A stretch of DNA of 63,726 nt from a virus. A program made the translations under genes and the position numbers. Of this stretch, positions 1 to 63,726 are shown piece after piece. The stretch lies in the IMG/VR virus record IMGVR_UViG_3300027734_000066, positions 1 to 63,726 of that record; one strand, written 5' to 3'. The notes beneath the pieces were generated by a model, which saw nothing but the letters and a program-made list of their open reading frames with translations, made no database searches and was not told where the DNA came from. Positions within the stretch are counted from its first letter, which is position 1; the number at the start of each line of letters is the position of its first letter.

Positions 1-1349
1 GACACGGCGTTCTGACCCACGATAGAGATGTTTTCACCCATAAGCTGCGCACCCCAGACAATTGGTGCACCTACGTACTGGAGCGAATACAGGGCAGCGT
101 CAGTCCACACCAAAACTTCTTGCCGTGACTGAGTGGCCGTAATGATTTCGGAGCCACGAGATAAGCGCAAGAAACCTGCTTGGTTGGTTGATGCGGGTGT
201 CCAGTTGTAGGGGTCTTCTTGGTCAGACCAGCGAATCAACATTGGGTCAACTGTGGCTGTGCCGTAATCGTTGCAACCAAACGCAAACACAAAACGGCTG
301 ATGTCAGACACCAACAAGTAGTTCTGCTGGATTGGTACGTCTGTTGCGCTTCCAAAGTCAGACAACATATATGCGTTTGACAAGATGCGCACGGTGCCTA
401 CAGCCGCAACGGTAACTATGATGAGTGCCCCTGTAGGGGTTGCTGAAATGTTAAACGAAGAACCCGACACGTTGCGTACGTAGTAAACCTTACCGGGGGT
501 GATGCCCACAGGCAAGGTAGAACCAGAGTCGGGTGCAAAACGCAGAGGCGTACCGTTAGCGTATTCGGCGGCAGCAGTGATGACTGTGGGGTTAGCTACC
601 GTAGCAGAGAACGTAATTGAGGTGTATCCAGAGGTGGCATCCCAGTAGTAGATTGCGCCTTCTCGGGGGCCAAAGATTAAATCCTCACCGTAGTTCTGTT
701 GACTCCACAAACGAATGGCGTCCGTAGATGCTTCGCCAATACCCCATGCGCCAGCACCCCAAGGGCCAGCACCCCACCCAACCAACGGCACTACGTAGGC
801 AGGGCCAACATTGATTTGATACAGCGCATACACAGTACCGCCACCTGCCGCCACATTTGACGTAGCGTTTGCGCTTGCCGTGATGGTGTATGTAGTGGCT
901 CCAGTGACCGTAATTTGGTACTGGCCAAAGATGGTTAAACCACCCACGGCTGTACCGCCGTAGAACGACACATAGTCACCATCAATGTAACCGCCATTGG
1001 CATCAGTCACCTGCACAATGGGGGAACCGACGTAAGTTCGAAACGGATTGGTCAAGGTGACCTGATTACGGAAGGGGGTGATGTCGTTGTAGATGCCGCC
1101 TGCTGCAAGATAAAACTTCAGGTTGGTGCCCACACCAATCAAGTTAATACCACCAAGGGTTACCCAGTTCCACAAGGAACGGCAGATGCCCAGAAAAGTG
1201 GATGCGGAGATACGTGCCCAGCCGCCGATCTTCTCGGGCGTGCCTTGACGAAAGCGAATCTTCTCGCTCTCGTACCAGCCTCCCTCGTTGGTGTATCGCG
1301 TGTTTTCGCGGTTCACCCCGGCTTTGAGCAGTATCTTCTTTAGTGGCAT
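1..1349 (-). CDS. Tail protein of P22 gp10 / T7 gp12 type, N-terminal part (runs off window)
   Basis: The frame is open from an ATG at 1349 to base 1 (449 codons) with no stop. It starts MPLKKILLKAG, carries a Gly/Trp-rich GWGAGPWGAGAWG stretch and long beta-rich segments with VSGSSFNISATPTGA-type repeats. It follows the endolysin stop with a 1-bp gap. Its last 29 residues before the window edge are identical in protein sequence to the first residues encoded at 63726-63639, so this is very probably the front of the gene whose back half is at 62882-63726. Together they would make about 700 residues. Size, beta-rich composition and a place next to fibres and lysis genes suggest a tail nozzle/packaged-DNA stabilisation protein. 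That assignment is by context and general resemblance, not a recognised motif. Confidence 0.7.
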   Translation of the reverse strand, partial: MPLKKILLKAGVNRENTRYTNEGGWYESEKIRFRQGTPEKIGGWARISASTFLGICRSLWNWVTLGGINLIGVGTNLKFYLAAGGIYNDITPFRNQVTLTNPFRTYVGSPIVQVTDANGGYIDGDYVSFYGGTAVGGLTIFGQYQITVTGATTYTITASANATSNVAAGGGTVYALYQINVGPAYVVPLVGWGAGPWGAGAWGIGEASTDAIRLWSQQNYGEDLIFGPREGAIYYWDATSGYTSITFSATVANPTVITAAAEYANGTPLRFAPDSGSTLPVGITPGKVYYVRNVSGSSFNISATPTGALIIVTVAAVGTVRILSNAYMLSDFGSATDVPIQQNYLLVSDISRFVFAFGCNDYGTATVDPMLIRWSDQEDPYNWTPASTNQAGFLRLSRGSEIITATQSRQEVLVWTDAALYSLQYVGAPIVWGAQLMGENISIVGQNAV

Positions 1350-1350
1350 A

Positions 1351-1716
1351 TCAGGTCACCCGTGTCCATTCAGGCTTTGTTGTCCCACGGCTAAAGTGCG
1401 GGCAATCTACCAACTTTCTACCATTTCCTCCCCATGAATTCAAGGGGTGCAACGACTCCCAGTATGCACCCAACGGAACAAGAACGGCCTTGTTGCCCAC
1501 AAGTTTGCCATCTTTAAAAATGTTGAAGTCCACCGCAAGGCGCTTCAGGTGCAGTGAATCCATGGTCTGGCTACGGCCAGTTTTCATGTAAATTTCTTGC
1601 TGTTCGGGGGTTCGATACAGTTCACCAGCGGTGAGTGTGAAGCCCTGCTCAGTGGCAAACTGCACCAGTTTGCACATGTCAAGGAGAAACGCGGCTTGGT
1701 CTGTGACGAGGCTCAT
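1351..1716 (-). CDS. Endolysin, peptidase M15 (VanY / L-Ala-D-Glu peptidase type)
   Basis: 121 residues. This single-domain zinc peptidase should cleave the peptide stem of peptidoglycan at lysis. The M15 signature is visible: SLHLKRLAVDF gives the zinc ligands His56 and Asp63 (HxxxxxxD), and DCPHF supplies the catalytic Asp104 and the third zinc ligand His107. There is no signal peptide, so export should depend on the holin encoded just upstream. The ATG at 1716 overlaps the holin stop by 4 bp, a classic holin-endolysin coupling. The length is typical of stand-alone phage M15 endolysins (120-140 residues). Confidence 0.9.
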   Translation of the reverse strand: MSLVTDQAAFLLDMCKLVQFATEQGFTLTAGELYRTPEQQEIYMKTGRSQTMDSLHLKRLAVDFNIFKDGKLVGNKAVLVPLGAYWESLHPLNSWGGNGRKLVDCPHFSRGTTKPEWTRVT

Positions 1717-2219
1717 CCTTTTCTCCCCTTCATCTCAGCAAGTTTTTCAATGGTGCGGCCACCGAAGTAGGCACCCATGATCAGCATACCCCACTGCCCA
1801 AGCAAGGACACGTAGGATTCGTTGGCGTTGTAGCCAAAGGCCGACATCATGGCAAATGTGGAATACGCCACCAAGATAAAGATCAGACTCATGGGGCGAA
1901 TGTTTTTAGACAGCCGGGAGTCAGACGACATATCCGCTTTCCAGCGGTCAGAGACGTTGTTGTTTTCATTCTGGATCGCGTTGGCAAAGGCTTGCAACTC
2001 GTCGATGCCGAGTTTTTTTTCCTCAATACGTAGGCGCAGGAGTTCCTCCTCGTGATCCATTTCGTACTGTTTGAGCTTCAGGGTGTCTTCAGCCGACAGC
2101 GGCTGATCGAGCTTTACGCCCGTCTTTTCCTCTACCCAGTCTTTGCCCTTGGCCATTACGGCGTTGCCGATAAGGCTGAGCCCTTGCGACAACAGCGGTG
2201 CAAGAAGTGCAGGAATCAT
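1713..2219 (-). CDS. Holin (3TM / gene-transfer-agent holin-like family)
   Basis: 168 residues. The N terminus has a hydrophobic helix (IPALLAPLLSQGLSLIG), then a charged, coiled-coil-like middle (about 50-105), then two hydrophobic segments (SLIFILVAYSTFAMMSAFG and YVSLLGQWGMLIMGAYFGG). The C terminus is basic. This resembles the three-TM phage holin family, which forms membrane lesions that release the endolysin. ATGA overlaps with both neighbours place it in a tight lysis cassette. The family call rests on topology and the C-terminal MGAYFGGRTIEK pattern. Confidence 0.75.
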   Translation of the reverse strand: MIPALLAPLLSQGLSLIGNAVMAKGKDWVEEKTGVKLDQPLSAEDTLKLKQYEMDHEEELLRLRIEEKKLGIDELQAFANAIQNENNNVSDRWKADMSSDSRLSKNIRPMSLIFILVAYSTFAMMSAFGYNANESYVSLLGQWGMLIMGAYFGGRTIEKLAEMKGRKG

Positions 2220-2530
2220 TTTTTGCTCCCGAGTTTTTCATTGATGACCGCAATGTCTTGGCGGTTGTGCATGATGTCGTCACGGTTCTTTTGGATTTCT
2301 TTTTCCAAGTCCTGACGCAGTTTCTCACGCGCAAGTTCTGCACCGGTGTTGGTGGCTTGCTTGTTGTCTGAAGTCACTACAAGGCTGATCTTGTTGTTCA
2401 GAATGGTGACTTCGTGACTGAGGGAATTGAGCGCCGACATGAGATAGGTCACGCACGCAAACATAATTGGGAGGATAGCAAACGCAATCTTCTCGATGAA
2501 CTCGTGTTTGGCTTTGGACTCATCCGACAT
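2216..2530 (-). CDS. Small membrane protein with coiled coil, lysis cassette
   Basis: 104 residues from the ATG at 2530, preceded by GAGAGG. One hydrophobic segment (IAFAILPIMFACVTYLMSAL, about 15-35) is followed by a long charged helix predicted to form a coiled coil. The N-in, single-TM, helical form and the ATGA overlap with the holin gene suggest a lysis accessory protein (spanin-like or antiholin-like). No lipobox or partner spanin is seen, so the function stays open. Confidence 0.65.
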   Translation of the reverse strand: MSDESKAKHEFIEKIAFAILPIMFACVTYLMSALNSLSHEVTILNNKISLVVTSDNKQATNTGAELAREKLRQDLEKEIQKNRDDIMHNRQDIAVINEKLGSKK

Positions 2531-2541
2531 GTCGGCCTCTC

Positions 2542-2754
2542 TTACATGACGCCACCGAACATCGGAGGCAGTGTTGTTACTTGGATGTTGACGCTCTGCT
2601 TCAACTCCAGCGGTTTGCCGCAATCGGAGCAAGTGTCGGCGGCAAGTTCCACCACATCCAAGTCGTAACCACAGTGGAGACACACGGACTCCACCTCGTG
2701 GGCTGCTTCTATCGTGCCGTCAGGCAACGTCTGAGGGGGCTTTTGAAACTTCAT
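2542..2754 (-). CDS. Small zinc-ribbon protein
   Basis: 70 residues with two CxxC knuckles: Cys25/Cys28 (CLHCG) and Cys42/Cys45 (CSDCG), spaced as in a treble-clef zinc ribbon. It overlaps the upstream gene by 35 bp in another frame and lies before the lysis genes. No specific function is recognised; small zinc ribbons of this type are common in phage genomes. Confidence 0.65.
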   Translation of the reverse strand: MKFQKPPQTLPDGTIEAAHEVESVCLHCGYDLDVVELAADTCSDCGKPLELKQSVNIQVTTLPPMFGGVM

Positions 2755-2896
2755 CAGGGCTACTCAGTTGTGGCTGGACAGCTTGCTGGATAGCGCCGAC
2801 CAGTTGGTGTACTTCCTGAAATGGTTTGGTGCCAAGGTATTGAAACACGGCATTGATCAGATCAAGGGGAAGGACGACAGTTTTTTGCTCGTTCAT
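2720..2896 (-). CDS. Small conserved phage protein, unknown function
   Basis: 58 residues from the ATG at 2896. It is mostly helical, with the pattern LPLDLINAVFQYLGTKPFQEV followed by Ala/Gln-rich sequence. A similar LPxxLxNAVxxYLGTxPxxEV arrangement is, from memory, frequent in short phage and prophage proteins next to tail or lysis genes. The role is unknown. It overlaps the zinc-ribbon gene downstream by 35 bp. Confidence 0.6.
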   Translation of the reverse strand: MNEQKTVVLPLDLINAVFQYLGTKPFQEVHQLVGAIQQAVQPQLSSPDEVSKAPSDVA

Positions 2897-2950
2897 ACGA
2901 ACTCCATTTTTGCAACCGCTGAGATGGGGCAGCGGCGAGACCCCATACAA

Positions 2951-3289
2951 TTATGCCGTAGGAATGGATGTTTGTGGTGCCCAAGGCAGTGGCGGTGTGA
3001 TAACAGGCGGGTTGATCAGGTTGTTGATTTGTCCTTGTACTCCAGCCTCGACATCAGCCTTGTTCAATCCGCTTGCCCAGACCCAGCCCAGCACTTGGTC
3101 TTGGGTCAAGTCGGCGTAGGGAGTGAACGAGCCTTCGGGCATAGGGAACGATGCTGAACCGCTGATGCCCGAGTTGTATGTCTCTTGAGAACCGCTACAC
3201 AGCCACTCAGCGGTAATTACAACATCAGTATATGAACCCTCTGTGGGTTTGCACTGCATCCATTGAATTGACCAAGCGAATGTACTCAT
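2951..3289 (-). CDS. Fibre-adjacent protein, paralogue of the next gene upstream
   Basis: 112 residues. It shares with the 3286-3624 product the core DLTQDQVLxWV, an N-terminal beta-strand pattern with aromatic residues and a C-terminal PWA segment, so the two look like tandem paralogues. The ATG overlaps the upstream stop (ATGA). Its position just after the tail fibre suggests a fibre assembly chaperone, cap or small fibre component. The sequence alone does not decide between these. Confidence 0.65.
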   Translation of the reverse strand: MSTFAWSIQWMQCKPTEGSYTDVVITAEWLCSGSQETYNSGISGSASFPMPEGSFTPYADLTQDQVLGWVWASGLNKADVEAGVQGQINNLINPPVITPPLPWAPQTSIPTA

Positions 3290-3624
3290 GCGTTACTCCA
3301 AGGTGCGTCTATGGACTTGATCACGGGTTCTGCTCTTTCAATTTCTTGCTCAATCATCGACTGCAACCCAAACTTCAATGCGTCAATTTCTTCTTGGCCT
3401 TGATGCTCAATGACCCATGCAAGAACTTGATCTTGGGTGAGGTCTTCAAATGCCGTGAAGCTGTTGAAATCAGGATCGGCAAACTCAATTGGTTTGAATG
3501 AGTTGCGAGTCTGACCCATGTGCTCACACACAATTTCAAACCTGACGCTCTTGACGATGTTTTGCGCCTGATCGGTTGAGCTAACTTTAAAGTCGCTGAG
3601 TTTGTATTTGAATGATGCTGTCAT
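3286..3624 (-). CDS. Fibre-adjacent protein, paralogue of the next gene downstream
   Basis: 112 residues from the ATG at 3624, preceded by GGAGAA at 5-nt spacing; this start is preferred over one four codons earlier. The N-terminal half is strand-rich, then comes FEDLTQDQVLAWV and a helical Gln/Glu-rich segment ending in DAPWSNA. It lies directly after the large fibre gene. Such small proteins often act in fibre folding or attachment, but no catalytic motif is visible. Confidence 0.65.
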   Translation of the reverse strand: MTASFKYKLSDFKVSSTDQAQNIVKSVRFEIVCEHMGQTRNSFKPIEFADPDFNSFTAFEDLTQDQVLAWVIEHQGQEEIDALKFGLQSMIEQEIERAEPVIKSIDAPWSNA

Positions 3625-3635
3625 AGGTTTCTCCA

Positions 3636-6600
3636 TTAAGTACCAGCAAGGTATTGAACATACACTGTGTATGCATTAGCGCCAGCAGTGCGTTGAACCG
3701 TTAAAATACCACTGCCCCCATTAAGCGTGACCGTATAGCTGTTAGGACTACTGGTAAACTCAGTAAAACTCTGTGCTATGCCTTGACCAACAGCCCAAGT
3801 GCCATTTCCCGGATTTAACAAAGTCCAGCCGTAAGCAACACCCCCACCACCATTTGGGAAAAAGGGAAGCGATGAGAGTCCATTTTGACGAATATGAATA
3901 ACTCCCATCGTATTTTGCACTGACGAAACATTGTGGGAACTGCTGTCGTTGTAAGTTGCACTGGTAACAATTTGCAATCCTGCCGATCCGCTGGAAGCAA
4001 GCGATGGATCAGCGTAGGAGCCATAAGTTGCAACGAGCCTGCCTTCGGCTTCAATGGTGACACGATCAACGCCTCCAGAACCGTTTGCCGTCCCAAAAAC
4101 TAACTTTCCAGTTGCGGTAGTTGTACTGCTTGCGGTTGTAGAAGAATATATATATGCCGTTTGATTTAATGTGGTAGTGCTTGCACCACAACCAAAAATG
4201 ATTAAGCCAGTTATTTCCCCAGACGCTGTTGCCGAACTTCCTATTTGAAACTCTGATCTTGTGCCAGAATTAGTTCCTGTGCTAAAAAGCGTCAAAATTT
4301 TGGCAGATGCTGAGCCAACTGTGTTGAACTTTAAGGGGTTGGTTGTACCAATACCCACATTGCCGCCACTTGGATTAAGCAACAATGGGAATTGAAAACT
4401 GTTTGCCGCATTAGCCGCTTGTAATGCGAATCCATAAGGAGAACTTGATGTTTGTTGCATCAACAAACCAGCACCAAGAGAAAACAAATCACCAAATGCG
4501 CCAGCGGCATTTGCTCTTGTAATTGTGTTGTTTGCTGATTTATTTACATCTAATTTGGCGGTAGGCACAACATCAATGCCAAAATTACCGCTGGTGTCAA
4601 ATGTTGCAACCGTAGCATTATTGGTTCGCACAAGTAATGGCTTATTTGCATAAGCTGCCAAATAAACATTGGTTGCATCAGCCGCAAAATATGCCTGAGC
4701 CACACCGCCTATAGAAACTTCATAAGCGGCGTTTCCAGATGCCGTATTAAGCGTTATTGCCTTATTCCACGATAAAAGATTGGCAGAAGTTCCACCAACA
4801 ACCAAGTTACCGCTTGCATCAACAGTCGTTCTAACTGTGCCAGCGGTGTAAGTTTTTACGGTGTTTGGGTTGACAGCGGCACTGCCGCCAAAAGCCACAA
4901 TGCCTGATGTAAGTGCGCCAGAAGTGCCAGCGGATACCTCAACAATACTGTCGTCCAAGTATTGACCAATGTACGCTGTTCCGCTATTTGTATCTCCGGT
5001 TGTAAGCCGTCCAGCGGTCAAACCAGCACTAATTGTTAATCCAGCGGCGGCTGATGGTAATGTCCCACCATAGACTGCAAACTTCGCGCCGTAAGTAAGG
5101 CTTGTACCAATGCCCAAGGTGTTGGAAGTGGTAAGCCACATTGCGGCAGTATTGCCTGTACCAAACTTAACGGGATAACCGTCAAGCGTCATAATGTTCA
5201 AGCCATTGGTCAGGCCGCTGGTAAACACACCACCACTGTTTGCCTCAAGCATTCCGTTGGTCGTGTAACCTGTGCTACGAGCGCCAAATGATGCGTACCC
5301 AGAAAATGCCGCCGTAACGTCAGAATTGAAGTAAGCAGTAGCGGCAGTTCCTGTGCTGACGTTTCTGTTAACGATGTATGTGCCAGAATTACTATTTGTT
5401 GAATTGGTTAATTGAAGCCCGGTGTATGTAAGGTTGGCGGAATCAGTTAACAATCCACCCGTAGAAACGTAAGGAACACGACCCGAAGTCAAGCCAGAAA
5501 CAGTCAGCGACGGGGTAATAACAGAGGTCCCAAAATAACCTGTACGAGGACGAGTTGCGCCAGACGCACCAATGTCGTAAGTGTTGTCGGTGAAGATCAG
5601 GTTGCTGGTGATCGTGCTGTTGATGGTCAGCGTGTCGGTCGACGCATCGCCAACGGTCACGTTGCCATTTAGGTTTACGCCACCGGTCAAGGTCAACGTG
5701 CCGCCAACTGTCAGGTTGCGAGACAAGAACAGGTCGCGGGGGCGGTTAGCTCCCGTAGCGCCAATGTCGTACGTAGCGTCAGTAAACAACAGGTTGCTGC
5801 TCACGAGCGCAGCAACAGACAGTGTATTGGCAGAGGTAGCGCCCAGTGTGGTGTTACCAGACGAATACAGCTTGCTGATTGACACAGAACCCGTGCCGTT
5901 GGGAGTCAACGTGATGTTGCCGTTGATACCTTGGGCAATCTGAATCGTGCCAGAGTTTGTGCCGTCGTTGGTGGTCAGGTTTAAGCTACCCGTACCGTTG
6001 GTGGTCAACGTAGTATCAGTGTTTGAGTCACCCATCTGCACGCGATCAGCAGACAAAATTACATCACCTGTACCGTTAGGGGTCAGGGTGATGTTGCCGT
6101 TCACGCCGTTGGCGATCACAACAGTGCCGCTGTTTACGCCTGCATTGGTAGACAGGGTGAGGTCAGCAGTGCCACCGGTGGTTACCGTCAGAGCGCCTGC
6201 GCCATTAGATGTCAGGGTGGCTGCGGCAGCAGCGTCACCAACACGCACTGTGTCAGCGTCCAGTTGAACGTCGCCTGTACCGTTGGGGGCAATCACCACG
6301 TTGCCGTTGGTGTCGGTTGAGGACAGGGTGTTGCCATCAAGGCGCAGGTTATCTACGTTGATGATGGTGGCCGCAGTTGTTGAGCCAATCGACACACCGT
6401 CAATCGTGCCACCAGCAATCGCCACCAGCGCCATTGTTGCAGTGCCGTCAATCCACAAACTTCTCCATGAGTTTGCAGCAGAGCCTAAATCGCGGGCGTT
6501 GTCAGTCGAGGGCACCAGATCAGAAGCAAACCGTGCCGTAGCGGTGATAGTGTCTGATGTGGCGTTACCCAGCGTGGTGTTGCCATCGATTGTGGCGTTA

Positions 6601-7052
6601 CCGCCTACGGTTAGATTGCCAGTGATGTTGCCGTTGACAATGGTCGTCACACAGGAGTTGACGTTTGTGGCATCACAGAACAAGAACGCAGTATCACCGG
6701 CAGCGACTGCTACACCTGTACCAGCGGAGGTCTTCAAGGTAACAGCAAAGGACGTGTTGTTCTGCAACACGTAGAGCTTGGCTGCGGCTGGGCAAATAAT
6801 ATTAGCAGCAGCAGTCGGAGCGCCACCACCGGTAGCTGCGACCAACATGGCGCAACGTGACTCAGAGGTCGTACCGTTGGCTGTGGTCAGGGTGTGAGCG
6901 TTACCAGTCCAAGTATTGATTGTCGAGAGGCCAGCAATGGCCTGCTCAATCATCGAAGTGATGTTGTCATTGACAGTATCACCCCATGTACCAGAAAGCT
7001 CCCCAGTGACGGGAAGCGCCAATTTCAACGTTGGTGTGTATTGTGTGGTCAT
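3636..7052 (-). CDS. Tail fibre protein with internal repeats
   Basis: 1138 residues, RBS AAGGG. The N terminus (MTTQYTPTLKLALP... GTWGDTVNDNI) resembles phage fibre N-terminal regions that dock to the tail. Residues about 140-500 are a repetitive beta-rich shaft: NITLTPNGTG(D/S)V occurs repeatedly with GTNSGT and TLTTNGTGSL, and SNL(L/I)FTDxTYDIGAxGAxRPR occurs twice. The C-terminal half has NVGIGT-like and SGTRSEFQIGSSA segments typical of receptor-binding fibres. I see no intramolecular chaperone motif at the C terminus. This is the likely host-recognition protein, followed by two small paralogous fibre-associated genes. Confidence 0.85.
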   Translation of the reverse strand: MTTQYTPTLKLALPVTGELSGTWGDTVNDNITSMIEQAIAGLSTINTWTGNAHTLTTANGTTSESRCAMLVAATGGGAPTAAANIICPAAAKLYVLQNNTSFAVTLKTSAGTGVAVAAGDTAFLFCDATNVNSCVTTIVNGNITGNLTVGGNATIDGNTTLGNATSDTITATARFASDLVPSTDNARDLGSAANSWRSLWIDGTATMALVAIAGGTIDGVSIGSTTAATIINVDNLRLDGNTLSSTDTNGNVVIAPNGTGDVQLDADTVRVGDAAAAATLTSNGAGALTVTTGGTADLTLSTNAGVNSGTVVIANGVNGNITLTPNGTGDVILSADRVQMGDSNTDTTLTTNGTGSLNLTTNDGTNSGTIQIAQGINGNITLTPNGTGSVSISKLYSSGNTTLGATSANTLSVAALVSSNLLFTDATYDIGATGANRPRDLFLSRNLTVGGTLTLTGGVNLNGNVTVGDASTDTLTINSTITSNLIFTDNTYDIGASGATRPRTGYFGTSVITPSLTVSGLTSGRVPYVSTGGLLTDSANLTYTGLQLTNSTNSNSGTYIVNRNVSTGTAATAYFNSDVTAAFSGYASFGARSTGYTTNGMLEANSGGVFTSGLTNGLNIMTLDGYPVKFGTGNTAAMWLTTSNTLGIGTSLTYGAKFAVYGGTLPSAAAGLTISAGLTAGRLTTGDTNSGTAYIGQYLDDSIVEVSAGTSGALTSGIVAFGGSAAVNPNTVKTYTAGTVRTTVDASGNLVVGGTSANLLSWNKAITLNTASGNAAYEVSIGGVAQAYFAADATNVYLAAYANKPLLVRTNNATVATFDTSGNFGIDVVPTAKLDVNKSANNTITRANAAGAFGDLFSLGAGLLMQQTSSSPYGFALQAANAANSFQFPLLLNPSGGNVGIGTTNPLKFNTVGSASAKILTLFSTGTNSGTRSEFQIGSSATASGEITGLIIFGCGASTTTLNQTAYIYSSTTASSTTTATGKLVFGTANGSGGVDRVTIEAEGRLVATYGSYADPSLASSGSAGLQIVTSATYNDSSSHNVSSVQNTMGVIHIRQNGLSSLPFFPNGGGGVAYGWTLLNPGNGTWAVGQGIAQSFTEFTSSPNSYTVTLNGGSGILTVQRTAGANAYTVYVQYLAGT

Positions 7053-7064
7053 CTGCTTACCCTT

Positions 7065-7841
7065 TTATGTGACAACTTGTTGCCAGCCCGCAATTTGCGT
7101 ATCACTCACGGCAGTCCAACCGGACACCTGAGTATCATTGATATTTTGCCAGTTTGCTGACTGTCCGTCATCTATCTGGCCCCAAACATTTACTTGTCCT
7201 ATCTCTCCAGTGGCAGAAACCCCAGTTACCACAGCAGTTGCGCCTGCCGCAACCGTCACAGTCCCAACCTCCATCGTGCCAGAAACGCCCGTAACGGAGA
7301 CAACAATCGACAAGGCGAAGGATACCTGACCTATTGCGCCAGTGGCTTCTACGCCCGTCGGGAAAATATCGGCTGTACCGGTGGCAACTACCGTGCCAAG
7401 TTCACCGGTGGCGGACACGCCTGTGGCGTAAACAATGGCTTCACCAACAATGGTGACGGTACCCACCTCGCCGGTAGCAGACACGCCCGTGGGAAATACG
7501 TTGGCTGTGCCAGTAACAGTTACAGTGCCAAGCTGCGTTGTGCCATCTACCCCTGTGACTTGCACAATGGCGTCTGCCTGCACCGCCACAGTACCCACTT
7601 GGCCCGTGGCTTCCAACCCGGAAGGGTACACATTGGCGTCTGCCGTTACATCTACCGCCCCAACAAACCCAGTTGCTTCTACGCCCGTGACCTGTACAAC
7701 GGCCTCGGCCACTACTGTGACCGTGCCAATTGCGCCCGTGGCGCTGACCCCATCTACAAATACTTCAGTTAGGTTTTCTCCCCACGAGCCTCTACTCCAT
7801 GGGCCAGAACCCCAGCCTACGTATTCGATAGACGAAGCCAC
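7065..7841 (-). CDS. Short-repeat beta-rich structural protein
   Basis: 258 residues from a GTG at 7841, preceded by GGTGAATA. After an N-terminal GWGSGPWSRGSWGEN patch, most of the chain is about eight tandem units of 22-26 residues with consensus VxATGxxGTVxV...TGV. A C-terminal Trp-rich region repeats DTQxxGW. The regularity suggests a beta-solenoid or stacked beta sheets. It lies between the fibre and neck genes, so a tail or head appendage is likely. Similar GVSATGxVG repeats are, as I recall, seen in marine and freshwater phage structural proteins. Confidence 0.75.
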   Translation of the reverse strand: MASSIEYVGWGSGPWSRGSWGENLTEVFVDGVSATGAIGTVTVVAEAVVQVTGVEATGFVGAVDVTADANVYPSGLEATGQVGTVAVQADAIVQVTGVDGTTQLGTVTVTGTANVFPTGVSATGEVGTVTIVGEAIVYATGVSATGELGTVVATGTADIFPTGVEATGAIGQVSFALSIVVSVTGVSGTMEVGTVTVAAGATAVVTGVSATGEIGQVNVWGQIDDGQSANWQNINDTQVSGWTAVSDTQIAGWQQVVT

Positions 7842-7851
7842 CTATTCACCG

Positions 7852-8286
7852 TCAGGCGATGCGCAAGATCGCGTTGGTTGCGTCTGCGGCAGGGAACTGA
7901 ATGGTGAAGTTGCCAGCAGTTGAAGTCTTATCGCCACCAAAGTCCAGCACAGCAACCGCAGGGTTGGTTGTGCCGTTGGCCAAGTAGATCAACGCGCCAC
8001 GCGCAGTGATCGTAGCCGTAGTCCATGTGGTGTCCGCAAAGTCAAGGAACGCTGTGGTGCCCGTAGACGTGGGTACTTGACTGACCGTTAAGATGTTGCC
8101 ACCCGCAGAGTAGCCGGTGCCAGAGACTTCGTTAGATGTGCTGTATGCGGTTGTAGCTGCGCTCAGCGTAGCCGCTGACGTAAACAACGCGATTTTAAAA
8201 ACTTGAGTTGTGCCTGTACCAAAATTAAAATTTGCATTGAGGATGCCAACTTTGAACGAGGTGCACATTGCTTGTGTGATTGCCAT
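7852..8286 (-). CDS. Conserved phage structural protein, unknown role
   Basis: 144 residues, RBS AAGGAG at 5-nt spacing. It is strand-rich, with an internal FKIALFTSAATLSAATTAY segment followed by NEVSGTGYSAGG. A close pattern (KxALFTSxAxL...VSGTGYxxGG) is common in phage tail/neck clusters. No enzymatic motif is seen. Context suggests a virion protein, possibly a minor tail or decoration component. Confidence 0.65.
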   Translation of the reverse strand: MAITQAMCTSFKVGILNANFNFGTGTTQVFKIALFTSAATLSAATTAYSTSNEVSGTGYSAGGNILTVSQVPTSTGTTAFLDFADTTWTTATITARGALIYLANGTTNPAVAVLDFGGDKTSTAGNFTIQFPAADATNAILRIA

Positions 8287-8296
8287 TTCTTACTCC

Positions 8297-8932
8297 TTAA
8301 CTTACTGGATTGCGGACTTGAACAGTACGATACGTGTCTGTACGTAACTTACCATCACCCAAATTCTTCAAGAGGCCAATTGCCTGAACATACAGTTGTT
8401 GATACTGACCCACCAAGTCTTGCTCACCCTTCATGAAGCGAATAGCCTCAACCAGTGCGCCGTTCAGAAGAGCAGAATCAAACTCAGTGCCTAACCACGT
8501 AGTGCCCGCTGTGACAATGGACTCTGGGTAGTAGCCGTAGTGCAACTCGGCACTGTACGCCTGATCAGGTGTGGGGCCAACAATAAACGCAGAAGCATCA
8601 AAGATGGCGTAATACTTGGGGATTGTGCGCGTGGCGGTTACATCCCGTGGGTAGGCTTCACGAATGAAGTTCACATCCTTGTCAACCAAGTAGTGGTACT
8701 CACCACTGGATTCAATCACGGCCAACGAGTACACATAAAGGAAGTCAGACGGAATCTGGAGATACTTGTTACCAGTCGTCATTGCTCCTGTTACGTTCTT
8801 GCGAATAGCAGGAATCTGCACCGTGTTGTAAATCTTCTGCTCAGCCTGTTCGGTGAACATAGCCAACTCCTGCGCAGAAAACTCGTTCTCGCAGATGTTC
8901 TCAATGTTGGTGCACAACTCGGTGTAGTTCAT
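8297..8932 (-). CDS. Neck adaptor / head-tail connector protein (SU10-like adaptor type)
   Basis: 211 residues. The helical N terminus (about 1-40, with AMFTEQAEQKIYN) is followed by a strand-rich centre (YLQIPSDFLYVYSL) and a helical C-terminal bundle (EFDSALLNGALVEAIRFMKGE). This helix-strand-helix plan matches podovirus adaptor proteins that ring the portal and recruit the tail nozzle. The family name is given from memory of the pattern; the exact family should be treated as tentative. Confidence 0.65.
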   Translation of the reverse strand: MNYTELCTNIENICENEFSAQELAMFTEQAEQKIYNTVQIPAIRKNVTGAMTTGNKYLQIPSDFLYVYSLAVIESSGEYHYLVDKDVNFIREAYPRDVTATRTIPKYYAIFDASAFIVGPTPDQAYSAELHYGYYPESIVTAGTTWLGTEFDSALLNGALVEAIRFMKGEQDLVGQYQQLYVQAIGLLKNLGDGKLRTDTYRTVQVRNPVS

Positions 8933-8942
8933 GCGTTACCTC

Positions 8943-9206
8943 TTAGGCCATTGGGCCGCGAGCCATTACGCCTTTGGTGGCTGCGCCAGTACCGCGAATT
9001 TTAATGCCGCTGGTTTTTGGGCCAGCATCATCACGCTTGTAGATGGTTCCAACAGACATGTTCACAGTATCAGCTTTGCTGTGATCTGGGCCACTGCCGG
9101 GGTTGCTTGACATCTTGACAGGCTTACCCTTCATTGTGTGCGGCTCAGCGTAAACGCTGGCAGCGCCAACTTCTTTACCCATCATTTTCTTGCTGTATGT
9201 AGCCAT
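8943..9206 (-). CDS. Small basic Gly/Lys/Met-rich virion-cluster protein
   Basis: 87 residues with low-complexity, positively charged composition and a C-terminal KIRGTGAATKGVMARG motif. It has no hydrophobic segment. It sits among several similar small basic genes between capsid and tail genes, which suggests a minor capsid-associated or DNA-contacting protein. Function unknown. Confidence 0.6.
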   Translation of the reverse strand: MATYSKKMMGKEVGAASVYAEPHTMKGKPVKMSSNPGSGPDHSKADTVNMSVGTIYKRDDAGPKTSGIKIRGTGAATKGVMARGPMA

Positions 9207-9208
9207 GA

Positions 9209-9397
9209 TTAACCTCGCTTTTGTGCTGCAATTTTTGCCAAGCCACGGCCCATCGACTTCATATCGGTGTTAGATTTGCCGCCACCTTTACCCGTACCGC
9301 CAGTTTGGATGCCAACCGCAGGGCCACTGTTACCAAGGTTTTTACCTTCGGTCTTGCCTTTTTTAGCGATGCCATCAGCAGATTTTGTATACGCCAT
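9209..9397 (-). CDS. Small basic protein with ADGIAxKGKT motif
   Basis: 62 residues, RBS AAGGAG. It begins MAYTKSADGIAKKGKTEGK and then becomes Gly-rich with positive charge. The motif ADGIAxKGKTxG also ends the proteins at 11311-11634 and 11634-12077, linking three genes of this cluster. Function unknown; probably virion-associated from context. Confidence 0.6.
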   Translation of the reverse strand: MAYTKSADGIAKKGKTEGKNLGNSGPAVGIQTGGTGKGGGKSNTDMKSMGRGLAKIAAQKRG

Positions 9398-9407
9398 TTT
9401 GAACTCC

Positions 9408-9797
9408 TTATGTGATCACAACCGTTACTGTACCAACTTGTCCGATTCCCACCAAGTTATTTGGTGTGAGTTCAGAATCAAAATTACGGGACATTCCTAC
9501 TGGAGCCCAGCCCCATTGGATGTTCCGACTACCTTCACCAATCGACCCAGTTGCGGTCGTACCCGACTGGTAGTACGTATTATCCTTACGTGGGTTCCGC
9601 AATGCTTGCGGATCGTCCACCGGATACATACCCAGTTGCAACTGCGGCTGGTCAGGTTCCCAACAAGATTTGCAGACCAATATGTTGACCTGCTTTGTCT
9701 TGATGATCAGTTCGCGCAACTCACGCAAACGGAATTGAAATCCGCAACGGTCGCAGATTGCAATCGCAATCTTGCCGGAGGCAAAACGGTTACCCAT
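9408..9797 (-). CDS. Zinc-ribbon structural-cluster protein
   Basis: 129 residues. A zinc ribbon is formed by Cys15/Cys18 (CDRCG) and Cys42/Cys45 (CKSCW). The C terminus ends GIGQVGTVTVVIT, resembling one unit of the repeat protein at 7065-7841. It overlaps the upstream stop as TAATG. It is probably a minor tail or connector protein; no function is recognised. Confidence 0.65.
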   Translation of the reverse strand: MGNRFASGKIAIAICDRCGFQFRLRELRELIIKTKQVNILVCKSCWEPDQPQLQLGMYPVDDPQALRNPRKDNTYYQSGTTATGSIGEGSRNIQWGWAPVGMSRNFDSELTPNNLVGIGQVGTVTVVIT

Positions 9798-10753
9798 TAG
9801 CCACCCCCAATGTAGGAGCGACGCGGCACAAACCGAATCGCAGCCTTTTCTCTATCCTCTCCTGCTGCCAAGTCAAACTGTTCGTCGTATGCGGCTTTTA
9901 ACATTGGGATGCGTGGCGCAAGTTCAGGCACCTTCATGGCAATGTGATAGGCCAAGCCAGCCGCTACGCAAGGCAAAAAGCGGAAATTCATGTCTGCGGT
10001 CTCAACACCCGCCCCAGCATCCTGAATACGGCGCATACGCCAGTAGGCAAGCTGGTAGTAGGGTTCGGCTGCGGTGCCCTGATCTGGGGTTGGCCAGACG
10101 GTTACAGCAGGCACTTGGGGCCAATAAACTGGGGCTCCAGCGGTATGCGCGGCAGGGAAGGTGTCTTGTTGGCCACGGCCACAGTTAGAGAGCGTTCCTT
10201 GCGTGCTGCCCACAACAGTCGTGATGTAGCCGTAGCTGATGACTTCACTGTCCAGACGGATGAAACCCGCCGCTGGCAACGCCGTCACGTCACTTAGGGT
10301 AATCGTAGTGGCAGTTGCGGTAATGGTAGAGGACAACAGGCCAGCAGTTAGGCTTTCTTGGCCCGACATACGCTGAATCCAGATTTGGATTGGGCGTGCC
10401 TGCTGTAACTTGTTTGGGATCGTTGCGTACGTAGAGACACTGATTCGCGTGATTGAGAGGTCAGCCTGCGTAGACACATTGCCCGCGCCCGTACGGATGA
10501 CATGTTCCAACAGGTCAATTGTGTCGTTTGGCAGCGCGTAAGTGTTAACACCTTGCACAAGGTTAATAGTCCCCTGATCAATCGTCCACATGTTGATGCC
10601 ACGGTTCTGCCACTCGATGGTCATCAGGTTCATTGAACGACGTGCAGTGCGTAGGTCATAGCCCGTACGCATCTCGCGGCCAGCACGCTCCCACGACTCC
10701 TCTGCAATCTCAGTGAATTCGAGGTTGAAGATGGATGTGCCTGAAGTGCTCAT
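9797..10753 (-). CDS. Tail adaptor-like structural protein
   Basis: 318 residues. The N-terminal helical half has the pattern TEIAEESWERAGREMRTGYD with ARRSMNLMTIEWQNRG, which resembles helical adaptor folds (P22 gp4 / T7 gp11-like). A central beta insertion (about 130-200) follows, then a C-terminal helical part with YHIAMKVPELAPRI. It starts at a TAATG overlap with the gene upstream. Together with the 8297-8932 product it could form the neck. The assignment is by pattern and context. Confidence 0.65.
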   Translation of the reverse strand: MSTSGTSIFNLEFTEIAEESWERAGREMRTGYDLRTARRSMNLMTIEWQNRGINMWTIDQGTINLVQGVNTYALPNDTIDLLEHVIRTGAGNVSTQADLSITRISVSTYATIPNKLQQARPIQIWIQRMSGQESLTAGLLSSTITATATTITLSDVTALPAAGFIRLDSEVISYGYITTVVGSTQGTLSNCGRGQQDTFPAAHTAGAPVYWPQVPAVTVWPTPDQGTAAEPYYQLAYWRMRRIQDAGAGVETADMNFRFLPCVAAGLAYHIAMKVPELAPRIPMLKAAYDEQFDLAAGEDREKAAIRFVPRRSYIGGG

Positions 10754-10986
10754 TACCTGTGCCTCGCTGTTTTCTTTGCAATTGTTTTAGGTTGCGCTAC
10801 GAATTGTTTACCGGCGGCTTTTCCTGCTCGCTTGGCTTTGGTCGTCGCAGCGTACTCAGCAGGGCTGAGACTTTTAATCGCAGCTTCTGGAAGGTATCTT
10901 TCACCAGTGTCAGAAGATTTTTTACCACTCTTGGTTCTCCATTTTTGGTCACCCCAATTTTTAAGGGATTGCTGCGGGGCTTTCAT
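10753..10986 (-). CDS. Small basic protein, C-terminal half of a DUF5872-like protein
   Basis: 77 residues from the ATG at 10986. The sequence has KNWGDQKWRTKSGKKSS, TGERYLPEAAIKSLS, EYAATTKAKR and KQFVAQPKTIAKKTARHR, all strongly basic. From memory these blocks form the second half of a family of unknown function found in phages and giant viruses. The first half (GQWSARKAQLVAKKYKAAGGGY) is encoded by the adjacent upstream gene, whose stop lies 1 bp before this ATG in a different frame. The family number is tentative; function unknown. Confidence 0.65.
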   Translation of the reverse strand: MKAPQQSLKNWGDQKWRTKSGKKSSDTGERYLPEAAIKSLSPAEYAATTKAKRAGKAAGKQFVAQPKTIAKKTARHR

Positions 10987-10987
10987 G

Positions 10988-11308
10988 TCAATCCCTGTAC
11001 CCGCCACCGGCGGCTTTGTACTTCTTAGCCACAAGCTGCGCTTTGCGGGCTGACCACTGACCTGCCCCCGTGCCTTGAGTTGCTGCGGCTTTTACCTGAG
11101 ACACGATTCGCTTGCGCAAACTGGGTTTGGTGTAATTACCTGCGGCATTGACCTTACCACCTTCAGCGTACTCAAGGAAGTCCGTATCATCGCGGCGCTG
11201 GCGCACCTGCCCATCCTCGGTGAAGTCCGTGTTGTCACGGCGTTTCTTCACCTTGGCTTTGGGCATTTTATCTGGGTTGATGATCCCCATACCGCGACTT
11301 GCTCTCAT
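10988..11308 (-). CDS. Small basic protein, N-terminal half of a DUF5872-like protein
   Basis: 106 residues. A short internal repeat (RRDNTDFTEDGQV / RRDDTDFLEYAEGG) is followed by PSLRKRIVSQVKAAATQG and GQWSARKAQLVAKKYK. The latter block is a recognisable phage/giant-virus motif of unknown role that usually precedes the segment encoded by the next gene. The stop TGA, one base and the next ATG are adjacent, so the two genes may be a split form of one protein. Confidence 0.65.
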   Translation of the reverse strand: MRASRGMGIINPDKMPKAKVKKRRDNTDFTEDGQVRQRRDDTDFLEYAEGGKVNAAGNYTKPSLRKRIVSQVKAAATQGTGAGQWSARKAQLVAKKYKAAGGGYRD

Positions 11309-11310
11309 GA

Positions 11311-11634
11311 TTAGCAGGCGTAGCCGCCGCCCTTCATGGCAATCATGGTGCCTTTGGTCTTGCCTTTTTTGGCAATGCCGTCAGCGCGACGGGATGCAGA
11401 GCCTACAGAGCCACCCTTTTTAAAGGCAGGGGCGGGCATCACAGACTCATCAGGCGGTGCGCTGCGGGGCTTAGGAGCCACTGGCATCATTGGCTTTTTG
11501 AGCATGGGTTTTTTCATGGCCATAGGGGGTTTTGGCATGGGCTTTTTCATGGGCGCAGATGCCCCGTCAATGTCTTGTGGTACCGGCATGCCCTCACGAA
11601 ACATACCGCCGTCGGCAAATTTACGTTTTTTCAT
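11311..11634 (-). CDS. Small Met/Pro/Lys-rich protein with ADGIAxKGKT motif
   Basis: 107 residues from the ATG at 11634, which overlaps the upstream stop (TAATG). Low-complexity Pro/Met/Lys repeats (MKKPMPKPPMAMKKPMLKK) precede a C-terminal SRRADGIAKKGKTKGT motif and end in a Cys. The same C-terminal motif closes the upstream gene. Function unknown; the charge and location suggest an association with packaged DNA or the capsid interior (inference). Confidence 0.6.
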   Translation of the reverse strand: MKKRKFADGGMFREGMPVPQDIDGASAPMKKPMPKPPMAMKKPMLKKPMMPVAPKPRSAPPDESVMPAPAFKKGGSVGSASRRADGIAKKGKTKGTMIAMKGGGYAC

Positions 11635-12077
11635 TAGCACTTCCCGCCTTTCTTCATTGCAATTTGAGTGCCTTTGGTTTTGCCTTTTGTGGCAATACCA
11701 TCAGCGGCTTTGCGGTACACAGCGCCGCCCTTTGCCAGCTTAGTCATGGGTTGACCCTTGTGCAAACGGCCTTCGTGTTTGTTCACGGCCTTCTGCATCA
11801 TGCCTTTATCTTGCTTCATGTCTGCTTTAGCCATGCCACCTTTGTTCAGAAAGGCGGGCACTTTTTTGCCGTCCTTCATTTTCATAGGCATGCCACCGTC
11901 TGCGTATCCGCCCATATTCATCTTTTTCATGTCACCACCTTTTGAAAATTTGCGACCTTTATCGGCCTCGTTAAAGTCTTTACCCACGGACTGTGGGACT
12001 CCTGCTTTCTTAGCAAACGATGGCGAGTTAGCTATCGCAGCCATGAAATTGTGTTGTTTTTTACTCGTGCTGGGCAT
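11634..12077 (-). CDS. Small basic structural-cluster protein with ADGIAxKGKT motif
   Basis: 147 residues, RBS AAAAGG at 5-nt spacing. The N-terminal block SKKQHNFMAAIANSPSFAKK with GVPQSVGKDFNEADKG is a recurrent phage motif of unknown function. A Met/Lys/Gly-rich middle follows, and the C terminus is AADGIATKGKTKGTQIAMKK, ending in Cys as in the next gene. It overlaps the upstream gene by 17 bp. Confidence 0.65.
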   Translation of the reverse strand: MPSTSKKQHNFMAAIANSPSFAKKAGVPQSVGKDFNEADKGRKFSKGGDMKKMNMGGYADGGMPMKMKDGKKVPAFLNKGGMAKADMKQDKGMMQKAVNKHEGRLHKGQPMTKLAKGGAVYRKAADGIATKGKTKGTQIAMKKGGKC

Positions 12078-12306
12078 AGTTGCCTTTTAGATTGTCAATC
12101 TTGCGTTCGATGCGATCAAACCTGTCGAGCAACTGTTGCATGTCTGCACGAAACTCGGAACGAGTGATATGGTCACGAGCAACTTCTTCACGAGTACGGT
12201 TCAGCAAAATACTGAGCCTGTCCAACTCGTCAAATTTACCTTTGAGCAAAAAACCCATGACTGCAACGATTGCACTCAGGGCGGCGTTCCACAACATCAT
12301 TTCCAT
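12061..12306 (-). CDS. Small TM plus coiled-coil protein
   Basis: 81 residues from the ATG at 12306 (GGAAG upstream). One N-terminal TM segment (MLWNAALSAIVAVMGFLLKG) is followed by a charged helix with heptad spacing (LDRLSILLNRTREEV ... LLDRFDRIERKIDNLKG). This is a typical layout of small phage membrane-anchored coiled-coil proteins. A lysis accessory or virion role is possible; neither is shown. Confidence 0.6.
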   Translation of the reverse strand: MEMMLWNAALSAIVAVMGFLLKGKFDELDRLSILLNRTREEVARDHITRSEFRADMQQLLDRFDRIERKIDNLKGNYAQHE

Positions 12307-12307
12307 A

Positions 12308-12565
12308 TCAGCACTTCCATCTTGCAAGTGAAGCTGCTTTACGAGTGGGCTTACCCTTCTCGTCTTTCATTGGCCCCGGCATACCACTCATGCGTGCGCA
12401 GAACGAGTCCTTGCGCTTGCCACCCTGCGGTTGCGGAGCTTTGAGGTTGCTGCCGGTTGCAGCGTTGTACTTGGCACGGCCTTTGGCAGTCAGACCCGCT
12501 CCCTTGGAAGCAGGCAGCTTTTCACCACGACCAATAGCAAGGGATGGGCCTTTATTTTTAGCCAT
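12308..12565 (-). CDS. DUF6321-like small basic protein
   Basis: 85 residues. It contains the blocks KGAGLTAKGRAKYNAATGSNL, APQPQGGKRKDSFCARMSGM and RKAASLARWKC, which match a small conserved phage family of unknown function (DUF6321, from memory). The paired Cys residues and high Lys/Arg content are characteristic. It lies between capsid and connector genes. Confidence 0.75.
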   Translation of the reverse strand: MAKNKGPSLAIGRGEKLPASKGAGLTAKGRAKYNAATGSNLKAPQPQGGKRKDSFCARMSGMPGPMKDEKGKPTRKAASLARWKC

Positions 12566-12839
12566 AGAACACCGTGATTTTTGATGCTGTGGGCAAAGTT
12601 ACGTGTATATCAGTTAGATACAACACTCCCTCACCCGGCACTAAAACAGAAAACGCAGATTGGTTGGTAGACAAATTAAACTGAAGGCGAACTGTGCCGG
12701 AAGCGCCGCCATCCCTAAGAATAATGTCTCCCGCAGTACCGCCGGGCGTGACAATCAGACCTTTAAGTCTGTTGCGTCCCGACACCACCGTGCCTGTAGT
12801 TTCTTTGTGAACCGCCAGTACGTCATATTGCATGCCCAT
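12558..12839 (-). CDS. Small beta-rich virion protein
   Basis: 93 residues from the ATG at 12839, with AGGAG 7 nt upstream. Alternating hydrophobic and polar strands (GTVVSGRNRLKGLIVTPGG, GTVRLQFNLS, FSVLVPGEGVLYLTDIHVTL) suggest a compact beta sandwich. It follows the 174-residue beta-rich gene and sits near the capsid gene, consistent with a decoration or neck protein. No homologue is recognised with certainty. Confidence 0.6.
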   Translation of the reverse strand: MGMQYDVLAVHKETTGTVVSGRNRLKGLIVTPGGTAGDIILRDGGASGTVRLQFNLSTNQSAFSVLVPGEGVLYLTDIHVTLPTASKITVFYG

Positions 12840-12882
12840 AATCAATCTCCTTCAGAACAGGGGCCGAAGCCCCTTGGGTTGA

Positions 12883-13407
12883 TTAAGCAGACGCTGGGAA
12901 CTGCGAACCGTTAGAGTCAGCAACCGTGTAGACGATGGTGTACTGCACCGTACCAGCAGTAACAGCGGCCACAGTGGGAGTCATTGTGGCAATCACTTTA
13001 ACGTCCGTTGCGCCAATACCAATCCCGCTGGGGGATGCAGTAGAGGCTGCGCCGCACCATGCGCCTAATTTGGCGGCTGCGTTGCTGATAGCCGCACGGC
13101 CAGCAGTAGTCACATCTGTAGCGGCCCAGTACAGGGCTGCGGTAGTGCCATCTCCAATGCTGACGTTGGCGGCAGTGGAGCCGGTAAACGCAACAATGGT
13201 GTCAATGTTGATGTCAAGGATTTGAGCGCCAGCAGGCAACACGCAGATGGTGTCAGTAGTCGCAGAAGCGGCTTGGCCTGTGTAGTTCTTCTTGAAGGTC
13301 TGAGAAACGACGGTTGCGCCGCAGTTTTCAATAGTACCGACAGTGGTGCCAGTTGTGTTGCGGACAGTGCCAAGCAGCCAAGGGCCAAGGTGAGTTGCGA
13401 ATCCCAT
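12883..13407 (-). CDS. Capsid-associated beta-rich structural protein
   Basis: 174 residues. It is Thr/Ala/Gly-rich with strand patterns (GTTVGTIENCGATVVSQTF, TICVLPAGAQILDINID, VQYTIVYTVAD). It is the first gene after the terminator that follows the major capsid protein. A head decoration or fibre protein is the most natural reading by place and composition, but no family is recognised. Confidence 0.65.
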   Translation of the reverse strand: MGFATHLGPWLLGTVRNTTGTTVGTIENCGATVVSQTFKKNYTGQAASATTDTICVLPAGAQILDINIDTIVAFTGSTAANVSIGDGTTAALYWAATDVTTAGRAAISNAAAKLGAWCGAASTASPSGIGIGATDVKVIATMTPTVAAVTAGTVQYTIVYTVADSNGSQFPASA

Positions 13408-13431
13408 GATATTTCCTTACATACAAGTGAA

Positions 13432-13474
13432 GTGCATCAATCGGTATGTCGTCTGCCGGGACAGTTTGATGCAC
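13432..13474. repeat. Inverted repeat upstream of the 12883-13407 gene
   Basis: GTGCATCAA at 13432-13440 is perfectly matched by TTGATGCAC at 13466-13474 with a 25-nt loop. It lies in the 145-bp gap between the capsid gene terminator and the next gene, only 25 bp from that gene's start, so in RNA it would form a leader hairpin. A regulatory role is inferred. Confidence 0.5.
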
Positions 13475-13508
13475 CGGAATTCCCGGAGTGATTCAAATAT
13501 ACACCAAA

Positions 13509-13541
13509 TAACAAAAAAGAAAAGCCCCCGAAGGAGCTTTT
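13509..13541 (-). terminator. Intrinsic terminator downstream of the major capsid gene
   Basis: Read on the minus strand, AAAAGCTCC-TTCG-GGGGCTTTT forms a 9-bp stem (one G-U pair) with a UUCG tetraloop, followed by CTTTTTT. It begins 12 bp after the capsid stop. Transcription of the next genes would then need read-through, so it may set the capsid protein above downstream products. Confidence 0.85.
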
Positions 13542-13552
13542 CTTTACGCCGT

Positions 13553-14461
13553 TTAAGCGCCGGGGGAACCGAAGATACCCAGAGGGTCGGAAACACCGAA
13601 GCTGTAACGCTCGCGGGCCTTGTAACGGCTGTTGCCGGTATCAAAGTCAGCGTCCATGCCATTTTGCAATGGGCTACGGACAAAGTGCTTTAAGCCATTA
13701 GGCACGTCAGTCATCAGGAACCATGCGTTGGTATCTGTCAAGTAGTGATTGACACAATAACCTTCGCGGATGGAACTGTTGTTCTTGAGCGCGTTAATGT
13801 CGTTGTCGGTGGTGCCGACGCGGAGTTCGGTTTCCAACAGACGGGTTGCAACGAATTGCAACGTTGGGGGCACGACCAGCTTCTTAGGCTGAGCAGCGAT
13901 CAACAGGCCACGTTCGTCTGTCCAACCAGCGATCTGAATGACAGCGGCTTCCAAAGAAGTCTCATTCAAGTCGGCAGCGACAGTAGGACGATTGCTGTTG
14001 GTACCACCAGACACCAGAGGGTGGGCTGTCGAGCACAGAACTTGACCGTCACCGTAGGTGGGGCCGCCAGTAAAGGCAGTGTTCAAGATCGAAGCAGCTT
14101 TAACTTGCTTGGTGTAAGCCATGGCGCGAGCCAAAGCCTTGGTGTATCGAGCGGACAACGAGTCATACAAGTTGTCTTCGATAGCCTCTTCGGTCAGAGA
14201 GAAACCCATCGCAATGGTTTCGTGCACGTAACGTGCAGTCCACGCTTCTTGCGCGTTGTCGTACGCCAATGCAGAACCTTCATTCTTCACTGGAGCGGCA
14301 CTGAAGCCAGACAACTTGGTTTCTTCTTCAAAAGAACGCTCAGAGGTTTCGGTCTCGAAAATCTCTTTGTGCTCTTCGCCGTACTTTTTGTACTCCAAAC
14401 CAAACAAGGCGTTTAGGCCGGGGAGCAGTTCTTTAAGTAGTTGTGCGCGTGAAATAGCCAT
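13553..14461 (-). CDS. Major capsid protein (Mu gpT-like/HK97-fold type)
   Basis: 302 residues, RBS AAGGAGC. The N terminus (LLPGLNALFGLEYKKYGEEHKEIFE) is followed by a long helix region (EEAIEDNLYDSLSARYTKALARAM), GLLIAAQPKKLVVPPTLQFVATRLL, and a late NHYLTDTNAWFLMTD strand pair. These match Mu-type major head subunits in order and length. It sits downstream of portal, scaffold and decoration genes and has its own terminator. No N-terminal prohead protease processing domain is seen, in line with the separate scaffold gene. Confidence 0.85.
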   Translation of the reverse strand: MAISRAQLLKELLPGLNALFGLEYKKYGEEHKEIFETETSERSFEEETKLSGFSAAPVKNEGSALAYDNAQEAWTARYVHETIAMGFSLTEEAIEDNLYDSLSARYTKALARAMAYTKQVKAASILNTAFTGGPTYGDGQVLCSTAHPLVSGGTNSNRPTVAADLNETSLEAAVIQIAGWTDERGLLIAAQPKKLVVPPTLQFVATRLLETELRVGTTDNDINALKNNSSIREGYCVNHYLTDTNAWFLMTDVPNGLKHFVRSPLQNGMDADFDTGNSRYKARERYSFGVSDPLGIFGSPGA

Positions 14462-14472
14462 GATTTAGCTCC

Positions 14473-15081
14473 TTATACACCGGTTGAGTTGTTGTACTGG
14501 TGCATAGTTGCATTTATCTTGACGATAAACTCAACAAATGTATCAGAGCCTGTTGCTGTCTCACGAACCACATCAATGATGCGGATAGGCAGCGTATTGG
14601 TAGTAGCTTGAGTGCCTTCATCAATAGCCACTGCTGAGTTACCAGTGGTGGTAGAGCCAGCGTTTTGAATCAAAGCAATGTTATTACCAATAGCAGAAAT
14701 GCCCATTCCAGCCACAGTTGTGCTTGAAGAACAAGAGACTACTTGGAACAGCGTATCAGGATCATCAGCGACCACAGCGAAGATTTTTGTCCCCGAAGCA
14801 ATTGCTTGGCTGGCTGGATAGTACTGTTGTTGTTGGACTTGACCAGTTGACTGGTTAGTAAACTGAACGCCCAAAAACACACCGCAAGGCGTGGCAGTTG
14901 TGGTGCCAGTGTCCTTTTCGATAGTGCCATCAGAAATACGTTTAACCAAATCGCCGTAGAAAATGCTGGTGGCATAGCCACTTGCAATTTGCATCAAGCG
15001 GGTTGCACCCGCAAACACCTGTCCACCAATTAGGTTTACAGGTTTTAGCCCGTAGGGGGCGTCTACCGTGGGATAAGCCAT
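14473..15081 (-). CDS. Head decoration-like protein
   Basis: 202 residues from the ATG at 15081, with GGAG 6 nt upstream; a TTG four codons earlier is less likely. It is beta-rich with DAPYGLKPVNLIGGQVFAG at the start and a PVN/YGD pattern common in the gene just before the capsid protein of this phage type. Its place directly before the major capsid gene and its small beta-rich form suggest a capsid decoration protein. It is not an enzyme as far as can be seen. Confidence 0.65.
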   Translation of the reverse strand: MAYPTVDAPYGLKPVNLIGGQVFAGATRLMQIASGYATSIFYGDLVKRISDGTIEKDTGTTTATPCGVFLGVQFTNQSTGQVQQQQYYPASQAIASGTKIFAVVADDPDTLFQVVSCSSSTTVAGMGISAIGNNIALIQNAGSTTTGNSAVAIDEGTQATTNTLPIRIIDVVRETATGSDTFVEFIVKINATMHQYNNSTGV

Positions 15082-15098
15082 TTGTGACTCCAAAAAAG

Positions 15099-15551
15099 TT
15101 AAGTTCCATTACCAAAACGAGACACCGTAGTTTTGCGTTCGTTGTAGAGCGGCATACGGGGGTCGTTTTCGCGCATGAGATTGTTGTCAACTGATTTCAT
15201 CTGTGACGACGCTTGGTTGTTAAACCAATTGTTGCGGTCATGGACAAACTCAGTGGGGGTTTTGCATAGCATCAGACCACCAATCACGATATTGTCTTTG
15301 AAGCGTTCGTTTTCAACGCCAGCAACGAAAATTTCGGGGTGATCGGCAGCCTTAACGGGCTCCCAGCCTTCTTGTAGTTTCAAAGACACATTCATGGCAT
15401 CGGCTTCGCCGCGAGTGCTGATGCGAACCCAATGGAATTCATAGCCATCCTCCGGGAAAGGAGTTGGCAAGGTTTCGGGTCGAGACCACGATTTCTTGCG
15501 GGCCGTTTTTTCACGGGTTTCCAGTTCACGATTAAGTCTGTTCTCAGCCAT
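15099..15551 (-). CDS. Head-module protein, unknown function
   Basis: 150 residues. The basic N terminus (NRELETREKTARKKSWSRP) is followed by FHWVRISTRGEADAMNVSLKLQEGWEPV and a VIGGLMLCKTP segment. It overlaps the scaffold gene by 8 bp and precedes the decoration gene. From memory this protein type is recurrent in the scaffold-capsid interval of related phages, but its role is not known. Confidence 0.65.
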   Translation of the reverse strand: MAENRLNRELETREKTARKKSWSRPETLPTPFPEDGYEFHWVRISTRGEADAMNVSLKLQEGWEPVKAADHPEIFVAGVENERFKDNIVIGGLMLCKTPTEFVHDRNNWFNNQASSQMKSVDNNLMRENDPRMPLYNERKTTVSRFGNGT

Positions 15552-16578
15552 TTTGTTTCCTCAATTCTATAGCAACCTGTTTGGCGTATTCGTTTAGTGG
15601 CACTCCGAGCCTGTTAGCCAGAGCAACCTGTGTACGGGAGAGAGTGATCTTTTTAGGGGCCACACTTCGAGTAGCAGATGCAACGACTGTCGTCTTGCGA
15701 CGACGCTCTTCGGTCACCTCCTCGTGGTCATCATCGTCCTCAAAGGACTCTGGGAACACTTGGCGCATACGAGAGTTGATTTTCTCGTAGTAATCGTCAG
15801 ATCGCGGGTTGACGCCCTGTTTGACCAGTTTTTGGTGCAACCCCAGCGCAAAACTGGTCATCTCATCGTCTTCTCCGAACCATTTATTGGCTTTTTGCCA
15901 ATCTACGGCGCGGTCATCAACAGACTGTGCTGGGGCGGTTGTTTGCGTTTGTACATCATACTCGTCTTCTTGTAAAGTGGGAAGTTTTAGGTTGTTTACT
16001 CGCTCAACCTTCATTTTTGCAGTAGTCAGTGCCTCTTGAGCCTCGACCACGGCGTCCGCTTCCCCAGACTCGTAGGCTTTCTTGTACTGGGCTTTGGCCT
16101 CGTCATGCTCGGCAGCGGCCATCTTTTTGGCCGATTCCAGCATCGCTTCTTGGTTCTTGGAGACAGTGCCCTTGAGCTTTTTGTTCTCCTCAGCGATCTG
16201 TTGCGCATAACGCAACGCTTCCTCACGTTCTTTGGCGGCAGATTCTGCTGCACGCCGCTGGTCGTGATAGCCCTTGCTAAAGTGTTGCAGGCGCTTGCGC
16301 ACCTTTTCGGAATACTCGTCCATTTCCTCTTCGGAAAGCTCCATAGGAGCCTTAGAACGCTTCTTCCCTTGATCTTCTTCGGGGCGGTCATCAACCACCT
16401 CAATGTCAAAATCGTCTTCCTTGGCTTTCGCCTTGGCCTTTTCGCGCTTGGCTTCTTCATCCGCAGCGCGTCCTTCGACTTTCAGCGCAAAGCTGCCGTC
16501 GCTATTTTCCACAAAGTCTGTTTTATCCGACACCTTATCGGGGTCGGGAAACTCAAACTCCACCTTTTGTATAGCCAT
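15544..16578 (-). CDS. Scaffolding protein
   Basis: 344 residues. It is very rich in Lys, Glu and Ala, with an acidic N-terminal region, a long coiled-coil centre (about 85-195, RKRLQHFSKGYHDQRRAAESAAKEREE...) and a basic helical C terminus (RTQVALANRLGVPLNEYAKQVAIELRK) that resembles the capsid-binding helix-turn-helix of scaffolds. Its place between portal and capsid genes agrees. The scaffold would guide procapsid assembly and then leave. Confidence 0.75.
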   Translation of the reverse strand: MAIQKVEFEFPDPDKVSDKTDFVENSDGSFALKVEGRAADEEAKREKAKAKAKEDDFDIEVVDDRPEEDQGKKRSKAPMELSEEEMDEYSEKVRKRLQHFSKGYHDQRRAAESAAKEREEALRYAQQIAEENKKLKGTVSKNQEAMLESAKKMAAAEHDEAKAQYKKAYESGEADAVVEAQEALTTAKMKVERVNNLKLPTLQEDEYDVQTQTTAPAQSVDDRAVDWQKANKWFGEDDEMTSFALGLHQKLVKQGVNPRSDDYYEKINSRMRQVFPESFEDDDDHEEVTEERRRKTTVVASATRSVAPKKITLSRTQVALANRLGVPLNEYAKQVAIELRKQNG

Positions 16579-16588
16579 GTTCTACTCC

Positions 16589-16966
16589 TTATGCACGCGA
16601 TATGCCACGCGGGTCGGCTACGACAGCCTCAATTGAGTCGTCGTTCATGATCCGATACTCTACACCATTCACACTGACACGAGTGCCAGAATATGAGGGG
16701 AATACCACATAGTCACCTACCTTGCACCAAGGGCCATTTGGGAAACGGCTCTTGTCAGAGTAGGCTTGATCGCCCATGTCGAGCACAAGGCCCACAGTAG
16801 ACATGATGCGTTCTTCACGCATCGTTTGCTTTGCCTTGAGGATGCCCATTTCTCCAAGGGTTTCCTCAATTTGCGGTAAAGCAATCAGCAACCGATACCC
16901 AACAGGCTTTGGAAGCTGGGCTTCCACTTCTTCGTCAGTTACGGCGGTTTCGACTTGATCAGTCAT
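16589..16966 (-). CDS. GroES-like cochaperonin (gp31-type)
   Basis: 125 residues from the ATG at 16966. Residues 19-118 follow the GroES fold: PVGYRLLIALPQIEE, a flexible loop (about 33-54), STVGLVLDMGDQAY, KVGDYVVFPSYSGTRV and GVEYRIMNDDSIEAVV. These blocks align in order with bacterial GroES (VGDIVIF...GVK...ILAIV). T4 gp31 and related phage proteins replace GroES so GroEL can fold the capsid protein. Location between portal and scaffold supports the same job here. The loop lacks the canonical GGIVL motif, so GroEL contact may differ. Confidence 0.75.
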   Translation of the reverse strand: MTDQVETAVTDEEVEAQLPKPVGYRLLIALPQIEETLGEMGILKAKQTMREERIMSTVGLVLDMGDQAYSDKSRFPNGPWCKVGDYVVFPSYSGTRVSVNGVEYRIMNDDSIEAVVADPRGISRA

Positions 16967-17159
16967 TGTCTTCTTCTTCCATTTGAGAACGCGAAAGGTC
17001 TTTCGTGGTTTGGGTAGCAAGCTGGAGACCCCGAATCCTGCCTACTACTTCCCGATATTCAGCAAAGTCTTTAGCTCCACCGTTTATCAAGAACTGGGTT
17101 GAGGAAGCTATATCTTCCTCGTGTTTCATAACGAGCACGTCAAAGACGGATTTGGCCAT
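16959..17159 (-). CDS. Small helical head-module protein
   Basis: 66 residues, mostly helical (SVFDVLVMKHEEDIASS, FAEYREVVGRIRGLQL) with an acidic tail. It starts 3 bp after the portal stop and overlaps the GroES-like gene by 8 bp. It is a recurrent small gene next to phage portals (from memory); function unknown. Confidence 0.65.
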   Translation of the reverse strand: MAKSVFDVLVMKHEEDIASSTQFLINGGAKDFAEYREVVGRIRGLQLATQTTKDLSRSQMEEEDND

Positions 17160-17162
17160 GGA

Positions 17163-19574
17163 TTACTCCTTCTTCCCTTGGGGTTTCGGTGTGGCTAACA
17201 CCTTGAGTGCATCAAGTTTTAGACGTTGCTGAGCTTGGGATTCTTGTGCCTTGACACGATTGGCCTCCTTGTCGGCCTCGATCTTGACGCGCTCTTTCTC
17301 CATAACGAGTTTTGCTGCGGCAATCTCTGCGTCGGTCTGGTCTTTCTGGGCCTTGCGGGTGACCTCCATCTCCTGCACCTTGACCTTGGCCTGCTCCAAC
17401 TGGAACAGGGGGTCTGCGGCTTGCTGCTGGGCTTGTGTCTGCGCGGCTTGCTGCTGGTGCTGCTGGGCCAACTGCTTGCCACCATCGGCAATGAGCTTGG
17501 ACAACTGAACTTCCACGTCTTCTGGCAACTGCTCGTCTGGCGGTGGCAAGGTGACACCGAGGCGTTCCTCCATCTGTTTGCGGTAGCTGAAACCCAAGTG
17601 CTCGGCAATGTGTGCCTGCAACGAAGCCATGATCTGCTGGGCTTGTGGGTTCTGGCCAATGGTCTGCGCAATCATCGGGTCTTGCATAAACGACGTGTGG
17701 GTCGCAATGTGTGCCTCGTGATCTTGGTAGATAAACGCTTTCATCGGTTTGCCCACCAACGCTGACATGTTCTCAGACACTGGGTCACGTGGCTTCTGAT
17801 CCTCGCTCGTTGGCACAATCTTGTCGGCGTTCTTGATGCCCAGCACCTCAATCATCTGACGGTGTAGATATGGCAAGTCATAAATCTGCGGGGCAGACTG
17901 AGACATCTGAAACACAGCCTGATACTGCACCACGCGCTGAGCCATCGTGCTGCTGTTGGGGTCGCTGACAGGGATGACATCCACCATTGCGTAGTCAGAC
18001 TTGCGGGCCTTGGCCAGACCCGTCTCAGGCTGGTAGCCGTATTCCTCGGGTGCTTCTTCTGCAATGATCTTCTTTAAGAGCTTGAACTCTTGCTTCATCG
18101 CATAGTGCACACGGGCTTGCACAGCCGCCATGGGCTTGAGGGTGCGCTCCAGCAATGCCAGCGTGGTGCCCACAGGTGCGTTTGCGCTCATGTCCGACAC
18201 GTTCATGTCGCTGATTGCGCCAAGGCGACGGCCTTCTTCAGTAATCCGTTGGAGGAGGGCCAGAAGTGTTTGCGATGGCTCCTTGTACGGGAGCATCATG
18301 ATGTTGTCTTTGATCGAGCCGCTGGGCACGTCCACGTCGCGGAACTCACCGGGGTTGATCGGTGTGTCGTCACCCTTGACACGCAGGCCACGGGCCTTCA
18401 GACCACCCGGCAGGTTTGACAATGTGCCAGCATCAACAAGTTGACGAATGATTGAGGTGCCTGCGCGGGCGTAGCCGCCAATGATGTGGATGAGTCCCAG
18501 ACCATAGAAGCCAAAGCCGGGCACATATACATAGTGCACGAAGTGGTCATCCTTCAAACGCAGCGGGTCTTCTTCTTCCCAGTTGCGACGCACAGAAAGA
18601 ACTTCTCCTGTGCCACGGTCAATAGTCACCACGTAGGGCTTGGGTAAGTCATCTTCCTCGTCATCTACGCCGTCAATCAGCATGTCAACGCTGATCTCCA
18701 ACAGTGTGTATCGCTCGTCATTCTGGATTGTGTAGCCGCCTTCTTCAGCCTTTTTCTTTTCCACGTCTGTGGGGAACGACTGGGGGTCACCAAGGTCAAC
18801 CTCACGGTAGAACCCGCTGGCCATCAGCTTGTCCATCTCGTTCTTGGTTTTGCGCATCACGTGGGTGACACGCTCGGCCTGCTCAATGTGTGACGCACCG
18901 TAGGGCACTACAACATCTTCTGCTGGGAGGTAGATAGAGACTTGACGGCCAAGCAGCGGGTCAAAGTACACCTTCTTAAACGCGCTACCTGCCAGACCCA
19001 AGCTGTACAGCATGCGCTCATGCTCAGGCCGGTACTCGATCATGCGCTCTGTCAACTGATAGTTCATGTCGTTCTTGACGCGCTCAGCGGCTTCTTCCTT
19101 CTCCTTTGTGGTCTTGCCAAGAATCTTTGTCTTGACAGGGCCAGCGGCAGGGAATGTCTCGCTCATGGTCTCAGCTTGGAACCGGATTGCCGCCTCGGCC
19201 AACACTGTGGAATACACGCCACAGGCGTCGTCCCACGGCTCGGTGCGCTCCTCATACTTGAAGCCCAGCACCTCCAGACCCTTGACGAATGTGTCGGCCC
19301 AGTCTTTGCGGGCCACCATGTCGGCCTCAAACAACTCAATCAGGTCACTGGACAGGGTGTGCAGCACGCCCTCATCAACGTGTTCTGCAAGGTTGCACTC
19401 AAAGTCAGTCTCGTCCTTCTCATCCGTGGCCTCGCCCATGATGATCTCAGCGCCGCCGTCGGGCAACATGTTGACCGTGGACTCCTCGTCCATCGTGACC
19501 TCAATACTGTCACCCAAGCTCTCCAGCCCTTGTGGCGCGGAGTACAAGCTCTTGCCCATCGAATCTGTTGCCAT
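17163..19574 (-). CDS. Portal protein
   Basis: 803 residues, at the large end of podovirus portals (P22 about 725). The core has RPEHERMLYSLGLAGSAFKKVYFD and IYLPAEDVVVPYGA, followed by GFGFYGLGLIHIIGGYA, all features of P22/T7-type portals. The last 120 residues are a Gln/Ala/Lys-rich coiled coil resembling the P22 portal barrel that extends into the capsid. The N-terminal 60 residues are acidic. It lies between terminase and scaffold genes and forms the DNA entry ring. Confidence 0.9.
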   Translation of the reverse strand: MATDSMGKSLYSAPQGLESLGDSIEVTMDEESTVNMLPDGGAEIIMGEATDEKDETDFECNLAEHVDEGVLHTLSSDLIELFEADMVARKDWADTFVKGLEVLGFKYEERTEPWDDACGVYSTVLAEAAIRFQAETMSETFPAAGPVKTKILGKTTKEKEEAAERVKNDMNYQLTERMIEYRPEHERMLYSLGLAGSAFKKVYFDPLLGRQVSIYLPAEDVVVPYGASHIEQAERVTHVMRKTKNEMDKLMASGFYREVDLGDPQSFPTDVEKKKAEEGGYTIQNDERYTLLEISVDMLIDGVDDEEDDLPKPYVVTIDRGTGEVLSVRRNWEEEDPLRLKDDHFVHYVYVPGFGFYGLGLIHIIGGYARAGTSIIRQLVDAGTLSNLPGGLKARGLRVKGDDTPINPGEFRDVDVPSGSIKDNIMMLPYKEPSQTLLALLQRITEEGRRLGAISDMNVSDMSANAPVGTTLALLERTLKPMAAVQARVHYAMKQEFKLLKKIIAEEAPEEYGYQPETGLAKARKSDYAMVDVIPVSDPNSSTMAQRVVQYQAVFQMSQSAPQIYDLPYLHRQMIEVLGIKNADKIVPTSEDQKPRDPVSENMSALVGKPMKAFIYQDHEAHIATHTSFMQDPMIAQTIGQNPQAQQIMASLQAHIAEHLGFSYRKQMEERLGVTLPPPDEQLPEDVEVQLSKLIADGGKQLAQQHQQQAAQTQAQQQAADPLFQLEQAKVKVQEMEVTRKAQKDQTDAEIAAAKLVMEKERVKIEADKEANRVKAQESQAQQRLKLDALKVLATPKPQGKKE

Positions 19575-19583
19575 GATCTATCC

Positions 19584-21146
19584 TTAGTAGTACCCGCCCT
19601 TGCGGGATTTGAAATATCGAATCTCATCCGGCTCATCAGAAGGCAATCGGATGAAGCCCCCTTGGCGAAACCGCATCAGTGCCATTACTGTCGAGTCCAC
19701 CAAGTCATCGTTACTCATGAATGGAAAACCTGCAATCTCCTCCACGACCTCTTCGGCCCAGCGAGTGTCAGGCACCCAACACAGACCAGAGCGCACGATG
19801 TCTGCCACAGAGTTTAACCGTGCCAGCTTATCTCCGCTACCTCTGTGTGGGGTGAACTCCCCTACAGGAATGCCGGTGCGCCGCATCTCTTGGTAGAGCT
19901 GCGTGCCTGCGGATTTCTTCTCCACGATGAACGCATCTGGCTCCCACTCTTTGTACTCAGAATACGCGAGTTCTTTTAACTCTGGGAACTCCAGACGCTT
20001 CTTGATTGAGTTCAGCAGGATGATGTTGTGGCACCCCTCCTCGTCGTTCATGAACACGCCCCAAGTTGTCAGGGCGGTAAAGTCAGCGCGGTTGTGGCTC
20101 TCAGCCGCCGCGTCCAAACTCATGATCACGTACTCACACACCGGTGGGTCTTCTTTCTCCCAGAGCTTCCACCAGTCGCGCTTGACAACTGACGCTTCTT
20201 CTGCGGTGGGATTTTGCTGGTACTGCGCGTTCCATTGGAACGTAGGCATTGACGCCTTGGTGCGCAGCAGTGCTTTCATGTCAAAGAACTCTGGCCACAA
20301 CGGCTTTTGCACAATGCTGCCGTCTGTCTGCTCCGTGTCTACGATGGCTGGAAACTCAATCACCTCGTACTGATCAGAGCCCTCGTTGGCCCGCATGTCG
20401 TTGGTGACGCGCCCAGTCAGGTCGTTTTGGTGCCAGCGTGTTTGAACAATGGCAACCCGTCCGCCCGGCATAAGACGAGTACGAGCACCGTATGTGAACC
20501 ACTCGTATGCTTTATCAAACACGTCAAAGTTGCCGTTGATGATGTCTTGCTCGTTATGAGGATCGTCAACAAGAAGCAAATCAGCGCCACGACCAGCCAA
20601 AGCAGAACCGACACCACAAGCAAAATACTCTCCACCTGCGCCGGTGCTCCATCGACCCGCACTCTTGGAATCCGACGCAAGACCGACGTTGGGGAAGATA
20701 AGTTTGTAGGCATCTGAGTCAATGATGTTCCTGACCTTGCGGCCAAAGTCCACGGCAAGGTCTGTGGTGTGGGAGACCATCAGCACCTTCTTATTAGGGT
20801 ATTTCCCAAGAAACCAAGCTGGGAAATAAATAGACACCATTTGCGACTTGCCATGACGTGGTGGCATGTTCACGCACACACGGTCTTTGTTTCCCGCAGC
20901 AATGTCCATGAGCAAGTTGGCCAACCTGCGGTGGTGCTTGCCCACCTTGTAGTCTGGCTGCATGTGCTTGCAAAACTCAACCAGATCATCAAAACACGCC
21001 TTGGCCGTCTTGCGGCTGTCAATGGTGTCTGCAATCTTCTCAATTTCGGCCTGTTCCTCGGGGGAATAAGCGTCAATGTTGTCCAGCATCAGCCGGATTT
21101 CTTCCTCTGTAAAGTCGTCTGCACTGAGGGAAGTGCTCTCAGTCAT
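19584..21146 (-). CDS. terL: Terminase large subunit
   Basis: 520 residues from the ATG at 21146; upstream in-frame ATGs lie inside the small-subunit gene. ATPase domain: Walker A PPRHGKSQ (about 95-102), Walker B LLLVDDP (Asp194-Asp195), coupling segment VAIVQTRWHQNDL. Nuclease domain: IMSLDAA with a later DADAF-like VEKKSAG segment and DLVDSTVMAL carrying the metal-binding Asp residues. This motor pumps DNA into the procapsid and cuts concatemers. The start overlaps the small-subunit stop by 8 bp (ATGACTGA). Confidence 0.95.
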   Translation of the reverse strand: MTESTSLSADDFTEEEIRLMLDNIDAYSPEEQAEIEKIADTIDSRKTAKACFDDLVEFCKHMQPDYKVGKHHRRLANLLMDIAAGNKDRVCVNMPPRHGKSQMVSIYFPAWFLGKYPNKKVLMVSHTTDLAVDFGRKVRNIIDSDAYKLIFPNVGLASDSKSAGRWSTGAGGEYFACGVGSALAGRGADLLLVDDPHNEQDIINGNFDVFDKAYEWFTYGARTRLMPGGRVAIVQTRWHQNDLTGRVTNDMRANEGSDQYEVIEFPAIVDTEQTDGSIVQKPLWPEFFDMKALLRTKASMPTFQWNAQYQQNPTAEEASVVKRDWWKLWEKEDPPVCEYVIMSLDAAAESHNRADFTALTTWGVFMNDEEGCHNIILLNSIKKRLEFPELKELAYSEYKEWEPDAFIVEKKSAGTQLYQEMRRTGIPVGEFTPHRGSGDKLARLNSVADIVRSGLCWVPDTRWAEEVVEEIAGFPFMSNDDLVDSTVMALMRFRQGGFIRLPSDEPDEIRYFKSRKGGYY

Positions 21147-21858
21147 CAAAACTCTCGATTTCCGACTCAAATACAGCCGGTTTTTGCACGTTTTCTGCAA
21201 TTTCTTGTGAAATTTCGGGTTTGAGGCCCATTTCTGCATCCACGTCGATGACATCCCCACCAATTTCAACCGCATCGGTGGGCAGATCGGGTCTGTGAAT
21301 CAATCTTTGGAGCTTGGCACGCAGTCGGGCCTTCAATTCGTCCGTTGACTGGTGCGTGATTGTCACTTCTGACCTGTCTGTGAACAGCCCCACGTCCGAA
21401 TGCTTGCCCAAAAGCTCCAGTGCACGGATTCTGATGCGCGGGTCGGGGTTCTGGGACTCTTCCAGCAACCGGTTTGTCACCATGTGACGCACCTCAATGG
21501 CATGTGTGACCACAGCCCTGCCATATTCGTCCAAATACGACCGAATGTTCAGAAGGGAAGCAGGCGTCAGTGATGACGCACGTGCATGTGATACTGCGTT
21601 GCTGGTGTTGTGGGGGCTGTTGGCGTACGCCGTGGTGATTGCAGCCGCAGCTTGTGCATCTTCCTCGTTGGGTTCTTGCACCTCCAGTCCATGTTCCTCT
21701 AATAGAAGGATGGAACGGCAGGCGGCCTCAGCCCTTTCTCGCAAGTCGAGGTATGGAATGTCTGGGATGATCTCCACCCCGAATTCTGGCATGAGTTCAA
21801 TTGTCATTGTGCGCAAGTCCGTGTAGACCGATGGTGTTGGTGTGGGTTTGGTTTTCAT
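21139..21858 (-). CDS. terS: Terminase small subunit-like protein
   Basis: 239 residues from the ATG at 21858; a GTG at 21900 in frame is an alternative and would add 14 residues. The segment VRHMVTNRLLEESQNPDPRI followed by ALELLGKHSDVGLF and DRSEVTITH resembles small terminase oligomerisation regions, and the gene directly precedes terL with an 8-bp overlap. No clear N-terminal helix-turn-helix is seen. It would recognise the packaging site. The assignment rests mainly on place and this central motif. Confidence 0.7.
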   Translation of the reverse strand: MKTKPTPTPSVYTDLRTMTIELMPEFGVEIIPDIPYLDLRERAEAACRSILLLEEHGLEVQEPNEEDAQAAAAITTAYANSPHNTSNAVSHARASSLTPASLLNIRSYLDEYGRAVVTHAIEVRHMVTNRLLEESQNPDPRIRIRALELLGKHSDVGLFTDRSEVTITHQSTDELKARLRAKLQRLIHRPDLPTDAVEIGGDVIDVDAEMGLKPEISQEIAENVQKPAVFESEIESFDD

Positions 21859-21944
21859 GGGTTTACCATTCTCCCGAACGGCGCAGACATAGCCCTGCAC
21901 CCGGCGTGTACCTTTGTCTATCGTCCTTGTACACCAACGCGCAC

Positions 21945-21974
21945 AGTGTAGTGTATTTTTTCAAAGGATGTCAA
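21945..21974 (-). promoter_or_regulatory. Sigma70-type promoter for the late (leftward) operon
   Basis: On the minus strand TTGACA (21974-21969) is followed after 18 bp by TACACT (21950-21945). The -35 is a perfect consensus match. It lies about 90 bp before the small terminase start and is the only good candidate for the leftward arm in this region. Confidence 0.6.
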
Positions 21975-22278
21975 ACTTCCCTATGGGGGGTGTTCTACAT
22001 AAACGCAGAGTTAACGCTACGTAGGTATCCTAAAAGATGTTATGGGGGGTAGTCCTATGTAACCCGCCAAGACGTACCGGTGTGTTATGTATAAACAAGA
22101 TATAGTTTAATCTCTATATAGGGTTAGGGAAAATTTTTATGGGGTATAGGCACTTTTTGAAGGTGGGGGGTATTTGCGCGGAATAGTATACCTACGCAGC
22201 CACAGGGACTCCTAACCACACAGTGGGGGGTGGCGTACGGGTGGGTCAGTCATAGGGCCAAATCCGATTCGGTGTGAT

Positions 22279-22295
22279 GTTATACGCGGTATAAC
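22279..22295. promoter_or_regulatory. Palindromic site 1, GTTATAC-GCG-GTATAAC
   Basis: Perfect 7-bp inverted arms with a 3-bp centre. This is one of six copies in 22.2-25.5 kb. It lies 33 bp upstream of the -35 box of the promoter for the first early gene, so it may be an operator or activator site. Confidence 0.7.
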
Positions 22296-22328
22296 AACTA
22301 TCGGATTCTATCTAATCGTGCCTATTCC

Positions 22329-22357
22329 TTGACAATCACACTATACGCTGTTACAGT
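22329..22357 (+). promoter_or_regulatory. Sigma70-type promoter for the first early gene
   Basis: TTGACA (22329-22334), 17-bp spacer, TACAGT (22352-22357). The -35 is perfect and the -10 matches four of six. The start codon at 22419 lies about 55 bp beyond the expected transcription start. Confidence 0.65.
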
Positions 22358-22418
22358 TCAGTCATCGGTTCAGACAACGCTTTGATTGTCTGCCGATTAA
22401 CCCTTGAAAGGGGATTGT

Positions 22419-22922
22419 ATGTCTACATTGAAATTGTCTGCTGAGACCATCAGCACTGTGGTGGAAACTCTGAAGGCTGACACGGCTGTGCAGAAACGCT
22501 GGTTGAAAGCGGCTGACGCTATGCGTGCTGAAGGTGTGACGTCTGAGACGTTGGACAACGACAAGGAATATCGAGACGCATTCAAGCGTGACGTTATCCT
22601 GCTGTCCTTCACCAAGACGGAGCAGGCCATCATGGCCAAGCCTACAACCTCACTTAGTGAGGAGGAGAAGGTCACCAAGCGTTGGATTATTCAGCAGACT
22701 GGTGCCAAACTGGTGAAGGTCACCAGTCACGTTCGCAAGGCTGAGCAGGAGGAAATGCTCACGGATGACGAACGTGGTGCAAAGAAGGTCAGCGACATGG
22801 CCACACGGCTGAAGCGTGATCTGACGGCATGGATTGACAAGGTGGAGAAGGCTGAAGCGGTGACGTTCTCAGCCACTGAGATGGTGAAATATCTGAAGTC
22901 TGCTTCAGCACTGATCAAGTAA
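22419..22922 (+). CDS. Early protein, helical, unknown function
   Basis: 167 residues from the ATG at 22419, with GAAAGGGG 6 nt upstream; a TTG five codons earlier is less likely. The product is almost wholly helical and highly charged (LSEEEKVTKRWIIQQTG, DMATRLKRDLTAWIDKVEKAEAV). It has its own promoter and strong terminator, so it is a monocistronic, probably first-expressed gene next to the putative origin. No DNA-binding motif is clearly visible. It could be a host take-over or regulatory protein; it is not recognised. Confidence 0.75.
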   Translation: MSTLKLSAETISTVVETLKADTAVQKRWLKAADAMRAEGVTSETLDNDKEYRDAFKRDVILLSFTKTEQAIMAKPTTSLSEEEKVTKRWIIQQTGAKLVKVTSHVRKAEQEEMLTDDERGAKKVSDMATRLKRDLTAWIDKVEKAEAVTFSATEMVKYLKSASALIK

Positions 22923-22934
22923 TTGATCAACCCC

Positions 22935-22968
22935 AAACCCCTGATCGAAAGGTCAGGGGTTTTTTTTT
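22935..22968 (+). terminator. Intrinsic terminator after the first early gene
   Basis: AAACCCCTGATC (22935-22946) pairs with GGTCAGGGGTTT (22951-22962), with one G-U pair, around a GAAA tetraloop, and runs into nine T. It is a near-ideal Rho-independent terminator 13 bp after the stop. Confidence 0.92.
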
Positions 22969-22986
22969 CGTCTAAATTTTTTCGAT

Positions 22987-23003
22987 GTTATCCGCCGTAT
23001 AAC
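22987..23003. promoter_or_regulatory. Palindromic site 2, one mismatch
   Basis: GTTATCC-GCC-GTATAAC: the left arm has one change from GTTATAC. It starts the first copy of a direct repeat that continues ACCAGTTCCT and AAGCGGCG. Confidence 0.6.
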
Positions 23004-23151
23004 AACTGATACCAGTTCCTGAAGCGGCGACGAGCACGATAGCCAGCGGCACGCCACGCGCCCGATCCGTGAGCCTGAAGCTCATGACCACACACAAACA
23101 ACTCACCACGTGATACCCCACGCACCCGAATCGCTTGATTTTTTCCACCGT

Positions 23152-23168
23152 GTTATCTGCCGTATAAC
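23152..23168. promoter_or_regulatory. Palindromic site 3, one mismatch
   Basis: GTTATCT-GCC-GTATAAC, with the left arm one base off the consensus. It leads the second copy of the 50-bp direct repeat. Confidence 0.6.
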
Positions 23169-23206
23169 ACCCGAAACCAGTTCCTAAAGCGGCGGCGAGT
23201 ACCAAC

Positions 23207-23375
23207 TGTTCGTTTTTGGCTTTGTTCTATTGTTCGTTTTTAGATGTTGTTCTACTGTTCGTTTTAATTAGTTTTACATTGTTCGATTCACTCAAATGGC
23301 TAACATGTTTTTTGTAACGGCTAATGTTCGTTTTTACCCCCTAATGTTCCGCAATGTTCCTGCAATGTTCGTTTT
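23207..23375 (+). repeat. Array of TGTTCGTTTT repeats (iteron-like)
   Basis: TGTTCGTTTT occurs at 23207, 23231, 23256, 23325 and 23366, with the variant TGTTCGATT at 23280 and short TGTTCC copies at 23345 and 23355. All lie in the same orientation. Two copies are part of a longer TTGTTCTAYTGTTCGTTTT direct repeat. An ATGTTC...GAACAT inverted pair closes the array (to 23386), and another TGTTCTTTTTT lies near 23498. Spacing is irregular, unlike CRISPR. Initiator iterons or multiple operator half-sites are plausible. Confidence 0.65.
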
Positions 23376-23726
23376 CGTAAGAACATTATAAAACTGCATT
23401 GGATGTCAATTGATGCACTGATATGAGAGACAGAATAAAATATCTTGTTTATTAGATAATAAGATAATAGATAGATAGATAGTTTGTTTGTAATGTTCTT
23501 TTTTAGGAAAAGAGTCCGAAGGTATAAATTGTCCAGCCAGCTTTTTTGCCCAAGAATTTAAAAAGTTGCGACGTGTTCCAAAAAGGTCGGGGTATGTTTA
23601 AAAACACGGTACTTCCAGAACATCGTGGTACATCAAGGACTTGCATAGCTACATTACAAGAACATTTACCTTTCTAAAGAACACTTCACAATACCTAATA
23701 ACACACCACAATCAAGCACCAAACAC

Positions 23727-23755
23727 TTGACTTAGACAGTTCATTATGTTATACT
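23727..23755 (+). promoter_or_regulatory. Strong sigma70-type promoter for the 23845 operon
   Basis: TTGACT (23727-23732), 17-bp spacer, TATACT (23750-23755). The 16 bases at 23721-23736 are identical to those around the -35 of the next promoter (24476-24491). A perfect palindrome lies in the leader 51 bp downstream. Confidence 0.75.
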
Positions 23756-23805
23756 ATAGTCTGTTGGTTGATAAAGTGTTCTGAGGGTTCAAAACCACCA
23801 ACAAT

Positions 23806-23822
23806 GTTATACGCCGTATAAC
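23806..23822. promoter_or_regulatory. Palindromic site 4, GTTATAC-GCC-GTATAAC
   Basis: Perfect copy between the promoter at 23727-23755 and the ribosome-binding site of the 23845 gene. It could act as a DNA operator or as a 7-bp hairpin in the mRNA leader. Confidence 0.75.
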
Positions 23823-23844
23823 AACTTATCAGGAGATACATCAC

Positions 23845-24087
23845 ATGGCAAAGCCCCGTCGTACCCCCGACCGTGAACACCACGCCCATCAACTTGTTTG
23901 CACCTCATGCTACGCACAGCGCGTGGCCCCGATGCGTTCTCGCCTCGGCTACACCACATGCCTCGATTGCGGTGAGACTGCCGCCAAAAAGGTCAAGCAC
24001 ACAGTTGCGCCCATGAACAAGTCAAACTACATGCTGTTCACCGATGCGACCCTGCTCAAACAACTTAACCCCAAGCGCACTACGTGA
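23845..24087 (+). CDS. Small zinc-ribbon early protein
   Basis: 80 residues, RBS AGGAGA. Two CxxC pairs (Cys19/Cys22, CTSC, and Cys39/Cys42, CLDC) form a zinc ribbon; the flanks are basic and the N terminus is His-rich (REHHAH). It is the first gene after a strong promoter and palindrome. A nucleic-acid-binding or host-takeover regulator is likely, but the target is unknown. Confidence 0.75.
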   Translation: MAKPRRTPDREHHAHQLVCTSCYAQRVAPMRSRLGYTTCLDCGETAAKKVKHTVAPMNKSNYMLFTDATLLKQLNPKRTT

Positions 24088-24111
24088 CGCTAACAACCAA
24101 GGAGATAGAAG

Positions 24112-24288
24112 ATGAACGTATTTATTGACCTCAACAAAGTTTTCACAGAAGCCATGAAACACATGCAAGAACCGAACGACCTGCGCTGGTCTATTGGTAT
24201 GGCACTTCAAGAACTGTATGGGGATGAGTGGGTGTATGAACTTCAACGAGCTATGACTTACGAGTTTGAAAAGGGGCAGACCAAATGA
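24112..24288 (+). CDS. Small early protein, unknown
   Basis: 58 residues (MNVFIDLNKVFTEAMKHM...). AAGGAGATAGAAG precedes the ATG. It is acidic and helical with aromatic residues (LYGDEWVYELQ). Its stop overlaps the next start as ATGA, and it shares the operon with the zinc-ribbon gene. No function is recognised. Confidence 0.65.
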   Translation: MNVFIDLNKVFTEAMKHMQEPNDLRWSIGMALQELYGDEWVYELQRAMTYEFEKGQTK

Positions 24289-24461
24289 AACGACTCATCA
24301 CACTTCTCGCCCAAGCCGTTCTTGGTGCGGCGTTCGTTGCGTTTATTGCGTTCATGCTCATCGAGTGGGCATCGGGGTGCGGTGAACACTACGTGGACTC
24401 CAAGGGCGTGACGCACATCAACGAGTGCACATTCACAACACAAAAGAAAGGTACAAACTGA
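24285..24461 (+). CDS. Small single-pass membrane protein
   Basis: 58 residues. An N-terminal basic cap (MKRLITLLAQ) leads into a hydrophobic segment (AVLGAAFVAFIAFMLIEW), followed by a polar tail with two Cys (SGCGEHY and NECTF) that could form a disulfide outside the membrane. It is translationally coupled to the gene before. An inner-membrane early protein, for example in superinfection exclusion, is possible but not shown. Confidence 0.65.
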   Translation: MKRLITLLAQAVLGAAFVAFIAFMLIEWASGCGEHYVDSKGVTHINECTFTTQKKGTN

Positions 24462-24481
24462 TATAAAACACCACAAAACAC

Positions 24482-24510
24482 TTGACTTAGATACTTTGAC
24501 GTGATACAAT
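24482..24510 (+). promoter_or_regulatory. Strong sigma70-type promoter for the MoxR/VWA operon
   Basis: TTGACT (24482-24487), 17-bp spacer, TACAAT (24505-24510). It shares the 16-bp block AAACACTTGACTTAGA with the promoter at 23727. A perfect palindrome follows 49 bp downstream. Confidence 0.75.
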
Positions 24511-24558
24511 AGACCCATCGACTCGGAGATCGCCTTGTCGGTAAACAAACCAAACCAA

Positions 24559-24575
24559 GTTATACGCCGTATAAC
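24559..24575. promoter_or_regulatory. Palindromic site 5, GTTATAC-GCC-GTATAAC
   Basis: Perfect copy in the leader between the promoter at 24482-24510 and the start of the 24593 gene, the same arrangement as at 23806. Confidence 0.75.
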
Positions 24576-24592
24576 AAACAAAGGAAACGAAG

Positions 24593-25492
24593 ATGACAAA
24601 CTCAATGACGGGCACCACGGTGCCATCCATCTCAACAGCGGCAATGCTCGTTGAATTATCCATCGGCACATGGACTGGCCGCAAACTCGACAAACGTGCA
24701 TCGCAGGATGTCACGTCACAGAACAACGCCGACAAGGGCGTGGCCAACGTGCACAAGAAACTTCTCGGCGACTGCGCCGAATTGGATGCGGTGCAGAAGT
24801 TCACAGCCAATGCACGTAACGTGCACTACGCTTGCACCATGCCGTGGTCTGACACAGGTCTGCGCTTGTTGCCAACGACCCAGTATTTTAAATACCATGC
24901 AGAGATGACCTCACTGCAAAGTGAGTACCAACGGCTTGTGCAAGCGTTCTTGGATGCGTACTCATGGGAGATACAGAACAGCCAACTCAAACTGGGCGCA
25001 CTGTTCAACGCTGACGAGTACCCGACCGCTGACTCGCTGACCTCGAAGTTTCGGTTCAAGATGAATTACATGCCGCTCCCCGACTCAAACGACTGGCGCG
25101 TGTCCATCGGTGACGAGACCGAGCAAGCATTGCGTTCTCAGTACGAGGGTTACTACGCGACCCAACTCCAAGCGGCCATGGGTGACGTGTGGCGCAGAGC
25201 GCACGATGCGCTGACAAAGATGTCAGAGCGCCTCGATTACGCTGACGACATGACCCGCAAGGTGTTCAGAGATTCACTCGTGTCAAACGTGACGGACATC
25301 ATCGAGTTACTCGGTGCATGCAACGTGACAGGCGACCCCGTGATGATGGCGGCACAGCGCGACTTGGACGAAGCCATGCGTGGTATCACACCTGATGCCC
25401 TGCGTGAAGACCCCTACCTCCGCGCTGAGACTCGCCGCAAGGTCAACGAGGTTCGCAAGACCATCGACAACCTGCCAAGCCTCGGCTTCTAA
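24593..25492 (+). CDS. DUF3150-like protein, first gene of the MoxR/VWA module
   Basis: 299 residues, leader AAGGAAACGAAG. The chain is mostly helical: an N-terminal segment (SIGTWTGRKLDKRASQDV), a central FLDAYSWEIQNSQLKLG region and a long C-terminal helical part. Proteins of this type (DUF3150, from memory) usually precede a MoxR-like ATPase and a VWA protein, as here. They may be a partner or client of the complex. Function is not established. It is separated from the ATPase gene by a palindrome. Confidence 0.65.
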   Translation: MTNSMTGTTVPSISTAAMLVELSIGTWTGRKLDKRASQDVTSQNNADKGVANVHKKLLGDCAELDAVQKFTANARNVHYACTMPWSDTGLRLLPTTQYFKYHAEMTSLQSEYQRLVQAFLDAYSWEIQNSQLKLGALFNADEYPTADSLTSKFRFKMNYMPLPDSNDWRVSIGDETEQALRSQYEGYYATQLQAAMGDVWRRAHDALTKMSERLDYADDMTRKVFRDSLVSNVTDIIELLGACNVTGDPVMMAAQRDLDEAMRGITPDALREDPYLRAETRRKVNEVRKTIDNLPSLGF

Positions 25493-25509
25493 GTTATACG
25501 CCGTATAAC
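25493..25509. promoter_or_regulatory. Palindromic site 6, GTTATAC-GCC-GTATAAC
   Basis: Perfect copy starting 1 bp after the stop of the 24593-25492 gene and 40 bp before the ATPase gene. It sits inside an operon with no promoter of its own, which favours an RNA hairpin or a roadblock role at this copy. Confidence 0.7.
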
Positions 25510-25548
25510 AACTCAACCCCAACCTAAACCTCAACAGGAAAATTTATC

Positions 25549-26643
25549 ATGGCTAACCAAGCAATCGCAATGTACTCTCTCGGCCTCGACCAAATCGAGA
25601 CTGCCATCCGTATCGGTGGTAACAAGCGCACCATCCTCGTGCAAGGTCACATGGGCACAGGCAAATCATCCCTGCTCAAGACCTTGGGCAAAGCCCTGCC
25701 GAATCACATCATGTGCTACTTTGACTGCACCACAAAAGACCTCGGGGACATCACCATCCCTCAGTTGCAAACCATTGACGATCAAGGGTACGTACGTTAC
25801 GTGACCAACGAAGAACTCGGTCTGCACTTGGGCAAGGACATCATCTTGATGGTGGACGAGTACGGCAAGGCCAACCCTGCCGTGAAGAACGCGATGCTCC
25901 GGCTCTTGCTCGAAGGCAAGATGGGTGGTTACACGTTAACAGACAAGTCTATTAGATTTGCCACGACCAACCTCGGTGCCGAAGGTGTGGGCGATCTGCT
26001 CCCTCCCCATGCACGTAACCGCATGACTGTGGTCACAGCGCGTAAGCCGTCTAACATGGAATGGATTGAGTGGGGTGTCAACAACGGTGTCGATCACACA
26101 TTGCTCGGATGGTGCAAGGACAACCCTCAGTTGTTCCACTCGTTCGAGGATGTCAAAGACCCCGAACAGAATCCGTACATCTATCACCCCAAGCAACAGC
26201 GCACAGCGTTCGTGACACCACGTTCACTCGAAGCCGCATCTGATTGGCTCAAGGGCCGCGATGGTGTAGACGATCAAACTATGACAGCTTTACTCATGGG
26301 CACTATTGGTGAACGCGGTGCCATGGACTTGATGGCGTTCGTCAAACTCGCCGATCAGTTGCCAAGCCTTGAGTCAATCAAGAAAGACCCGATGAACGCC
26401 AAGGTGCCTGACAGCGCGGCGGCGGTGTGCATGGTGGTGTATCGCTCGTTGTCTGTGATGGAACGCGATTGGGTGGACGCATGGATGGACTACATGGTGC
26501 GCCTTGACAAAGAAGCACAGGGTATGTTTGCCAACGGTGTGCGCAACCCGAAGTATGCCAAGCAGTCTGTGGTCATGACCAACAAGAAGTTCACGGCATG
26601 GGCTATGGCTAACAACTACATGTTTGCCGCTGACAAGAAATAA
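25549..26643 (+). CDS. MoxR-like AAA+ ATPase
   Basis: 364 residues, RBS CAGGAAAA. Walker A GHMGTGKSS (33-41), Walker B ILMVDEYGKA (Asp103-Glu104), sensor 1 FATTNLG (Asn141) and candidate arginine fingers in HARNRMTVV (156-158) are all present. The C-terminal lid has SLEAASDWL. MoxR ATPases remodel or activate partner complexes together with VWA-domain proteins. The next gene encodes exactly such a partner. The whole nucleotide-binding site looks functional. Confidence 0.88.
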   Translation: MANQAIAMYSLGLDQIETAIRIGGNKRTILVQGHMGTGKSSLLKTLGKALPNHIMCYFDCTTKDLGDITIPQLQTIDDQGYVRYVTNEELGLHLGKDIILMVDEYGKANPAVKNAMLRLLLEGKMGGYTLTDKSIRFATTNLGAEGVGDLLPPHARNRMTVVTARKPSNMEWIEWGVNNGVDHTLLGWCKDNPQLFHSFEDVKDPEQNPYIYHPKQQRTAFVTPRSLEAASDWLKGRDGVDDQTMTALLMGTIGERGAMDLMAFVKLADQLPSLESIKKDPMNAKVPDSAAAVCMVVYRSLSVMERDWVDAWMDYMVRLDKEAQGMFANGVRNPKYAKQSVVMTNKKFTAWAMANNYMFAADKK

Positions 26644-26654
26644 GGAGAAACAAA

Positions 26655-27854
26655 ATGTTAATGATTGGAAAACAATTGACTGCTGAACAACGCCTGAGCA
26701 AAGCGGTGGTGGACATCATGGGCTCACCCAAGTATGTCGCCCTCGCGGGTGTACTCATGATCGGCTCACGTACTGTGGACGATACGACAAAAACCGCATG
26801 TACCAACGGACGCGATGAGAAGTATGGACGTGCGTTCATCGAGACTCTGAGCGATGCGGAGTTGCGGTTCCTCGTGTTGCACGAGTGCTATCACAAGCTG
26901 TACAAGCATCTGATCACGTGGCGTCACCTCTACGATGACAACGCACAGCTTGCGAACATGGCATGCGACTACGTGATCAACATCAAGTTGACTGACGACA
27001 ACAGGGATGGGTTCGCCGTCATGCCCAAGGTTGGACTGCTCGATACCCAGTATCGTGACATGGACAGCGCACAGGTGTACAGGTTACTTAAAGATGACGA
27101 TGACGAATCCGGTGGCGGAGGTGGCGGCTCGGGCAATGGCGATGGCACGTCAGGAACTGGTCTCGATGAACACGACTGGGATGGCGCTGGCAAGCTGACC
27201 GACGAAGAAGGCAAACAACTGGCGCGTGATCTCGACGAAGCAATCCGTCAAGGCGCACTGGCCGCTGGCAAGTTAGGCAGTGGAGGGGAACGTATGTTCG
27301 AGGACTTGTTGCAGACCAAGATCGACTGGCGCGAAGCACTGCGCGAGTTCATCTCCACAACATGTCAGGGCAACGACTACTCCACGTGGCGGCGGCCCAA
27401 CCGCAGGTTTGTGTCGTCAGGCTATTACATGCCATCGGGTGTGAGCGAACAGGTGGGCGAGTTGGTGATCGCCATCGACACATCGGGTTCTATCGGTGGT
27501 CAGGAGTTGGCCAAGTTCTTGGGCGAAGTCAAGGGTATCTGTGATCAGGTGCGACCTGACGTAGTACGGCTCTTGTACTGGGACACCGAGGTGTGTGCTG
27601 ACGAGAAGTACGTGGGTGCCGAGGTGGAGAACATCATCGGCTCGACCAAGCCCGAGGGTGGTGGGGGTACGACCGTGGAGTGTGTGCCTGAGTACATGAC
27701 AGCGCATGGCGTCAAGCCGCAAGCTGTGGTGGTGTTGACTGACGGCTATCTTGGTGGCTCGTGGGGTCAGTGGGCATGCCCTGTGCTGTGGTGCATCGTG
27801 GGTAATGCGGGTGCTCGACCTGATGTCGGCAAGTATGTACACGTGGAGGACTGA
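26655..27854 (+). CDS. VWA-domain protein with N-terminal metallopeptidase-like domain (DUF2201-type)
   Basis: 399 residues. Residues 60-145 resemble a zinc-peptidase-like domain with HECYH (His76, Glu77, His80), followed by DYVINIKLTDDN. A Gly/Asp linker (150-175) joins a VWA domain with a complete metal-binding MIDAS: DTSGS (Asp275, Ser277, Ser279), Thr339/340 and LTDGY (Asp363). In cellular systems MoxR and this VWA type work as a chaperone or co-factor-insertion pair. Here they are 11 bp apart in a phage early operon. The biological target is unknown. Confidence 0.85.
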   Translation: MLMIGKQLTAEQRLSKAVVDIMGSPKYVALAGVLMIGSRTVDDTTKTACTNGRDEKYGRAFIETLSDAELRFLVLHECYHKLYKHLITWRHLYDDNAQLANMACDYVINIKLTDDNRDGFAVMPKVGLLDTQYRDMDSAQVYRLLKDDDDESGGGGGGSGNGDGTSGTGLDEHDWDGAGKLTDEEGKQLARDLDEAIRQGALAAGKLGSGGERMFEDLLQTKIDWREALREFISTTCQGNDYSTWRRPNRRFVSSGYYMPSGVSEQVGELVIAIDTSGSIGGQELAKFLGEVKGICDQVRPDVVRLLYWDTEVCADEKYVGAEVENIIGSTKPEGGGGTTVECVPEYMTAHGVKPQAVVVLTDGYLGGSWGQWACPVLWCIVGNAGARPDVGKYVHVED

Positions 27855-27855
27855 G

Positions 27856-28053
27856 ATGAGTAATGAAATGAAACCGTGCCCATTCTGTGGTGGGCACGAA
27901 GTAGAAATACGTGAACGCAACTCGACAACGGGTGTGTTCTCTGTATCGGTACTGCACTGGTGCAAAGATGGGGGCAAGCCTGTGCTTAAACCTATCGAGT
28001 GCATGGGGCGTACACGTGACGAAGCAGTGCGTTTGTGGAACAGACGCGCTTAA
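27856..28053 (+). CDS. Lar-like restriction alleviation family protein
   Basis: 65 residues. The N-terminal PCPFCGG zinc knuckle (Cys8/Cys11), a later Cys pair and the C-terminal EAVRLWNRR motif are the hallmarks of the Lar family. The Rac prophage Lar protein alleviates type I restriction by modulating host methylation; many phage relatives are only assumed to do so. The second knuckle is degenerate (Cys36 and Cys50 are far apart), so zinc binding may differ. The gene follows the VWA gene by 1 bp. Confidence 0.75.
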   Translation: MSNEMKPCPFCGGHEVEIRERNSTTGVFSVSVLHWCKDGGKPVLKPIECMGRTRDEAVRLWNRRA

Positions 28054-28081
28054 CCAAACCTAAACCTAAAAGGAAACGAAG

Positions 28082-29020
28082 ATGAGATTCGATACATTCA
28101 ATCAAGTGGTGGCATGGTACGACATGATCAAACCAACGGTCAGCAAGAACCACACACTGCAAGATGACATACGGCCTATCGGTAACCGCAAGCGCAAGTG
28201 GGAGCGCATCCGCAAGGTGGACGAGAACACCTACGTGTTGCTCGATGGCTTCTACTGCTCGACTCTGTTTGCCGCAGGGAACAATCCCGAGGCCGACTTG
28301 TACGAACAAGACATGGCACCCATCATGTGGAAACGCGAGGAAGATGGGGACTACATCTACGTACGCAATGGCAAGACAGACAACATGCTGTACTGCCGGT
28401 ATAACTTCTTACAAGCACACCTGCCTACCAACATGCGCTTTGGCTACAACCAACAAGGTAGGCATTGGGTACGTGCACAGACAGTTAATGGGTACGAGGA
28501 TTTCCCTTTGCCCAAGACCGCGCACCAGTACGACTCCACTACGAAAGAGCGTGGTGTGGATGACGGCAAGCGCCTAAAGTTTCGGGTCAACGAGGACGGC
28601 ACGTTCACACGTGTTGGTGAAGCATTCAAAGTGGAGAAAACAACTGTGGACAAAGAACTCAAGAAGCAATGGAAGACAAAGATCGAAGCGTTCTACACAC
28701 AAGCGGCGGCGTTGGCACCCATGCTCGACACCACGTGGAACGGACGCCATGAGTACCGCACTGTCATCACCGAGTGGTGCAAAGAGAACGGCTTGAATGT
28801 CCCGCAACACGGCGGCATCAACCAAATGCCAACCACACTGGTGCGACAGATCGTGGAGCAAGCCGACCATCCCCTGCGCATCCCCCTGATGGCGTTGGTC
28901 ATTGATGACATCGGTGGCAAGCGTGTCATTGAAACGAAGGACGACCTGATGAAGATCAGGTCAGCATACAACCGCCTGATGAACAAAGCATTGGGCATGT
29001 ACGAAACGAAGGAGGTGTGA
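28082..29020 (+). CDS. Early protein, unknown function
   Basis: 312 residues, leader AAAAGGAAACGAAG. The N-terminal half is mixed alpha/beta with many aromatic and charged residues (RKWERIRKVDENTYVLLDGF); the C-terminal half is helical (IEAFYTQAAALAPML and IRSAYNRLMNKALGMY). No catalytic motif is recognised. It heads an operon of four or five coupled genes. Confidence 0.75.
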   Translation: MRFDTFNQVVAWYDMIKPTVSKNHTLQDDIRPIGNRKRKWERIRKVDENTYVLLDGFYCSTLFAAGNNPEADLYEQDMAPIMWKREEDGDYIYVRNGKTDNMLYCRYNFLQAHLPTNMRFGYNQQGRHWVRAQTVNGYEDFPLPKTAHQYDSTTKERGVDDGKRLKFRVNEDGTFTRVGEAFKVEKTTVDKELKKQWKTKIEAFYTQAAALAPMLDTTWNGRHEYRTVITEWCKENGLNVPQHGGINQMPTTLVRQIVEQADHPLRIPLMALVIDDIGGKRVIETKDDLMKIRSAYNRLMNKALGMYETKEV

Positions 29021-29021
29021 G

Positions 29022-29309
29022 ATGGCCAAGTCAATACTGACAGCACCACAAATAACGAAAGAAGCATTGAGCATTCTTGAGAAAGAGATGTACAACGCTA
29101 CGCCGTATTGCCTTGTGCAAGTCACACTGAAAGATGGCAGTACGGAGGAAATCATCATCAAAATCAACCCGCGTGTTATCCACGATATAGGCACAGAACT
29201 AAAGGGGGGTCGAGCGTTGACTTTGGACAATGAGGATAGCGGCATCCTTGTGATGGCCGATCAGATCAAGCACATCACCATAATGAAAGTAACGAAGGAG
29301 CAATCATGA
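29022..29309 (+). CDS. Small early protein, unknown function
   Basis: 95 residues. An N-terminal helix (APQITKEALSILEKEM) precedes beta strands (CLVQVTLKDGSTEEIIIKIN and GILVMADQIKHITIMKV). It may be a small beta-barrel binding module. It starts 1 bp after the gene before and overlaps the next by 4 bp. Function unknown. Confidence 0.7.
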   Translation: MAKSILTAPQITKEALSILEKEMYNATPYCLVQVTLKDGSTEEIIIKINPRVIHDIGTELKGGRALTLDNEDSGILVMADQIKHITIMKVTKEQS

Positions 29310-30247
29310 GTTTTGATCACGCACGAGTAGATGATATAGAGCGTAAGACCAAAGATGTCTTGGCCCGTCTATCCACGACTGTTAATACTGTGAACGAGGG
29401 CGACCCGCCCATTCACATGGTGGACGGTATCCCTGTGGAACCTGCGTTGGCGCAGTTCTGTGCTGAGATACGCAAGGTCAACCGCCATGTGAAGTTTGGC
29501 GTGGCTAAGCGCAGTAAGCACAGCTTTAACGGTAAGTTCAGCGAACTCCATGCGTACATGGATGGGCATACCTACGCCATGATGAAGATTGGGTACGGTG
29601 ACTACTCTACCAAGGGGGGTGGTGATGACAAGTACATGGTGTATGCACGGATGATCAACAACGAGAAGTTCCGTGAGGACAGCGATCAGTATCACATGGC
29701 AACAGCCGAGGGTATCGAACGCGCCATCAAGAACGTGAAGAAGTACATGCGCCCCTACTCGCCAGTTGAGTGCGCTACGATGTCCTTTGACTCAGTGCGC
29801 AATAAGTTCTCATCGGTTGTGCAGGGCGTGTCGTCCGAGTTGTACCACGCACGAAACCATGTGCTTGAATCAGCGCACCTGCGCAATGAGTTGTTCCACA
29901 TGCTTGATGTGGGCTACGAGTTCTTGTCCGAGGAGTTCCGCGAGAAGATTGCTGTATGGCGTGAGAAGTACAACGAAGATCAAGTCTCTCGTGGTCGTGC
30001 CCTACACGCTTACTACGTGAATGTCCGTATACACCGCGAAGAGATGGTGTGTGATGTCATCGAGGTATTGGATGCCAACAAGCGTTCACGTATGGATACC
30101 CACATGCCCGTGGTGACATACAAGATGGAGGACTTGCCCGAGGGTGTCGCGGGTAACCTCGCCGCTCTGAGTATGGTGGACGATGATCACTACGTGGATG
30201 GCGTAGGCTTACGTGTGGACAGCGCAACCTTTTGGGTGCAGAGATGA
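29306..30247 (+). CDS. Early protein, unknown function
   Basis: 313 residues. It has a KFGVAKRSKHSFNGKFSELH segment near the N terminus and a helical centre (EGIERAIKNVKKYMRPYSP) with charged helices later (FREKIAVWREKYNEDQ). It overlaps both neighbours by 4 bp (ATGA), so its dosage should be tied to them. No enzyme motif is recognised. Confidence 0.75.
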   Translation: MSFDHARVDDIERKTKDVLARLSTTVNTVNEGDPPIHMVDGIPVEPALAQFCAEIRKVNRHVKFGVAKRSKHSFNGKFSELHAYMDGHTYAMMKIGYGDYSTKGGGDDKYMVYARMINNEKFREDSDQYHMATAEGIERAIKNVKKYMRPYSPVECATMSFDSVRNKFSSVVQGVSSELYHARNHVLESAHLRNELFHMLDVGYEFLSEEFREKIAVWREKYNEDQVSRGRALHAYYVNVRIHREEMVCDVIEVLDANKRSRMDTHMPVVTYKMEDLPEGVAGNLAALSMVDDDHYVDGVGLRVDSATFWVQR

Positions 30248-30735
30248 GCACATTGAAATACAAAGCAACTGAGCGGTACAGCCTTGGTTGGACTGACCCA
30301 CGGGGGGTGTATTCCAACGACAGTTGGCAAACAGTCGAGCCGCCTGACGAGACAGTGCGTAGGATACTGGGTGGGGACATACGCCCCGAAGATCAATACG
30401 TTGCGATCAGGACGGTGATGCAGTATGACATCCAACATGCAAGCGCAGGGCGACTGCCTGAGATGCTGACAAGTGAATCAATGCACGATGACAACATATA
30501 CCGTGTGAGTGTCTTTCCCGATGGGATAGATATTATATGTTTCGGGTTATCGAGTATTGACTCAGACATCAACGGCCACTATGATCGGTCGGACGATCTA
30601 CCTAACTGGGTAAAGGAACGTCTTGCCGTGTTAATGATTACGAATGGTATACCGCCAACACAAGAAGTGGCGGGTGTCGGGCGTCGAATATCAAGTCATG
30701 TCTATTGGGTGTACGCACCCGAGACCACATCTTGA
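30244..30735 (+). CDS. Early protein, unknown function
   Basis: 163 residues from the ATG at 30244, which overlaps the upstream stop. It has GWTDPRGVYSNDSW near the start and FPDGIDIICFGLSSIDSD in the centre; the chain is acidic and probably alpha/beta. It is the last gene before a hairpin (30742-30762). Not recognised. Confidence 0.7.
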   Translation: MSTLKYKATERYSLGWTDPRGVYSNDSWQTVEPPDETVRRILGGDIRPEDQYVAIRTVMQYDIQHASAGRLPEMLTSESMHDDNIYRVSVFPDGIDIICFGLSSIDSDINGHYDRSDDLPNWVKERLAVLMITNGIPPTQEVAGVGRRISSHVYWVYAPETTS

Positions 30736-30741
30736 TGCGTT

Positions 30742-30762
30742 GGTACGTGCGCTTCACGTACC
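30742..30762 (+). promoter_or_regulatory. Intergenic RNA hairpin
   Basis: GGTACGTG (30742-30749) pairs perfectly with CACGTACC (30755-30762) around a 5-nt loop. No T-run follows, so it is not a terminator. It precedes the AAAAGGAAACGAAG leader of the next gene and could be a processing site or an operator. Confidence 0.55.
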
Positions 30763-30783
30763 TAACTTTAAAAGGAAACGAAG

Positions 30784-31191
30784 ATGAGAAAAAAACCAAG
30801 CGCATCACAGCGCATTCGCTCACTGATTGATAGCGGCTACAACAACAAAGCCATTATCGAAAAGTTAAAGTGCAAGCCGCAAGCTGTGTACAACATCCGA
30901 TATCAAATCAACAAGGCACGTGGCCTTGGCTCGATTGGTGAACTGCCCAACCCTGTTGACGGCATTGGTGCGCCCCCCAAGCGTACGCGCAAGATCAGAG
31001 CGGGAACTGGCATCGTTAACGTGCCTAAAGTGGGGGACAACGTAGGTGGGTTGGTTCTAACCGAAATGAATGATGGGGCTTTGCGATGGATGCCCCCTCC
31101 ACTTGTACCCATGCCCGAGCCCGTGCCCCCCGTCACCATGGTCGAGAAGCCTACCCTGTGGCAACGAGTCAAGGGGTGGTTCCGTGGCTGA
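30784..31191 (+). CDS. Putative helix-turn-helix DNA-binding protein
   Basis: 135 residues. Residues 5-45 (SQRIRSLIDSGYNNKAIIEK followed by PQAVYNIRYQINKA) fit a helix-turn-helix of the type that reads DNA in phage regulators. The rest is a Pro-rich, probably unstructured linker with a basic amphipathic C terminus (LWQRVKGWFRG). It could regulate the palindromes or other operators, but this link is untested. It overlaps the nuclease gene by 8 bp. Confidence 0.65.
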   Translation: MRKKPSASQRIRSLIDSGYNNKAIIEKLKCKPQAVYNIRYQINKARGLGSIGELPNPVDGIGAPPKRTRKIRAGTGIVNVPKVGDNVGGLVLTEMNDGALRWMPPPLVPMPEPVPPVTMVEKPTLWQRVKGWFRG

Positions 31192-31489
31192 TACGCCCGA
31201 GGTCAAAGTCAAGAAGAAGGTTGTGGCAGTTCTCAAGGAACATCGCGCTTACTTCTTCTACCCCGTCACTGGCGGGTATGGCGGCAGTGGGGTGCCTGAC
31301 ATTGTTGGGTGCTACCACGGCAAGTTCTTTGGCATCGAGTGCAAGGCTGGCAAGAACAAGCCAACACCGTTGCAACAAAAGAACTTAGACAGCATCAAAG
31401 CTATGGGTGGTATTGCGATGGTGGTCAACGAGGACAACATCGAGGATGTGCACATCATGATGCAAGGCATTGAAAGGAATGACTGGTAA
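31184..31489 (+). CDS. VRR-NUC domain nuclease
   Basis: 101 residues from a GTG at 31184 with AAGGGG upstream. The PD-(D/E)xK core is compact: GGSGVPDIVG (Asp39), GIECKAG (Glu52 and Lys54) and PLQQKNLDSIKAMGG, with the expected conserved Gln. Stand-alone VRR-NUC proteins in phages are thought to cut branched DNA such as Holliday junctions. An early-operon place among regulators and replication genes fits recombination or DNA processing. Confidence 0.88.
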   Translation: MADTPEVKVKKKVVAVLKEHRAYFFYPVTGGYGGSGVPDIVGCYHGKFFGIECKAGKNKPTPLQQKNLDSIKAMGGIAMVVNEDNIEDVHIMMQGIERNDW

Positions 31490-31968
31490 TGCGCAAGCGT
31501 AGCAAGTACCGACCCAAGGGGGTAATCATGAATCCGATGGCATACCTGATCGAAGGCATGACCCCTGTGGCGAGGCATGACAACTTCTTGATTGACCTGA
31601 AGATCAAGAACCACATGGCCATGGCCAACCTGACGCAAGGCAAGGCAACACGTGAGGACATGGACACGCTGATACCCATGGCCAACTTTGTGGAAGCGTT
31701 GTACCGCATGGGGTTTGGGCGTGACTATGCAACAGAGGTGAGTACGGGGCTTGATGCTCTACATGCAGTGGGTAAGCGCGGTGCACCGATAGGCCGCTTC
31801 ATCCTACGCTCGGAGGAGATGAGAGCCCTGAACACGCTGATGGAACTGCACGATGCACAGATGGACGTGATCACGGTCAAAGACATGGAACGTGCATTCA
31901 AGATCGTGGACGATGAATATAAACAGCGCAGGATGCGCCCTATTGTGGAGAGAAACCATGACAGATGA
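31489..31968 (+). CDS. Conserved phage protein, unknown function
   Basis: 159 residues, beginning with the basic MRKRSKYRPKGV, an opening I recall from many phage hypothetical proteins. The ATG overlaps the previous stop (TAATG); an internal ATG at 31528 with AAGGGGG upstream is an alternative that would remove 13 residues. The middle is helical (FVEALYRMGFGRDYATEV). No function is known. Confidence 0.75.
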   Translation: MRKRSKYRPKGVIMNPMAYLIEGMTPVARHDNFLIDLKIKNHMAMANLTQGKATREDMDTLIPMANFVEALYRMGFGRDYATEVSTGLDALHAVGKRGAPIGRFILRSEEMRALNTLMELHDAQMDVITVKDMERAFKIVDDEYKQRRMRPIVERNHDR

Positions 31969-32197
31969 TGAAAGAAACCTTGACCTTATGGTCGCTGAAT
32001 TAGAAAGTGAAAACAGATTGATGAGGGCACGTAATGAACGATTGCAACAAGAACTCGACCGAGCACTTGATGACAACGCACGATTCAAAGTCACACTGGA
32101 ACGCATCATTGCCGTATCCAAGTTGGCCTTTCGGGACGGTGTGCCCGAAAGAGTTGGCGAAGTGGGGACGCAAGCACAAGATACAAACATTGGATGA
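31958..32197 (+). CDS. Small coiled-coil protein
   Basis: 79 residues, starting 10 bp inside the previous gene. It is a continuous charged helix with heptads (LVAELESENRLMRARNERLQ) and probably dimeric. The last 18 residues lose helical character, while the +1 frame (to 32219) gives a plausible continuation; see findings. Function unknown. Confidence 0.6.
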   Translation: MTDDERNLDLMVAELESENRLMRARNERLQQELDRALDDNARFKVTLERIIAVSKLAFRDGVPERVGEVGTQAQDTNIG

Positions 32198-32219
32198 ATA
32201 CGAGGAGGCATTAATATGA
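32034..32219 (+). CDS. Overlapping frame with plausible C-terminal segment (possible frameshift product)
   Basis: A 61-codon frame lies within the coiled-coil gene. Only its last part (CPKELAKWGRKHKIQTLDEYE) looks protein-like, and its stop overlaps the next ATG as ATGA, as real gene ends in this phage do. It may be a frameshift extension of the 31958 gene, or a short peptide starting at a GTG near 32141. The upstream half is probably not translated. Confidence 0.35.
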   Translation: MNDCNKNSTEHLMTTHDSKSHWNASLPYPSWPFGTVCPKELAKWGRKHKIQTLDEYEEALI

Positions 32220-32437
32220 ACGCAGATGACATGCAAGCAGGTGGCGACCATTACAAAACTATGGAGGTACAACCATGGCATGTGATGGCGTCAGTGTTGA
32301 CCCGAGAGGAATTCATTGGGTTTCTCAAAGGCAACATCATTAAGTACAGCATGAGGCAGGGCAAGAAGGACAGCCCTGATGCTGACAAGTGCAGACACTA
32401 CATGCTGAAGTTGAATGAAGTGTTAGAAAACTCTTAA
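32216..32437 (+). CDS. DUF3310 family protein
   Basis: 73 residues. The diagnostic blocks GGDHYKTMEVQPWHV, FLKGNIIKYSMRQGKKD and DADKCRHYMLKLNEVLE define DUF3310, a common phage family annotated as a possible nucleotide kinase but without a proven activity. It is full length for the family. It lies just upstream of the DNA polymerase region. Confidence 0.9.
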   Translation: MNADDMQAGGDHYKTMEVQPWHVMASVLTREEFIGFLKGNIIKYSMRQGKKDSPDADKCRHYMLKLNEVLENS

Positions 32438-32459
32438 CAACATAACAGGAGAAACGAAG

Positions 32460-32963
32460 ATGACAGAAGAAGCAACACTACGCCACAACTGGCGCAACGT
32501 AATAGAGACCGAGGGTGGGTACTGCCCCGTGTGTGATCGGTGGGGCAAGATCAACAAGGTCAAGCTGACTGGCGGCATGGCGCGTTCACTGGCATGGCTT
32601 GTGAGCATGTCAGCGGGGGCAGAGAACGGATGGGTCAACACACGTGACAACGTGCCACTGTTCATGTTGCGCTCAAACTCTATCGGGCACCTCAAGCATT
32701 GGGGCTTGGTGCAAGCACGTGAGCCCGAATCATCCAAGGTCAGGACAAGTGGCATTTGGAGAGCCACGTTAGATGGGCACGACTTTGTGCATGACCGACT
32801 GGTTGTGCCTACACATGTTTTTGTGTACAACGATGCCGTGGTGCGGCAGGGCACTGAGTTGGTGGGCATTGCGGATTGCTTCACCGAAGAATTTGATTAC
32901 CGCGAAGTGATGAATTCGTATTTCCCAACAACACAGGTGCAAGATGGACTTAATAACGATTGA
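32460..32963 (+). CDS. Replication-region protein with Cys pair, unknown function
   Basis: 167 residues, leader AGGAGAAACGAAG. Near the start a CPVCDRWG knuckle could bind zinc, though no second pair is obvious. The middle carries RSNSIGHLKHWGLVQAREPE, reminiscent of a winged-helix surface. The gene overlaps the polymerase by 20 bp, so it may act with replication. Not recognised. Confidence 0.7.
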   Translation: MTEEATLRHNWRNVIETEGGYCPVCDRWGKINKVKLTGGMARSLAWLVSMSAGAENGWVNTRDNVPLFMLRSNSIGHLKHWGLVQAREPESSKVRTSGIWRATLDGHDFVHDRLVVPTHVFVYNDAVVRQGTELVGIADCFTEEFDYREVMNSYFPTTQVQDGLNND

Positions 32964-34770
32964 CTTTGAAACGTACTACGACCGCGACTACTCGCTGTCG
33001 AAAATCACAACGGAAGAATACATACGCTCTGACATGTTTGAAGTCATCGGCGTAGGTGTGAAGATTAACAACCAAGAAACGGAGTGGGCAAGTGGAACAA
33101 ATAAACAAATCGGAGAGTGGCTTCAGAGCAATTTTGAATGGGAGCGGGGGTTTGTCTTGGCGCACAACACCCTTTTTGACGGGGCTATCCTGTCTTGGCG
33201 TTTCGGTATTAATCCTCGGGGTTGGCTTGACACTCTGTGCATGGGCCGTGCCCTTCACGGCGTGGAAGTTGGGGGTTCGCTTAAAGCTCTTACTGAGCGG
33301 TATGGGCTCGGGGAAAAAGGAACCGAAGTCGTTAACGCCCTCGGCAAAAGACGACTGAACTTCAGCGACGACGAACTCGCACGGTACGGTGACTACTGCA
33401 TCAACGATGTAGAACTCACCCACAAACTCTTTACCATCTTGGTAAAGGATTTTCCCAAGCAAGAACTGCGTGTGATTGATCAGACCCTGCGCATGTTCAT
33501 CGACCCCATACTCGAACTGGACGGCGACATGTTGCAACAACACCTCATCGGCATCAAGCAGATGAAGGAAGACCTGCTGACATCCTCGGGTGTGGACAAG
33601 GCTGAACTGATGAGCAATGAGAAGTTTGCTGAACTGCTCCGCTCGTTTGGTGTAGAGCCCCCGATGAAGACAAGCCCCGCCACGGGTAAGCAGACCTATG
33701 CGTTTGCCAAGAGTGACGAGGAGTTCAAAGCCCTTGCTGACCATGAAGATGTCAGGGTGCAGACACTTGTCGCCGCCCGCTTGGGCACCAAGTCAACGCT
33801 TGAAGAGACCCGCACCCAACGGTTCATTGACATCTCCAAGCGTGGCAAGTTGCCTGTACCGATTCGTTACTACGCCGCACACACTGGACGGTTCGGTGGG
33901 GACGACAAGATCAACATGCAGAACTTGCCAAGCCGTGGCGACAACGGCAACAAGCTCAAGAAGGCGATCATTGCGCCCGAGGGCTACACCATCATTGACG
34001 CTGACTCTGCACAGATCGAAGCGCGGGTGCTGGCGTGGCTGTCGGAACAGAATGACTTGGTAACAGCTTTTGCTGAGGGTAAGGACGTGTACAAGAAGAT
34101 GGCCTCGGCTATCTACGGCAAGCCCGAGTTTGAGATCAGCAAGGACGAGCGGTTCGTGGGTAAGACCACAATCCTTGGTGCAGGGTATGGCATGGGTGCC
34201 GTGAAGTTCCAAGCCCAACTCAAGACCTTTGGCGTGGAGGTGGACGTTGACGAAGCAAGACGCATCATTGACATTTATCGCCGCACCAACGATTCCGTGG
34301 TGAGGCTGTGGCGTCAGGCTCAGAACGCTCTTGTAAACATGTCACGTGGTGACCTCGCACCGCTTGGCCGGGCAGCCGTGCTTGAGGTGGTGCCCAGTGA
34401 GTCATCTATCCGCTTGCCCTCGGGTCTGCTGATGCGCTACGACGACTTGAAGTTTGACCAAACCGAGAAGGGTATCGAGTTCCATTACAAGACACGCAAG
34501 GGTCGCACCCGTATCTATGGCGGCAAGGTGATTGAGAACGTGTGCCAAGCCATTGCACGTTGCATCATTGCTGAGCAGATGCTAAAGATTGGTAAGCGAT
34601 ACAAGGTTGTGCTGACTGTGCATGACGCGATTGCTGTGTGCGTACCGGACGCGCAAGTTATACCCGCAACGCAGTACGTTGAGGAGTGCATGCGATGGGT
34701 GCCCGAGTGGGCAAAGGGTCTGCCTGTGAACTGTGAGTCAGGCAGTGGTAAATCTTATGGAGACTGCTAA
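32944..34770 (+). CDS. DNA polymerase I-type (family A) with 3'-5' exonuclease
   Basis: 608 residues. Exonuclease motifs: ITIDFET (Asp7, Glu9), VLAHNTLFDG and DYCINDVELTH. Polymerase motifs: HTGRFGG...MQNLPSRG, motif A DADSAQIEARVLAWL, motif B region ERFVGKTTILGAGYGMG, motif C LTVHDAIAV (Asp561). In E. coli Pol I motif C reads HDE; here the Glu is Ala. Length suits a phage replicative family A enzyme without a 5' nuclease. It is the main replication polymerase of this genome. Confidence 0.95.
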   Translation: MDLITIDFETYYDRDYSLSKITTEEYIRSDMFEVIGVGVKINNQETEWASGTNKQIGEWLQSNFEWERGFVLAHNTLFDGAILSWRFGINPRGWLDTLCMGRALHGVEVGGSLKALTERYGLGEKGTEVVNALGKRRLNFSDDELARYGDYCINDVELTHKLFTILVKDFPKQELRVIDQTLRMFIDPILELDGDMLQQHLIGIKQMKEDLLTSSGVDKAELMSNEKFAELLRSFGVEPPMKTSPATGKQTYAFAKSDEEFKALADHEDVRVQTLVAARLGTKSTLEETRTQRFIDISKRGKLPVPIRYYAAHTGRFGGDDKINMQNLPSRGDNGNKLKKAIIAPEGYTIIDADSAQIEARVLAWLSEQNDLVTAFAEGKDVYKKMASAIYGKPEFEISKDERFVGKTTILGAGYGMGAVKFQAQLKTFGVEVDVDEARRIIDIYRRTNDSVVRLWRQAQNALVNMSRGDLAPLGRAAVLEVVPSESSIRLPSGLLMRYDDLKFDQTEKGIEFHYKTRKGRTRIYGGKVIENVCQAIARCIIAEQMLKIGKRYKVVLTVHDAIAVCVPDAQVIPATQYVEECMRWVPEWAKGLPVNCESGSGKSYGDC

Positions 34771-35252
34771 TGAGTAACAACACATGGAGTCAGATTGGGG
34801 CTGTTGACCCCAACACATACCTTATCAACAACACGTCAACACAAACGCTGAATGCGGTGCAGATTGGAGCGCAGAAACAGAACCATAACATCTTATTCCA
34901 CGGGCCGAATGGTAAGGAAGTTGGGCGCTTTGACTTCAACGGCGAGGAGATGAAGTTTGACGGGCAAGCGGATGTGTCGGCGCAAGTGTTCATTGAGTGG
35001 GCGCGTAAGACGTTTACCGAACGGGTGATGGCCGACAAGCGTGACGTTCTCAAGGAAGTGATGGATGCGCTACTGCACGAGTCAACCGGCGCACTGTATG
35101 AGGACGCAGAGAAACTTGCCATCCTGACCTGCCTACAACGGGTACGAGAAATACAGGAGTCGGTTGAACCGATACAAAAAGAAATGTGGAGTAACGCGCA
35201 GGTAGCTCAGCAAGCCTTGCAACCCCTTGCACCTTGGAGTAATCAGCCATGA
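34770..35252 (+). CDS. Protein downstream of polymerase, unknown function
   Basis: 160 residues, starting in a TAATG overlap with the polymerase stop. The first third is strand-rich (NILFHGPNGKEVGRFDFNGEEM), the rest helical and acidic. It may be a polymerase accessory protein by position only. Not recognised. Confidence 0.7.
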   Translation: MSNNTWSQIGAVDPNTYLINNTSTQTLNAVQIGAQKQNHNILFHGPNGKEVGRFDFNGEEMKFDGQADVSAQVFIEWARKTFTERVMADKRDVLKEVMDALLHESTGALYEDAEKLAILTCLQRVREIQESVEPIQKEMWSNAQVAQQALQPLAPWSNQP

Positions 35253-35374
35253 CTGAAACAATTGCAACAACAATTATCTTGGGGTTCATAGGCGTGGTGG
35301 TTGCTGGCCTTGTGTTGGTAGCACTGATGCGCTTGTGGTTTTGGATGGACGAACAAGAAAGGAATGACAGATGA
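35249..35374 (+). CDS. Tiny single-pass membrane protein
   Basis: 41 residues (MTETIATTIILG...). A clear TM helix (ILGFIGVVVAGLVLVALMRLWF) is followed by a polar tail. It overlaps both neighbours as ATGA and opens a nine-gene coupled chain. Function unknown. Confidence 0.6.
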   Translation: MTETIATTIILGFIGVVVAGLVLVALMRLWFWMDEQERNDR

Positions 35375-35631
35375 ACAAGCTGATTAGAAGAGAAGACACC
35401 GTCAAGCACTTTATTCCCATTGGAAGCATTGAGTTGAAGTTGGTTGTGGCAAAGGCAGAGGGCTACGCCATTCGGGTTGAAGAAACAAGGTATCACCACG
35501 TTGTTGATGGGACAGTTGTTACCAGCGTAGATGAGAGCAAGCCAAAATACTATTTCTTCAACGACCGCCCCCTACCTGCGCTTGACCCATACCGCATTGC
35601 AATGGATTTTTATTTGAAGGAGAAGGTATGA
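35371..35631 (+). CDS. Small protein of coupled cluster, unknown
   Basis: 86 residues, beta-rich (FIPIGSIELKLVVAKAEGYA, TVVTSVDESKPKYYFF). It has a 4-bp overlap with the gene on each side. No function is recognised. Confidence 0.65.
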   Translation: MNKLIRREDTVKHFIPIGSIELKLVVAKAEGYAIRVEETRYHHVVDGTVVTSVDESKPKYYFFNDRPLPALDPYRIAMDFYLKEKV

Positions 35632-35912
35632 GCCAAAAGATGGTGGACTTTTACTTTGAAAAAACCCGCGACACTGTAGACCAAGACTGGCCCGAGAGTT
35701 TTACCCATGAAGATGTTGCCAAAACTTTGGGCGTGGAACAAGTGAGGTATAGGATTTATTACAGCAAAGATGATCTTACGTTGCGCCTGTTTGTGTTCCG
35801 TCCGCACTGTACCCATCACGAAGAGCAGAAAATGTTGGGCTTGGGGTTTGTGATTGCAAAGCCCGATGACGCAGACAACATCCCAGATAAACTTAAAGAG
35901 GTGAACGCATGA
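35628..35912 (+). CDS. Small protein of coupled cluster, unknown
   Basis: 94 residues, alpha/beta, with FTHEDVAKTLGVEQVRYRIYY and a CTHHEE patch that could bind a metal. It overlaps both neighbours by 4 bp. Not recognised. Confidence 0.65.
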   Translation: MSQKMVDFYFEKTRDTVDQDWPESFTHEDVAKTLGVEQVRYRIYYSKDDLTLRLFVFRPHCTHHEEQKMLGLGFVIAKPDDADNIPDKLKEVNA

Positions 35913-36142
35913 CCCCGCAAAGCTTTGACATTGACACCTGCAAGGAAGTTGTGGGGGATGCACGGATGCGTGTCATCGAAGCCAAGGCCCGACAGGATGC
36001 CGACAACGGCGTTGTGGATGCACCAAAAGAAGCAAAAGGAACTTACTGGGATAAAGCGTATTCATACATGGAGTATGTCGTGTACATAACAGCGCACCAC
36101 AAGAGGCTGGAGCGGATTCAACGGATGAAGGAGAAAGCATGA
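35909..36142 (+). CDS. Small protein of coupled cluster, unknown
   Basis: 77 residues, helical and basic (RMRVIEAKARQDAD, HHKRLERIQRMKEK). ATGA overlaps on both sides. Not recognised. Confidence 0.6.
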   Translation: MTPQSFDIDTCKEVVGDARMRVIEAKARQDADNGVVDAPKEAKGTYWDKAYSYMEYVVYITAHHKRLERIQRMKEKA

Positions 36143-36342
36143 GATACCGAATCACGTACAGCAACGGCAACTACGCTGACTGGGATTCAATGCAGAAAGA
36201 ACTTGCATGGGCGTACAAGTGGGGCGTGTTCCTGTATGCCATCCGACTCAATATCGGTGCGTGGAGAGCGGGGCACAAGTCGTTTAAATACTGGCTGTAT
36301 GTTCTGCGTAGGAAACCAAAGATCACAAAGGAGAAGGCATGA
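36139..36342 (+). CDS. Small protein of coupled cluster, unknown
   Basis: 67 residues, very aromatic and basic (WAYKWGVFLYAIRLNIGAW, FKYWLYVLRRKPK). It could be a peripheral membrane protein. ATGA overlaps on both sides. Confidence 0.6.
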   Translation: MRYRITYSNGNYADWDSMQKELAWAYKWGVFLYAIRLNIGAWRAGHKSFKYWLYVLRRKPKITKEKA

Positions 36343-36527
36343 GCCCAAAAATTGAAGCCCTGATAAAAGCAACTGGGTGCGCTGATGTGGGTGAATTGTT
36401 TGATCGGTCGATTCGGCTGGGCAAAGTGTTTTACCAATTCAAACAGGAGCATGGCCGCCCCATGAACGCAACTGAAATGAAATACCTTGAAGCAGTGTTA
36501 CACGCTACACCACCGGAGGACACATGA
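36339..36527 (+). CDS. Small protein of coupled cluster, unknown
   Basis: 62 residues, helical (KIEALIKATGCADVGELFDR, FYQFKQEHGRPMNATEMKYL). ATGA overlaps on both sides. Not recognised. Confidence 0.6.
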   Translation: MSPKIEALIKATGCADVGELFDRSIRLGKVFYQFKQEHGRPMNATEMKYLEAVLHATPPEDT

Positions 36528-36796
36528 ACGGCAGATTCTTTGACGGTGCAGAGTTGTTCAAGCTGTATGCAGAGCAGGGCTTACCCCTTGAGATGGCGCT
36601 TATGCGAATAGACCAAGCAGGTAAGACTGTTAACTGGCCTTTGTTTGTGCAGGAAGCTGTGCGCAATGGATGGAACTTGAAAAAGACCTACACCACGATT
36701 GTTGCAGGTGTGCGGGACGCAGAGATTTACACCAAGGCGCAGATGGTGGAGTTTGAAAACATGGCTAAATTATTTTTCATAAGGGAGGCGACATGA
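36524..36796 (+). CDS. Small protein of coupled cluster, unknown
   Basis: 90 residues, helical with many aromatic residues (AELFKLYAEQGLPLEMALMR, PLFVQEAVRNGWNLKKT). ATGA overlaps on both sides. Not recognised. Confidence 0.6.
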   Translation: MNGRFFDGAELFKLYAEQGLPLEMALMRIDQAGKTVNWPLFVQEAVRNGWNLKKTYTTIVAGVRDAEIYTKAQMVEFENMAKLFFIREAT

Positions 36797-37041
36797 AAGA
36801 CGCAGAGGACGAAACATTTGAGGAACTTGCGATGAAACAAGTTCGAGCAACCGCAAGCGGCAACCGCAAGCGGCAGATTGCACACATGGACGTACACAGC
36901 CACCCCGCTGAGTTTGTACACCTGCACCGCAACGACACGCTGGAAGAAGTTGCAGTGGAGTTGGAGGCCAAATTCACCATGCCGTTCGGTCGTGACACTG
37001 TGCAGTCGTTCGCAACATTTGTGAGGGGGATGAAGCGATGA
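36793..37041 (+). CDS. Small protein of coupled cluster, unknown
   Basis: 82 residues. An acidic N terminus is followed by basic ATASGNRKRQIAH and the His-rich HMDVHSHPAEFVHLH, which may bind a metal. ATGA overlaps on both sides. Not recognised. Confidence 0.6.
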   Translation: MKDAEDETFEELAMKQVRATASGNRKRQIAHMDVHSHPAEFVHLHRNDTLEEVAVELEAKFTMPFGRDTVQSFATFVRGMKR

Positions 37042-37328
37042 AAGCAAAAGAAGAGTTGACAAAGCTGATCATGGAAAGCTACGACAGAGGCGTCAAAGAC
37101 ACAAAGCAAGCGGCGCTTACTGCGCTTGAGAAAATTGTTGCAGTTAACAACACCTGCGAAAAACACTGCGAAGCCACGGCGTTCAAGATCACGATTCGTG
37201 GTTTGGAGCACAGGGTTGCAGAGGAGCGTGAGGCGTGTGCAAAGCTGTGTGAAAGCCTATTAATGCAACAGGAAATTGATGTGCGTGACCAATGCGCCGC
37301 CGCCATCAGAGCAAGGGGGAACACATGA
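37038..37328 (+). CDS. Small protein of coupled cluster, unknown
   Basis: 96 residues. It is helical with several Cys (NTCEKHCEA, REACAKLCES), a spacing that could form a small metal site or disulfides. Its stop overlaps the Cas4-like gene start as ATGA, tying the cluster to the nuclease. Confidence 0.6.
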   Translation: MKAKEELTKLIMESYDRGVKDTKQAALTALEKIVAVNNTCEKHCEATAFKITIRGLEHRVAEEREACAKLCESLLMQQEIDVRDQCAAAIRARGNT

Positions 37329-38008
37329 CAGTCAAGATACCCGCATGGTCGTTCTCGTCCATCAAGACGTTTGATCAGTGTCCAAAGAAGTTCTACCACT
37401 TGAAGGTCGTCAAAGACTTCCAAGAAGATCAGGGTGCAGAGCACCTGCTGTACGGCACCGCCTTTCACGAGGCGGCTGAGTTCTACATACGTGATGACAC
37501 CCCCCTACCCCCTCAGTTCTCGTATGCTAAGAGTTCATTGGATAACCTCAAACGGCGTGAGGGCCAGAAGCTATGTGAGTACGAGATGGGGCTGACCGAA
37601 GACTTAGAGCCGTGCGGTTTTAAAGACCCGAACGTGTGGTGGCGAGGCATCGCTGACCTGATCATCCTTGAGGACGATGGCACTGCACGGGTGGTTGATT
37701 ACAAGACCGGAAAGAGTGCCAAGTACGCCGACACCGGACAGCTTGAGTTGATGGCGCTCGCCGTATTCAAGCACTTTCCTGAAGTCAAGCGTGTCAAGGG
37801 TGGCCTGTTGTTTGTCATAGCCAAACAGTTCCCCAAGGCAAGCTACGACCGAGCCGTGGACGAGCCCAAGCTGTGGGAGAAGTGGCTACGCGACCATGGT
37901 CGTATGAAAAGAGCTTACGAGACCAACGTATGGAACCCCCGTACGTCAGGGCTTTGCAAGAGACACTGTGTTGTTTTATCATGCCAACATAACGGAAGGA
38001 ACGATTAA
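37325..38008 (+). CDS. Cas4/RecB-like PD-(D/E)xK nuclease, probable Fe-S protein
   Basis: 227 residues. Nuclease motifs appear in order: YGTAFHEAAE (His48), WRGIADLII (Asp111), VVDYKTGK (Asp125, Lys127) and the QLELMALAVFK helix. One Cys near the N terminus (Cys19, DQCPKKFY) and three at the C terminus (Cys211, Cys215, Cys220) match the layout that holds a 4Fe-4S cluster in Cas4/AddB-type exonucleases. It probably processes DNA ends in recombination-dependent replication. It is followed by HNH and helicase genes. Confidence 0.88.
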   Translation: MTVKIPAWSFSSIKTFDQCPKKFYHLKVVKDFQEDQGAEHLLYGTAFHEAAEFYIRDDTPLPPQFSYAKSSLDNLKRREGQKLCEYEMGLTEDLEPCGFKDPNVWWRGIADLIILEDDGTARVVDYKTGKSAKYADTGQLELMALAVFKHFPEVKRVKGGLLFVIAKQFPKASYDRAVDEPKLWEKWLRDHGRMKRAYETNVWNPRTSGLCKRHCVVLSCQHNGRND

Positions 38009-38305
38009 ATGCCATACACCAAATCCCCCCGACCCTACAAGGCCGAGTACCAAAAGCAGAAGGAACGGGGCGAACACCCCGACCGCATGGAGCGCCAACG
38101 TGCGCGGCGAAAAGTTGATGCCAGTTCTCCCGATGAGAACGGCAACGGCAAGGCCGACAAGCGTGAAGGCAAGGACATCGACCACGTAAAGATGTTATCC
38201 AAAGGTGGCTCAAACAAGGACGGGCTGCGCATCGTTGCACCAGCCAAGAATCGTGCCCGTAATGGCCACAGCACAAAAGAAAAAGGCGGGAAAAAACCCG
38301 CTTGA
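38009..38305 (+). CDS. HNH endonuclease-like protein
   Basis: 98 residues, starting directly after the Cas4-like stop. A basic N-terminal region with KRE repeats precedes a short HNH core: DIDHVKMLSKGGSNKDGLRIV and PAKNRARNGH. It has the expected Asp-His, Asn and Asn-Arg spacing but no zinc Cys pairs. It could be a DNA-processing nuclease working with its neighbours or a small mobile-type HNH that settled here. Confidence 0.78.
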   Translation: MPYTKSPRPYKAEYQKQKERGEHPDRMERQRARRKVDASSPDENGNGKADKREGKDIDHVKMLSKGGSNKDGLRIVAPAKNRARNGHSTKEKGGKKPA

Positions 38306-38330
38306 CGCGCACTGCGCGTTCGGTTAGATT
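38302..38330 (+). promoter_or_regulatory. Sigma70-type promoter for the helicase gene
   Basis: TTGACG (38302-38307), 17-bp spacer, TAGATT (38325-38330). It overlaps the HNH stop codon. The leader contains a strong hairpin (38349-38376). Confidence 0.6.
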
Positions 38331-38348
38331 AGAAGTTCGACAACGACT

Positions 38349-38376
38349 GGAGCGAGTGGGACACCCACTTCGCTCC
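38349..38376 (+). promoter_or_regulatory. Leader hairpin upstream of the helicase gene
   Basis: GGAGCGA-GTGGG pairs with CCCAC-T-TCGCTCC (12 bp, one bulged T) around ACA. It ends 29 bp before the TTG start codon, so it may control translation or mRNA stability. No T-run follows. Confidence 0.6.
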
Positions 38377-38405
38377 AAGTTTGTTCGTCTGCGCTGGAGA
38401 ACGAA

Positions 38406-39947
38406 TTGGAAATCATTGACAACAAGGCTCTGTTGTTGACGTTGCGTAACCCGCATCGCGTCACTACAGTTATCCCTAAAAGCAGGGAACTCCCAAACAA
38501 CCAAGTGCTCGTGCACTGGGGGTTGGATGAGGCGCAAGTCCTCAAGAATCTGCGCGTGAAAAACGTGCCATCCCCCATCATGGGACGCTACGATTGGCCC
38601 GGCCAGTACAAGCCGTTTGACCATCAGAAGACAACAGCCGCATTCCTCACGATGAACCGCCGTGCGTTCTGCTTGAACGAGCAGGGCACAGGCAAAACAG
38701 GGTCAGTCATTTGGGCGGCAGACTACCTGCTGAAACAGAAACGCATTCGCAGGGTGCTGGTGATTTGCCCTCTGTCAATCATGGATTCAGCGTGGAGAGC
38801 CGACCTGTTCAAGTTCGCCATGCACCGATCAGTTGACATAGCGTACGGCTCAAAAGAAAAACGCAAGGCCATCATCAACGGCATTGCCGAGTTTGTGATC
38901 ATCAACTATGACGGCGTGGAGATTGTTGCCGAGGACATTGCCAAGGGTGGCTTTGATCTGATTGTGATTGACGAGGCCAACGCATACAAGAACGTACAGA
39001 CCAAGCGATGGAAGGTGCTGAACTCACTGGTCAAGGCTGAGACATGGCTTTGGATGATGACAGGCACCCCCGCCGCTCAGTCCCCGCTCGATGCGTACGG
39101 GCTTGCAAAATTAGTCAATCCACAGGGTGTCCCCAAGTTCTACACAACCTTCCGCGACATGGTGATGATCAAGCTAAACAACTTTCGTTGGCTTGCCAAA
39201 GAGACCGCCACACAGACCGTGTTTGAGTGTTTACAACCCGCCATCCGATACACCAAGGATGAGTGCCTTGACTTGCCTGAGATGACGTACGTTAAGCGCC
39301 GAGTCGAGTTGACAAAGCAACAGGAACGCTACTACGGCATGCTCAAGAGTCGCATGGTGGTGCAGGCCGCAGGGGAAGAGATTACGTCAGTTAACGCTGC
39401 CGTGAACATGAGCAAACTCCTGCAAATATCTTGTGGTGCGGTGTACTCCGATTCAGGCGAGACCTTGGAGTTCGACATCAAGAACCGCTACAACGTGCTG
39501 ACCGAGGTGATTGACGAGTCCAGTCAGAAAGTGCTCGTGTTCGTGCCGTTCAAGCATGTGATTAGCATCCTGACCGACAAACTCAATGCTGACGGATACA
39601 CGACCGAGGTGATCAGTGGGGACGTGCCCGTGCACAAGCGCACCGACATCTTTAATCGCTTCCAGACCGAGCCCGAGGGCACCAAGGTGCTTGTCATCCA
39701 ACCCCAAGCCGCCGCCCACGGCGTGACCCTCACAGCGGCCAATACCGTGGTGTGGTGGGGGCCGACATCCTCCCTTGAGACCTACGCCCAAGCCAACGCC
39801 CGAGTCCACCGTTCGGGTCAGCGTCACCCCTCCACAGTGGTACAACTGGTAGGTTCAGGTGTAGAAAGACACGTTTACAACTTATTGGATAATAAAATCG
39901 ACGTTCACTCAAAAATAGTTGATCTTTACAAAGAAATACTTGAATAA
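38406..39947 (+). CDS. SNF2-type (SF2) helicase
   Basis: 513 residues from a TTG at 38406 with GGAGAACGAA upstream, the leader this phage uses elsewhere. Motifs: Walker A NEQGTGKTGS (91-100), DEAN box LIVIDEAN (189-192), motif III TGTPAAQSPLDAYG, and motif VI QANARVHRSGQR near the C terminus, typical of SWI2/SNF2 enzymes. A DNA-translocating role in replication or repair is expected. It lacks accessory domains, as usual for phage forms. Confidence 0.92.
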   Translation: MEIIDNKALLLTLRNPHRVTTVIPKSRELPNNQVLVHWGLDEAQVLKNLRVKNVPSPIMGRYDWPGQYKPFDHQKTTAAFLTMNRRAFCLNEQGTGKTGSVIWAADYLLKQKRIRRVLVICPLSIMDSAWRADLFKFAMHRSVDIAYGSKEKRKAIINGIAEFVIINYDGVEIVAEDIAKGGFDLIVIDEANAYKNVQTKRWKVLNSLVKAETWLWMMTGTPAAQSPLDAYGLAKLVNPQGVPKFYTTFRDMVMIKLNNFRWLAKETATQTVFECLQPAIRYTKDECLDLPEMTYVKRRVELTKQQERYYGMLKSRMVVQAAGEEITSVNAAVNMSKLLQISCGAVYSDSGETLEFDIKNRYNVLTEVIDESSQKVLVFVPFKHVISILTDKLNADGYTTEVISGDVPVHKRTDIFNRFQTEPEGTKVLVIQPQAAAHGVTLTAANTVVWWGPTSSLETYAQANARVHRSGQRHPSTVVQLVGSGVERHVYNLLDNKIDVHSKIVDLYKEILE

Positions 39948-39968
39948 GTGGCAAAACGCCACTATAAT
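39940..39968 (+). promoter_or_regulatory. Promoter with perfect TATAAT and palindromic spacer
   Basis: TTGAAT (39940-39945), 17-bp spacer, TATAAT (39963-39968). The inverted repeat GTGGC-AAAAC-GCCAC (39948-39962) fills the spacer, as an operator would. It serves the 39998-41636 gene group. Confidence 0.7.
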
Positions 39969-39997
39969 AAGAACCCCAACAACAACTGGAGAACGAA

Positions 39998-40414
39998 GTG
40001 ACAGACGAAGCAACCCCCGCAACCCCTGCCGTAGCCCCCGAGAAGCTGGTCAAGGTGTACCTCAAGATGAAGGCCAAGCACGATGAGATGCGTGTCGCCT
40101 ACGAGACTGAGGAGAAGCAACTTAAAGCGCAGATGGACAAAGTGAAGTCCGCCCTTTTGGAGTTCTGTAAAGAGCAAAACGTAGACAGCGTACGTACAGG
40201 CGAAGGCTTGTTTTACCGCACCACCAAGGTGGACTATTGGACAAACGACTGGGAGTCCATGCACAAGTTCATCATTGAACACAATGCGCCGCAGTTACTG
40301 CACCAGCGCCTTCACCAAACGAACCTCAAAGAGTTCCTTGAGGCCAACCCTGACACGCTACCACCGGGACTCAATGTGGATAGCGAATACACCATAACCG
40401 TACGGAGAAAATGA
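39998..40414 (+). CDS. Conserved phage protein upstream of SSB-like gene, unknown
   Basis: 138 residues from a GTG at 39998 with GGAGAACGAA upstream. After a flexible start it is a coiled coil (LVKVYLKMKAKHDEMRVAY, LKAQMDKVKSALLEFC), then GLFYRTTKVDYW and a tail PPGLNVDSEYTITVRRK. This arrangement is recurrent in phages near SSB genes (from memory). The long coiled coil recalls Gam-like nuclease inhibitors, but that is only a resemblance. Confidence 0.7.
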   Translation: MTDEATPATPAVAPEKLVKVYLKMKAKHDEMRVAYETEEKQLKAQMDKVKSALLEFCKEQNVDSVRTGEGLFYRTTKVDYWTNDWESMHKFIIEHNAPQLLHQRLHQTNLKEFLEANPDTLPPGLNVDSEYTITVRRK

Positions 40415-40677
40415 TGAGTGAACCTTTTGTGCCAATCGAAGACTTGGCCAAACAGTTTACGGTTTCGGTATCGACTGTTCGTGCATGGGTACGACAGGGC
40501 TACATCCCCAAAGACACGTATCTAAAGATCGGTAACACATACCGCTTTAACGTACCTGCGGTGGTGAAAGCCCTGTCAAGCGTACCCAAGGACGAACCGG
40601 AAGCACCAAAAGCCGTAGACCCCAAACTGCCTGTTCAACTTGAATTGGCATTCAATAACCCTGACGAAGATATTTAA
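40411..40677 (+). CDS. MerR/excisionase-type helix-turn-helix protein
   Basis: 88 residues. IEDLAKQFTVSVSTVRAWVRQG with the following wing (YLKIGNTYRFNVPAVVKAL) is a clear winged helix-turn-helix of the excisionase/MerR kind. No integrase is found, so a regulator is more likely than an excisionase. The ATG overlaps the previous stop by 4 bp. Acidic Pro-rich C terminus. Confidence 0.78.
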   Translation: MMSEPFVPIEDLAKQFTVSVSTVRAWVRQGYIPKDTYLKIGNTYRFNVPAVVKALSSVPKDEPEAPKAVDPKLPVQLELAFNNPDEDI

Positions 40678-40691
40678 CTGGAGAAACGAAG

Positions 40692-41636
40692 ATGAGTAAC
40701 GAAATGACCCTGTTTGGAAAACCCAACAACGCCGCCCTTGCTTTGCTGAGTGGTGTGGAGGACAGCCTGACAAGTACCCTTGCGGGTGGTGGCAGTGGCA
40801 ACAAACGCATCAGCATTGAAGGCGGTGCATTCCGCGAATACGTTGGCGGTAAAGAAGTTCGTGTGAGCGAGGAACGCTCCATGAAAGTCATCCTGATCAA
40901 CGCCGCACCTGTGTCGCGTATGTTTTTTGAGGGCACCTACGTCAAGGGTGCAAAGACCAAGCCCACATGCTGGTCGAGCGACACACAAAGCCCCGATACC
41001 GCTGTGCCCGAAGATCAGCGACAGGCAAAATTTTGCAAAGACTGCAAACAACACATCAAGGGTTCCGGTCAAGGCGACACCCGCGCATGCCGTTTTCAAC
41101 AACGTATTGCCGTGGCACTTGATGGCGAGTTGCACAAAGAAGCCGTGTACCAAGTCACACTGCCATCAACATCTGTGTTTGGCGATGCCGAGGGTAAGAA
41201 GATGCCATTGCAAGCCTATGGCCGTCACCTCAAGGCATACAACACTCCCGCGATTTCTATCGTGACCGAGATGCGTTTCGACATCGACAGCGCCACTCCC
41301 AAGTTGGTGTTCAGCCCTGTCCGTGCGCTTGAGGAAGAAGAACTCGCAACCGCAGTGAAGTTGCAAAATCATCCCGACACCATCAAGGCAATCACCTTGA
41401 ACGTATCTCAGATGGACGGCGTGATTCCTGCACCAAAGGGTACGTTGCCAATGGGTGAGTTGGCCAAGCAAGAAGATGGCCCTGCCTACGAGAAGATCGT
41501 TGCCAAGACTGCACCGAAAGCCGCAAAGGTTGAAGCTGAAGAAGTGGCTGAGCCGATCAAGGTTACCAAGAAGTCTGCACCTGCCGCTGAGTCGAAGTCT
41601 GAGTTGAGCGACATCGTTGGAGATTGGGACGACTGA
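40692..41636 (+). CDS. Single-stranded DNA-binding-like protein
   Basis: 314 residues, leader GGAGAAACGAAG. Four Cys (Cys93, Cys115, Cys118, Cys133: CWSSD, FCKDCKQH, ACRF) suggest a zinc site inside a beta-rich core, as in T4 gp32-type proteins. The C terminus is a flexible Lys/Ala/Glu linker ending in the acidic SDIVGDWDD, typical of SSB partner-binding tails. With its own strong promoter and terminator it should be abundant. Fold assignment is by pattern. Confidence 0.72.
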   Translation: MSNEMTLFGKPNNAALALLSGVEDSLTSTLAGGGSGNKRISIEGGAFREYVGGKEVRVSEERSMKVILINAAPVSRMFFEGTYVKGAKTKPTCWSSDTQSPDTAVPEDQRQAKFCKDCKQHIKGSGQGDTRACRFQQRIAVALDGELHKEAVYQVTLPSTSVFGDAEGKKMPLQAYGRHLKAYNTPAISIVTEMRFDIDSATPKLVFSPVRALEEEELATAVKLQNHPDTIKAITLNVSQMDGVIPAPKGTLPMGELAKQEDGPAYEKIVAKTAPKAAKVEAEEVAEPIKVTKKSAPAAESKSELSDIVGDWDD

Positions 41637-41644
41637 TTTGTTTT

Positions 41645-41674
41645 AGGGTGGGGTCGCCCCCCACCCTTTCTTTT
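41645..41674 (+). terminator. Intrinsic terminator after the SSB-like gene
   Basis: AGGGTGGGG (41645-41653) pairs perfectly with CCCCACCCT (41659-41667) around a 5-nt loop and runs into TTTCTTTT. No good promoter is visible before the next gene, so read-through may feed the primase-helicase. Confidence 0.9.
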
Positions 41675-41707
41675 CGGTTATCTCATTCACTCTAACAACT
41701 GGCGGCT

Positions 41708-44563
41708 ATGGAAACAAAAAAATTTCTGGAGTCGGTGCTGGGGGACGAAGGGTACTACTGCATATTTGCTTATCGGCTATCCGATGAACGCAAGGTGCAA
41801 AAGTTCTATGACAACCTTGATGCCGCAATCCATGCTGCTCACAATTTAGATGCTGAAGGGTATGACGCTTATTTTGCGTTGGGCACCTTTGACCAAGCTG
41901 GGTCGCGTAAGGCACCCAACGTAAAACAACTTAGATCATTCTTTCTTGACCTTGACTGTGGGCCAACAAAAGACTACGCGACACAGAGCGAAGCTCTTGC
42001 CGCATTACGCACGTTCTGTAAAGAACTCAAGCTACCGCGCCCGACCCTTGTAAATTCAGGACGTGGTATCCACGTGTATTGGCCGCTGACTGCTCCGGTT
42101 TCAAGGGAAGCATGGGTGCCTGTTGCCGAGCAATTCAAACGCCTGTGTACAAAGCATGGGATGCGCAATGACCCTGCCGTGCCAGCAGATGCGGCGCGTG
42201 TGTTGCGAGTGCCCAATACGCACAACCACAAGCCCGACCCCCCTGCCCCCGTGGTGATAGTGGGTGAAGCAGGTGCGGCAATTGAGTTTGATGTGTTCCG
42301 TGACTTGATGGGGGATGACTCATCAATCTTGGTGCCCCCAAAGAAGTACACACCAAGCCAGCAAGATGCCATGATGCAAGCCCTGTCGGGCAGTTTTGTG
42401 AGCCGCTTTAAGACTATCCTGATTAAGACCATGAGCGGCACTGGGTGCGAACAACTCAAAGAAGTTGTCAACAATCAGCCAAACATCTCCGAGCCTTTGT
42501 GGAGAGCAGGGTTGTCGATTGCCAAGTTCTGTGTTGACGGTGGTAAAGCAATCCACAAGATTTCTGCCAAGCACCCTGAGTACACACCCGAAGGGACTGA
42601 GCAGAAGGTTGACCTGATTAAAGGCCCATACCTGTGCACACGTTTTGATGAGTATCGTGCAGGTGTCTGCCGAGAGTGCAAGCACTGGGGCAAGATTAAG
42701 TCACCGATCTCCCTCGGGCGTGAGGTAGAGGAAGCTGACGAGTCCGACAACATTGTCATTCAAAAACCACTGGACGTGACTGCGGCTACGCCAATTCGAT
42801 ACGTCATCCCCAAGTACCCGCACCCGTACTTTAGGGGTAAGAGTGGTGGGGTGTTCAAGCATTCCAAGAACCAAGAGGGCGAAGACAAAGATGTGATGGT
42901 CTATTTCAATGATTTATACGTCATACGGCGCGTCAAAGACCCCGAAGCAGGTGAGTCGTTGGTGATGCGCTTGCACTTGCCCAAGGACGGCGTACGTGAA
43001 TTCACGTTGCCATTAACTGCTGTGGGTACGAAGGATGAGTTTCGCAAACAACTTGCGGCACAGGGTGTGGCAGTCCTGAACGTACAAGAACTGATGGAGT
43101 ACACGATGAGATGGGTAAACGAGTTACAGTTTAATTCTGAAGCCGACGAAGCATGTCGGCAATTTGGGTGGAAGGATGACTCACACGAGTCGTTCGTTGT
43201 CGGCAACATGGAAGTTTTCAAAGACCGTGTTGAGGTAAGTTCACCATCCGCCGCTACCGTGGGGCTGTTTCCAATCTTCAAAGCCAAAGGCACGTTGGAG
43301 AAGTGGAAGCAGACTATGGAGTTTTACAACCAACCGGACATGGAGTTGCACCAATTCATGTTTGGGCTATCGCTGGGCTCTGTCCTGATGGAGTTTCAAC
43401 CGATCAACGCCGCCGCCTTTCACGCATGGAGCAAGGGCTCCGGTTTGGGCAAAACCACAGCCATGTACGCAGGTGCATCTATTTGGGGTGACCCCGATCT
43501 GTTGGTGATGCAAGAGCGTGACACGTTCAACTCAAAGATGAACCGTGCCGAGGTGTACAAGAACATCGTCTGCTACATGGACGAGATGACCAACACCAAG
43601 CCGCAAGACTTGTCTGACTGGGCGTATCAACTGCCAAGCGGCCTACAACGCAACCGCATGGGGCCAAAAGGCAACGTGGAGCGCGTACGGGGTAAGCCTT
43701 GGAAGACTTTGTTTGGCACCACAGGCAACACATCAATGCTTGAGCGTATCGCACTGTTCAAGGCTCTGCCACAAGCAGAAGCCCAGCGTGTGTTGGAGTA
43801 CCGAGTCGAACCTGTGAAGTTTGCTACCAAGTCCGAGACCGATGTTTTTAGCACCGACATCAAGGACAACTTTGGGCATGCGGGGGTGCTCTACATCCAA
43901 TACATCTTGAACAACTTGGATGCGGTCAAAGAACTTGCCATGACGGTGCAACGCAAACTTGATGCGGCGTCGAGCCTGTCTGCTGAGAATCGCTACTGGT
44001 CTGCCTTGGCTTCACGCACCATCGCAGGTTTGATGTTGGCCAAGAAAGCTGGCTTAATTACTTGGCAGATTGCGCCGATTGTGCAGTGGATTGTCAAAGT
44101 GATGGCCGAGGCCAAAGCCATGGTGGGCGAGATGAACGTTAATGTAGAGGCTCAACTGACCGACTACATGGCGGAGAACTACAACAACATGCTCCGTATC
44201 AAGTCAACGGATGACGCACGTAATACCGCCGGGGTGCTTGACAAGATCATTGTGCCTGACGGCTCCCCCCGTGGGCAGTTTGTTGCGCGGTATGAGTACG
44301 ATGTGAAGAAGCTGTACCTGCTGATCAAGCCGCTGAAGTCATGGTGCGGCAAGCAACAGATCAACTACGCTGGGTTTGTTGACGGCTTGAAAACGGGAAG
44401 CACCAAGGCAATCAAAGCCAAGGTTCGACTCGGTAAGGGCACCCACATCAACATGCCCCCTACCGATGTTTTGGTTCTGGACTGCACAGGGTTTATGGAC
44501 GATGAAACTGAGCAAGCTCTGGCAACAACCGCCGCGCTGTTCGAGAAACAGAGTCAGGATTGA
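41708..44563 (+). CDS. Primase-polymerase / helicase fusion
   Basis: 951 residues. N-terminal primase-polymerase-like domain: FFLDLDCG (Asp81, Asp83), NSGRGIHVYWPL (His122) and DAARVLRVPNTHNHK, the order seen in archaeo-eukaryotic primases. The C-terminal helicase of DUF927 type has Walker A SKGSGLGKTT (about 575-585) and Walker B IVCYMDEM. A Cys-containing zinc segment (CRECKHWG, about 318-325) lies between them. It should unwind DNA and prime lagging-strand synthesis for the family A polymerase. Confidence 0.88.
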   Translation: METKKFLESVLGDEGYYCIFAYRLSDERKVQKFYDNLDAAIHAAHNLDAEGYDAYFALGTFDQAGSRKAPNVKQLRSFFLDLDCGPTKDYATQSEALAALRTFCKELKLPRPTLVNSGRGIHVYWPLTAPVSREAWVPVAEQFKRLCTKHGMRNDPAVPADAARVLRVPNTHNHKPDPPAPVVIVGEAGAAIEFDVFRDLMGDDSSILVPPKKYTPSQQDAMMQALSGSFVSRFKTILIKTMSGTGCEQLKEVVNNQPNISEPLWRAGLSIAKFCVDGGKAIHKISAKHPEYTPEGTEQKVDLIKGPYLCTRFDEYRAGVCRECKHWGKIKSPISLGREVEEADESDNIVIQKPLDVTAATPIRYVIPKYPHPYFRGKSGGVFKHSKNQEGEDKDVMVYFNDLYVIRRVKDPEAGESLVMRLHLPKDGVREFTLPLTAVGTKDEFRKQLAAQGVAVLNVQELMEYTMRWVNELQFNSEADEACRQFGWKDDSHESFVVGNMEVFKDRVEVSSPSAATVGLFPIFKAKGTLEKWKQTMEFYNQPDMELHQFMFGLSLGSVLMEFQPINAAAFHAWSKGSGLGKTTAMYAGASIWGDPDLLVMQERDTFNSKMNRAEVYKNIVCYMDEMTNTKPQDLSDWAYQLPSGLQRNRMGPKGNVERVRGKPWKTLFGTTGNTSMLERIALFKALPQAEAQRVLEYRVEPVKFATKSETDVFSTDIKDNFGHAGVLYIQYILNNLDAVKELAMTVQRKLDAASSLSAENRYWSALASRTIAGLMLAKKAGLITWQIAPIVQWIVKVMAEAKAMVGEMNVNVEAQLTDYMAENYNNMLRIKSTDDARNTAGVLDKIIVPDGSPRGQFVARYEYDVKKLYLLIKPLKSWCGKQQINYAGFVDGLKTGSTKAIKAKVRLGKGTHINMPPTDVLVLDCTGFMDDETEQALATTAALFEKQSQD

Positions 44564-44765
44564 CGACCTTGCACCCGATGGGGTGCGTATCGTTGTTCGC
44601 TGGGACAAGTTCCCAGCGGGTGCCTCTGTGTTCATCCCTTGCGTGAATACGCTGGAGCTTGTACGTCAGATTCATCAGATAACAAGTCAGTGGGAGTGGG
44701 TTGTTCACTATCGTCCCGGCATTGAAGATGGGCGCTGGGGGGTTCGCATTTGGAGACGCTTGTGA
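44502..44765 (+). CDS. Small conserved protein, unknown function
   Basis: 87 residues from the ATG at 44502, overlapping the primase-helicase end by 62 bp in another frame. The protein-like part starts at RVRIDDLAPDGVRIVVRWD and continues GASVFIPCVNT and EDGRWGVRIWR, a beta-rich block that I have seen repeatedly in phage small proteins. Translation may begin downstream at a non-ATG codon. It is the last rightward gene. Confidence 0.65.
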   Translation: MKLSKLWQQPPRCSRNRVRIDDLAPDGVRIVVRWDKFPAGASVFIPCVNTLELVRQIHQITSQWEWVVHYRPGIEDGRWGVRIWRRL

Positions 44766-44819
44766 TAGTATTACCGCGACAGCTTGCCTGTCACTTCGTT
44801 CTCCTTTGAAAGAGTTTAA

Positions 44820-44848
44820 CCCCCGCCGTAAAAAGCGGGGGTTTTTTT
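44820..44848 (+). terminator. Terminator at the end of the rightward arm
   Basis: CCCCCGC (44820-44826) pairs with GCGGGGG (44835-44841), 8-nt loop CGTAAAAA, then seven T. It ends 1 bp before the stop codon of the convergent 2139-residue gene. On the minus strand the same stem is followed only by TTAAAC, so it is mainly a rightward terminator. Confidence 0.92.
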
Positions 44849-44849
44849 A

Positions 44850-47800
44850 TCAGTCCAACAGCCCGTTGTCGTACTCGGACGCATTCTCTAACAACTCAGG
44901 ACGGAGCTTCTTGTTTAGAGTCACACCGTGATACATCTCTTGCGATGTTTTCATGTGTTGAGCCATCGAGTTCTGGATAGTCTCGGGCGTAATTGCCGCA
45001 GTGGGATGCGCTCTGTTGAACTTCATGATGTCCTCAATTGCATCACTCATGCCATCGGAGTCGCCGTTTCGTGCGGCAATGTAGTAATCGCGCAACATCT
45101 TGGTACGTTCCTTGGTGGCACGACGCTCAATGTTTTTGAGGGACGCATTGATCTCCAACTGGCGGGTGTACTCGGCAGGTGCAAACCCAAACGCTTGTGC
45201 AAATGCGTTGGCCGTGCTTATTTCCCCAACTATTGGGTCACCGCGCAGGGTGTTGGCACCCTCGGTTGCGAAGCGAATACCCTTAAACCCGTTGGCAATA
45301 CCTGCGGGGAGCATGCGCTCCAGACCACGTTCAGTCTCACCCTCACTGATCAGCTTGGCACCTTGTTGTAGTCGGTCGGCTACGCCGTAGACTGGGCCAC
45401 CCATGAGTTGCAAGAACGCCAGCACAGCGTTGTCTTGCTCACGGTATCCGGTGCTGTTGATCAGCAGGTCAGACAGGCCGATACGGTTGGCGATGGCCGT
45501 ACCAGTCAGGTAGTTGACCGCGCCATTGAACAGACCCTCGCCAAGATACTTACGTACGGCGGTCTCAGCGTCATCCTCATCATCACCCTTGAACAAGTTG
45601 TAGACAGCGGCCAAGATGCCAAACATGGGCAGACCCTGCACCCCAGCCATCATGCCAGCGGAGGCGTAGATACCAAGAATTTGGCGCATAGCGGCATCGC
45701 GGACTTTCTTGTCCTCGGACTTCATGGCTTCACGGGCCGTCTTGAACATCATGTAGTACATGGAAACACCGTACCGCTTGTACATAAACATGATCTTGCC
45801 AATTGAATTCTTGGCCAGCAAAGGTGCGCTACCTGCGGACGCGCCGCCGTTCATCAGTTCAGTGGTTTGGATTGCGCGTTTGGCCGCTTCGGTGCGTGAT
45901 GCACTGTCAATCTTCTCACCCTCCTTGGCCATCCGGTCAAGCTCAAGTTCGTAGGATGCGATCAGGGAAACTTGGCGGTTCATGCGCTCGCCATGGTGGA
46001 AGATGAAGCCAGACCATGCGTTCACACGGTTCAAAGGCGTGGACTTCTCGTCCATGTCCAAGATGTCATGCGTCATCGAGCGGCTGAGCAAACCGTAGTC
46101 CTCGGCGATCTGCGACAACTCCTTGAGGCGCTTGACGTTCTCTGGCACCCCTTTGGCGTCAAAGTCGTAGTTGTCCAGCGAGAAGCCAGCCCTGACCTCA
46201 ATCTTGGATTTGCCGTCAGCGGTGGGCACCGTCATCTCGGCGTTGCGCTTGAGGCCGCTACCAAAGAACAGACGGGTGGCCGAGCCAATGGCTTTCATAG
46301 TTTCGGGATAGCCGTACTTACCACCAAGGTAAGGCATCATCACCAGTGGCACCTGTGACATGTTTACCAGTGCAGAGGATACGTTGAACCCCAGCGTCCA
46401 GTTAAACGCAGTGGAGGTCATAATTTTTGACCATGGGGAAATGTTGGGGCTGACCAGCGTTTGGATGTGGCTGTTCAACTCATCGGCCAGACCACGGGCC
46501 GCCTCGGTGTTATTTGTTGTCTTAACGTGTTCGTTGATCTCATCACGCAGTTGGTACATTTTGCCGCTGTACTCAAGGTTGGCCAGTTGGTGCGACATAC
46601 CCATGGAGCGTGTGAAGAACGCAGAGGTTGCATCGAAGCTAAAGCCGGGTGTGTTTTTACGCTTGCGGAACGCTTGAGCAAACGATGACTCAGGTAGCGT
46701 TGACAAGAACGTACGCATGATCTCATCGGTGACTTCTGGATCAACTTTGTTGGCTTCAAGCGTACGCAAGATAGAGTTCACAAAGGATGTTGGAGGTGCA
46801 TCCTTGTACGTTTTATTGGAACTGCCAGTAAAGCGCGTAATGTTTTTTGCGCCCCCTTCTTTTTCCAACTCTTTGATGGCACGCTCCCGCTCAACCGAAG
46901 TCTCGTAGTGTTCAACAAAATGCTCTACGTTGCCATCGCGCCCTTTGCCGTCGTATGCCAAGCGATAGTCACCATTACGTGTCAGGGGGAAGTACGGCTC
47001 AATCTTGCCCTTGGTGGCAAGGCGTTGGTAGATTTCAGTCTTGAGCTTTTTGGCATCTTCCTTGTCTTTCACAGAGGAGTCGATGCGGTTAAACATCAGA
47101 TCAAGCAGGTCTTCGTAGGTCTTGGCGTACGTGTCGCGCATCTGTTTATAGACGCTCTGGCCCTCATCTTTGAGCGCGGCCCACTGAGGTTGCAACTCAT
47201 CCCACACCTGTTGTTTATCTTTACCGCTCTCGGACTGCTTGCCCTTGTAGTCGGCGCGGGGCTTGGACGGGTCAACCTGCTCCAGCGTGCTGGTGGCAAT
47301 GACATCGTTCAGGATGGCTTCTTTCTCAGGGTTGCCTTTGAGCCAGTTCTGGATGCGCTTCATGGTGGCTTCGGTAGCGCGTTTGCGCTTGTCAATTGAA
47401 CCGTTCCACAGCTTCTCCAACTCGTCAAGGCGCGGAGCCATTGGAATGTCTTTCTTGGCAACCTCAACCAGTGCATTGAGCGGTAGGCTACGGCGCACCA
47501 ACTTCTGGACAGCGGAAGGCACACCCTCGCGGAACAACTCATAGATGCCGCCAACGATCTTGTTATCCAGCGCAGGCATTGACAGGATTCGGTCGTCCAG
47601 AGTCTTGAAGACTGCGGAGCTTTTACCCAACAACGATGCCGAGAACAACGAGCCTGCCTCACGAGATTCAGGTGCAGGCGACAAGATGGTGTTGATCAAC
47701 GAATCAGAGGCGTCGAGTGCGGAGCCCATACCCTTGGTTTCTTTACCCATGATTGACCGCACAAAGTTGCGGATGGCGTGCATGAAGCGTTGCCATGCAG

Positions 47801-50800
47801 TGATTGCCTCACCCTTGGGATTGATTGCCGCCAACTGTTGCTGGAACTCGGGGTTGCTGAATGCCTCGGCAACGAACTCATCCAAAGACTGTGCGCCGTA
47901 CGCTGTGTCCAGCGAATCTTTGACGTTGTTGTAAAGCTCTGTAAGTTGTTTAGTTACAGGGTGTGACTTGTTGCCTATGACATGTGATGTAGCGGCATGT
48001 ACCGCTTCATGTAATAGCACGTGAAGGTTTAAACCTTCTTTCTCGTCCAGCTTGATGGTGTCTGTCTTGGGGTCGTATAGGCCGGGGACTGGGACATCTT
48101 CGGCGTTGAGAAGCATGGGTTCCAGATCGACTTTGGTTTTGCCAATTGCGCCAGCCAATTTTTTGGCAACTTCGGATGCACGGCCAAGGTTTTGTGAACC
48201 CAACATGGTCAGGGCTCCACGCAGATCACCAGCTTTTACCATCTTGCGGATAGCAGGGTGCAACGGAAGCGCCAGCACCACCGCATCGCGGGATAGTTCC
48301 AGTTCGTCGCCGTCCATTTGTTCCTTGATGGCAAAAGACAATTTTTGCTGGGTGTTGAACTGATTAACACCTCGGCGCACCTCTGCTTCGGAATTACCAA
48401 AGTAGTCCAGCATCTTTCTGGCCAGTGCCTTTTTGTCAGCCGCCGACAAGGATTCATAGAATGCTCTGGCGTACTCACCGCCGCTCAGCGGAACAATCGA
48501 GGTCGTGCCTGTACGCCCAAAAGCGATGTCGTCAACAGGGATGCCGGTGCGCAACTGTGTGGTGATGTCGTTGAGCTTGTCAACGCGCTTTAGCAACTTG
48601 TGCTTTTCAAACATGGCCACGTACATGTCATAGGCCAGATAGTCAAGCGCGTCAGACCGGCTCTCAACTTCCATCACTTGTCCGTATGCACCGAATGCGG
48701 TAGATGGCTTAGCCTTGTCCTTCTTAGCTTTAGTTTCGGGTTTACCCTTAGCTTCAACCTTTTTTGGCTCAGCTTTGGCCTCGGCCTTTGGTTCGGCTTT
48801 CTTCAGTGCACTGGGCTCCACGCCCGCTCGACTTCCAGCGTTATCAGCAGGTTTCCCACGATCTCCCAATCCAGTGGGCTTAGATGTTTCAGTTCGCTTG
48901 GTATTAGCAGGGGCTCCAGTGCGCTCGTCCTTTGCACCGCCCTCTTTGCGATCTTCAGCGCGAGTTCCAGTTCCTCCAGCGACATCTCCTGCGTCCTTAT
49001 CACGTCCTCGCTTAGCGGGTTTTGTGGCTGCGAGTTTTGTTGTGGGTTCATCTTTCTTACTTTCCTTGGTAGCCTTGGTTGGCTTCGCGGGTACAAACAT
49101 GTCACCTTGTTTGGCAAGACCACCAAACGCTTGCATTGCTAAGTTTTCAACCGCATCTTTAGTACCTGTGGATAAGTTAGGATTTTCCCTAATACGGCCA
49201 AAGATGTTTGCAACGACGGGTTGCTGGGCCGTGTCGGCCATGTCCATATTGAGCAACTGCTTGTAGAACCCAGACTGTTTGGGTAGGCCAGCTTTGGCCA
49301 ACACTTCCGGTGACAGCACAGTAGCAAACGGTTTTTCTTCCTGAGATGCAATCTCCTCCTCGGAGAAGGCTTGGGGTGCGGCACCCTTTGGTTTACCCAT
49401 GCCGGGGAAACCCATCTGTTCAGGTTCACGCTGTGACTTCTTCTCAGGTATGAGCGACTCGATGGATCGCAGTTCTTTCTTTTGCTCCTCGGGCTCTTGC
49501 ACGACAGGCTCAGCTTCAACCACAGGTGCTTCTGCCAAACGGATGTCATAGGCACGGTTGATGAGGTTGCGCTCACGCTCGGTAAGGTTGGTGTTGGTGA
49601 TGCCTTCACGCTTGAGTTCCAAAACAAATGCTTTGGGGATGTTTTTGACATCAGACTCAACAATTGGCAACAGCAACTGGAGGCGTGTGTCCTGAGATGT
49701 TTTTTCTTGCTTGCGTTCCATAGTGCCGGTCAATTCGGCAAGTTCGGATTCAAACTTCAGGCGCTCTTTCTCAGCGATTGCGCGGGCTTCTTCCCGAGTT
49801 CCACGAACCTTGGCTTCTTCGTCAGCCTTCTGCAACTGCTCAAGTTGTTGGCTTTCCAACTCGTCGATCATGTCGCGGGTTTGAGTATCTTTCCTACCCG
49901 GTCTTGTCTTTCGAGACTCTATTTCGTTCTTTACAAGTTGCCAGTCTTTATCTCGTAGATTGGTGTTGTAAATTTGTGCTTGCAGTTGCTCATCAGTCAT
50001 TTCTACGACTTGCTGAGCACTGAGTGTTTTGGGGTAGGTTGTAGGTTGTTTAGCTTCTGTGCCTTCTTCCGTTGTTTTAGGAGCGACACGGCCACGTCCG
50101 GGCACCTCTACGGTTCCGTCAGCACGCTCAACTCCCGGCAGGTCAAGTTGGCCCTTTTTAGGTTCTTGCCCAAAAGTCTCTGCAAGTGCGGCTTCTTTGC
50201 CACGGCGTGCAAGGTTGCGGTCAAACGACGACAAGCCAGCCAGCGGGTCGGAGGTGCGTAGGTCTTCTTCGCGTTGCCGTGCAGTGCCTTGTTTGGACTT
50301 GAGGTAGTCGTCGTATTCGGCTTTGGTTGTGATGACAGAGCCGTCAGGCAACGCCACAGGGGTAAACGGCTCGGCGGTGTAGCCCAGCAATTGTTGCTCG
50401 GGTGCCTTGGTCTCAGGTGCAGGTGCTTCTTTATCCAGCCCCAACGATGCGCGACGAGCCTTGCGGCCAATGGTCATGTCAATGATCAAGCTGGCCAATG
50501 CACCGACTCCAGCGCCATAGGCACCTTCTTCGCCAGAGCCGACAAGGATTTCCTGCTGGGGGTCGTACACGCCCTTCGCAATCAAGTTCTGGGCAACCTT
50601 TTGTGCGGCTTCAGTTACGCCCTCAACGCCGCCACGGGCGGCGGCGGTAACCATGAGGCTCTTGAACGGTTTGATCTGGGGTGCCAGTAAGTCGAGCAAA
50701 CCAGTAGGCGCACCAAGCTGGGTAGCCAGACGCCGTTCTTCACCTGTGGCACCTTTGGCTTCGGCAGACTCACGTGCTTCGCCAGCGCCAGCGGCAACAC

Positions 50801-51269
50801 CAAGACCACCAGCGGCAACACGGCCAGCCAGTCCAAGGGGGCCAGCGGCAAAGAACGGTAGGGTAGAGCCCAAGCCTTCACCCAGCTTGCGACCAACAGA
50901 GTCTTCATAGCCAGCACCAGCCTCAAATGGCTTCTTGGCAAGACCAGCAAGCTCTTTGATTTTTTCGCGTGCAGCCTTTTCCGTGTCATCGGGCAGCAGT
51001 GCGCTGATACCAGTACCTGCGGACTCAAGCAGGTTGATTGCACCGGGAACCAACCCCTTGCCAAACTCTTTAATGTTTCCACCGACAGTAGGTTTTGGCT
51101 TGAGCAATTCCTCACGTTCAGCGCGTAGCTTTTGTAGACGTGATTCAATATCGTCCTCTTGGGGGGCCGACTGCATGGATTGTGCAATCCGTGCTAACCG
51201 TTGGGCGGCTTGAGTATCACCCGCCGCATCCGCATTTCGCAGTGCGGTCAGCACATTCTGCAAGTCCAT
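44850..51269 (-). CDS. Large polyvalent/internal virion protein with HEAVH metallopeptidase-like motif
   Basis: 2139 residues, last gene of the leftward operon. N-terminal ALRNADAAGDTQAAQRLA is a motif seen at the start of other phage giant proteins. Hydrophobic Ala/Gly-rich stretches (about 100-180) follow, then low-complexity Lys/Pro/Glu, then LLHEAVHAATSHV (HExxH, about 1086-1090). The last 600 residues carry FNVSSALVNMSQVPLVMMPY, KIMFMYKRYGVSMYYMMF and many helices, resembling a large polyvalent-protein domain (LPD38-type, from memory). Such proteins are packaged and probably injected with the DNA. Confidence 0.78.
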   Translation of the reverse strand: MDLQNVLTALRNADAAGDTQAAQRLARIAQSMQSAPQEDDIESRLQKLRAEREELLKPKPTVGGNIKEFGKGLVPGAINLLESAGTGISALLPDDTEKAAREKIKELAGLAKKPFEAGAGYEDSVGRKLGEGLGSTLPFFAAGPLGLAGRVAAGGLGVAAGAGEARESAEAKGATGEERRLATQLGAPTGLLDLLAPQIKPFKSLMVTAAARGGVEGVTEAAQKVAQNLIAKGVYDPQQEILVGSGEEGAYGAGVGALASLIIDMTIGRKARRASLGLDKEAPAPETKAPEQQLLGYTAEPFTPVALPDGSVITTKAEYDDYLKSKQGTARQREEDLRTSDPLAGLSSFDRNLARRGKEAALAETFGQEPKKGQLDLPGVERADGTVEVPGRGRVAPKTTEEGTEAKQPTTYPKTLSAQQVVEMTDEQLQAQIYNTNLRDKDWQLVKNEIESRKTRPGRKDTQTRDMIDELESQQLEQLQKADEEAKVRGTREEARAIAEKERLKFESELAELTGTMERKQEKTSQDTRLQLLLPIVESDVKNIPKAFVLELKREGITNTNLTERERNLINRAYDIRLAEAPVVEAEPVVQEPEEQKKELRSIESLIPEKKSQREPEQMGFPGMGKPKGAAPQAFSEEEIASQEEKPFATVLSPEVLAKAGLPKQSGFYKQLLNMDMADTAQQPVVANIFGRIRENPNLSTGTKDAVENLAMQAFGGLAKQGDMFVPAKPTKATKESKKDEPTTKLAATKPAKRGRDKDAGDVAGGTGTRAEDRKEGGAKDERTGAPANTKRTETSKPTGLGDRGKPADNAGSRAGVEPSALKKAEPKAEAKAEPKKVEAKGKPETKAKKDKAKPSTAFGAYGQVMEVESRSDALDYLAYDMYVAMFEKHKLLKRVDKLNDITTQLRTGIPVDDIAFGRTGTTSIVPLSGGEYARAFYESLSAADKKALARKMLDYFGNSEAEVRRGVNQFNTQQKLSFAIKEQMDGDELELSRDAVVLALPLHPAIRKMVKAGDLRGALTMLGSQNLGRASEVAKKLAGAIGKTKVDLEPMLLNAEDVPVPGLYDPKTDTIKLDEKEGLNLHVLLHEAVHAATSHVIGNKSHPVTKQLTELYNNVKDSLDTAYGAQSLDEFVAEAFSNPEFQQQLAAINPKGEAITAWQRFMHAIRNFVRSIMGKETKGMGSALDASDSLINTILSPAPESREAGSLFSASLLGKSSAVFKTLDDRILSMPALDNKIVGGIYELFREGVPSAVQKLVRRSLPLNALVEVAKKDIPMAPRLDELEKLWNGSIDKRKRATEATMKRIQNWLKGNPEKEAILNDVIATSTLEQVDPSKPRADYKGKQSESGKDKQQVWDELQPQWAALKDEGQSVYKQMRDTYAKTYEDLLDLMFNRIDSSVKDKEDAKKLKTEIYQRLATKGKIEPYFPLTRNGDYRLAYDGKGRDGNVEHFVEHYETSVERERAIKELEKEGGAKNITRFTGSSNKTYKDAPPTSFVNSILRTLEANKVDPEVTDEIMRTFLSTLPESSFAQAFRKRKNTPGFSFDATSAFFTRSMGMSHQLANLEYSGKMYQLRDEINEHVKTTNNTEAARGLADELNSHIQTLVSPNISPWSKIMTSTAFNWTLGFNVSSALVNMSQVPLVMMPYLGGKYGYPETMKAIGSATRLFFGSGLKRNAEMTVPTADGKSKIEVRAGFSLDNYDFDAKGVPENVKRLKELSQIAEDYGLLSRSMTHDILDMDEKSTPLNRVNAWSGFIFHHGERMNRQVSLIASYELELDRMAKEGEKIDSASRTEAAKRAIQTTELMNGGASAGSAPLLAKNSIGKIMFMYKRYGVSMYYMMFKTAREAMKSEDKKVRDAAMRQILGIYASAGMMAGVQGLPMFGILAAVYNLFKGDDEDDAETAVRKYLGEGLFNGAVNYLTGTAIANRIGLSDLLINSTGYREQDNAVLAFLQLMGGPVYGVADRLQQGAKLISEGETERGLERMLPAGIANGFKGIRFATEGANTLRGDPIVGEISTANAFAQAFGFAPAEYTRQLEINASLKNIERRATKERTKMLRDYYIAARNGDSDGMSDAIEDIMKFNRAHPTAAITPETIQNSMAQHMKTSQEMYHGVTLNKKLRPELLENASEYDNGLLD

Positions 51270-51270
51270 G

Positions 51271-53238
51271 TCACTTACCTTTCGCGTATTTGTCCACCAA
51301 GGCTTTGTCGCTTGCGGATAAGTTACTACCTGTCACGCCAAGTTTCTGGCGTGCCGATTCAAGCACGGGCTCCAGTTCCTTGCGAATCTTGGCTTTCTTC
51401 TGCTCAAGTTCCAGTTTAGCGATATCCAGACGATTCTTGTCTTCGGGTTTCAACTTAGCAGGGTCTTGCATCATCAACATACCCAACGGGCCTGACGCAA
51501 AATCTTTTTCCAGATTGCGTTCCAACTGCTCCACTTTATTAAGAGTGGTTGCGTAGATGGTTCGTGCCTTATCAAACGACAAGTTTTCACTTGCAATCCG
51601 ATTGGACTCCGCTGTGGCTTGCACTTTGAGTTTGTCAATTTCGCGGTCGAGCGCCTTGTCCCGTGAAGTCACGTTGGTGCTGTACAAAGAGTCGCGGGAT
51701 CTAACATCCTCACCGTACAAGCCACGGCCAGAATCCAGACCCTGACGTTGGCTTATGCTGGATTGCTCGTAGGCTTTTTGGCCACCCTCAATGCCACCTT
51801 TGACGTTTGCGCGGTCAATACCGATGAGGCCGGTGCGAGCGTTCTGCACATCCCCAAACTCTTTGAGCTTGGCGGCGCGTTGCTTCTCGTCGTAGTTCAT
51901 GCCAGCCGTGGCTGCGCCAGCAAACTCACCATAACGGCGGCCACCCGCACCAATCAGGGCGCGTTTGAGACCTTCTTGGCGCTGACGCTCAGGGTCGTAC
52001 TGCTCGTTGTACATCTTCTGAAGACCGCCAATACCTTCCTCGTACACCTTGCGTTGCTCAGGCGTGAGGGCCATACGGTTTTCAATACGCTTTTCTTCTT
52101 CAAGCTGACGGGCAGCAGGGTCAATCTCTGCATTTTTAAGCGCAGCGGCTTCCAGCTTTCGACCAAAATCATTGGCAGGGCCAACGGTACCAAGTGGAAC
52201 CTGTGGGGGAGCACCAGCAGCACCAGCAGCACCAGCAGCACCGGGCAGGCCGGGCAGGCCGGGGGGTTTTGGAGCGGGAGGGGCACCGGGGGCGGGAGGG
52301 GGTCTTGGAGCGGGAGGGGCGGCGGGAGGCGGCACGGCGGCTTGGGGGCCAGCGGCGGCGGTTGCTTGTGCTTCAGATACCGAAGTGGGGCGAGCAGGAG
52401 GTGGAGGTTGGCCAGCCGCTTGTTCTTCACGGCGAACTTTGTCCATCATAGGAGTCATACTGGTGCGGTCGCCACCAAAAACTGCTTCGGGCAATTTGGG
52501 TATTGCATCTAAGCCCAACGCACGGCCTACACGGGAATCAGCCACACCACGGACAACAGATTCCGCTGCGCCCAACACCCCGCGAGGAAGTAATGTGGCA
52601 ACGTCATAACCAGCAGCGGCCAGTTTTTTGATGGTCATCATCATGGCGTTACGGTCGCCCGTACGCTGTGCTTCTTGGAGTTCAGCTTGTGCGTCTGCAT
52701 CCAGAGGTTTTTTACCCACTGACGAGCCTTCAGGGCCAGCGTAACCCACGATACCCCCAGCGGCCATAGCCTTGGGTTGTGCAGCCATAGCAGCACCGGG
52801 AGCACCGGCAATACCGCCCATCATCTTCTGCATTGCGGCTTGCTGATCGCCAGCTTGTTTCTGTGCCGTGTCACCGCGCTGTTGAGCAAGCTCGTTCTTG
52901 GTCAACGCATCAACCTCTTGCTCGCGTTGCTGTGCCACCGTCATGTTGGCTTGACCACCTTCAGCACTTTGCTGTGCCATCTGCAACTGCATTTGACGTG
53001 CGGCGGCGTCTTTTTCTGATTTGATCTTTTGGAGCGCCAGCAGATCAAGTAAGTCTTGCGTCATTGCATAGCGTTGTTCCAACGGCTTAGTGTTGCCTTT
53101 GTATGCGTCAACACGGTCGTCCACACTTCCCAGCCCAGCCATGGGGCTGGCTTTTCCGGGGGTAGGCATCTGGGGTGCCTGCGGACGCTGTTGCATGAGT
53201 CCCGCAAGCCCTTGAGGTGTAGCGTTTGGCATCTGCAT
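51271..53238 (-). CDS. Internal virion protein, Gln/Ala/Pro-rich
   Basis: 655 residues. The N-terminal part is Gln/Met-rich coiled coil (LLALQKIKSEKDAAARQMQ). The centre has a Pro/Ala/Gly collagen-like stretch (PPAPGAPPAPKPPGLPGLPG and GAAGAAGAAGAPP); the C-terminal half is a long helix (EQLERNLEKDFASGPL, LDIAKLELEQKKAKIRKEL). It stops 1 bp before the 2139-residue gene. Composition fits an ejection protein of podoviruses; no enzymatic motif. Confidence 0.65.
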   Translation of the reverse strand: MQMPNATPQGLAGLMQQRPQAPQMPTPGKASPMAGLGSVDDRVDAYKGNTKPLEQRYAMTQDLLDLLALQKIKSEKDAAARQMQLQMAQQSAEGGQANMTVAQQREQEVDALTKNELAQQRGDTAQKQAGDQQAAMQKMMGGIAGAPGAAMAAQPKAMAAGGIVGYAGPEGSSVGKKPLDADAQAELQEAQRTGDRNAMMMTIKKLAAAGYDVATLLPRGVLGAAESVVRGVADSRVGRALGLDAIPKLPEAVFGGDRTSMTPMMDKVRREEQAAGQPPPPARPTSVSEAQATAAAGPQAAVPPPAAPPAPRPPPAPGAPPAPKPPGLPGLPGAAGAAGAAGAPPQVPLGTVGPANDFGRKLEAAALKNAEIDPAARQLEEEKRIENRMALTPEQRKVYEEGIGGLQKMYNEQYDPERQRQEGLKRALIGAGGRRYGEFAGAATAGMNYDEKQRAAKLKEFGDVQNARTGLIGIDRANVKGGIEGGQKAYEQSSISQRQGLDSGRGLYGEDVRSRDSLYSTNVTSRDKALDREIDKLKVQATAESNRIASENLSFDKARTIYATTLNKVEQLERNLEKDFASGPLGMLMMQDPAKLKPEDKNRLDIAKLELEQKKAKIRKELEPVLESARQKLGVTGSNLSASDKALVDKYAKGK

Positions 53239-53247
53239 GTTTTTTCC

Positions 53248-54156
53248 TTATGGCTTGGCAGGCGGAGTCGTAGTCGTAGTCGTAGTTGTGGCTGGCGTAG
53301 TCGTAGCTGGCGCAGCAGGAGCCGTACCAAAGATACGGTCGTACAAGTCCATGAGGCCACCGCCCTGACTGAGAATCTGCGACAGTGCACTGGGTTGTGA
53401 GTATGAGTAAGTTTGCGCAGCAAGGGGCAAACCTTGCAACAAGGACTGCTGATACTGCACTTGCTTGTACGGAAACTCGCGCTGGGTTTCAAATTCTTTG
53501 ACGTCGGCAGTGATGCCTTGCTGTTCAATGTCGCGTTGAACTTGACCAGCCTCGCCCTGTTTCTGAAGTGCGGCCAGACCGTAGGTGTTGGCGGCGTCTT
53601 GCGCCGTTTGGCCACGGCCTTGTTCAATGTTAAATTGGTTTGCTGCCTTGTCGTAGGCATCTGAGTAACCTTTGCCGGTAATGCCAGCAAGGTTTTGCAA
53701 CATGTTGCGCTGGTTTTCAGACTCCATCAAAGCACCGCGACCGCCACCAAATGCACCAGCCTTGGTTGCAGAGGTGCGGTTGGCCAAGTTTTGAATCTGT
53801 GCTTGGCGTTTGGCTTCCTCAATCTGCGGATTGAGCGCCGAAGTCAAGTAGGGGTTCATGTAGTTCTGGGCCTGCTCCGCACTGAATTGCTGAGGGGTAA
53901 ATGCACCCATCTTGTCAGTTGGAATAGTCAGGCCAGCAATACCTTGAAACGCTGTCTTTTGGAGATCAGACTCCCCCGCAGTCAGGGGGCCGCCATAGGC
54001 TTGGTAGTCTTGGTTGGCCAGTGCTTGGCCACGCCCAAGCATGTCCGTGACATACGGCCCCGCCCAGTTAGAGAGGGACGATTCAGTACCCGTTTGCTGC
54101 CCAACGCCGGTGTCAGCGCCGGTGCCCGTAGTTCCTGAAGATGCTGGTGTTGTCAT
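53248..54156 (-). CDS. Internal virion/ejection-type protein
   Basis: 302 residues. It contains AYGGPLTAGESDLQKTAFQG, YMNPYLTSALNPQIEEAKRQ and AGAFGGGRGALMESENQRNM, blocks common to a recurrent phage protein family located before the giant internal proteins. The C terminus is Thr/Pro low complexity. A role in DNA ejection or as an inner core protein is inferred by position. Confidence 0.68.
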   Translation of the reverse strand: MTTPASSGTTGTGADTGVGQQTGTESSLSNWAGPYVTDMLGRGQALANQDYQAYGGPLTAGESDLQKTAFQGIAGLTIPTDKMGAFTPQQFSAEQAQNYMNPYLTSALNPQIEEAKRQAQIQNLANRTSATKAGAFGGGRGALMESENQRNMLQNLAGITGKGYSDAYDKAANQFNIEQGRGQTAQDAANTYGLAALQKQGEAGQVQRDIEQQGITADVKEFETQREFPYKQVQYQQSLLQGLPLAAQTYSYSQPSALSQILSQGGGLMDLYDRIFGTAPAAPATTTPATTTTTTTTPPAKP

Positions 54157-54164
54157 GTCCTACC

Positions 54165-55133
54165 TCACGTGGGTAAAAATTTATTAGGGTTGACCTGCTT
54201 ACCTTGCTTGGTCGTGCCGGTGCGTGCTTGACGGATTCGATCCATCATCTCATACAGACGTTTTGCGCCAGCATCAGAATTTCCGTTGCCAAGGTGGCTA
54301 ACCACATCTGCGGGTACAACAAACTCACCATGACTTAATTTAGCTTCCTGTTTTCCACCAATCCGTGCTGGAATTTTATCAGCCATACCATCCGTTGCGC
54401 CACCTAAATATCGGCCTTTGGCCATTTCAGCAATACCGCCAGATGCGTATTTCGGCACAGGCAGCTTTTCTATGACAGACGATGCGGGTTTAACCTCAGT
54501 CTTCTCAACTTCTTTCTTCTCTGCACCGGCTTGCAAGACATTGCGCTCTTGACGGGCGGGGTTGGCCTTGTTGATAGCTTCCAGACCAGCGGCCTCTTCT
54601 TTGGCGGCGGTGCGAGCGGCGGCAGCGCCCTCGGGTGCAACAAACTTGGTACTTGAAAAGTATTTCTGGGCTGTACTTCCGGGGCGGCGGTCAGGGTCAT
54701 AGGTGTTAGCCACCTGCTCACGCACCGCTTCGTACTTGGGAATGCCGCCTTGGTAGCCCGTCTTCTCAGGAGCCTTCTGGCTTTGGTACAAACCGTACAG
54801 CCCACCTGCGGCACCGGCCACATTACGCCAGTTGACATTCCCAGTTTTGGGGTCAGTGAACGCGCTTTTGAGGGAATTGAACGCCGAAGTACCCAGTCTG
54901 GCCATCATGGAACCAATGTCTACGCCACCCGTGTACGAGGTATCCGTTGAGGGGGTTGAGCCAATGATGTTGCCGTCCTTGTCCATGATCAGCGTACTGC
55001 CGTCATCGAACGTCTGCACGTTGGTGTAGTCACCTACGTTGCCGGTGCCAGAGGTGTTGTCAAGCGGGGCTTGTATGCCGCCAGAGGAGTCTTCGACCCA
55101 CTCACCCGTTGCTTCGTTGTAATAACCTGACAT
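54165..55133 (-). CDS. Internal virion protein with conserved C-terminal module
   Basis: 322 residues. The N terminus is Gly/Asp/Thr-rich. The C-terminal module YASGGIAEMAKGRYLGGATD, ARIGGKQEAKLSHGEFVVPA and VVSHLGNGNSDAGAKRLYEM is, from memory, widespread in freshwater phage internal proteins (DGEFVIPADVVSHLGNG). Its function is unknown; the strong conservation argues for a structural or partner-binding role. Confidence 0.7.
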   Translation of the reverse strand: MSGYYNEATGEWVEDSSGGIQAPLDNTSGTGNVGDYTNVQTFDDGSTLIMDKDGNIIGSTPSTDTSYTGGVDIGSMMARLGTSAFNSLKSAFTDPKTGNVNWRNVAGAAGGLYGLYQSQKAPEKTGYQGGIPKYEAVREQVANTYDPDRRPGSTAQKYFSSTKFVAPEGAAAARTAAKEEAAGLEAINKANPARQERNVLQAGAEKKEVEKTEVKPASSVIEKLPVPKYASGGIAEMAKGRYLGGATDGMADKIPARIGGKQEAKLSHGEFVVPADVVSHLGNGNSDAGAKRLYEMMDRIRQARTGTTKQGKQVNPNKFLPT

Positions 55134-55135
55134 GG

Positions 55136-58100
55136 CTAACCTTTCAGTATCTTGAGCAATTCGTCGTTTACATCTTTAGAACTGTCCACCATGCCACCTT
55201 TTGCAAAGGGGGATACAAACATATTAGCCTGTGATGGGTTAGCAAAGATGCTATTGAAGTCGTAAACATATCCAATCTTAGCCGGATCAGCAGCTTTTAC
55301 GGTAACTTGTTGTCCTTTGGTGTCTTCTGCCTGCCCCAGCATGTTCATCAGGTTGTTGAGGTTACCCATGCGCTGGGTCTTGGTCGCAGCCGCCGCTTGC
55401 GCTTGGCGGGTCTTTTCTGCCTCATCAGCTTGCGCTTTGCGGGTGGCCACAGCTTCGTCTGCCACAGTTTTAAACACGCCGGTAGGTGCCCACTTGCTGT
55501 CAGGTGCAGGTTCGTATTTGAACGGGTCGTTAGTGTCTGGTTTGTAATCAGGTTGCTGAGACTTGAGATAAGTCTCAATTGCAGTCTTGTCTTTCTGATC
55601 AATTACCTTATCGCCGTTGTAGTCGTACTGTGGGTCGTAGGCACCGGTTGTTTCCAACAGCTTGATCATTGCGTCCAGATCGGACTGCGTGGCTTGTTGT
55701 TGCCCACGGCCCAGAGTCTTGGCCATGTCCGCCTGCGCCATCTCAAGCGCCTTATCACGGGCAATACCTGCCTTCTCGTACTCAGCGGCCTTGTCCAGCA
55801 CCGCTTGTTTGGCGGTGTTGATGTCTGTCTTTAAGTCAGTTTTGGCGGTGCTAATGTCTGTCTTGAGTTCAGTCTTGGTGGCGGCTAATTCAGTCTTGAG
55901 GTTGGCCTCGGTCTTACCAATCTGCGTAAGGATGTCAGTACGTGTGGTGCCAAGATCAGCAGCTACATCGTCGATTGCCTTGCCCAGTGCCTCATCCCGA
56001 CCAATACCGGCTTTCTCATACGCAGCCGCCCGAGCCAAGATATTGCTCTCAGCATCGTCAATCTTGGTGGACAGGGTGTCCTTGACACCTGAGATTTCTT
56101 CGCTTAATTTTGTTTCGGTCAGGCCCAGTGCTTTGAGCACGGCGGCTTCTGAGTCAGCAATCTTGGCACCAAGGTTTGTTTCAACCGCACCAACGTCTGC
56201 CTTCAAGTTTGCTTCGGTCGTGCCAATCTGCTTGAGCAGAGCTTCCTTAGTAGTGCCAAGATTTTTTGCAACGTCTTCAATAGCTTTGGATAACGCCTCG
56301 TCGCGCCCAACACCAGCTTTTTCGTACTCGGCCATCTTGGTATAGATGTTGGCTTCAACATCACCGAGCTTTGTACTTAACGCGCCAACATCCTTACTCA
56401 AAGCATCAATTGTTTTGGTCAGGTTAGTTTCGGTAGTACCAATGCGTTTAAGGATGTCTTCTTTGGTAGTGCCAAGCTCAGTGGCAACATCGCCAATCGC
56501 TTTTTGTGTGGCCGCCTCCCGAGTCATGCCTGCTTTTTCGTTGTCGGCAATCTTGTTGAGGATGTTGGTTTCGGTCGTGGTAAGTGCATCGGTTAGCTTA
56601 CCGGTCTGATCATCCATCTTGTAGCCGAGGTCTTTGATCTGGCTGGCCAAATCTTTTTTGACCAGTGCAATTGCATCCAGTGCTTCCTTACTACCTCCAC
56701 CAGCAGCCATAGCGTCAAGCTGTGACATGATGGAATTTAATCGAGCCGTTGGTAAGTAGTCGGTTGCTTTGGCTGTAAGTCCAGTCTCCTCGTACTGACC
56801 CATCAGTTTCTTGATGTCGTCAGCAGTAGGCTTATCTAATCCCAGTGCAGCATACGCAGCCTTGACTTCACCCTCGTCAACAACACGTGGGTCAGTCCAC
56901 GTTGCAATATTTTTGGCTTGGTCGGCTTCATTAACCTGCCCAACAAATCGGTTGACATCTACATCGGTAGGGGTGTACCCCTGATCAACCAAGTATTTCT
57001 TGGCTTCGTCGAACGTCACCTGACGCGGGTTTACGTAGTCCGCAACAGCTTTTGTCTGTGTGGATTCGGCGGCGCTACCTACAAACTGCTTGATCTCCTC
57101 CGCAGAGGGTGTGTACCCTTTGCTGGTAAAGAACGTCTTAGCTTCCTCGTATGTTGTTGCTTTGGGGTCAAACTCGGAACGCGCCGCTGAAGTGGCAGCA
57201 GCTTCATCTTTTTGGCCAACCAACTTGGCGGCTTCTTCGTCTGTGAGCGTGTACCCCTCAGCGGCGGCGGCGGCTTTTACTTCAGCAAGGTCAAACACTC
57301 TGGGGTCAACATACGCCTCGGCGCGGCTGGCAAGCGTAATGTCGCTGCCTTGGCCTGTCAGTGCTTTGACATCGGCATCAGAATACGTGTAGTCATCCCG
57401 CTTGGCCAGCGCCGTAGCAGCCTCACTACTGCTGGTGTAGTTGGCGTTGTCGATGGTGTTCATCAAGTTGGACTTGATGGTGTTATCTGTGATACCAAAG
57501 TTGGCCAGTGCAGTAGCAGCGGCGGCAGGGTTATCCTTGTTGGTCTCCAAGATGTCGGCAATTACTGGGTTACCTTGGACAGCGTTGGATATGACATCCC
57601 CCGTGCGGCTTGCGCCATACGCACCCCCGGCAATCGGGCCACCGGCAATAACGCCAAACGCAGCCGCTTGTGTGATTTCTTTGGCAACGTCACGAGTCTT
57701 GTCGAGCTTGTACAGTTGGCCTTCCAGTGCGGCCTGAGTAACACCCTCTTCACCACCTTCGGACAAACCTTCTTTGATGGTGATCTTGGTGCCGGTCTTG
57801 GCAAAGTCACCGAGGGACTGCAACGCATCGCCCAGACCTGTGCCAGACCTGCCCAAAACTGCTTTCTCAAGGGCCGCGCCACCAATACCCATCGACACGG
57901 CAGTAGTAGCCGCAGCAACAAACGCTTGGCGCTGTGCAATCTCCATGGCAATCTTGTCTGCTTCCGCTGGAGACTTACCCACTTTGATTGCGGTTTTGTA
58001 CGCTTCATCGTACGCTCCAGAAGCTGCGCCGCCAGCGGATTCGGCAATGTCTGTGGCAATAGATGCAGTCATACCTGCGGCAGTACCCATCTTGGCGGCA

Positions 58101-60571
58101 ACCGCTTGGCCATACTTCAACGCAAGCGCAGCACCTTTGGCACCCGATGCGGCAACGCCGCCGATGAGGAGTGGCGCAACTTCTTGGATACCTTCAACGC
58201 CAACGTATTCGGCCAAGAATTGAAGTGGGGCAGATTTAAACGCGCCATAAATTGCTTGAAGCGTACCGCCAACACCCTTGGCATCGCCAATCATGGACTG
58301 CATGTTTTTGATAGCGGCTTGGTACTCCGCAGTATTACTTGCTTTGCCAAGATCATTTAGCGCATTGGAAAACTTACCCAGCGCGGTGTTTTTAGGCGCA
58401 GTACCAAACAACACAGAGATACCGTTGACCGATTCAAGGAACCCGCCGCCAGCCTTCAAGACGTTGGCAGTCGTATTGATCAATGTGGAGTTACCCGACT
58501 GCTGTGCCCAGCCAACAACCGTCTTGGCGGCGTTAATCATGGCATCACTTACAACATTGTTGACAGCAGCCGCACCTCCCAACTCGGCCATAGCAAGAAT
58601 CTTCTCTTGCTCAGTAGGCGCTTTGGCATAGACATACACTGTCGGTAGCATGGGCTCATAGTTGCCAGTAGCCGAGTTCCATGTTGATACAGCAGTTTTG
58701 GGGTCGGCCTCAATCCATACGGGTCTTCCTTTGGTGTCATAGACCATTGCAGCCTTGCCACTGTCGAAAGATTCAAATGACGCCAGCTTTGTGCCCACAG
58801 GGGGAGTAAAGTCAGCGGGTTTGTGCCACTCACCATAAGAATGACCGTTAACCTCAACTTTAAACGTACCGTTTTGCTGGTTACTAACCAACTGGCTAAG
58901 CGAGGTTGTATTACCGTTAACAATGTCTTGGATAGACGCAGCTTTCAACGCACCAATATTGTTACCGTAGTTAGCGTCAATGTTGTCCAGAATTTTTGAC
59001 ACCGTGGCGGGATCAGCCGTAGCTACCGTAACGCCCTTTTGCGCCAACGCAGCGTTTACCAGACGAGTGCGTTCTTGCGCAATGATCGGCTGCGCAGCTT
59101 TGTCGTTTGTTGGCGCGTTTTGGAATTGACCCGTGGACAAGAAGTGTTCGTATGGATCAACATTAGAAGCTAATCCGTTCAGCTTGCGGTATTGTTCAGC
59201 GTCAAACTTTTCGTCCATTGCCTCGACAAACGCACGGTTACTTGTGCGGTATATTGGGTCAAGCACATCGGATAAGGTATCTGTCTTGGTAGCAAACGCT
59301 TGGATGGCTTTTTCATAGTCACCACTCTTCACCGCATAATCTTGCTTCAGAGTATCTAACTCTGCGCCATATTTTGTCAGTGCGGGTTGGTACGTGTCGT
59401 TGTAATCTTTGTTCAGCGCCGTTACGTAGTTGTTGTACTCTGTTATCGCAGCATTTGCGGCAGCGGCGGTTGCGTCACTCGGGTTGGCGTTATGCGCTGC
59501 TACTGCGGCGTTGTATGCTTCGGAAAGTTTGTTTTGTTCCGCAATCCGTGTTTGTACGGTCTGGACAGTGCTGTTGTAGTTTTCTGCTGCAACTTTCTGC
59601 GCTGCAATGTTTGTATCTACTTTTGCTGCGGCGGTGTTTGCAGTTTTGTACGCTGTATCCGCCCCAGCAGTGGCCTTCTTGAATGGGTCAGTAGCCATGT
59701 CCCCCAGAGCTTTAGAGCCAGCTTTCATCATGGCGGCTTGAACAACATTGGATGCTTTGCCGCCGGTTAACGCAGCAGTAGCCGTACCCATAAGCACGTC
59801 GGTCAGGAGAGTGCGCTGAGTGTTGTCGAGCTTCGTACCATCAGGGTCGAACGACTTAATTGCATCAGTAACAATACCCGAGGCAGAGATGATGCTGCCC
59901 ATGATGGCAGCACTTGGGTTGGGGTTGTTTGTGATCTGTGCAGCAACCGCAGATTGAATGGCCGCCTGCGCGGTTTTTGGTAGGTTGGTAAATTTACCCC
60001 CTGTCATCTCATCAACTTTACCCAGCACTGCGCCGGTAGCCGCACCTACACCACCAGAAACAAACGCCTTAACGGGGTCTTGACCAGTAGCAACGGCAAC
60101 AGCCGCAGCGCCCGCGCCACTACCAAAAATCTGGCCTGCAAGTGCGCTGTCAGTGGCTTTGGCTACTGCGGTAGTGGCTTTACCCCCGACAAAAGAACCA
60201 ATCTCTTGGGCCACGTACGCTGTGGCGGTGGCCTTGAGGACATCTTCCACATTGCCACCCTTTGCAGCAACGTCAGCACCTTCAATGAGCGGCAACATCC
60301 ATACTTGCCCCGTGGCAACAGCAGCAACCTGCGCAATGGTTTTAATGGGGTTATCCAGCGCCGCCTGAATGACGTTGCTCACCGTAGCCATCACGGGGTC
60401 AATGATTTTGTTGATGACCCAATCTGTTGCTTTTACAACTGGCTTAACAAATACATCTTCAACTGCTTTAATAACAGGGTCGTACAGTTGAATTTTTCCA
60501 ACGGCGTTTTTTCTAAAAGCATCTGGGTGGCCCGGAATATATCCGGCCATTATTTCAGCACGGCCTCTCAT
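55136..60571 (-). CDS. Giant repeat-containing internal virion protein
   Basis: 1811 residues. Residues 1-250 are Ala/Gly/Val-rich hydrophobic segments. A long helical middle follows (about 300-450). Two repeat families lie in the C-terminal half. Family 1 is four to five units of about 48 residues, (Y/W)xDPRxxxxxEAKxxxxxxGYTxxxxxxxxFVGQ (DNA about 57400-56760). Family 2 is four coiled-coil units, YEKAGIGRDEALxKAI...LGTTxxxILxQIGxTEANL (about 56600-55690). A dockerin-like calcium loop DYNGDKVIDQKD lies near 55600. It overlaps the previous stop as ATGA. Likely an ejected or tail-lumen protein. Confidence 0.72.
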   Translation of the reverse strand: MRGRAEIMAGYIPGHPDAFRKNAVGKIQLYDPVIKAVEDVFVKPVVKATDWVINKIIDPVMATVSNVIQAALDNPIKTIAQVAAVATGQVWMLPLIEGADVAAKGGNVEDVLKATATAYVAQEIGSFVGGKATTAVAKATDSALAGQIFGSGAGAAAVAVATGQDPVKAFVSGGVGAATGAVLGKVDEMTGGKFTNLPKTAQAAIQSAVAAQITNNPNPSAAIMGSIISASGIVTDAIKSFDPDGTKLDNTQRTLLTDVLMGTATAALTGGKASNVVQAAMMKAGSKALGDMATDPFKKATAGADTAYKTANTAAAKVDTNIAAQKVAAENYNSTVQTVQTRIAEQNKLSEAYNAAVAAHNANPSDATAAAANAAITEYNNYVTALNKDYNDTYQPALTKYGAELDTLKQDYAVKSGDYEKAIQAFATKTDTLSDVLDPIYRTSNRAFVEAMDEKFDAEQYRKLNGLASNVDPYEHFLSTGQFQNAPTNDKAAQPIIAQERTRLVNAALAQKGVTVATADPATVSKILDNIDANYGNNIGALKAASIQDIVNGNTTSLSQLVSNQQNGTFKVEVNGHSYGEWHKPADFTPPVGTKLASFESFDSGKAAMVYDTKGRPVWIEADPKTAVSTWNSATGNYEPMLPTVYVYAKAPTEQEKILAMAELGGAAAVNNVVSDAMINAAKTVVGWAQQSGNSTLINTTANVLKAGGGFLESVNGISVLFGTAPKNTALGKFSNALNDLGKASNTAEYQAAIKNMQSMIGDAKGVGGTLQAIYGAFKSAPLQFLAEYVGVEGIQEVAPLLIGGVAASGAKGAALALKYGQAVAAKMGTAAGMTASIATDIAESAGGAASGAYDEAYKTAIKVGKSPAEADKIAMEIAQRQAFVAAATTAVSMGIGGAALEKAVLGRSGTGLGDALQSLGDFAKTGTKITIKEGLSEGGEEGVTQAALEGQLYKLDKTRDVAKEITQAAAFGVIAGGPIAGGAYGASRTGDVISNAVQGNPVIADILETNKDNPAAAATALANFGITDNTIKSNLMNTIDNANYTSSSEAATALAKRDDYTYSDADVKALTGQGSDITLASRAEAYVDPRVFDLAEVKAAAAAEGYTLTDEEAAKLVGQKDEAAATSAARSEFDPKATTYEEAKTFFTSKGYTPSAEEIKQFVGSAAESTQTKAVADYVNPRQVTFDEAKKYLVDQGYTPTDVDVNRFVGQVNEADQAKNIATWTDPRVVDEGEVKAAYAALGLDKPTADDIKKLMGQYEETGLTAKATDYLPTARLNSIMSQLDAMAAGGGSKEALDAIALVKKDLASQIKDLGYKMDDQTGKLTDALTTTETNILNKIADNEKAGMTREAATQKAIGDVATELGTTKEDILKRIGTTETNLTKTIDALSKDVGALSTKLGDVEANIYTKMAEYEKAGVGRDEALSKAIEDVAKNLGTTKEALLKQIGTTEANLKADVGAVETNLGAKIADSEAAVLKALGLTETKLSEEISGVKDTLSTKIDDAESNILARAAAYEKAGIGRDEALGKAIDDVAADLGTTRTDILTQIGKTEANLKTELAATKTELKTDISTAKTDLKTDINTAKQAVLDKAAEYEKAGIARDKALEMAQADMAKTLGRGQQQATQSDLDAMIKLLETTGAYDPQYDYNGDKVIDQKDKTAIETYLKSQQPDYKPDTNDPFKYEPAPDSKWAPTGVFKTVADEAVATRKAQADEAEKTRQAQAAAATKTQRMGNLNNLMNMLGQAEDTKGQQVTVKAADPAKIGYVYDFNSIFANPSQANMFVSPFAKGGMVDSSKDVNDELLKILKG

Positions 60572-61032
60572 TTTTTACGCCCCTCAATGAGTTCACCGTC
60601 TAAAGCAATTCGCACCTGCGTGTCACCTGAGGGGGTTTCTACCATCCACATTTCCATTTCGGTGGTAATAGGTTTCCGTTTAAATGCCATGAACGCCGTA
60701 GCAAATGATGCCTGCTTAAACTGGGCAACAAATTTTCTTGTGCCTCCACGATATAAATCGCGGAAATATTCTTCCCCGTTTACGATGAAGTTCTTGGCGG
60801 TGTCAATGCTCAATGCGCGGCCAATCGCCAAATCTTTATCTTCATCGAAGTGGGTAATGAACACGGTATTTCCATATTGTTTGACTTCCGTGTTTGGCAT
60901 TGCGCCTTCTTGAACAATGCTGAGGATGGCAGCATACGCAGGAACATCTTTAGACGGAGTGTTGTACACAGCCTGAGTGATGATCTCAGGTATGGATAAC
61001 TGATCCTTCTTGCTGTCCACCATTGTTGCCAT
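60568..61032 (-). CDS. Protein between KAS and the giant virion gene, unknown
   Basis: 154 residues, RBS AGGTGG. It has an N-terminal helix (IPEIITQAVYNT), GNTVFITHFDEDKDLAIGRA, a helical middle with EEYFRDLYRGGTRKFVAQF and a strand-rich end. The shape loosely recalls GNAT-like internal virion proteins (T7 gp13 type), but no acetyl-CoA motif is clear. It overlaps the 1811-residue gene by 4 bp, linking it to virion assembly rather than only to the lipid genes. Confidence 0.65.
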   Translation of the reverse strand: MATMVDSKKDQLSIPEIITQAVYNTPSKDVPAYAAILSIVQEGAMPNTEVKQYGNTVFITHFDEDKDLAIGRALSIDTAKNFIVNGEEYFRDLYRGGTRKFVAQFKQASFATAFMAFKRKPITTEMEMWMVETPSGDTQVRIALDGELIEGRKK

Positions 61033-61075
61033 CAGATTCCACCTTTGTAAGCATACGCCATTTTATGCTGGCATG

Positions 61076-62185
61076 TTATACCGCGCAAGGCTCAAATAGC
61101 GCGGCAGAAAACACGTTGCCCATACCTGCGGCCAGAACTGCAACTACCCCTTCACGGGCAGGTGCATCATAAGACAAGAATACATGGTCTTCCTCGGTGC
61201 GGTTGGGAATGCCGGGGATGACCCCCGTCTTGAGGTCGTTGAGCAGCAAGCTGGTCTCCATCAGTCCGCTGGCAGCAAGGGTGTGCCCCACGCGCTGCTT
61301 GTAGGAGGTGGCCACAAAGTCGGGGAACTGGGCCAGAATAGCGGCCTTCTCAGCCGTGTTGTTGGTCGGGGTGCCTGTACCATGCGTCTTGATGATTTTG
61401 ACGGCGCTGGCGTTGATTTTGGCCATGTGCAGGGCACCTTCAATGGCCTTCTGATACCCCTGACCGTCAGGGCGCTGACCCAACGGGTTGGAAAAGTCTT
61501 CAGCGGCGGTGTAAGTACCCAGCAGTTTGGCGGCAGGATCGACAGCCGGTTCGGTCTCGAAGATGGCCAGACCTGCACCTTGCCCAATGTTGAACCCTGC
61601 GTTTACAGAGTCAAACGCTGACGGTTTGATGATGGCCTCGTCCTTGAACATCAGGCTGGCTTTGGCTTGGCCAAAGAACTCCAACGTCGAATTGTTCACA
61701 GCGTCCTCAACACCCAACACAATCATACGGGTAAACCCGAAGTTGGCCATAAGGTTCTGCACCTCCAACAAGACTTTGATGCTGGACGCGCACGCGCTGG
61801 CGTCCGTGGATACGTAGTCCATGGGGCCGAACATGGATGCAACGCGCCCAGCGTAGATGTTGGTCAGGGTGACCAGCGGCAGCTTGAGTTTGAAGTGCAA
61901 ACGCCCAGTGTCTTGCTGATCATGCCTGCCACGGATGCCCGCCCAACCTTGGGAACCTGCGGCCAAGATGAAACCAGTTTTACCAGACGTAGGGTTTTCC
62001 CTAACGTAGTTGACCAACTTGGGGTCGATGACTTTGTTGGCCAGCACATGCGCTGGATAGACCAGCCCTGACTTGACGTTGTTGTAGGTTTCAGGGAACC
62101 AGTGGATGCGTTGGGGGTAAGGGTGATCGTCAATGACATCGGTGTGGGTTGACCCAGCACCGCGATGGTGTGTGAGGTAAATCAT
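61076..62185 (-). CDS. Beta-ketoacyl-ACP synthase (KAS I/II-like)
   Basis: 369 residues. The complete Cys-His-His site is present: nucleophile Cys132 in STDASACASS, His268 in IKTHGTGTP and His301 in QRVGHTLAASG. Lys296 lies 5 residues before His301, as in FabF (Lys335/His340). Spacing between catalytic residues is close to FabF. The N terminus is atypical, lacking the usual VVITGxGxVSPLG start; the chain is about 40 residues shorter than FabF. It should condense an acyl chain on ACP with malonyl units. It is coupled (ATGA) to an ACP gene and embedded in virion genes. Confidence 0.9.
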   Translation of the reverse strand: MIYLTHHRGAGSTHTDVIDDHPYPQRIHWFPETYNNVKSGLVYPAHVLANKVIDPKLVNYVRENPTSGKTGFILAAGSQGWAGIRGRHDQQDTGRLHFKLKLPLVTLTNIYAGRVASMFGPMDYVSTDASACASSIKVLLEVQNLMANFGFTRMIVLGVEDAVNNSTLEFFGQAKASLMFKDEAIIKPSAFDSVNAGFNIGQGAGLAIFETEPAVDPAAKLLGTYTAAEDFSNPLGQRPDGQGYQKAIEGALHMAKINASAVKIIKTHGTGTPTNNTAEKAAILAQFPDFVATSYKQRVGHTLAASGLMETSLLLNDLKTGVIPGIPNRTEEDHVFLSYDAPAREGVVAVLAAGMGNVFSAALFEPCAV

Positions 62186-62463
62186 TTGACCCTCGCCAGT
62201 TCAGCTTTGACATCTTCTGGTGTGCGCGTTTTGTTTGCGTCCAAAAAGGCTTGCAGGTCAGTAACGGTCACAGCCTGCATTTCTCGCATCACGTCTTCTT
62301 CAATACCGTAGATTTCTCCAAGGTACATGGCAAGCATGATGGTGTCGAGGCTGTCCAATCTCAGATCAGGCAACTGATCATCCATGGAGGTAGCGTGGCT
62401 ATCCCGCGCAGAGACGGGCTTGGCGAGTGTTACCACGCCATTAAAAAGTTCAAGAAAGTTCAT
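62182..62463 (-). CDS. Acyl carrier protein
   Basis: 93 residues, RBS AAGGTG 6 nt upstream. The ACP core LRLDSLDTIMLAMYLGEIYGI carries the DSL motif; Ser38 is the predicted phosphopantetheine site. A second helix with VTVTDLQAFLDA matches the last ACP helix. The 25-residue N-terminal extension and Lys-rich C terminus differ from AcpP. Its stop overlaps the KAS start, so the two should be made together. Activation would need a host phosphopantetheinyl transferase, as none is seen here. Confidence 0.88.
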   Translation of the reverse strand: MNFLELFNGVVTLAKPVSARDSHATSMDDQLPDLRLDSLDTIMLAMYLGEIYGIEEDVMREMQAVTVTDLQAFLDANKTRTPEDVKAELARVK

Positions 62464-62540
62464 GTTCGCACCTTGGTAAAGAGGGACGCATAGTATCTCT
62501 CACGGCGCAATCCAGATCAATGTCAAACAGTGCGTTGTTA

Positions 62541-62885
62541 CTACCCGACCTTCCAGTTAGTGCCGTCAGAATACACAGGTACCTTAGTGGCCCCGCCAGC
62601 AACCACAGTCGATCCAAAAGCGGGAGCAAGCGCATCAGACACAAAAGCCCGTGCGCTTATGCCAGAAGTTACAGCACTTGGCAGGGTTGCCACCGTGTAC
62701 ACAGTTGTTGGGGGGATGATGCCACCCGCAGTGTCTAACTGCCCCAAAATGCTTTGCAGCCGTACAAAGTACAGCCGAAGGACGCTGTTTAACTGATCTT
62801 GGTATGGGCGCTGATACTCCTCGGGCGCTTGCGGCAAAGCAGGCGGCGATATGCGTTGAAGCTCAAACTCGGAGATGACAATCAT
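62541..62885 (-). CDS. Small tail-associated protein with YSDGTNWKVG end
   Basis: 114 residues. The N terminus is helical and Pro-rich (ALPQAPEEYQRPYQDQLNSV), followed by a beta-rich part ending GGATKVPVYSDGTNWKVG. The final SDGTNW motif is frequent at the end of phage tail proteins and fibres (from memory). The ATG overlaps the stop of the gp10-like gene by 4 bp. Role unknown; probably part of the tail. Confidence 0.68.
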   Translation of the reverse strand: MIVISEFELQRISPPALPQAPEEYQRPYQDQLNSVLRLYFVRLQSILGQLDTAGGIIPPTTVYTVATLPSAVTSGISARAFVSDALAPAFGSTVVAGGATKVPVYSDGTNWKVG

Positions 62886-63726
62886 CGACGGCCATCCGAA
62901 CGCATGTCAATACGGGGCGAGCCCAACTGCCAGTTCACGCCCAGTCCAGTGGACTCAAACTTGATGGACATCTGGCGACCACGCACCCGAGTAAAAATCT
63001 GCCCGGTGAACTCTTCTACCGGCAAGGTGGCAATCCGTGTGACGGTCGCAAAACTATCGTTGGCCACAGAGTGATTAGCGTTTGTCGCTGAGTTGACCGA
63101 ATACCCAGAGCCAGAATTTTTCAACGGCAGCAGGTACATAGTGGCGCTGGGCGGGGTTGCCGTAGAGCCTTCAAACGTAACGTCGGGCAATACGCGCCAC
63201 ACAAACATAAAGTTGTGACCATCATCCAAGTCAAACTGCGAGGAGATGATAGATGCTGTGATTGGCAATGTGGTGCCTGTGGCGTTGTCGTCCAGCCCTT
63301 GCTCGTGGTTCACAAGGTTATTGTAGTACGTAGCAGCCAGCGGGTAGTCACGCAAGCCAGAATCCAGCCATGCAGTGCGAGCCATATTGCCGTAGTACCA
63401 CACGTTTTCCACGTAGTTGTAGACCACGTATTTATCGATGTCAGTAGAGCCTTCGGAGCAATAGAACCACCAGACTTCGTTGAAACCTTCGTTGGTGCCC
63501 GAGCACACCTGCGCGTACTGCGAGGTGTTGATGTCCTCAAACACGTAGCGGCGCAGGTCGCAGTTCAGTGTCTGCGTGCGGCCATCGTATTTGTAGAACT
63601 TGTCTTTGCCCATCCAGTAAGCCACGCCCGTGGCGTACGACACGGCGTTTTGCCCGACGATGGAGATGTTTTCACCCATAAGCTGCGCACCCCAGACAAT
63701 TGGTGCGCCCACGTATTGGAGTGAAT
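62882..63726 (-). CDS. Tail protein of P22 gp10 / T7 gp12 type, C-terminal part (runs in from window end)
   Basis: The frame is open from base 63726 (281 codons visible) and continues the protein whose front is at 1-1349: both read SLQYVGAPIVWGAQLMGEN in the overlap. The downstream part is beta-rich with VWWFYCSEGSTDIDKYVVYNY and FTRVRGRQMSIKFE, consistent with a tail nozzle or stabilisation protein. An internal ATG at 63712 is not the true start. Confidence 0.72.
   Translation of the reverse strand, partial: SLQYVGAPIVWGAQLMGENISIVGQNAVSYATGVAYWMGKDKFYKYDGRTQTLNCDLRRYVFEDINTSQYAQVCSGTNEGFNEVWWFYCSEGSTDIDKYVVYNYVENVWYYGNMARTAWLDSGLRDYPLAATYYNNLVNHEQGLDDNATGTTLPITASIISSQFDLDDGHNFMFVWRVLPDVTFEGSTATPPSATMYLLPLKNSGSGYSVNSATNANHSVANDSFATVTRIATLPVEEFTGQIFTRVRGRQMSIKFESTGLGVNWQLGSPRIDMRSDGRR

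Follow-up and report, generated by a model that had tools for sequence, protein, structure and literature searches.

An acyl carrier protein and β-ketoacyl synthase gene pair of aquatic phages with a rewritten acyl gate

Introduction

The closest well-described counterparts of the gene pair reported here are the β-ketoacyl-ACP synthases (KAS) FabF (KAS II) and FabB (KAS I) and the acyl carrier protein (ACP) AcpP of type II fatty-acid synthesis (FAS II). In FabF, entry of the acyl chain is gated by the GFGG loop (residues 399-402) together with loop 2 (residues 265-275), and an F400A mutant showed better access for, and reaction with, a C8 probe (PMC7138838). Related genes have been described in phages. 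Both fabG-acpP-fabF and acpP were reported in Rhodobacteraceae prophages (PMC8224337), an ACP gene is one of only two auxiliary metabolic genes in the Alteromonas phage R22Y (Schitoviridae; PMC11705849), and fatty-acid biosynthesis is a pathway targeted by auxiliary metabolic genes of ocean viruses (PMC11360552).

The locus studied here resembles the prophage genes in that an ACP gene is followed by a KAS gene in a phage-assigned region, and differs in that the prophage genes are annotated as ordinary FAS II together with fabG, a distinction drawn from their description rather than their sequences (PMC8224337). Phage R22Y likewise encodes an ACP but has no reported KAS, again as compared by description (PMC11705849). 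Closer relatives exist as database entries with automatic names or unknown function: PHROG 35856, the BFVD entry A0A6J7X0R1 ('FabB' of an uncultured Caudovirales phage) and MW202545 (Manatee Spring) belong to the same KAS family (6.3e-31; 52-54% identity), and MW202545 also encodes the ACP. No paper on this ACP-KAS pair was found in the open-access literature, subscription papers lying mostly outside the search. The remark in the initial annotation that phage homologues are rarely discussed is thus fair for this pair, and too broad given the published prophage genes, the R22Y ACP and the fatty-acid genes of ocean viruses.

Results

The window, by which we mean the whole stretch of DNA analysed, is a virus record of ~63.7 kb. 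Its ends (1-90 and 63637-63726) overlap by ~88 bases at ~91% identity inside a single nozzle-type gene, so the window probably represents a nearly complete genome that is circularly permuted; the imperfect circular joining probably stems from strain variants. Both open reading frames of the pair were found on the minus strand, where the initial annotation had placed them, among the following features:

62182..62463, minus strand: ACP, 93 aa, with the phosphopantetheine Ser38 (codon 62350-62352) in LDSLDT
61076..62185, minus strand: phage-type KAS, 369 aa, with Cys132 (61790-61792), His268 (61382-61384), Lys296 (61298-61300), His301 (61283-61285) and gate Met355 (61121-61123)
62182..62185, minus strand: ATGA shared by the stop codon of the ACP gene and the start codon of the KAS gene, read from the sequence; a 4-base overlap likewise occurs in most relatives
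62541..62885, minus strand: 114-aa gene upstream of the cassette, homologous to a 113-aa gene that follows the nozzle gene in a cassette-less phage (L243)
60568..61032, minus strand: D1, a conserved late gene (154 aa), next downstream of the KAS and outside the cassette (also present at empty sites)
62882..63724, minus strand: C-terminal part of a tail-nozzle-type virion protein (PHROG 3287), whose gene spans the window's ends
3..1349, minus strand: N-terminal part of the same nozzle-type gene, at the overlapping window ends
55136..60571, minus strand: giant 1811-aa protein, presumed internal virion or ejection protein, downstream

The ATGA overlap suggests that translation of ACP and KAS is coupled. 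The 114-aa gene had no match in Pfam or PHROG. Elsewhere in the window, an AAA ATPase gene stands beside a DUF2201 VWA/metallopeptidase-like gene (25549-27854, plus strand) and resembles a MoxR-VWA type pair; a protein of 951 aa that contains DUF927 and weakly matches a primase-polymerase (41708-44563, plus strand) is probably replicative; and the virion block ends with a protein of 2139 aa (44850-51269, minus strand) that carries an LPD39 polyvalent-protein domain.

The larger protein of the pair is a thiolase-fold β-ketoacyl synthase, as profile, fold and the Cys-His-Lys-His site agree. It matched the Pfam families ketoacyl-synt (PF00109; 3.4e-11) and Ketoacyl-synt_C (PF02801; 7.7e-18) with 43.7 and 65.1 bits, above the curated cut-off of 20.8, and matched 91 KAS sequences of solved structure at E-values down to 1.4e-19. 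The AlphaFold2 model (pLDDT 92.6) had FabF structures as its top PDB matches, with TM ~0.7-0.8 by query length. FabF-type NCBIfam models matched down to 1e-29, yet the scores fell well under the curated cut-offs (TIGR03150, 103.5 bits against 493.75), as they did for every other KAS model. Cys132, His268, Lys296 and His301 stand at exactly the positions given in the initial annotation and are invariant in 89/89 non-redundant phage KAS, as is Glu310. The annotation had named a tree position among non-condensing homologues with loss of the malonyl pocket as grounds for abandoning its reading; the catalytic residues are not lost.

Phage KAS share with FabF and FabB the fold, the catalytic site, the HGTxT motif and the conserved Glu, but are only ~20% identical to them and are ~34 residues shorter in the stretch that precedes the catalytic Cys (median 131, compared with 165 in 51 bacterial KAS). 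The lack of the usual N-terminal start region had been pointed out initially, and the short N-terminus is not a missing start, because relatives share the conserved beginning MIYLT...PQR.HWFPE. The N-terminal alignment is unsure where the counterparts of FabF Lys65, Arg68 and Lys69 would lie. The gate has been rewritten as well. Compared with the same 51 bacterial sequences, Asn396-x-Phe398-Gly-Phe400-Gly-Gly-x-Asn404 of FabF is replaced by Leu-Ala-Ala-Gly-Met-Gly-Asn-x-Tyr/Phe, so that the GFGG of FabF and FabB with its flanking Asn residues gives way to GMGN flanked by Leu and by Tyr or Phe. Loop 2 has invariant residues of its own (Glu229, Asn233 and Gln237), unlike the bacterial pattern. 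By analogy with the effect of F400A in FabF (PMC7138838), altered specificity is a plausible effect of losing the gate Phe, and the rewritten gating loops would probably lead the phage KAS to accept or release acyl chains differently from host FabF and FabB. The divergent specificity suggested in the initial annotation thus agrees with two features of the protein, the short N-terminus and the rewritten gate, from which the effect on specificity is predicted.

The smaller protein is, as judged from its predicted structure, a divergent ACP. Profile matches were weak: Pfam PP-binding gave an E-value of 0.016 and 15.9 bits, below the cut-off of 20.8, the PHROG ACP profile gave 0.0012, TIGR00517 was also weak, and PP-binding matched 8 of 51 ACP relatives at E<=0.01. 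The AlphaFold2 model (pLDDT 93.4) recovered ACPs as nearly all of the PDB matches listed, with probabilities of 0.84-1.00 and TMt ~0.45-0.66, at modest Foldseek E-values (from 0.017). Asp37 and Ser38 are invariant, and the model has a helix at residues 38-52, which puts the DSL motif at the start of helix II. The helical fold and the DSL/DSLD carrier motif are shared with AcpP; the phage ACP differs in an extra C-terminal helix (85-92), in a less acidic helix II, with non-acidic residues mostly at the positions of AcpP Glu41 and Glu47, and in always being paired with a phage KAS. Open reading frames, profiles, structural models and fold searches thus agree with the original reading of a genuine ATGA-coupled ACP (DSL, Ser38) and KAS pair.

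Relatives of the KAS are numerous in viral collections. One search of IMG/VR returned 19 loci, a profile scan 504 stretches encoding KAS relatives (the best 80 of the 504 were taken on) and a further scan at least 552 KAS-encoding stretches; these collection scans relied on short degenerate patterns, which very distant members would escape. In 86/86 loci read, the gene directly upstream of the KAS encodes an ACP with the carrier Ser. Five loci apparently without an ACP proved on inspection to encode ACPs with DSFD or DSLA, missed by the first regular expression. The survey of related phages that the initial annotation had called for therefore shows a recurrent pair and not a one-off. Pairwise dN/dS was 0.085 and 0.057 for the KAS and 0.22 for the ACP, which shows that the pair is under purifying selection, and decayed copies were not seen among the loci examined. 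An exact-pattern search with D1 of the window as query gave no matches.

Bacterial genomes presented a very different picture. When 84,980 species genomes of bacteria and archaea were scanned, a single close KAS relative came up, on a contig in a Balneolaceae bin where it is followed by the phage gene D1, that is, in phage context. A phage KAS profile reached at most ~101 bits in about 100 bacterial genomes, compared with ~580 for the Balneolaceae-bin contig. KAS matches in 'phage' records of Listeria, Enterococcus, Staphylococcus and others (24-34% identity) were set aside, as they appear to stem from bacterial sequence contaminating draft records. A KAS tree, also proposed initially, placed the phage sequences in one clade apart from the bacterial KAS (99% SH-aLRT, stem of 1.68 changes per column); it samples 53 phage and 25 bacterial sequences, and its long branches leave the exact place of the root unsure. 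The KAS subfamily is common in aquatic phages, with hundreds of contigs, and hardly seen in bacteria. As expected of phage auxiliary metabolic genes, the pair has phage flanks in the classified loci and lies outside the core set; a recognisable bacterial donor was found neither in the genome scan nor on the tree.

The pair occupies two genomic homes. The majority arrangement is a late block consisting of nozzle-type gene, ACP, KAS, D1 and giant virion proteins, while 18 of 89 non-redundant members lie in an early replication block with the order SNF2 helicase, ACP, KAS and a small conserved protein; early and late expression of the two blocks would follow from their gene content. On the tree, two changes between early and late sites were reconstructed, though one could suffice. 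In a record with an early-block pair (L068), the stretch from nozzle to D1 holds two short open reading frames and neither ACP nor KAS, and the nozzle-D1-giant protein row is intact despite the empty site. The site was examined in 84 loci that have a related nozzle gene followed by 3.6 kb or more of sequence: the KAS was there in nine and absent in 75, D1 occurring without a KAS in 10. Since the loci were picked by likeness to nozzle genes adjoining the pair, the proportion of 9/84 is only indicative. The pair is therefore accessory, as the sporadic, decayed insertion envisaged in the initial annotation would be, but decay is not in evidence and the KAS is constrained (dN/dS 0.06-0.09). In one of the 10 loci that have D1 without a KAS (phage L355), a PF10118 (Metal_hydrol) gene for a predicted metal-dependent hydrolase lies between the nozzle-side genes and D1 (6913-7644, plus strand), and the spot between nozzle and D1 may be a general cargo slot. 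Two homes, an empty site and other cargo in the slot indicate that the pair is cargo that moves as a unit and is not integral to virion assembly. Distances between KAS sequences correlated with those of ACP (Spearman 0.60), D1 (0.68) and the nozzle (0.71). Special co-evolution of KAS and ACP was considered and rejected, as 0.60 is no higher than the values for D1 or the nozzle; in the late group the pair is inherited largely along with its neighbours.

Few other genes of lipid metabolism accompany the pair. A FabZ gene (PF07977, 5.8e-30) directly follows the KAS in two of 49 viral records (L067 and L070), and these two are the only records in which the families searched turned up a fatty-acid gene besides the pair. 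In L067 the gene (11124-11555, plus strand) encodes a FabZ-type dehydratase with the active-site region GHFP...E and extends the cassette to ACP-KAS-FabZ in an early block, as also in L070; used as a query in viral contigs, it matched only itself. No phosphopantetheinyl transferase (PPTase) was found in the 49 records or in the window, and no PF13561 (FabG/FabI-type) reductase in the 49 records, absences that are only suggestive since many of the records are fragments. They suggest that the pair depends on the host for cofactor attachment, malonyl supply and reduction. No genes for a product or a lipid target were recognised near the pair.

Discussion

The combined results make it somewhat probable that the pair is a self-contained accessory module, with a private ACP and a dedicated, catalytically competent KAS, that uses host FAS II and yields a product altering the acyl pool or the membrane. 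In such a pathway a host PPTase would turn the phage apo-ACP into holo-ACP, and host enzymes would load malonyl or acyl groups onto it. The KAS would then carry out decarboxylative Claisen condensation on the phage ACP, with Cys132, His268 and His301 acting together with Lys296, as the fold and the invariant residues suggest, and the chain may be finished or modified by host reductases and a host dehydratase, or by the phage FabZ in two phages. The phage would most likely benefit through a shift in the acyl-chain pool, or in the lipid make-up of the membrane, while infection lasts. The fold, the catalytic residues (89/89), the carrier Ser (86/86), the low dN/dS, the FabZ of two records and the fact that the pair stays together across two different genomic blocks all argue for this module. 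Against it, the gate changes could make the KAS condense less well and tip it towards acyl transfer or decarboxylation, additional fatty-acid genes are as rare as described and lipid target genes are lacking nearby, and acceptance of the phage ACP by host FAS II and PPTase is presumed, the Glu41 and Glu47 of AcpP being mostly lost. A bolder version is rather less probable: a virus-confined subfamily of condensing enzymes, equipped with a carrier of its own and a re-engineered acyl gate, would make an acyl product foreign to the host, for membrane remodelling or for modifying a phage or host molecule.

Other explanations must be weighed against the accessory module. The pair may instead serve to shut off or divert host synthesis, by draining malonyl- or acyl-ACP or through competition of the phage ACP for phosphopantetheine or binding to partners of the host ACP, so that slower host lipid synthesis favours the phage or weakens the envelope before lysis. 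Two proteins would suffice for such a role without a full pathway, the altered gate and carrier surface would suit it, and it is compatible with early and late placement alike. We nevertheless regard it as unlikely, as a decoy could do without a complete catalytic site maintained by purifying selection and the recruitment of FabZ in one lineage suggests that a product is formed. Placement bears more directly on virion acylation, in which the KAS would act as an acyltransferase from the phage ACP to neighbouring ejection or tail proteins and so aid their insertion into the host membrane. The initial annotation correctly located the pair between the nozzle and internal virion genes and read a late, virion-linked role from that position. 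The cassette does lie between nozzle and ejection genes in most members, including the window, and the correlated distances of KAS, ACP, D1 and nozzle imply long residence at the late site. That role is weakened, however, by the early-block members (18/89), by the L068 phage with its nozzle-D1-giant row free of the cassette, by the 75 of 84 sampled nozzle loci without the pair and by the unrelated L355 hydrolase in the slot, and virion acylation appears distinctly unlikely.

The remaining two readings concern the origin and the end product of the pair. A specialised phage product, such as a short polyketide-like or odd acyl molecule serving as a signal or antibacterial, would fit the separate KAS clade with its long stem, the rewritten gating loops and the private ACP; it seems very doubtful, as no thioesterase, reductase, cyclase or transporter was recognised adjacent to the pair and a release step is not known. 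Least probable by our estimate is the chance capture of a host gene, a recent moron lacking phage-specific function. The pair is indeed confined to a minority of the phages with this nozzle, but 84,980 species genomes held no close bacterial source apart from one phage-like contig, bacterial KAS score at most ~101 bits where the phage-type member reaches ~580, and low dN/dS and many diverse phage homologues further disfavour a recent arrival.

Manipulation of host lipid synthesis by phages has so far mostly been inferred from single host-like genes. The accessory module described here is a compact set of two genes in which the active site is intact and the gate departs invariantly from the known one. 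It can be directly expressed and assayed, which opens to experiment the question of how a phage would benefit by producing or redirecting acyl chains. For enzymologists it also provides an ACP-KAS pair rewired by nature.
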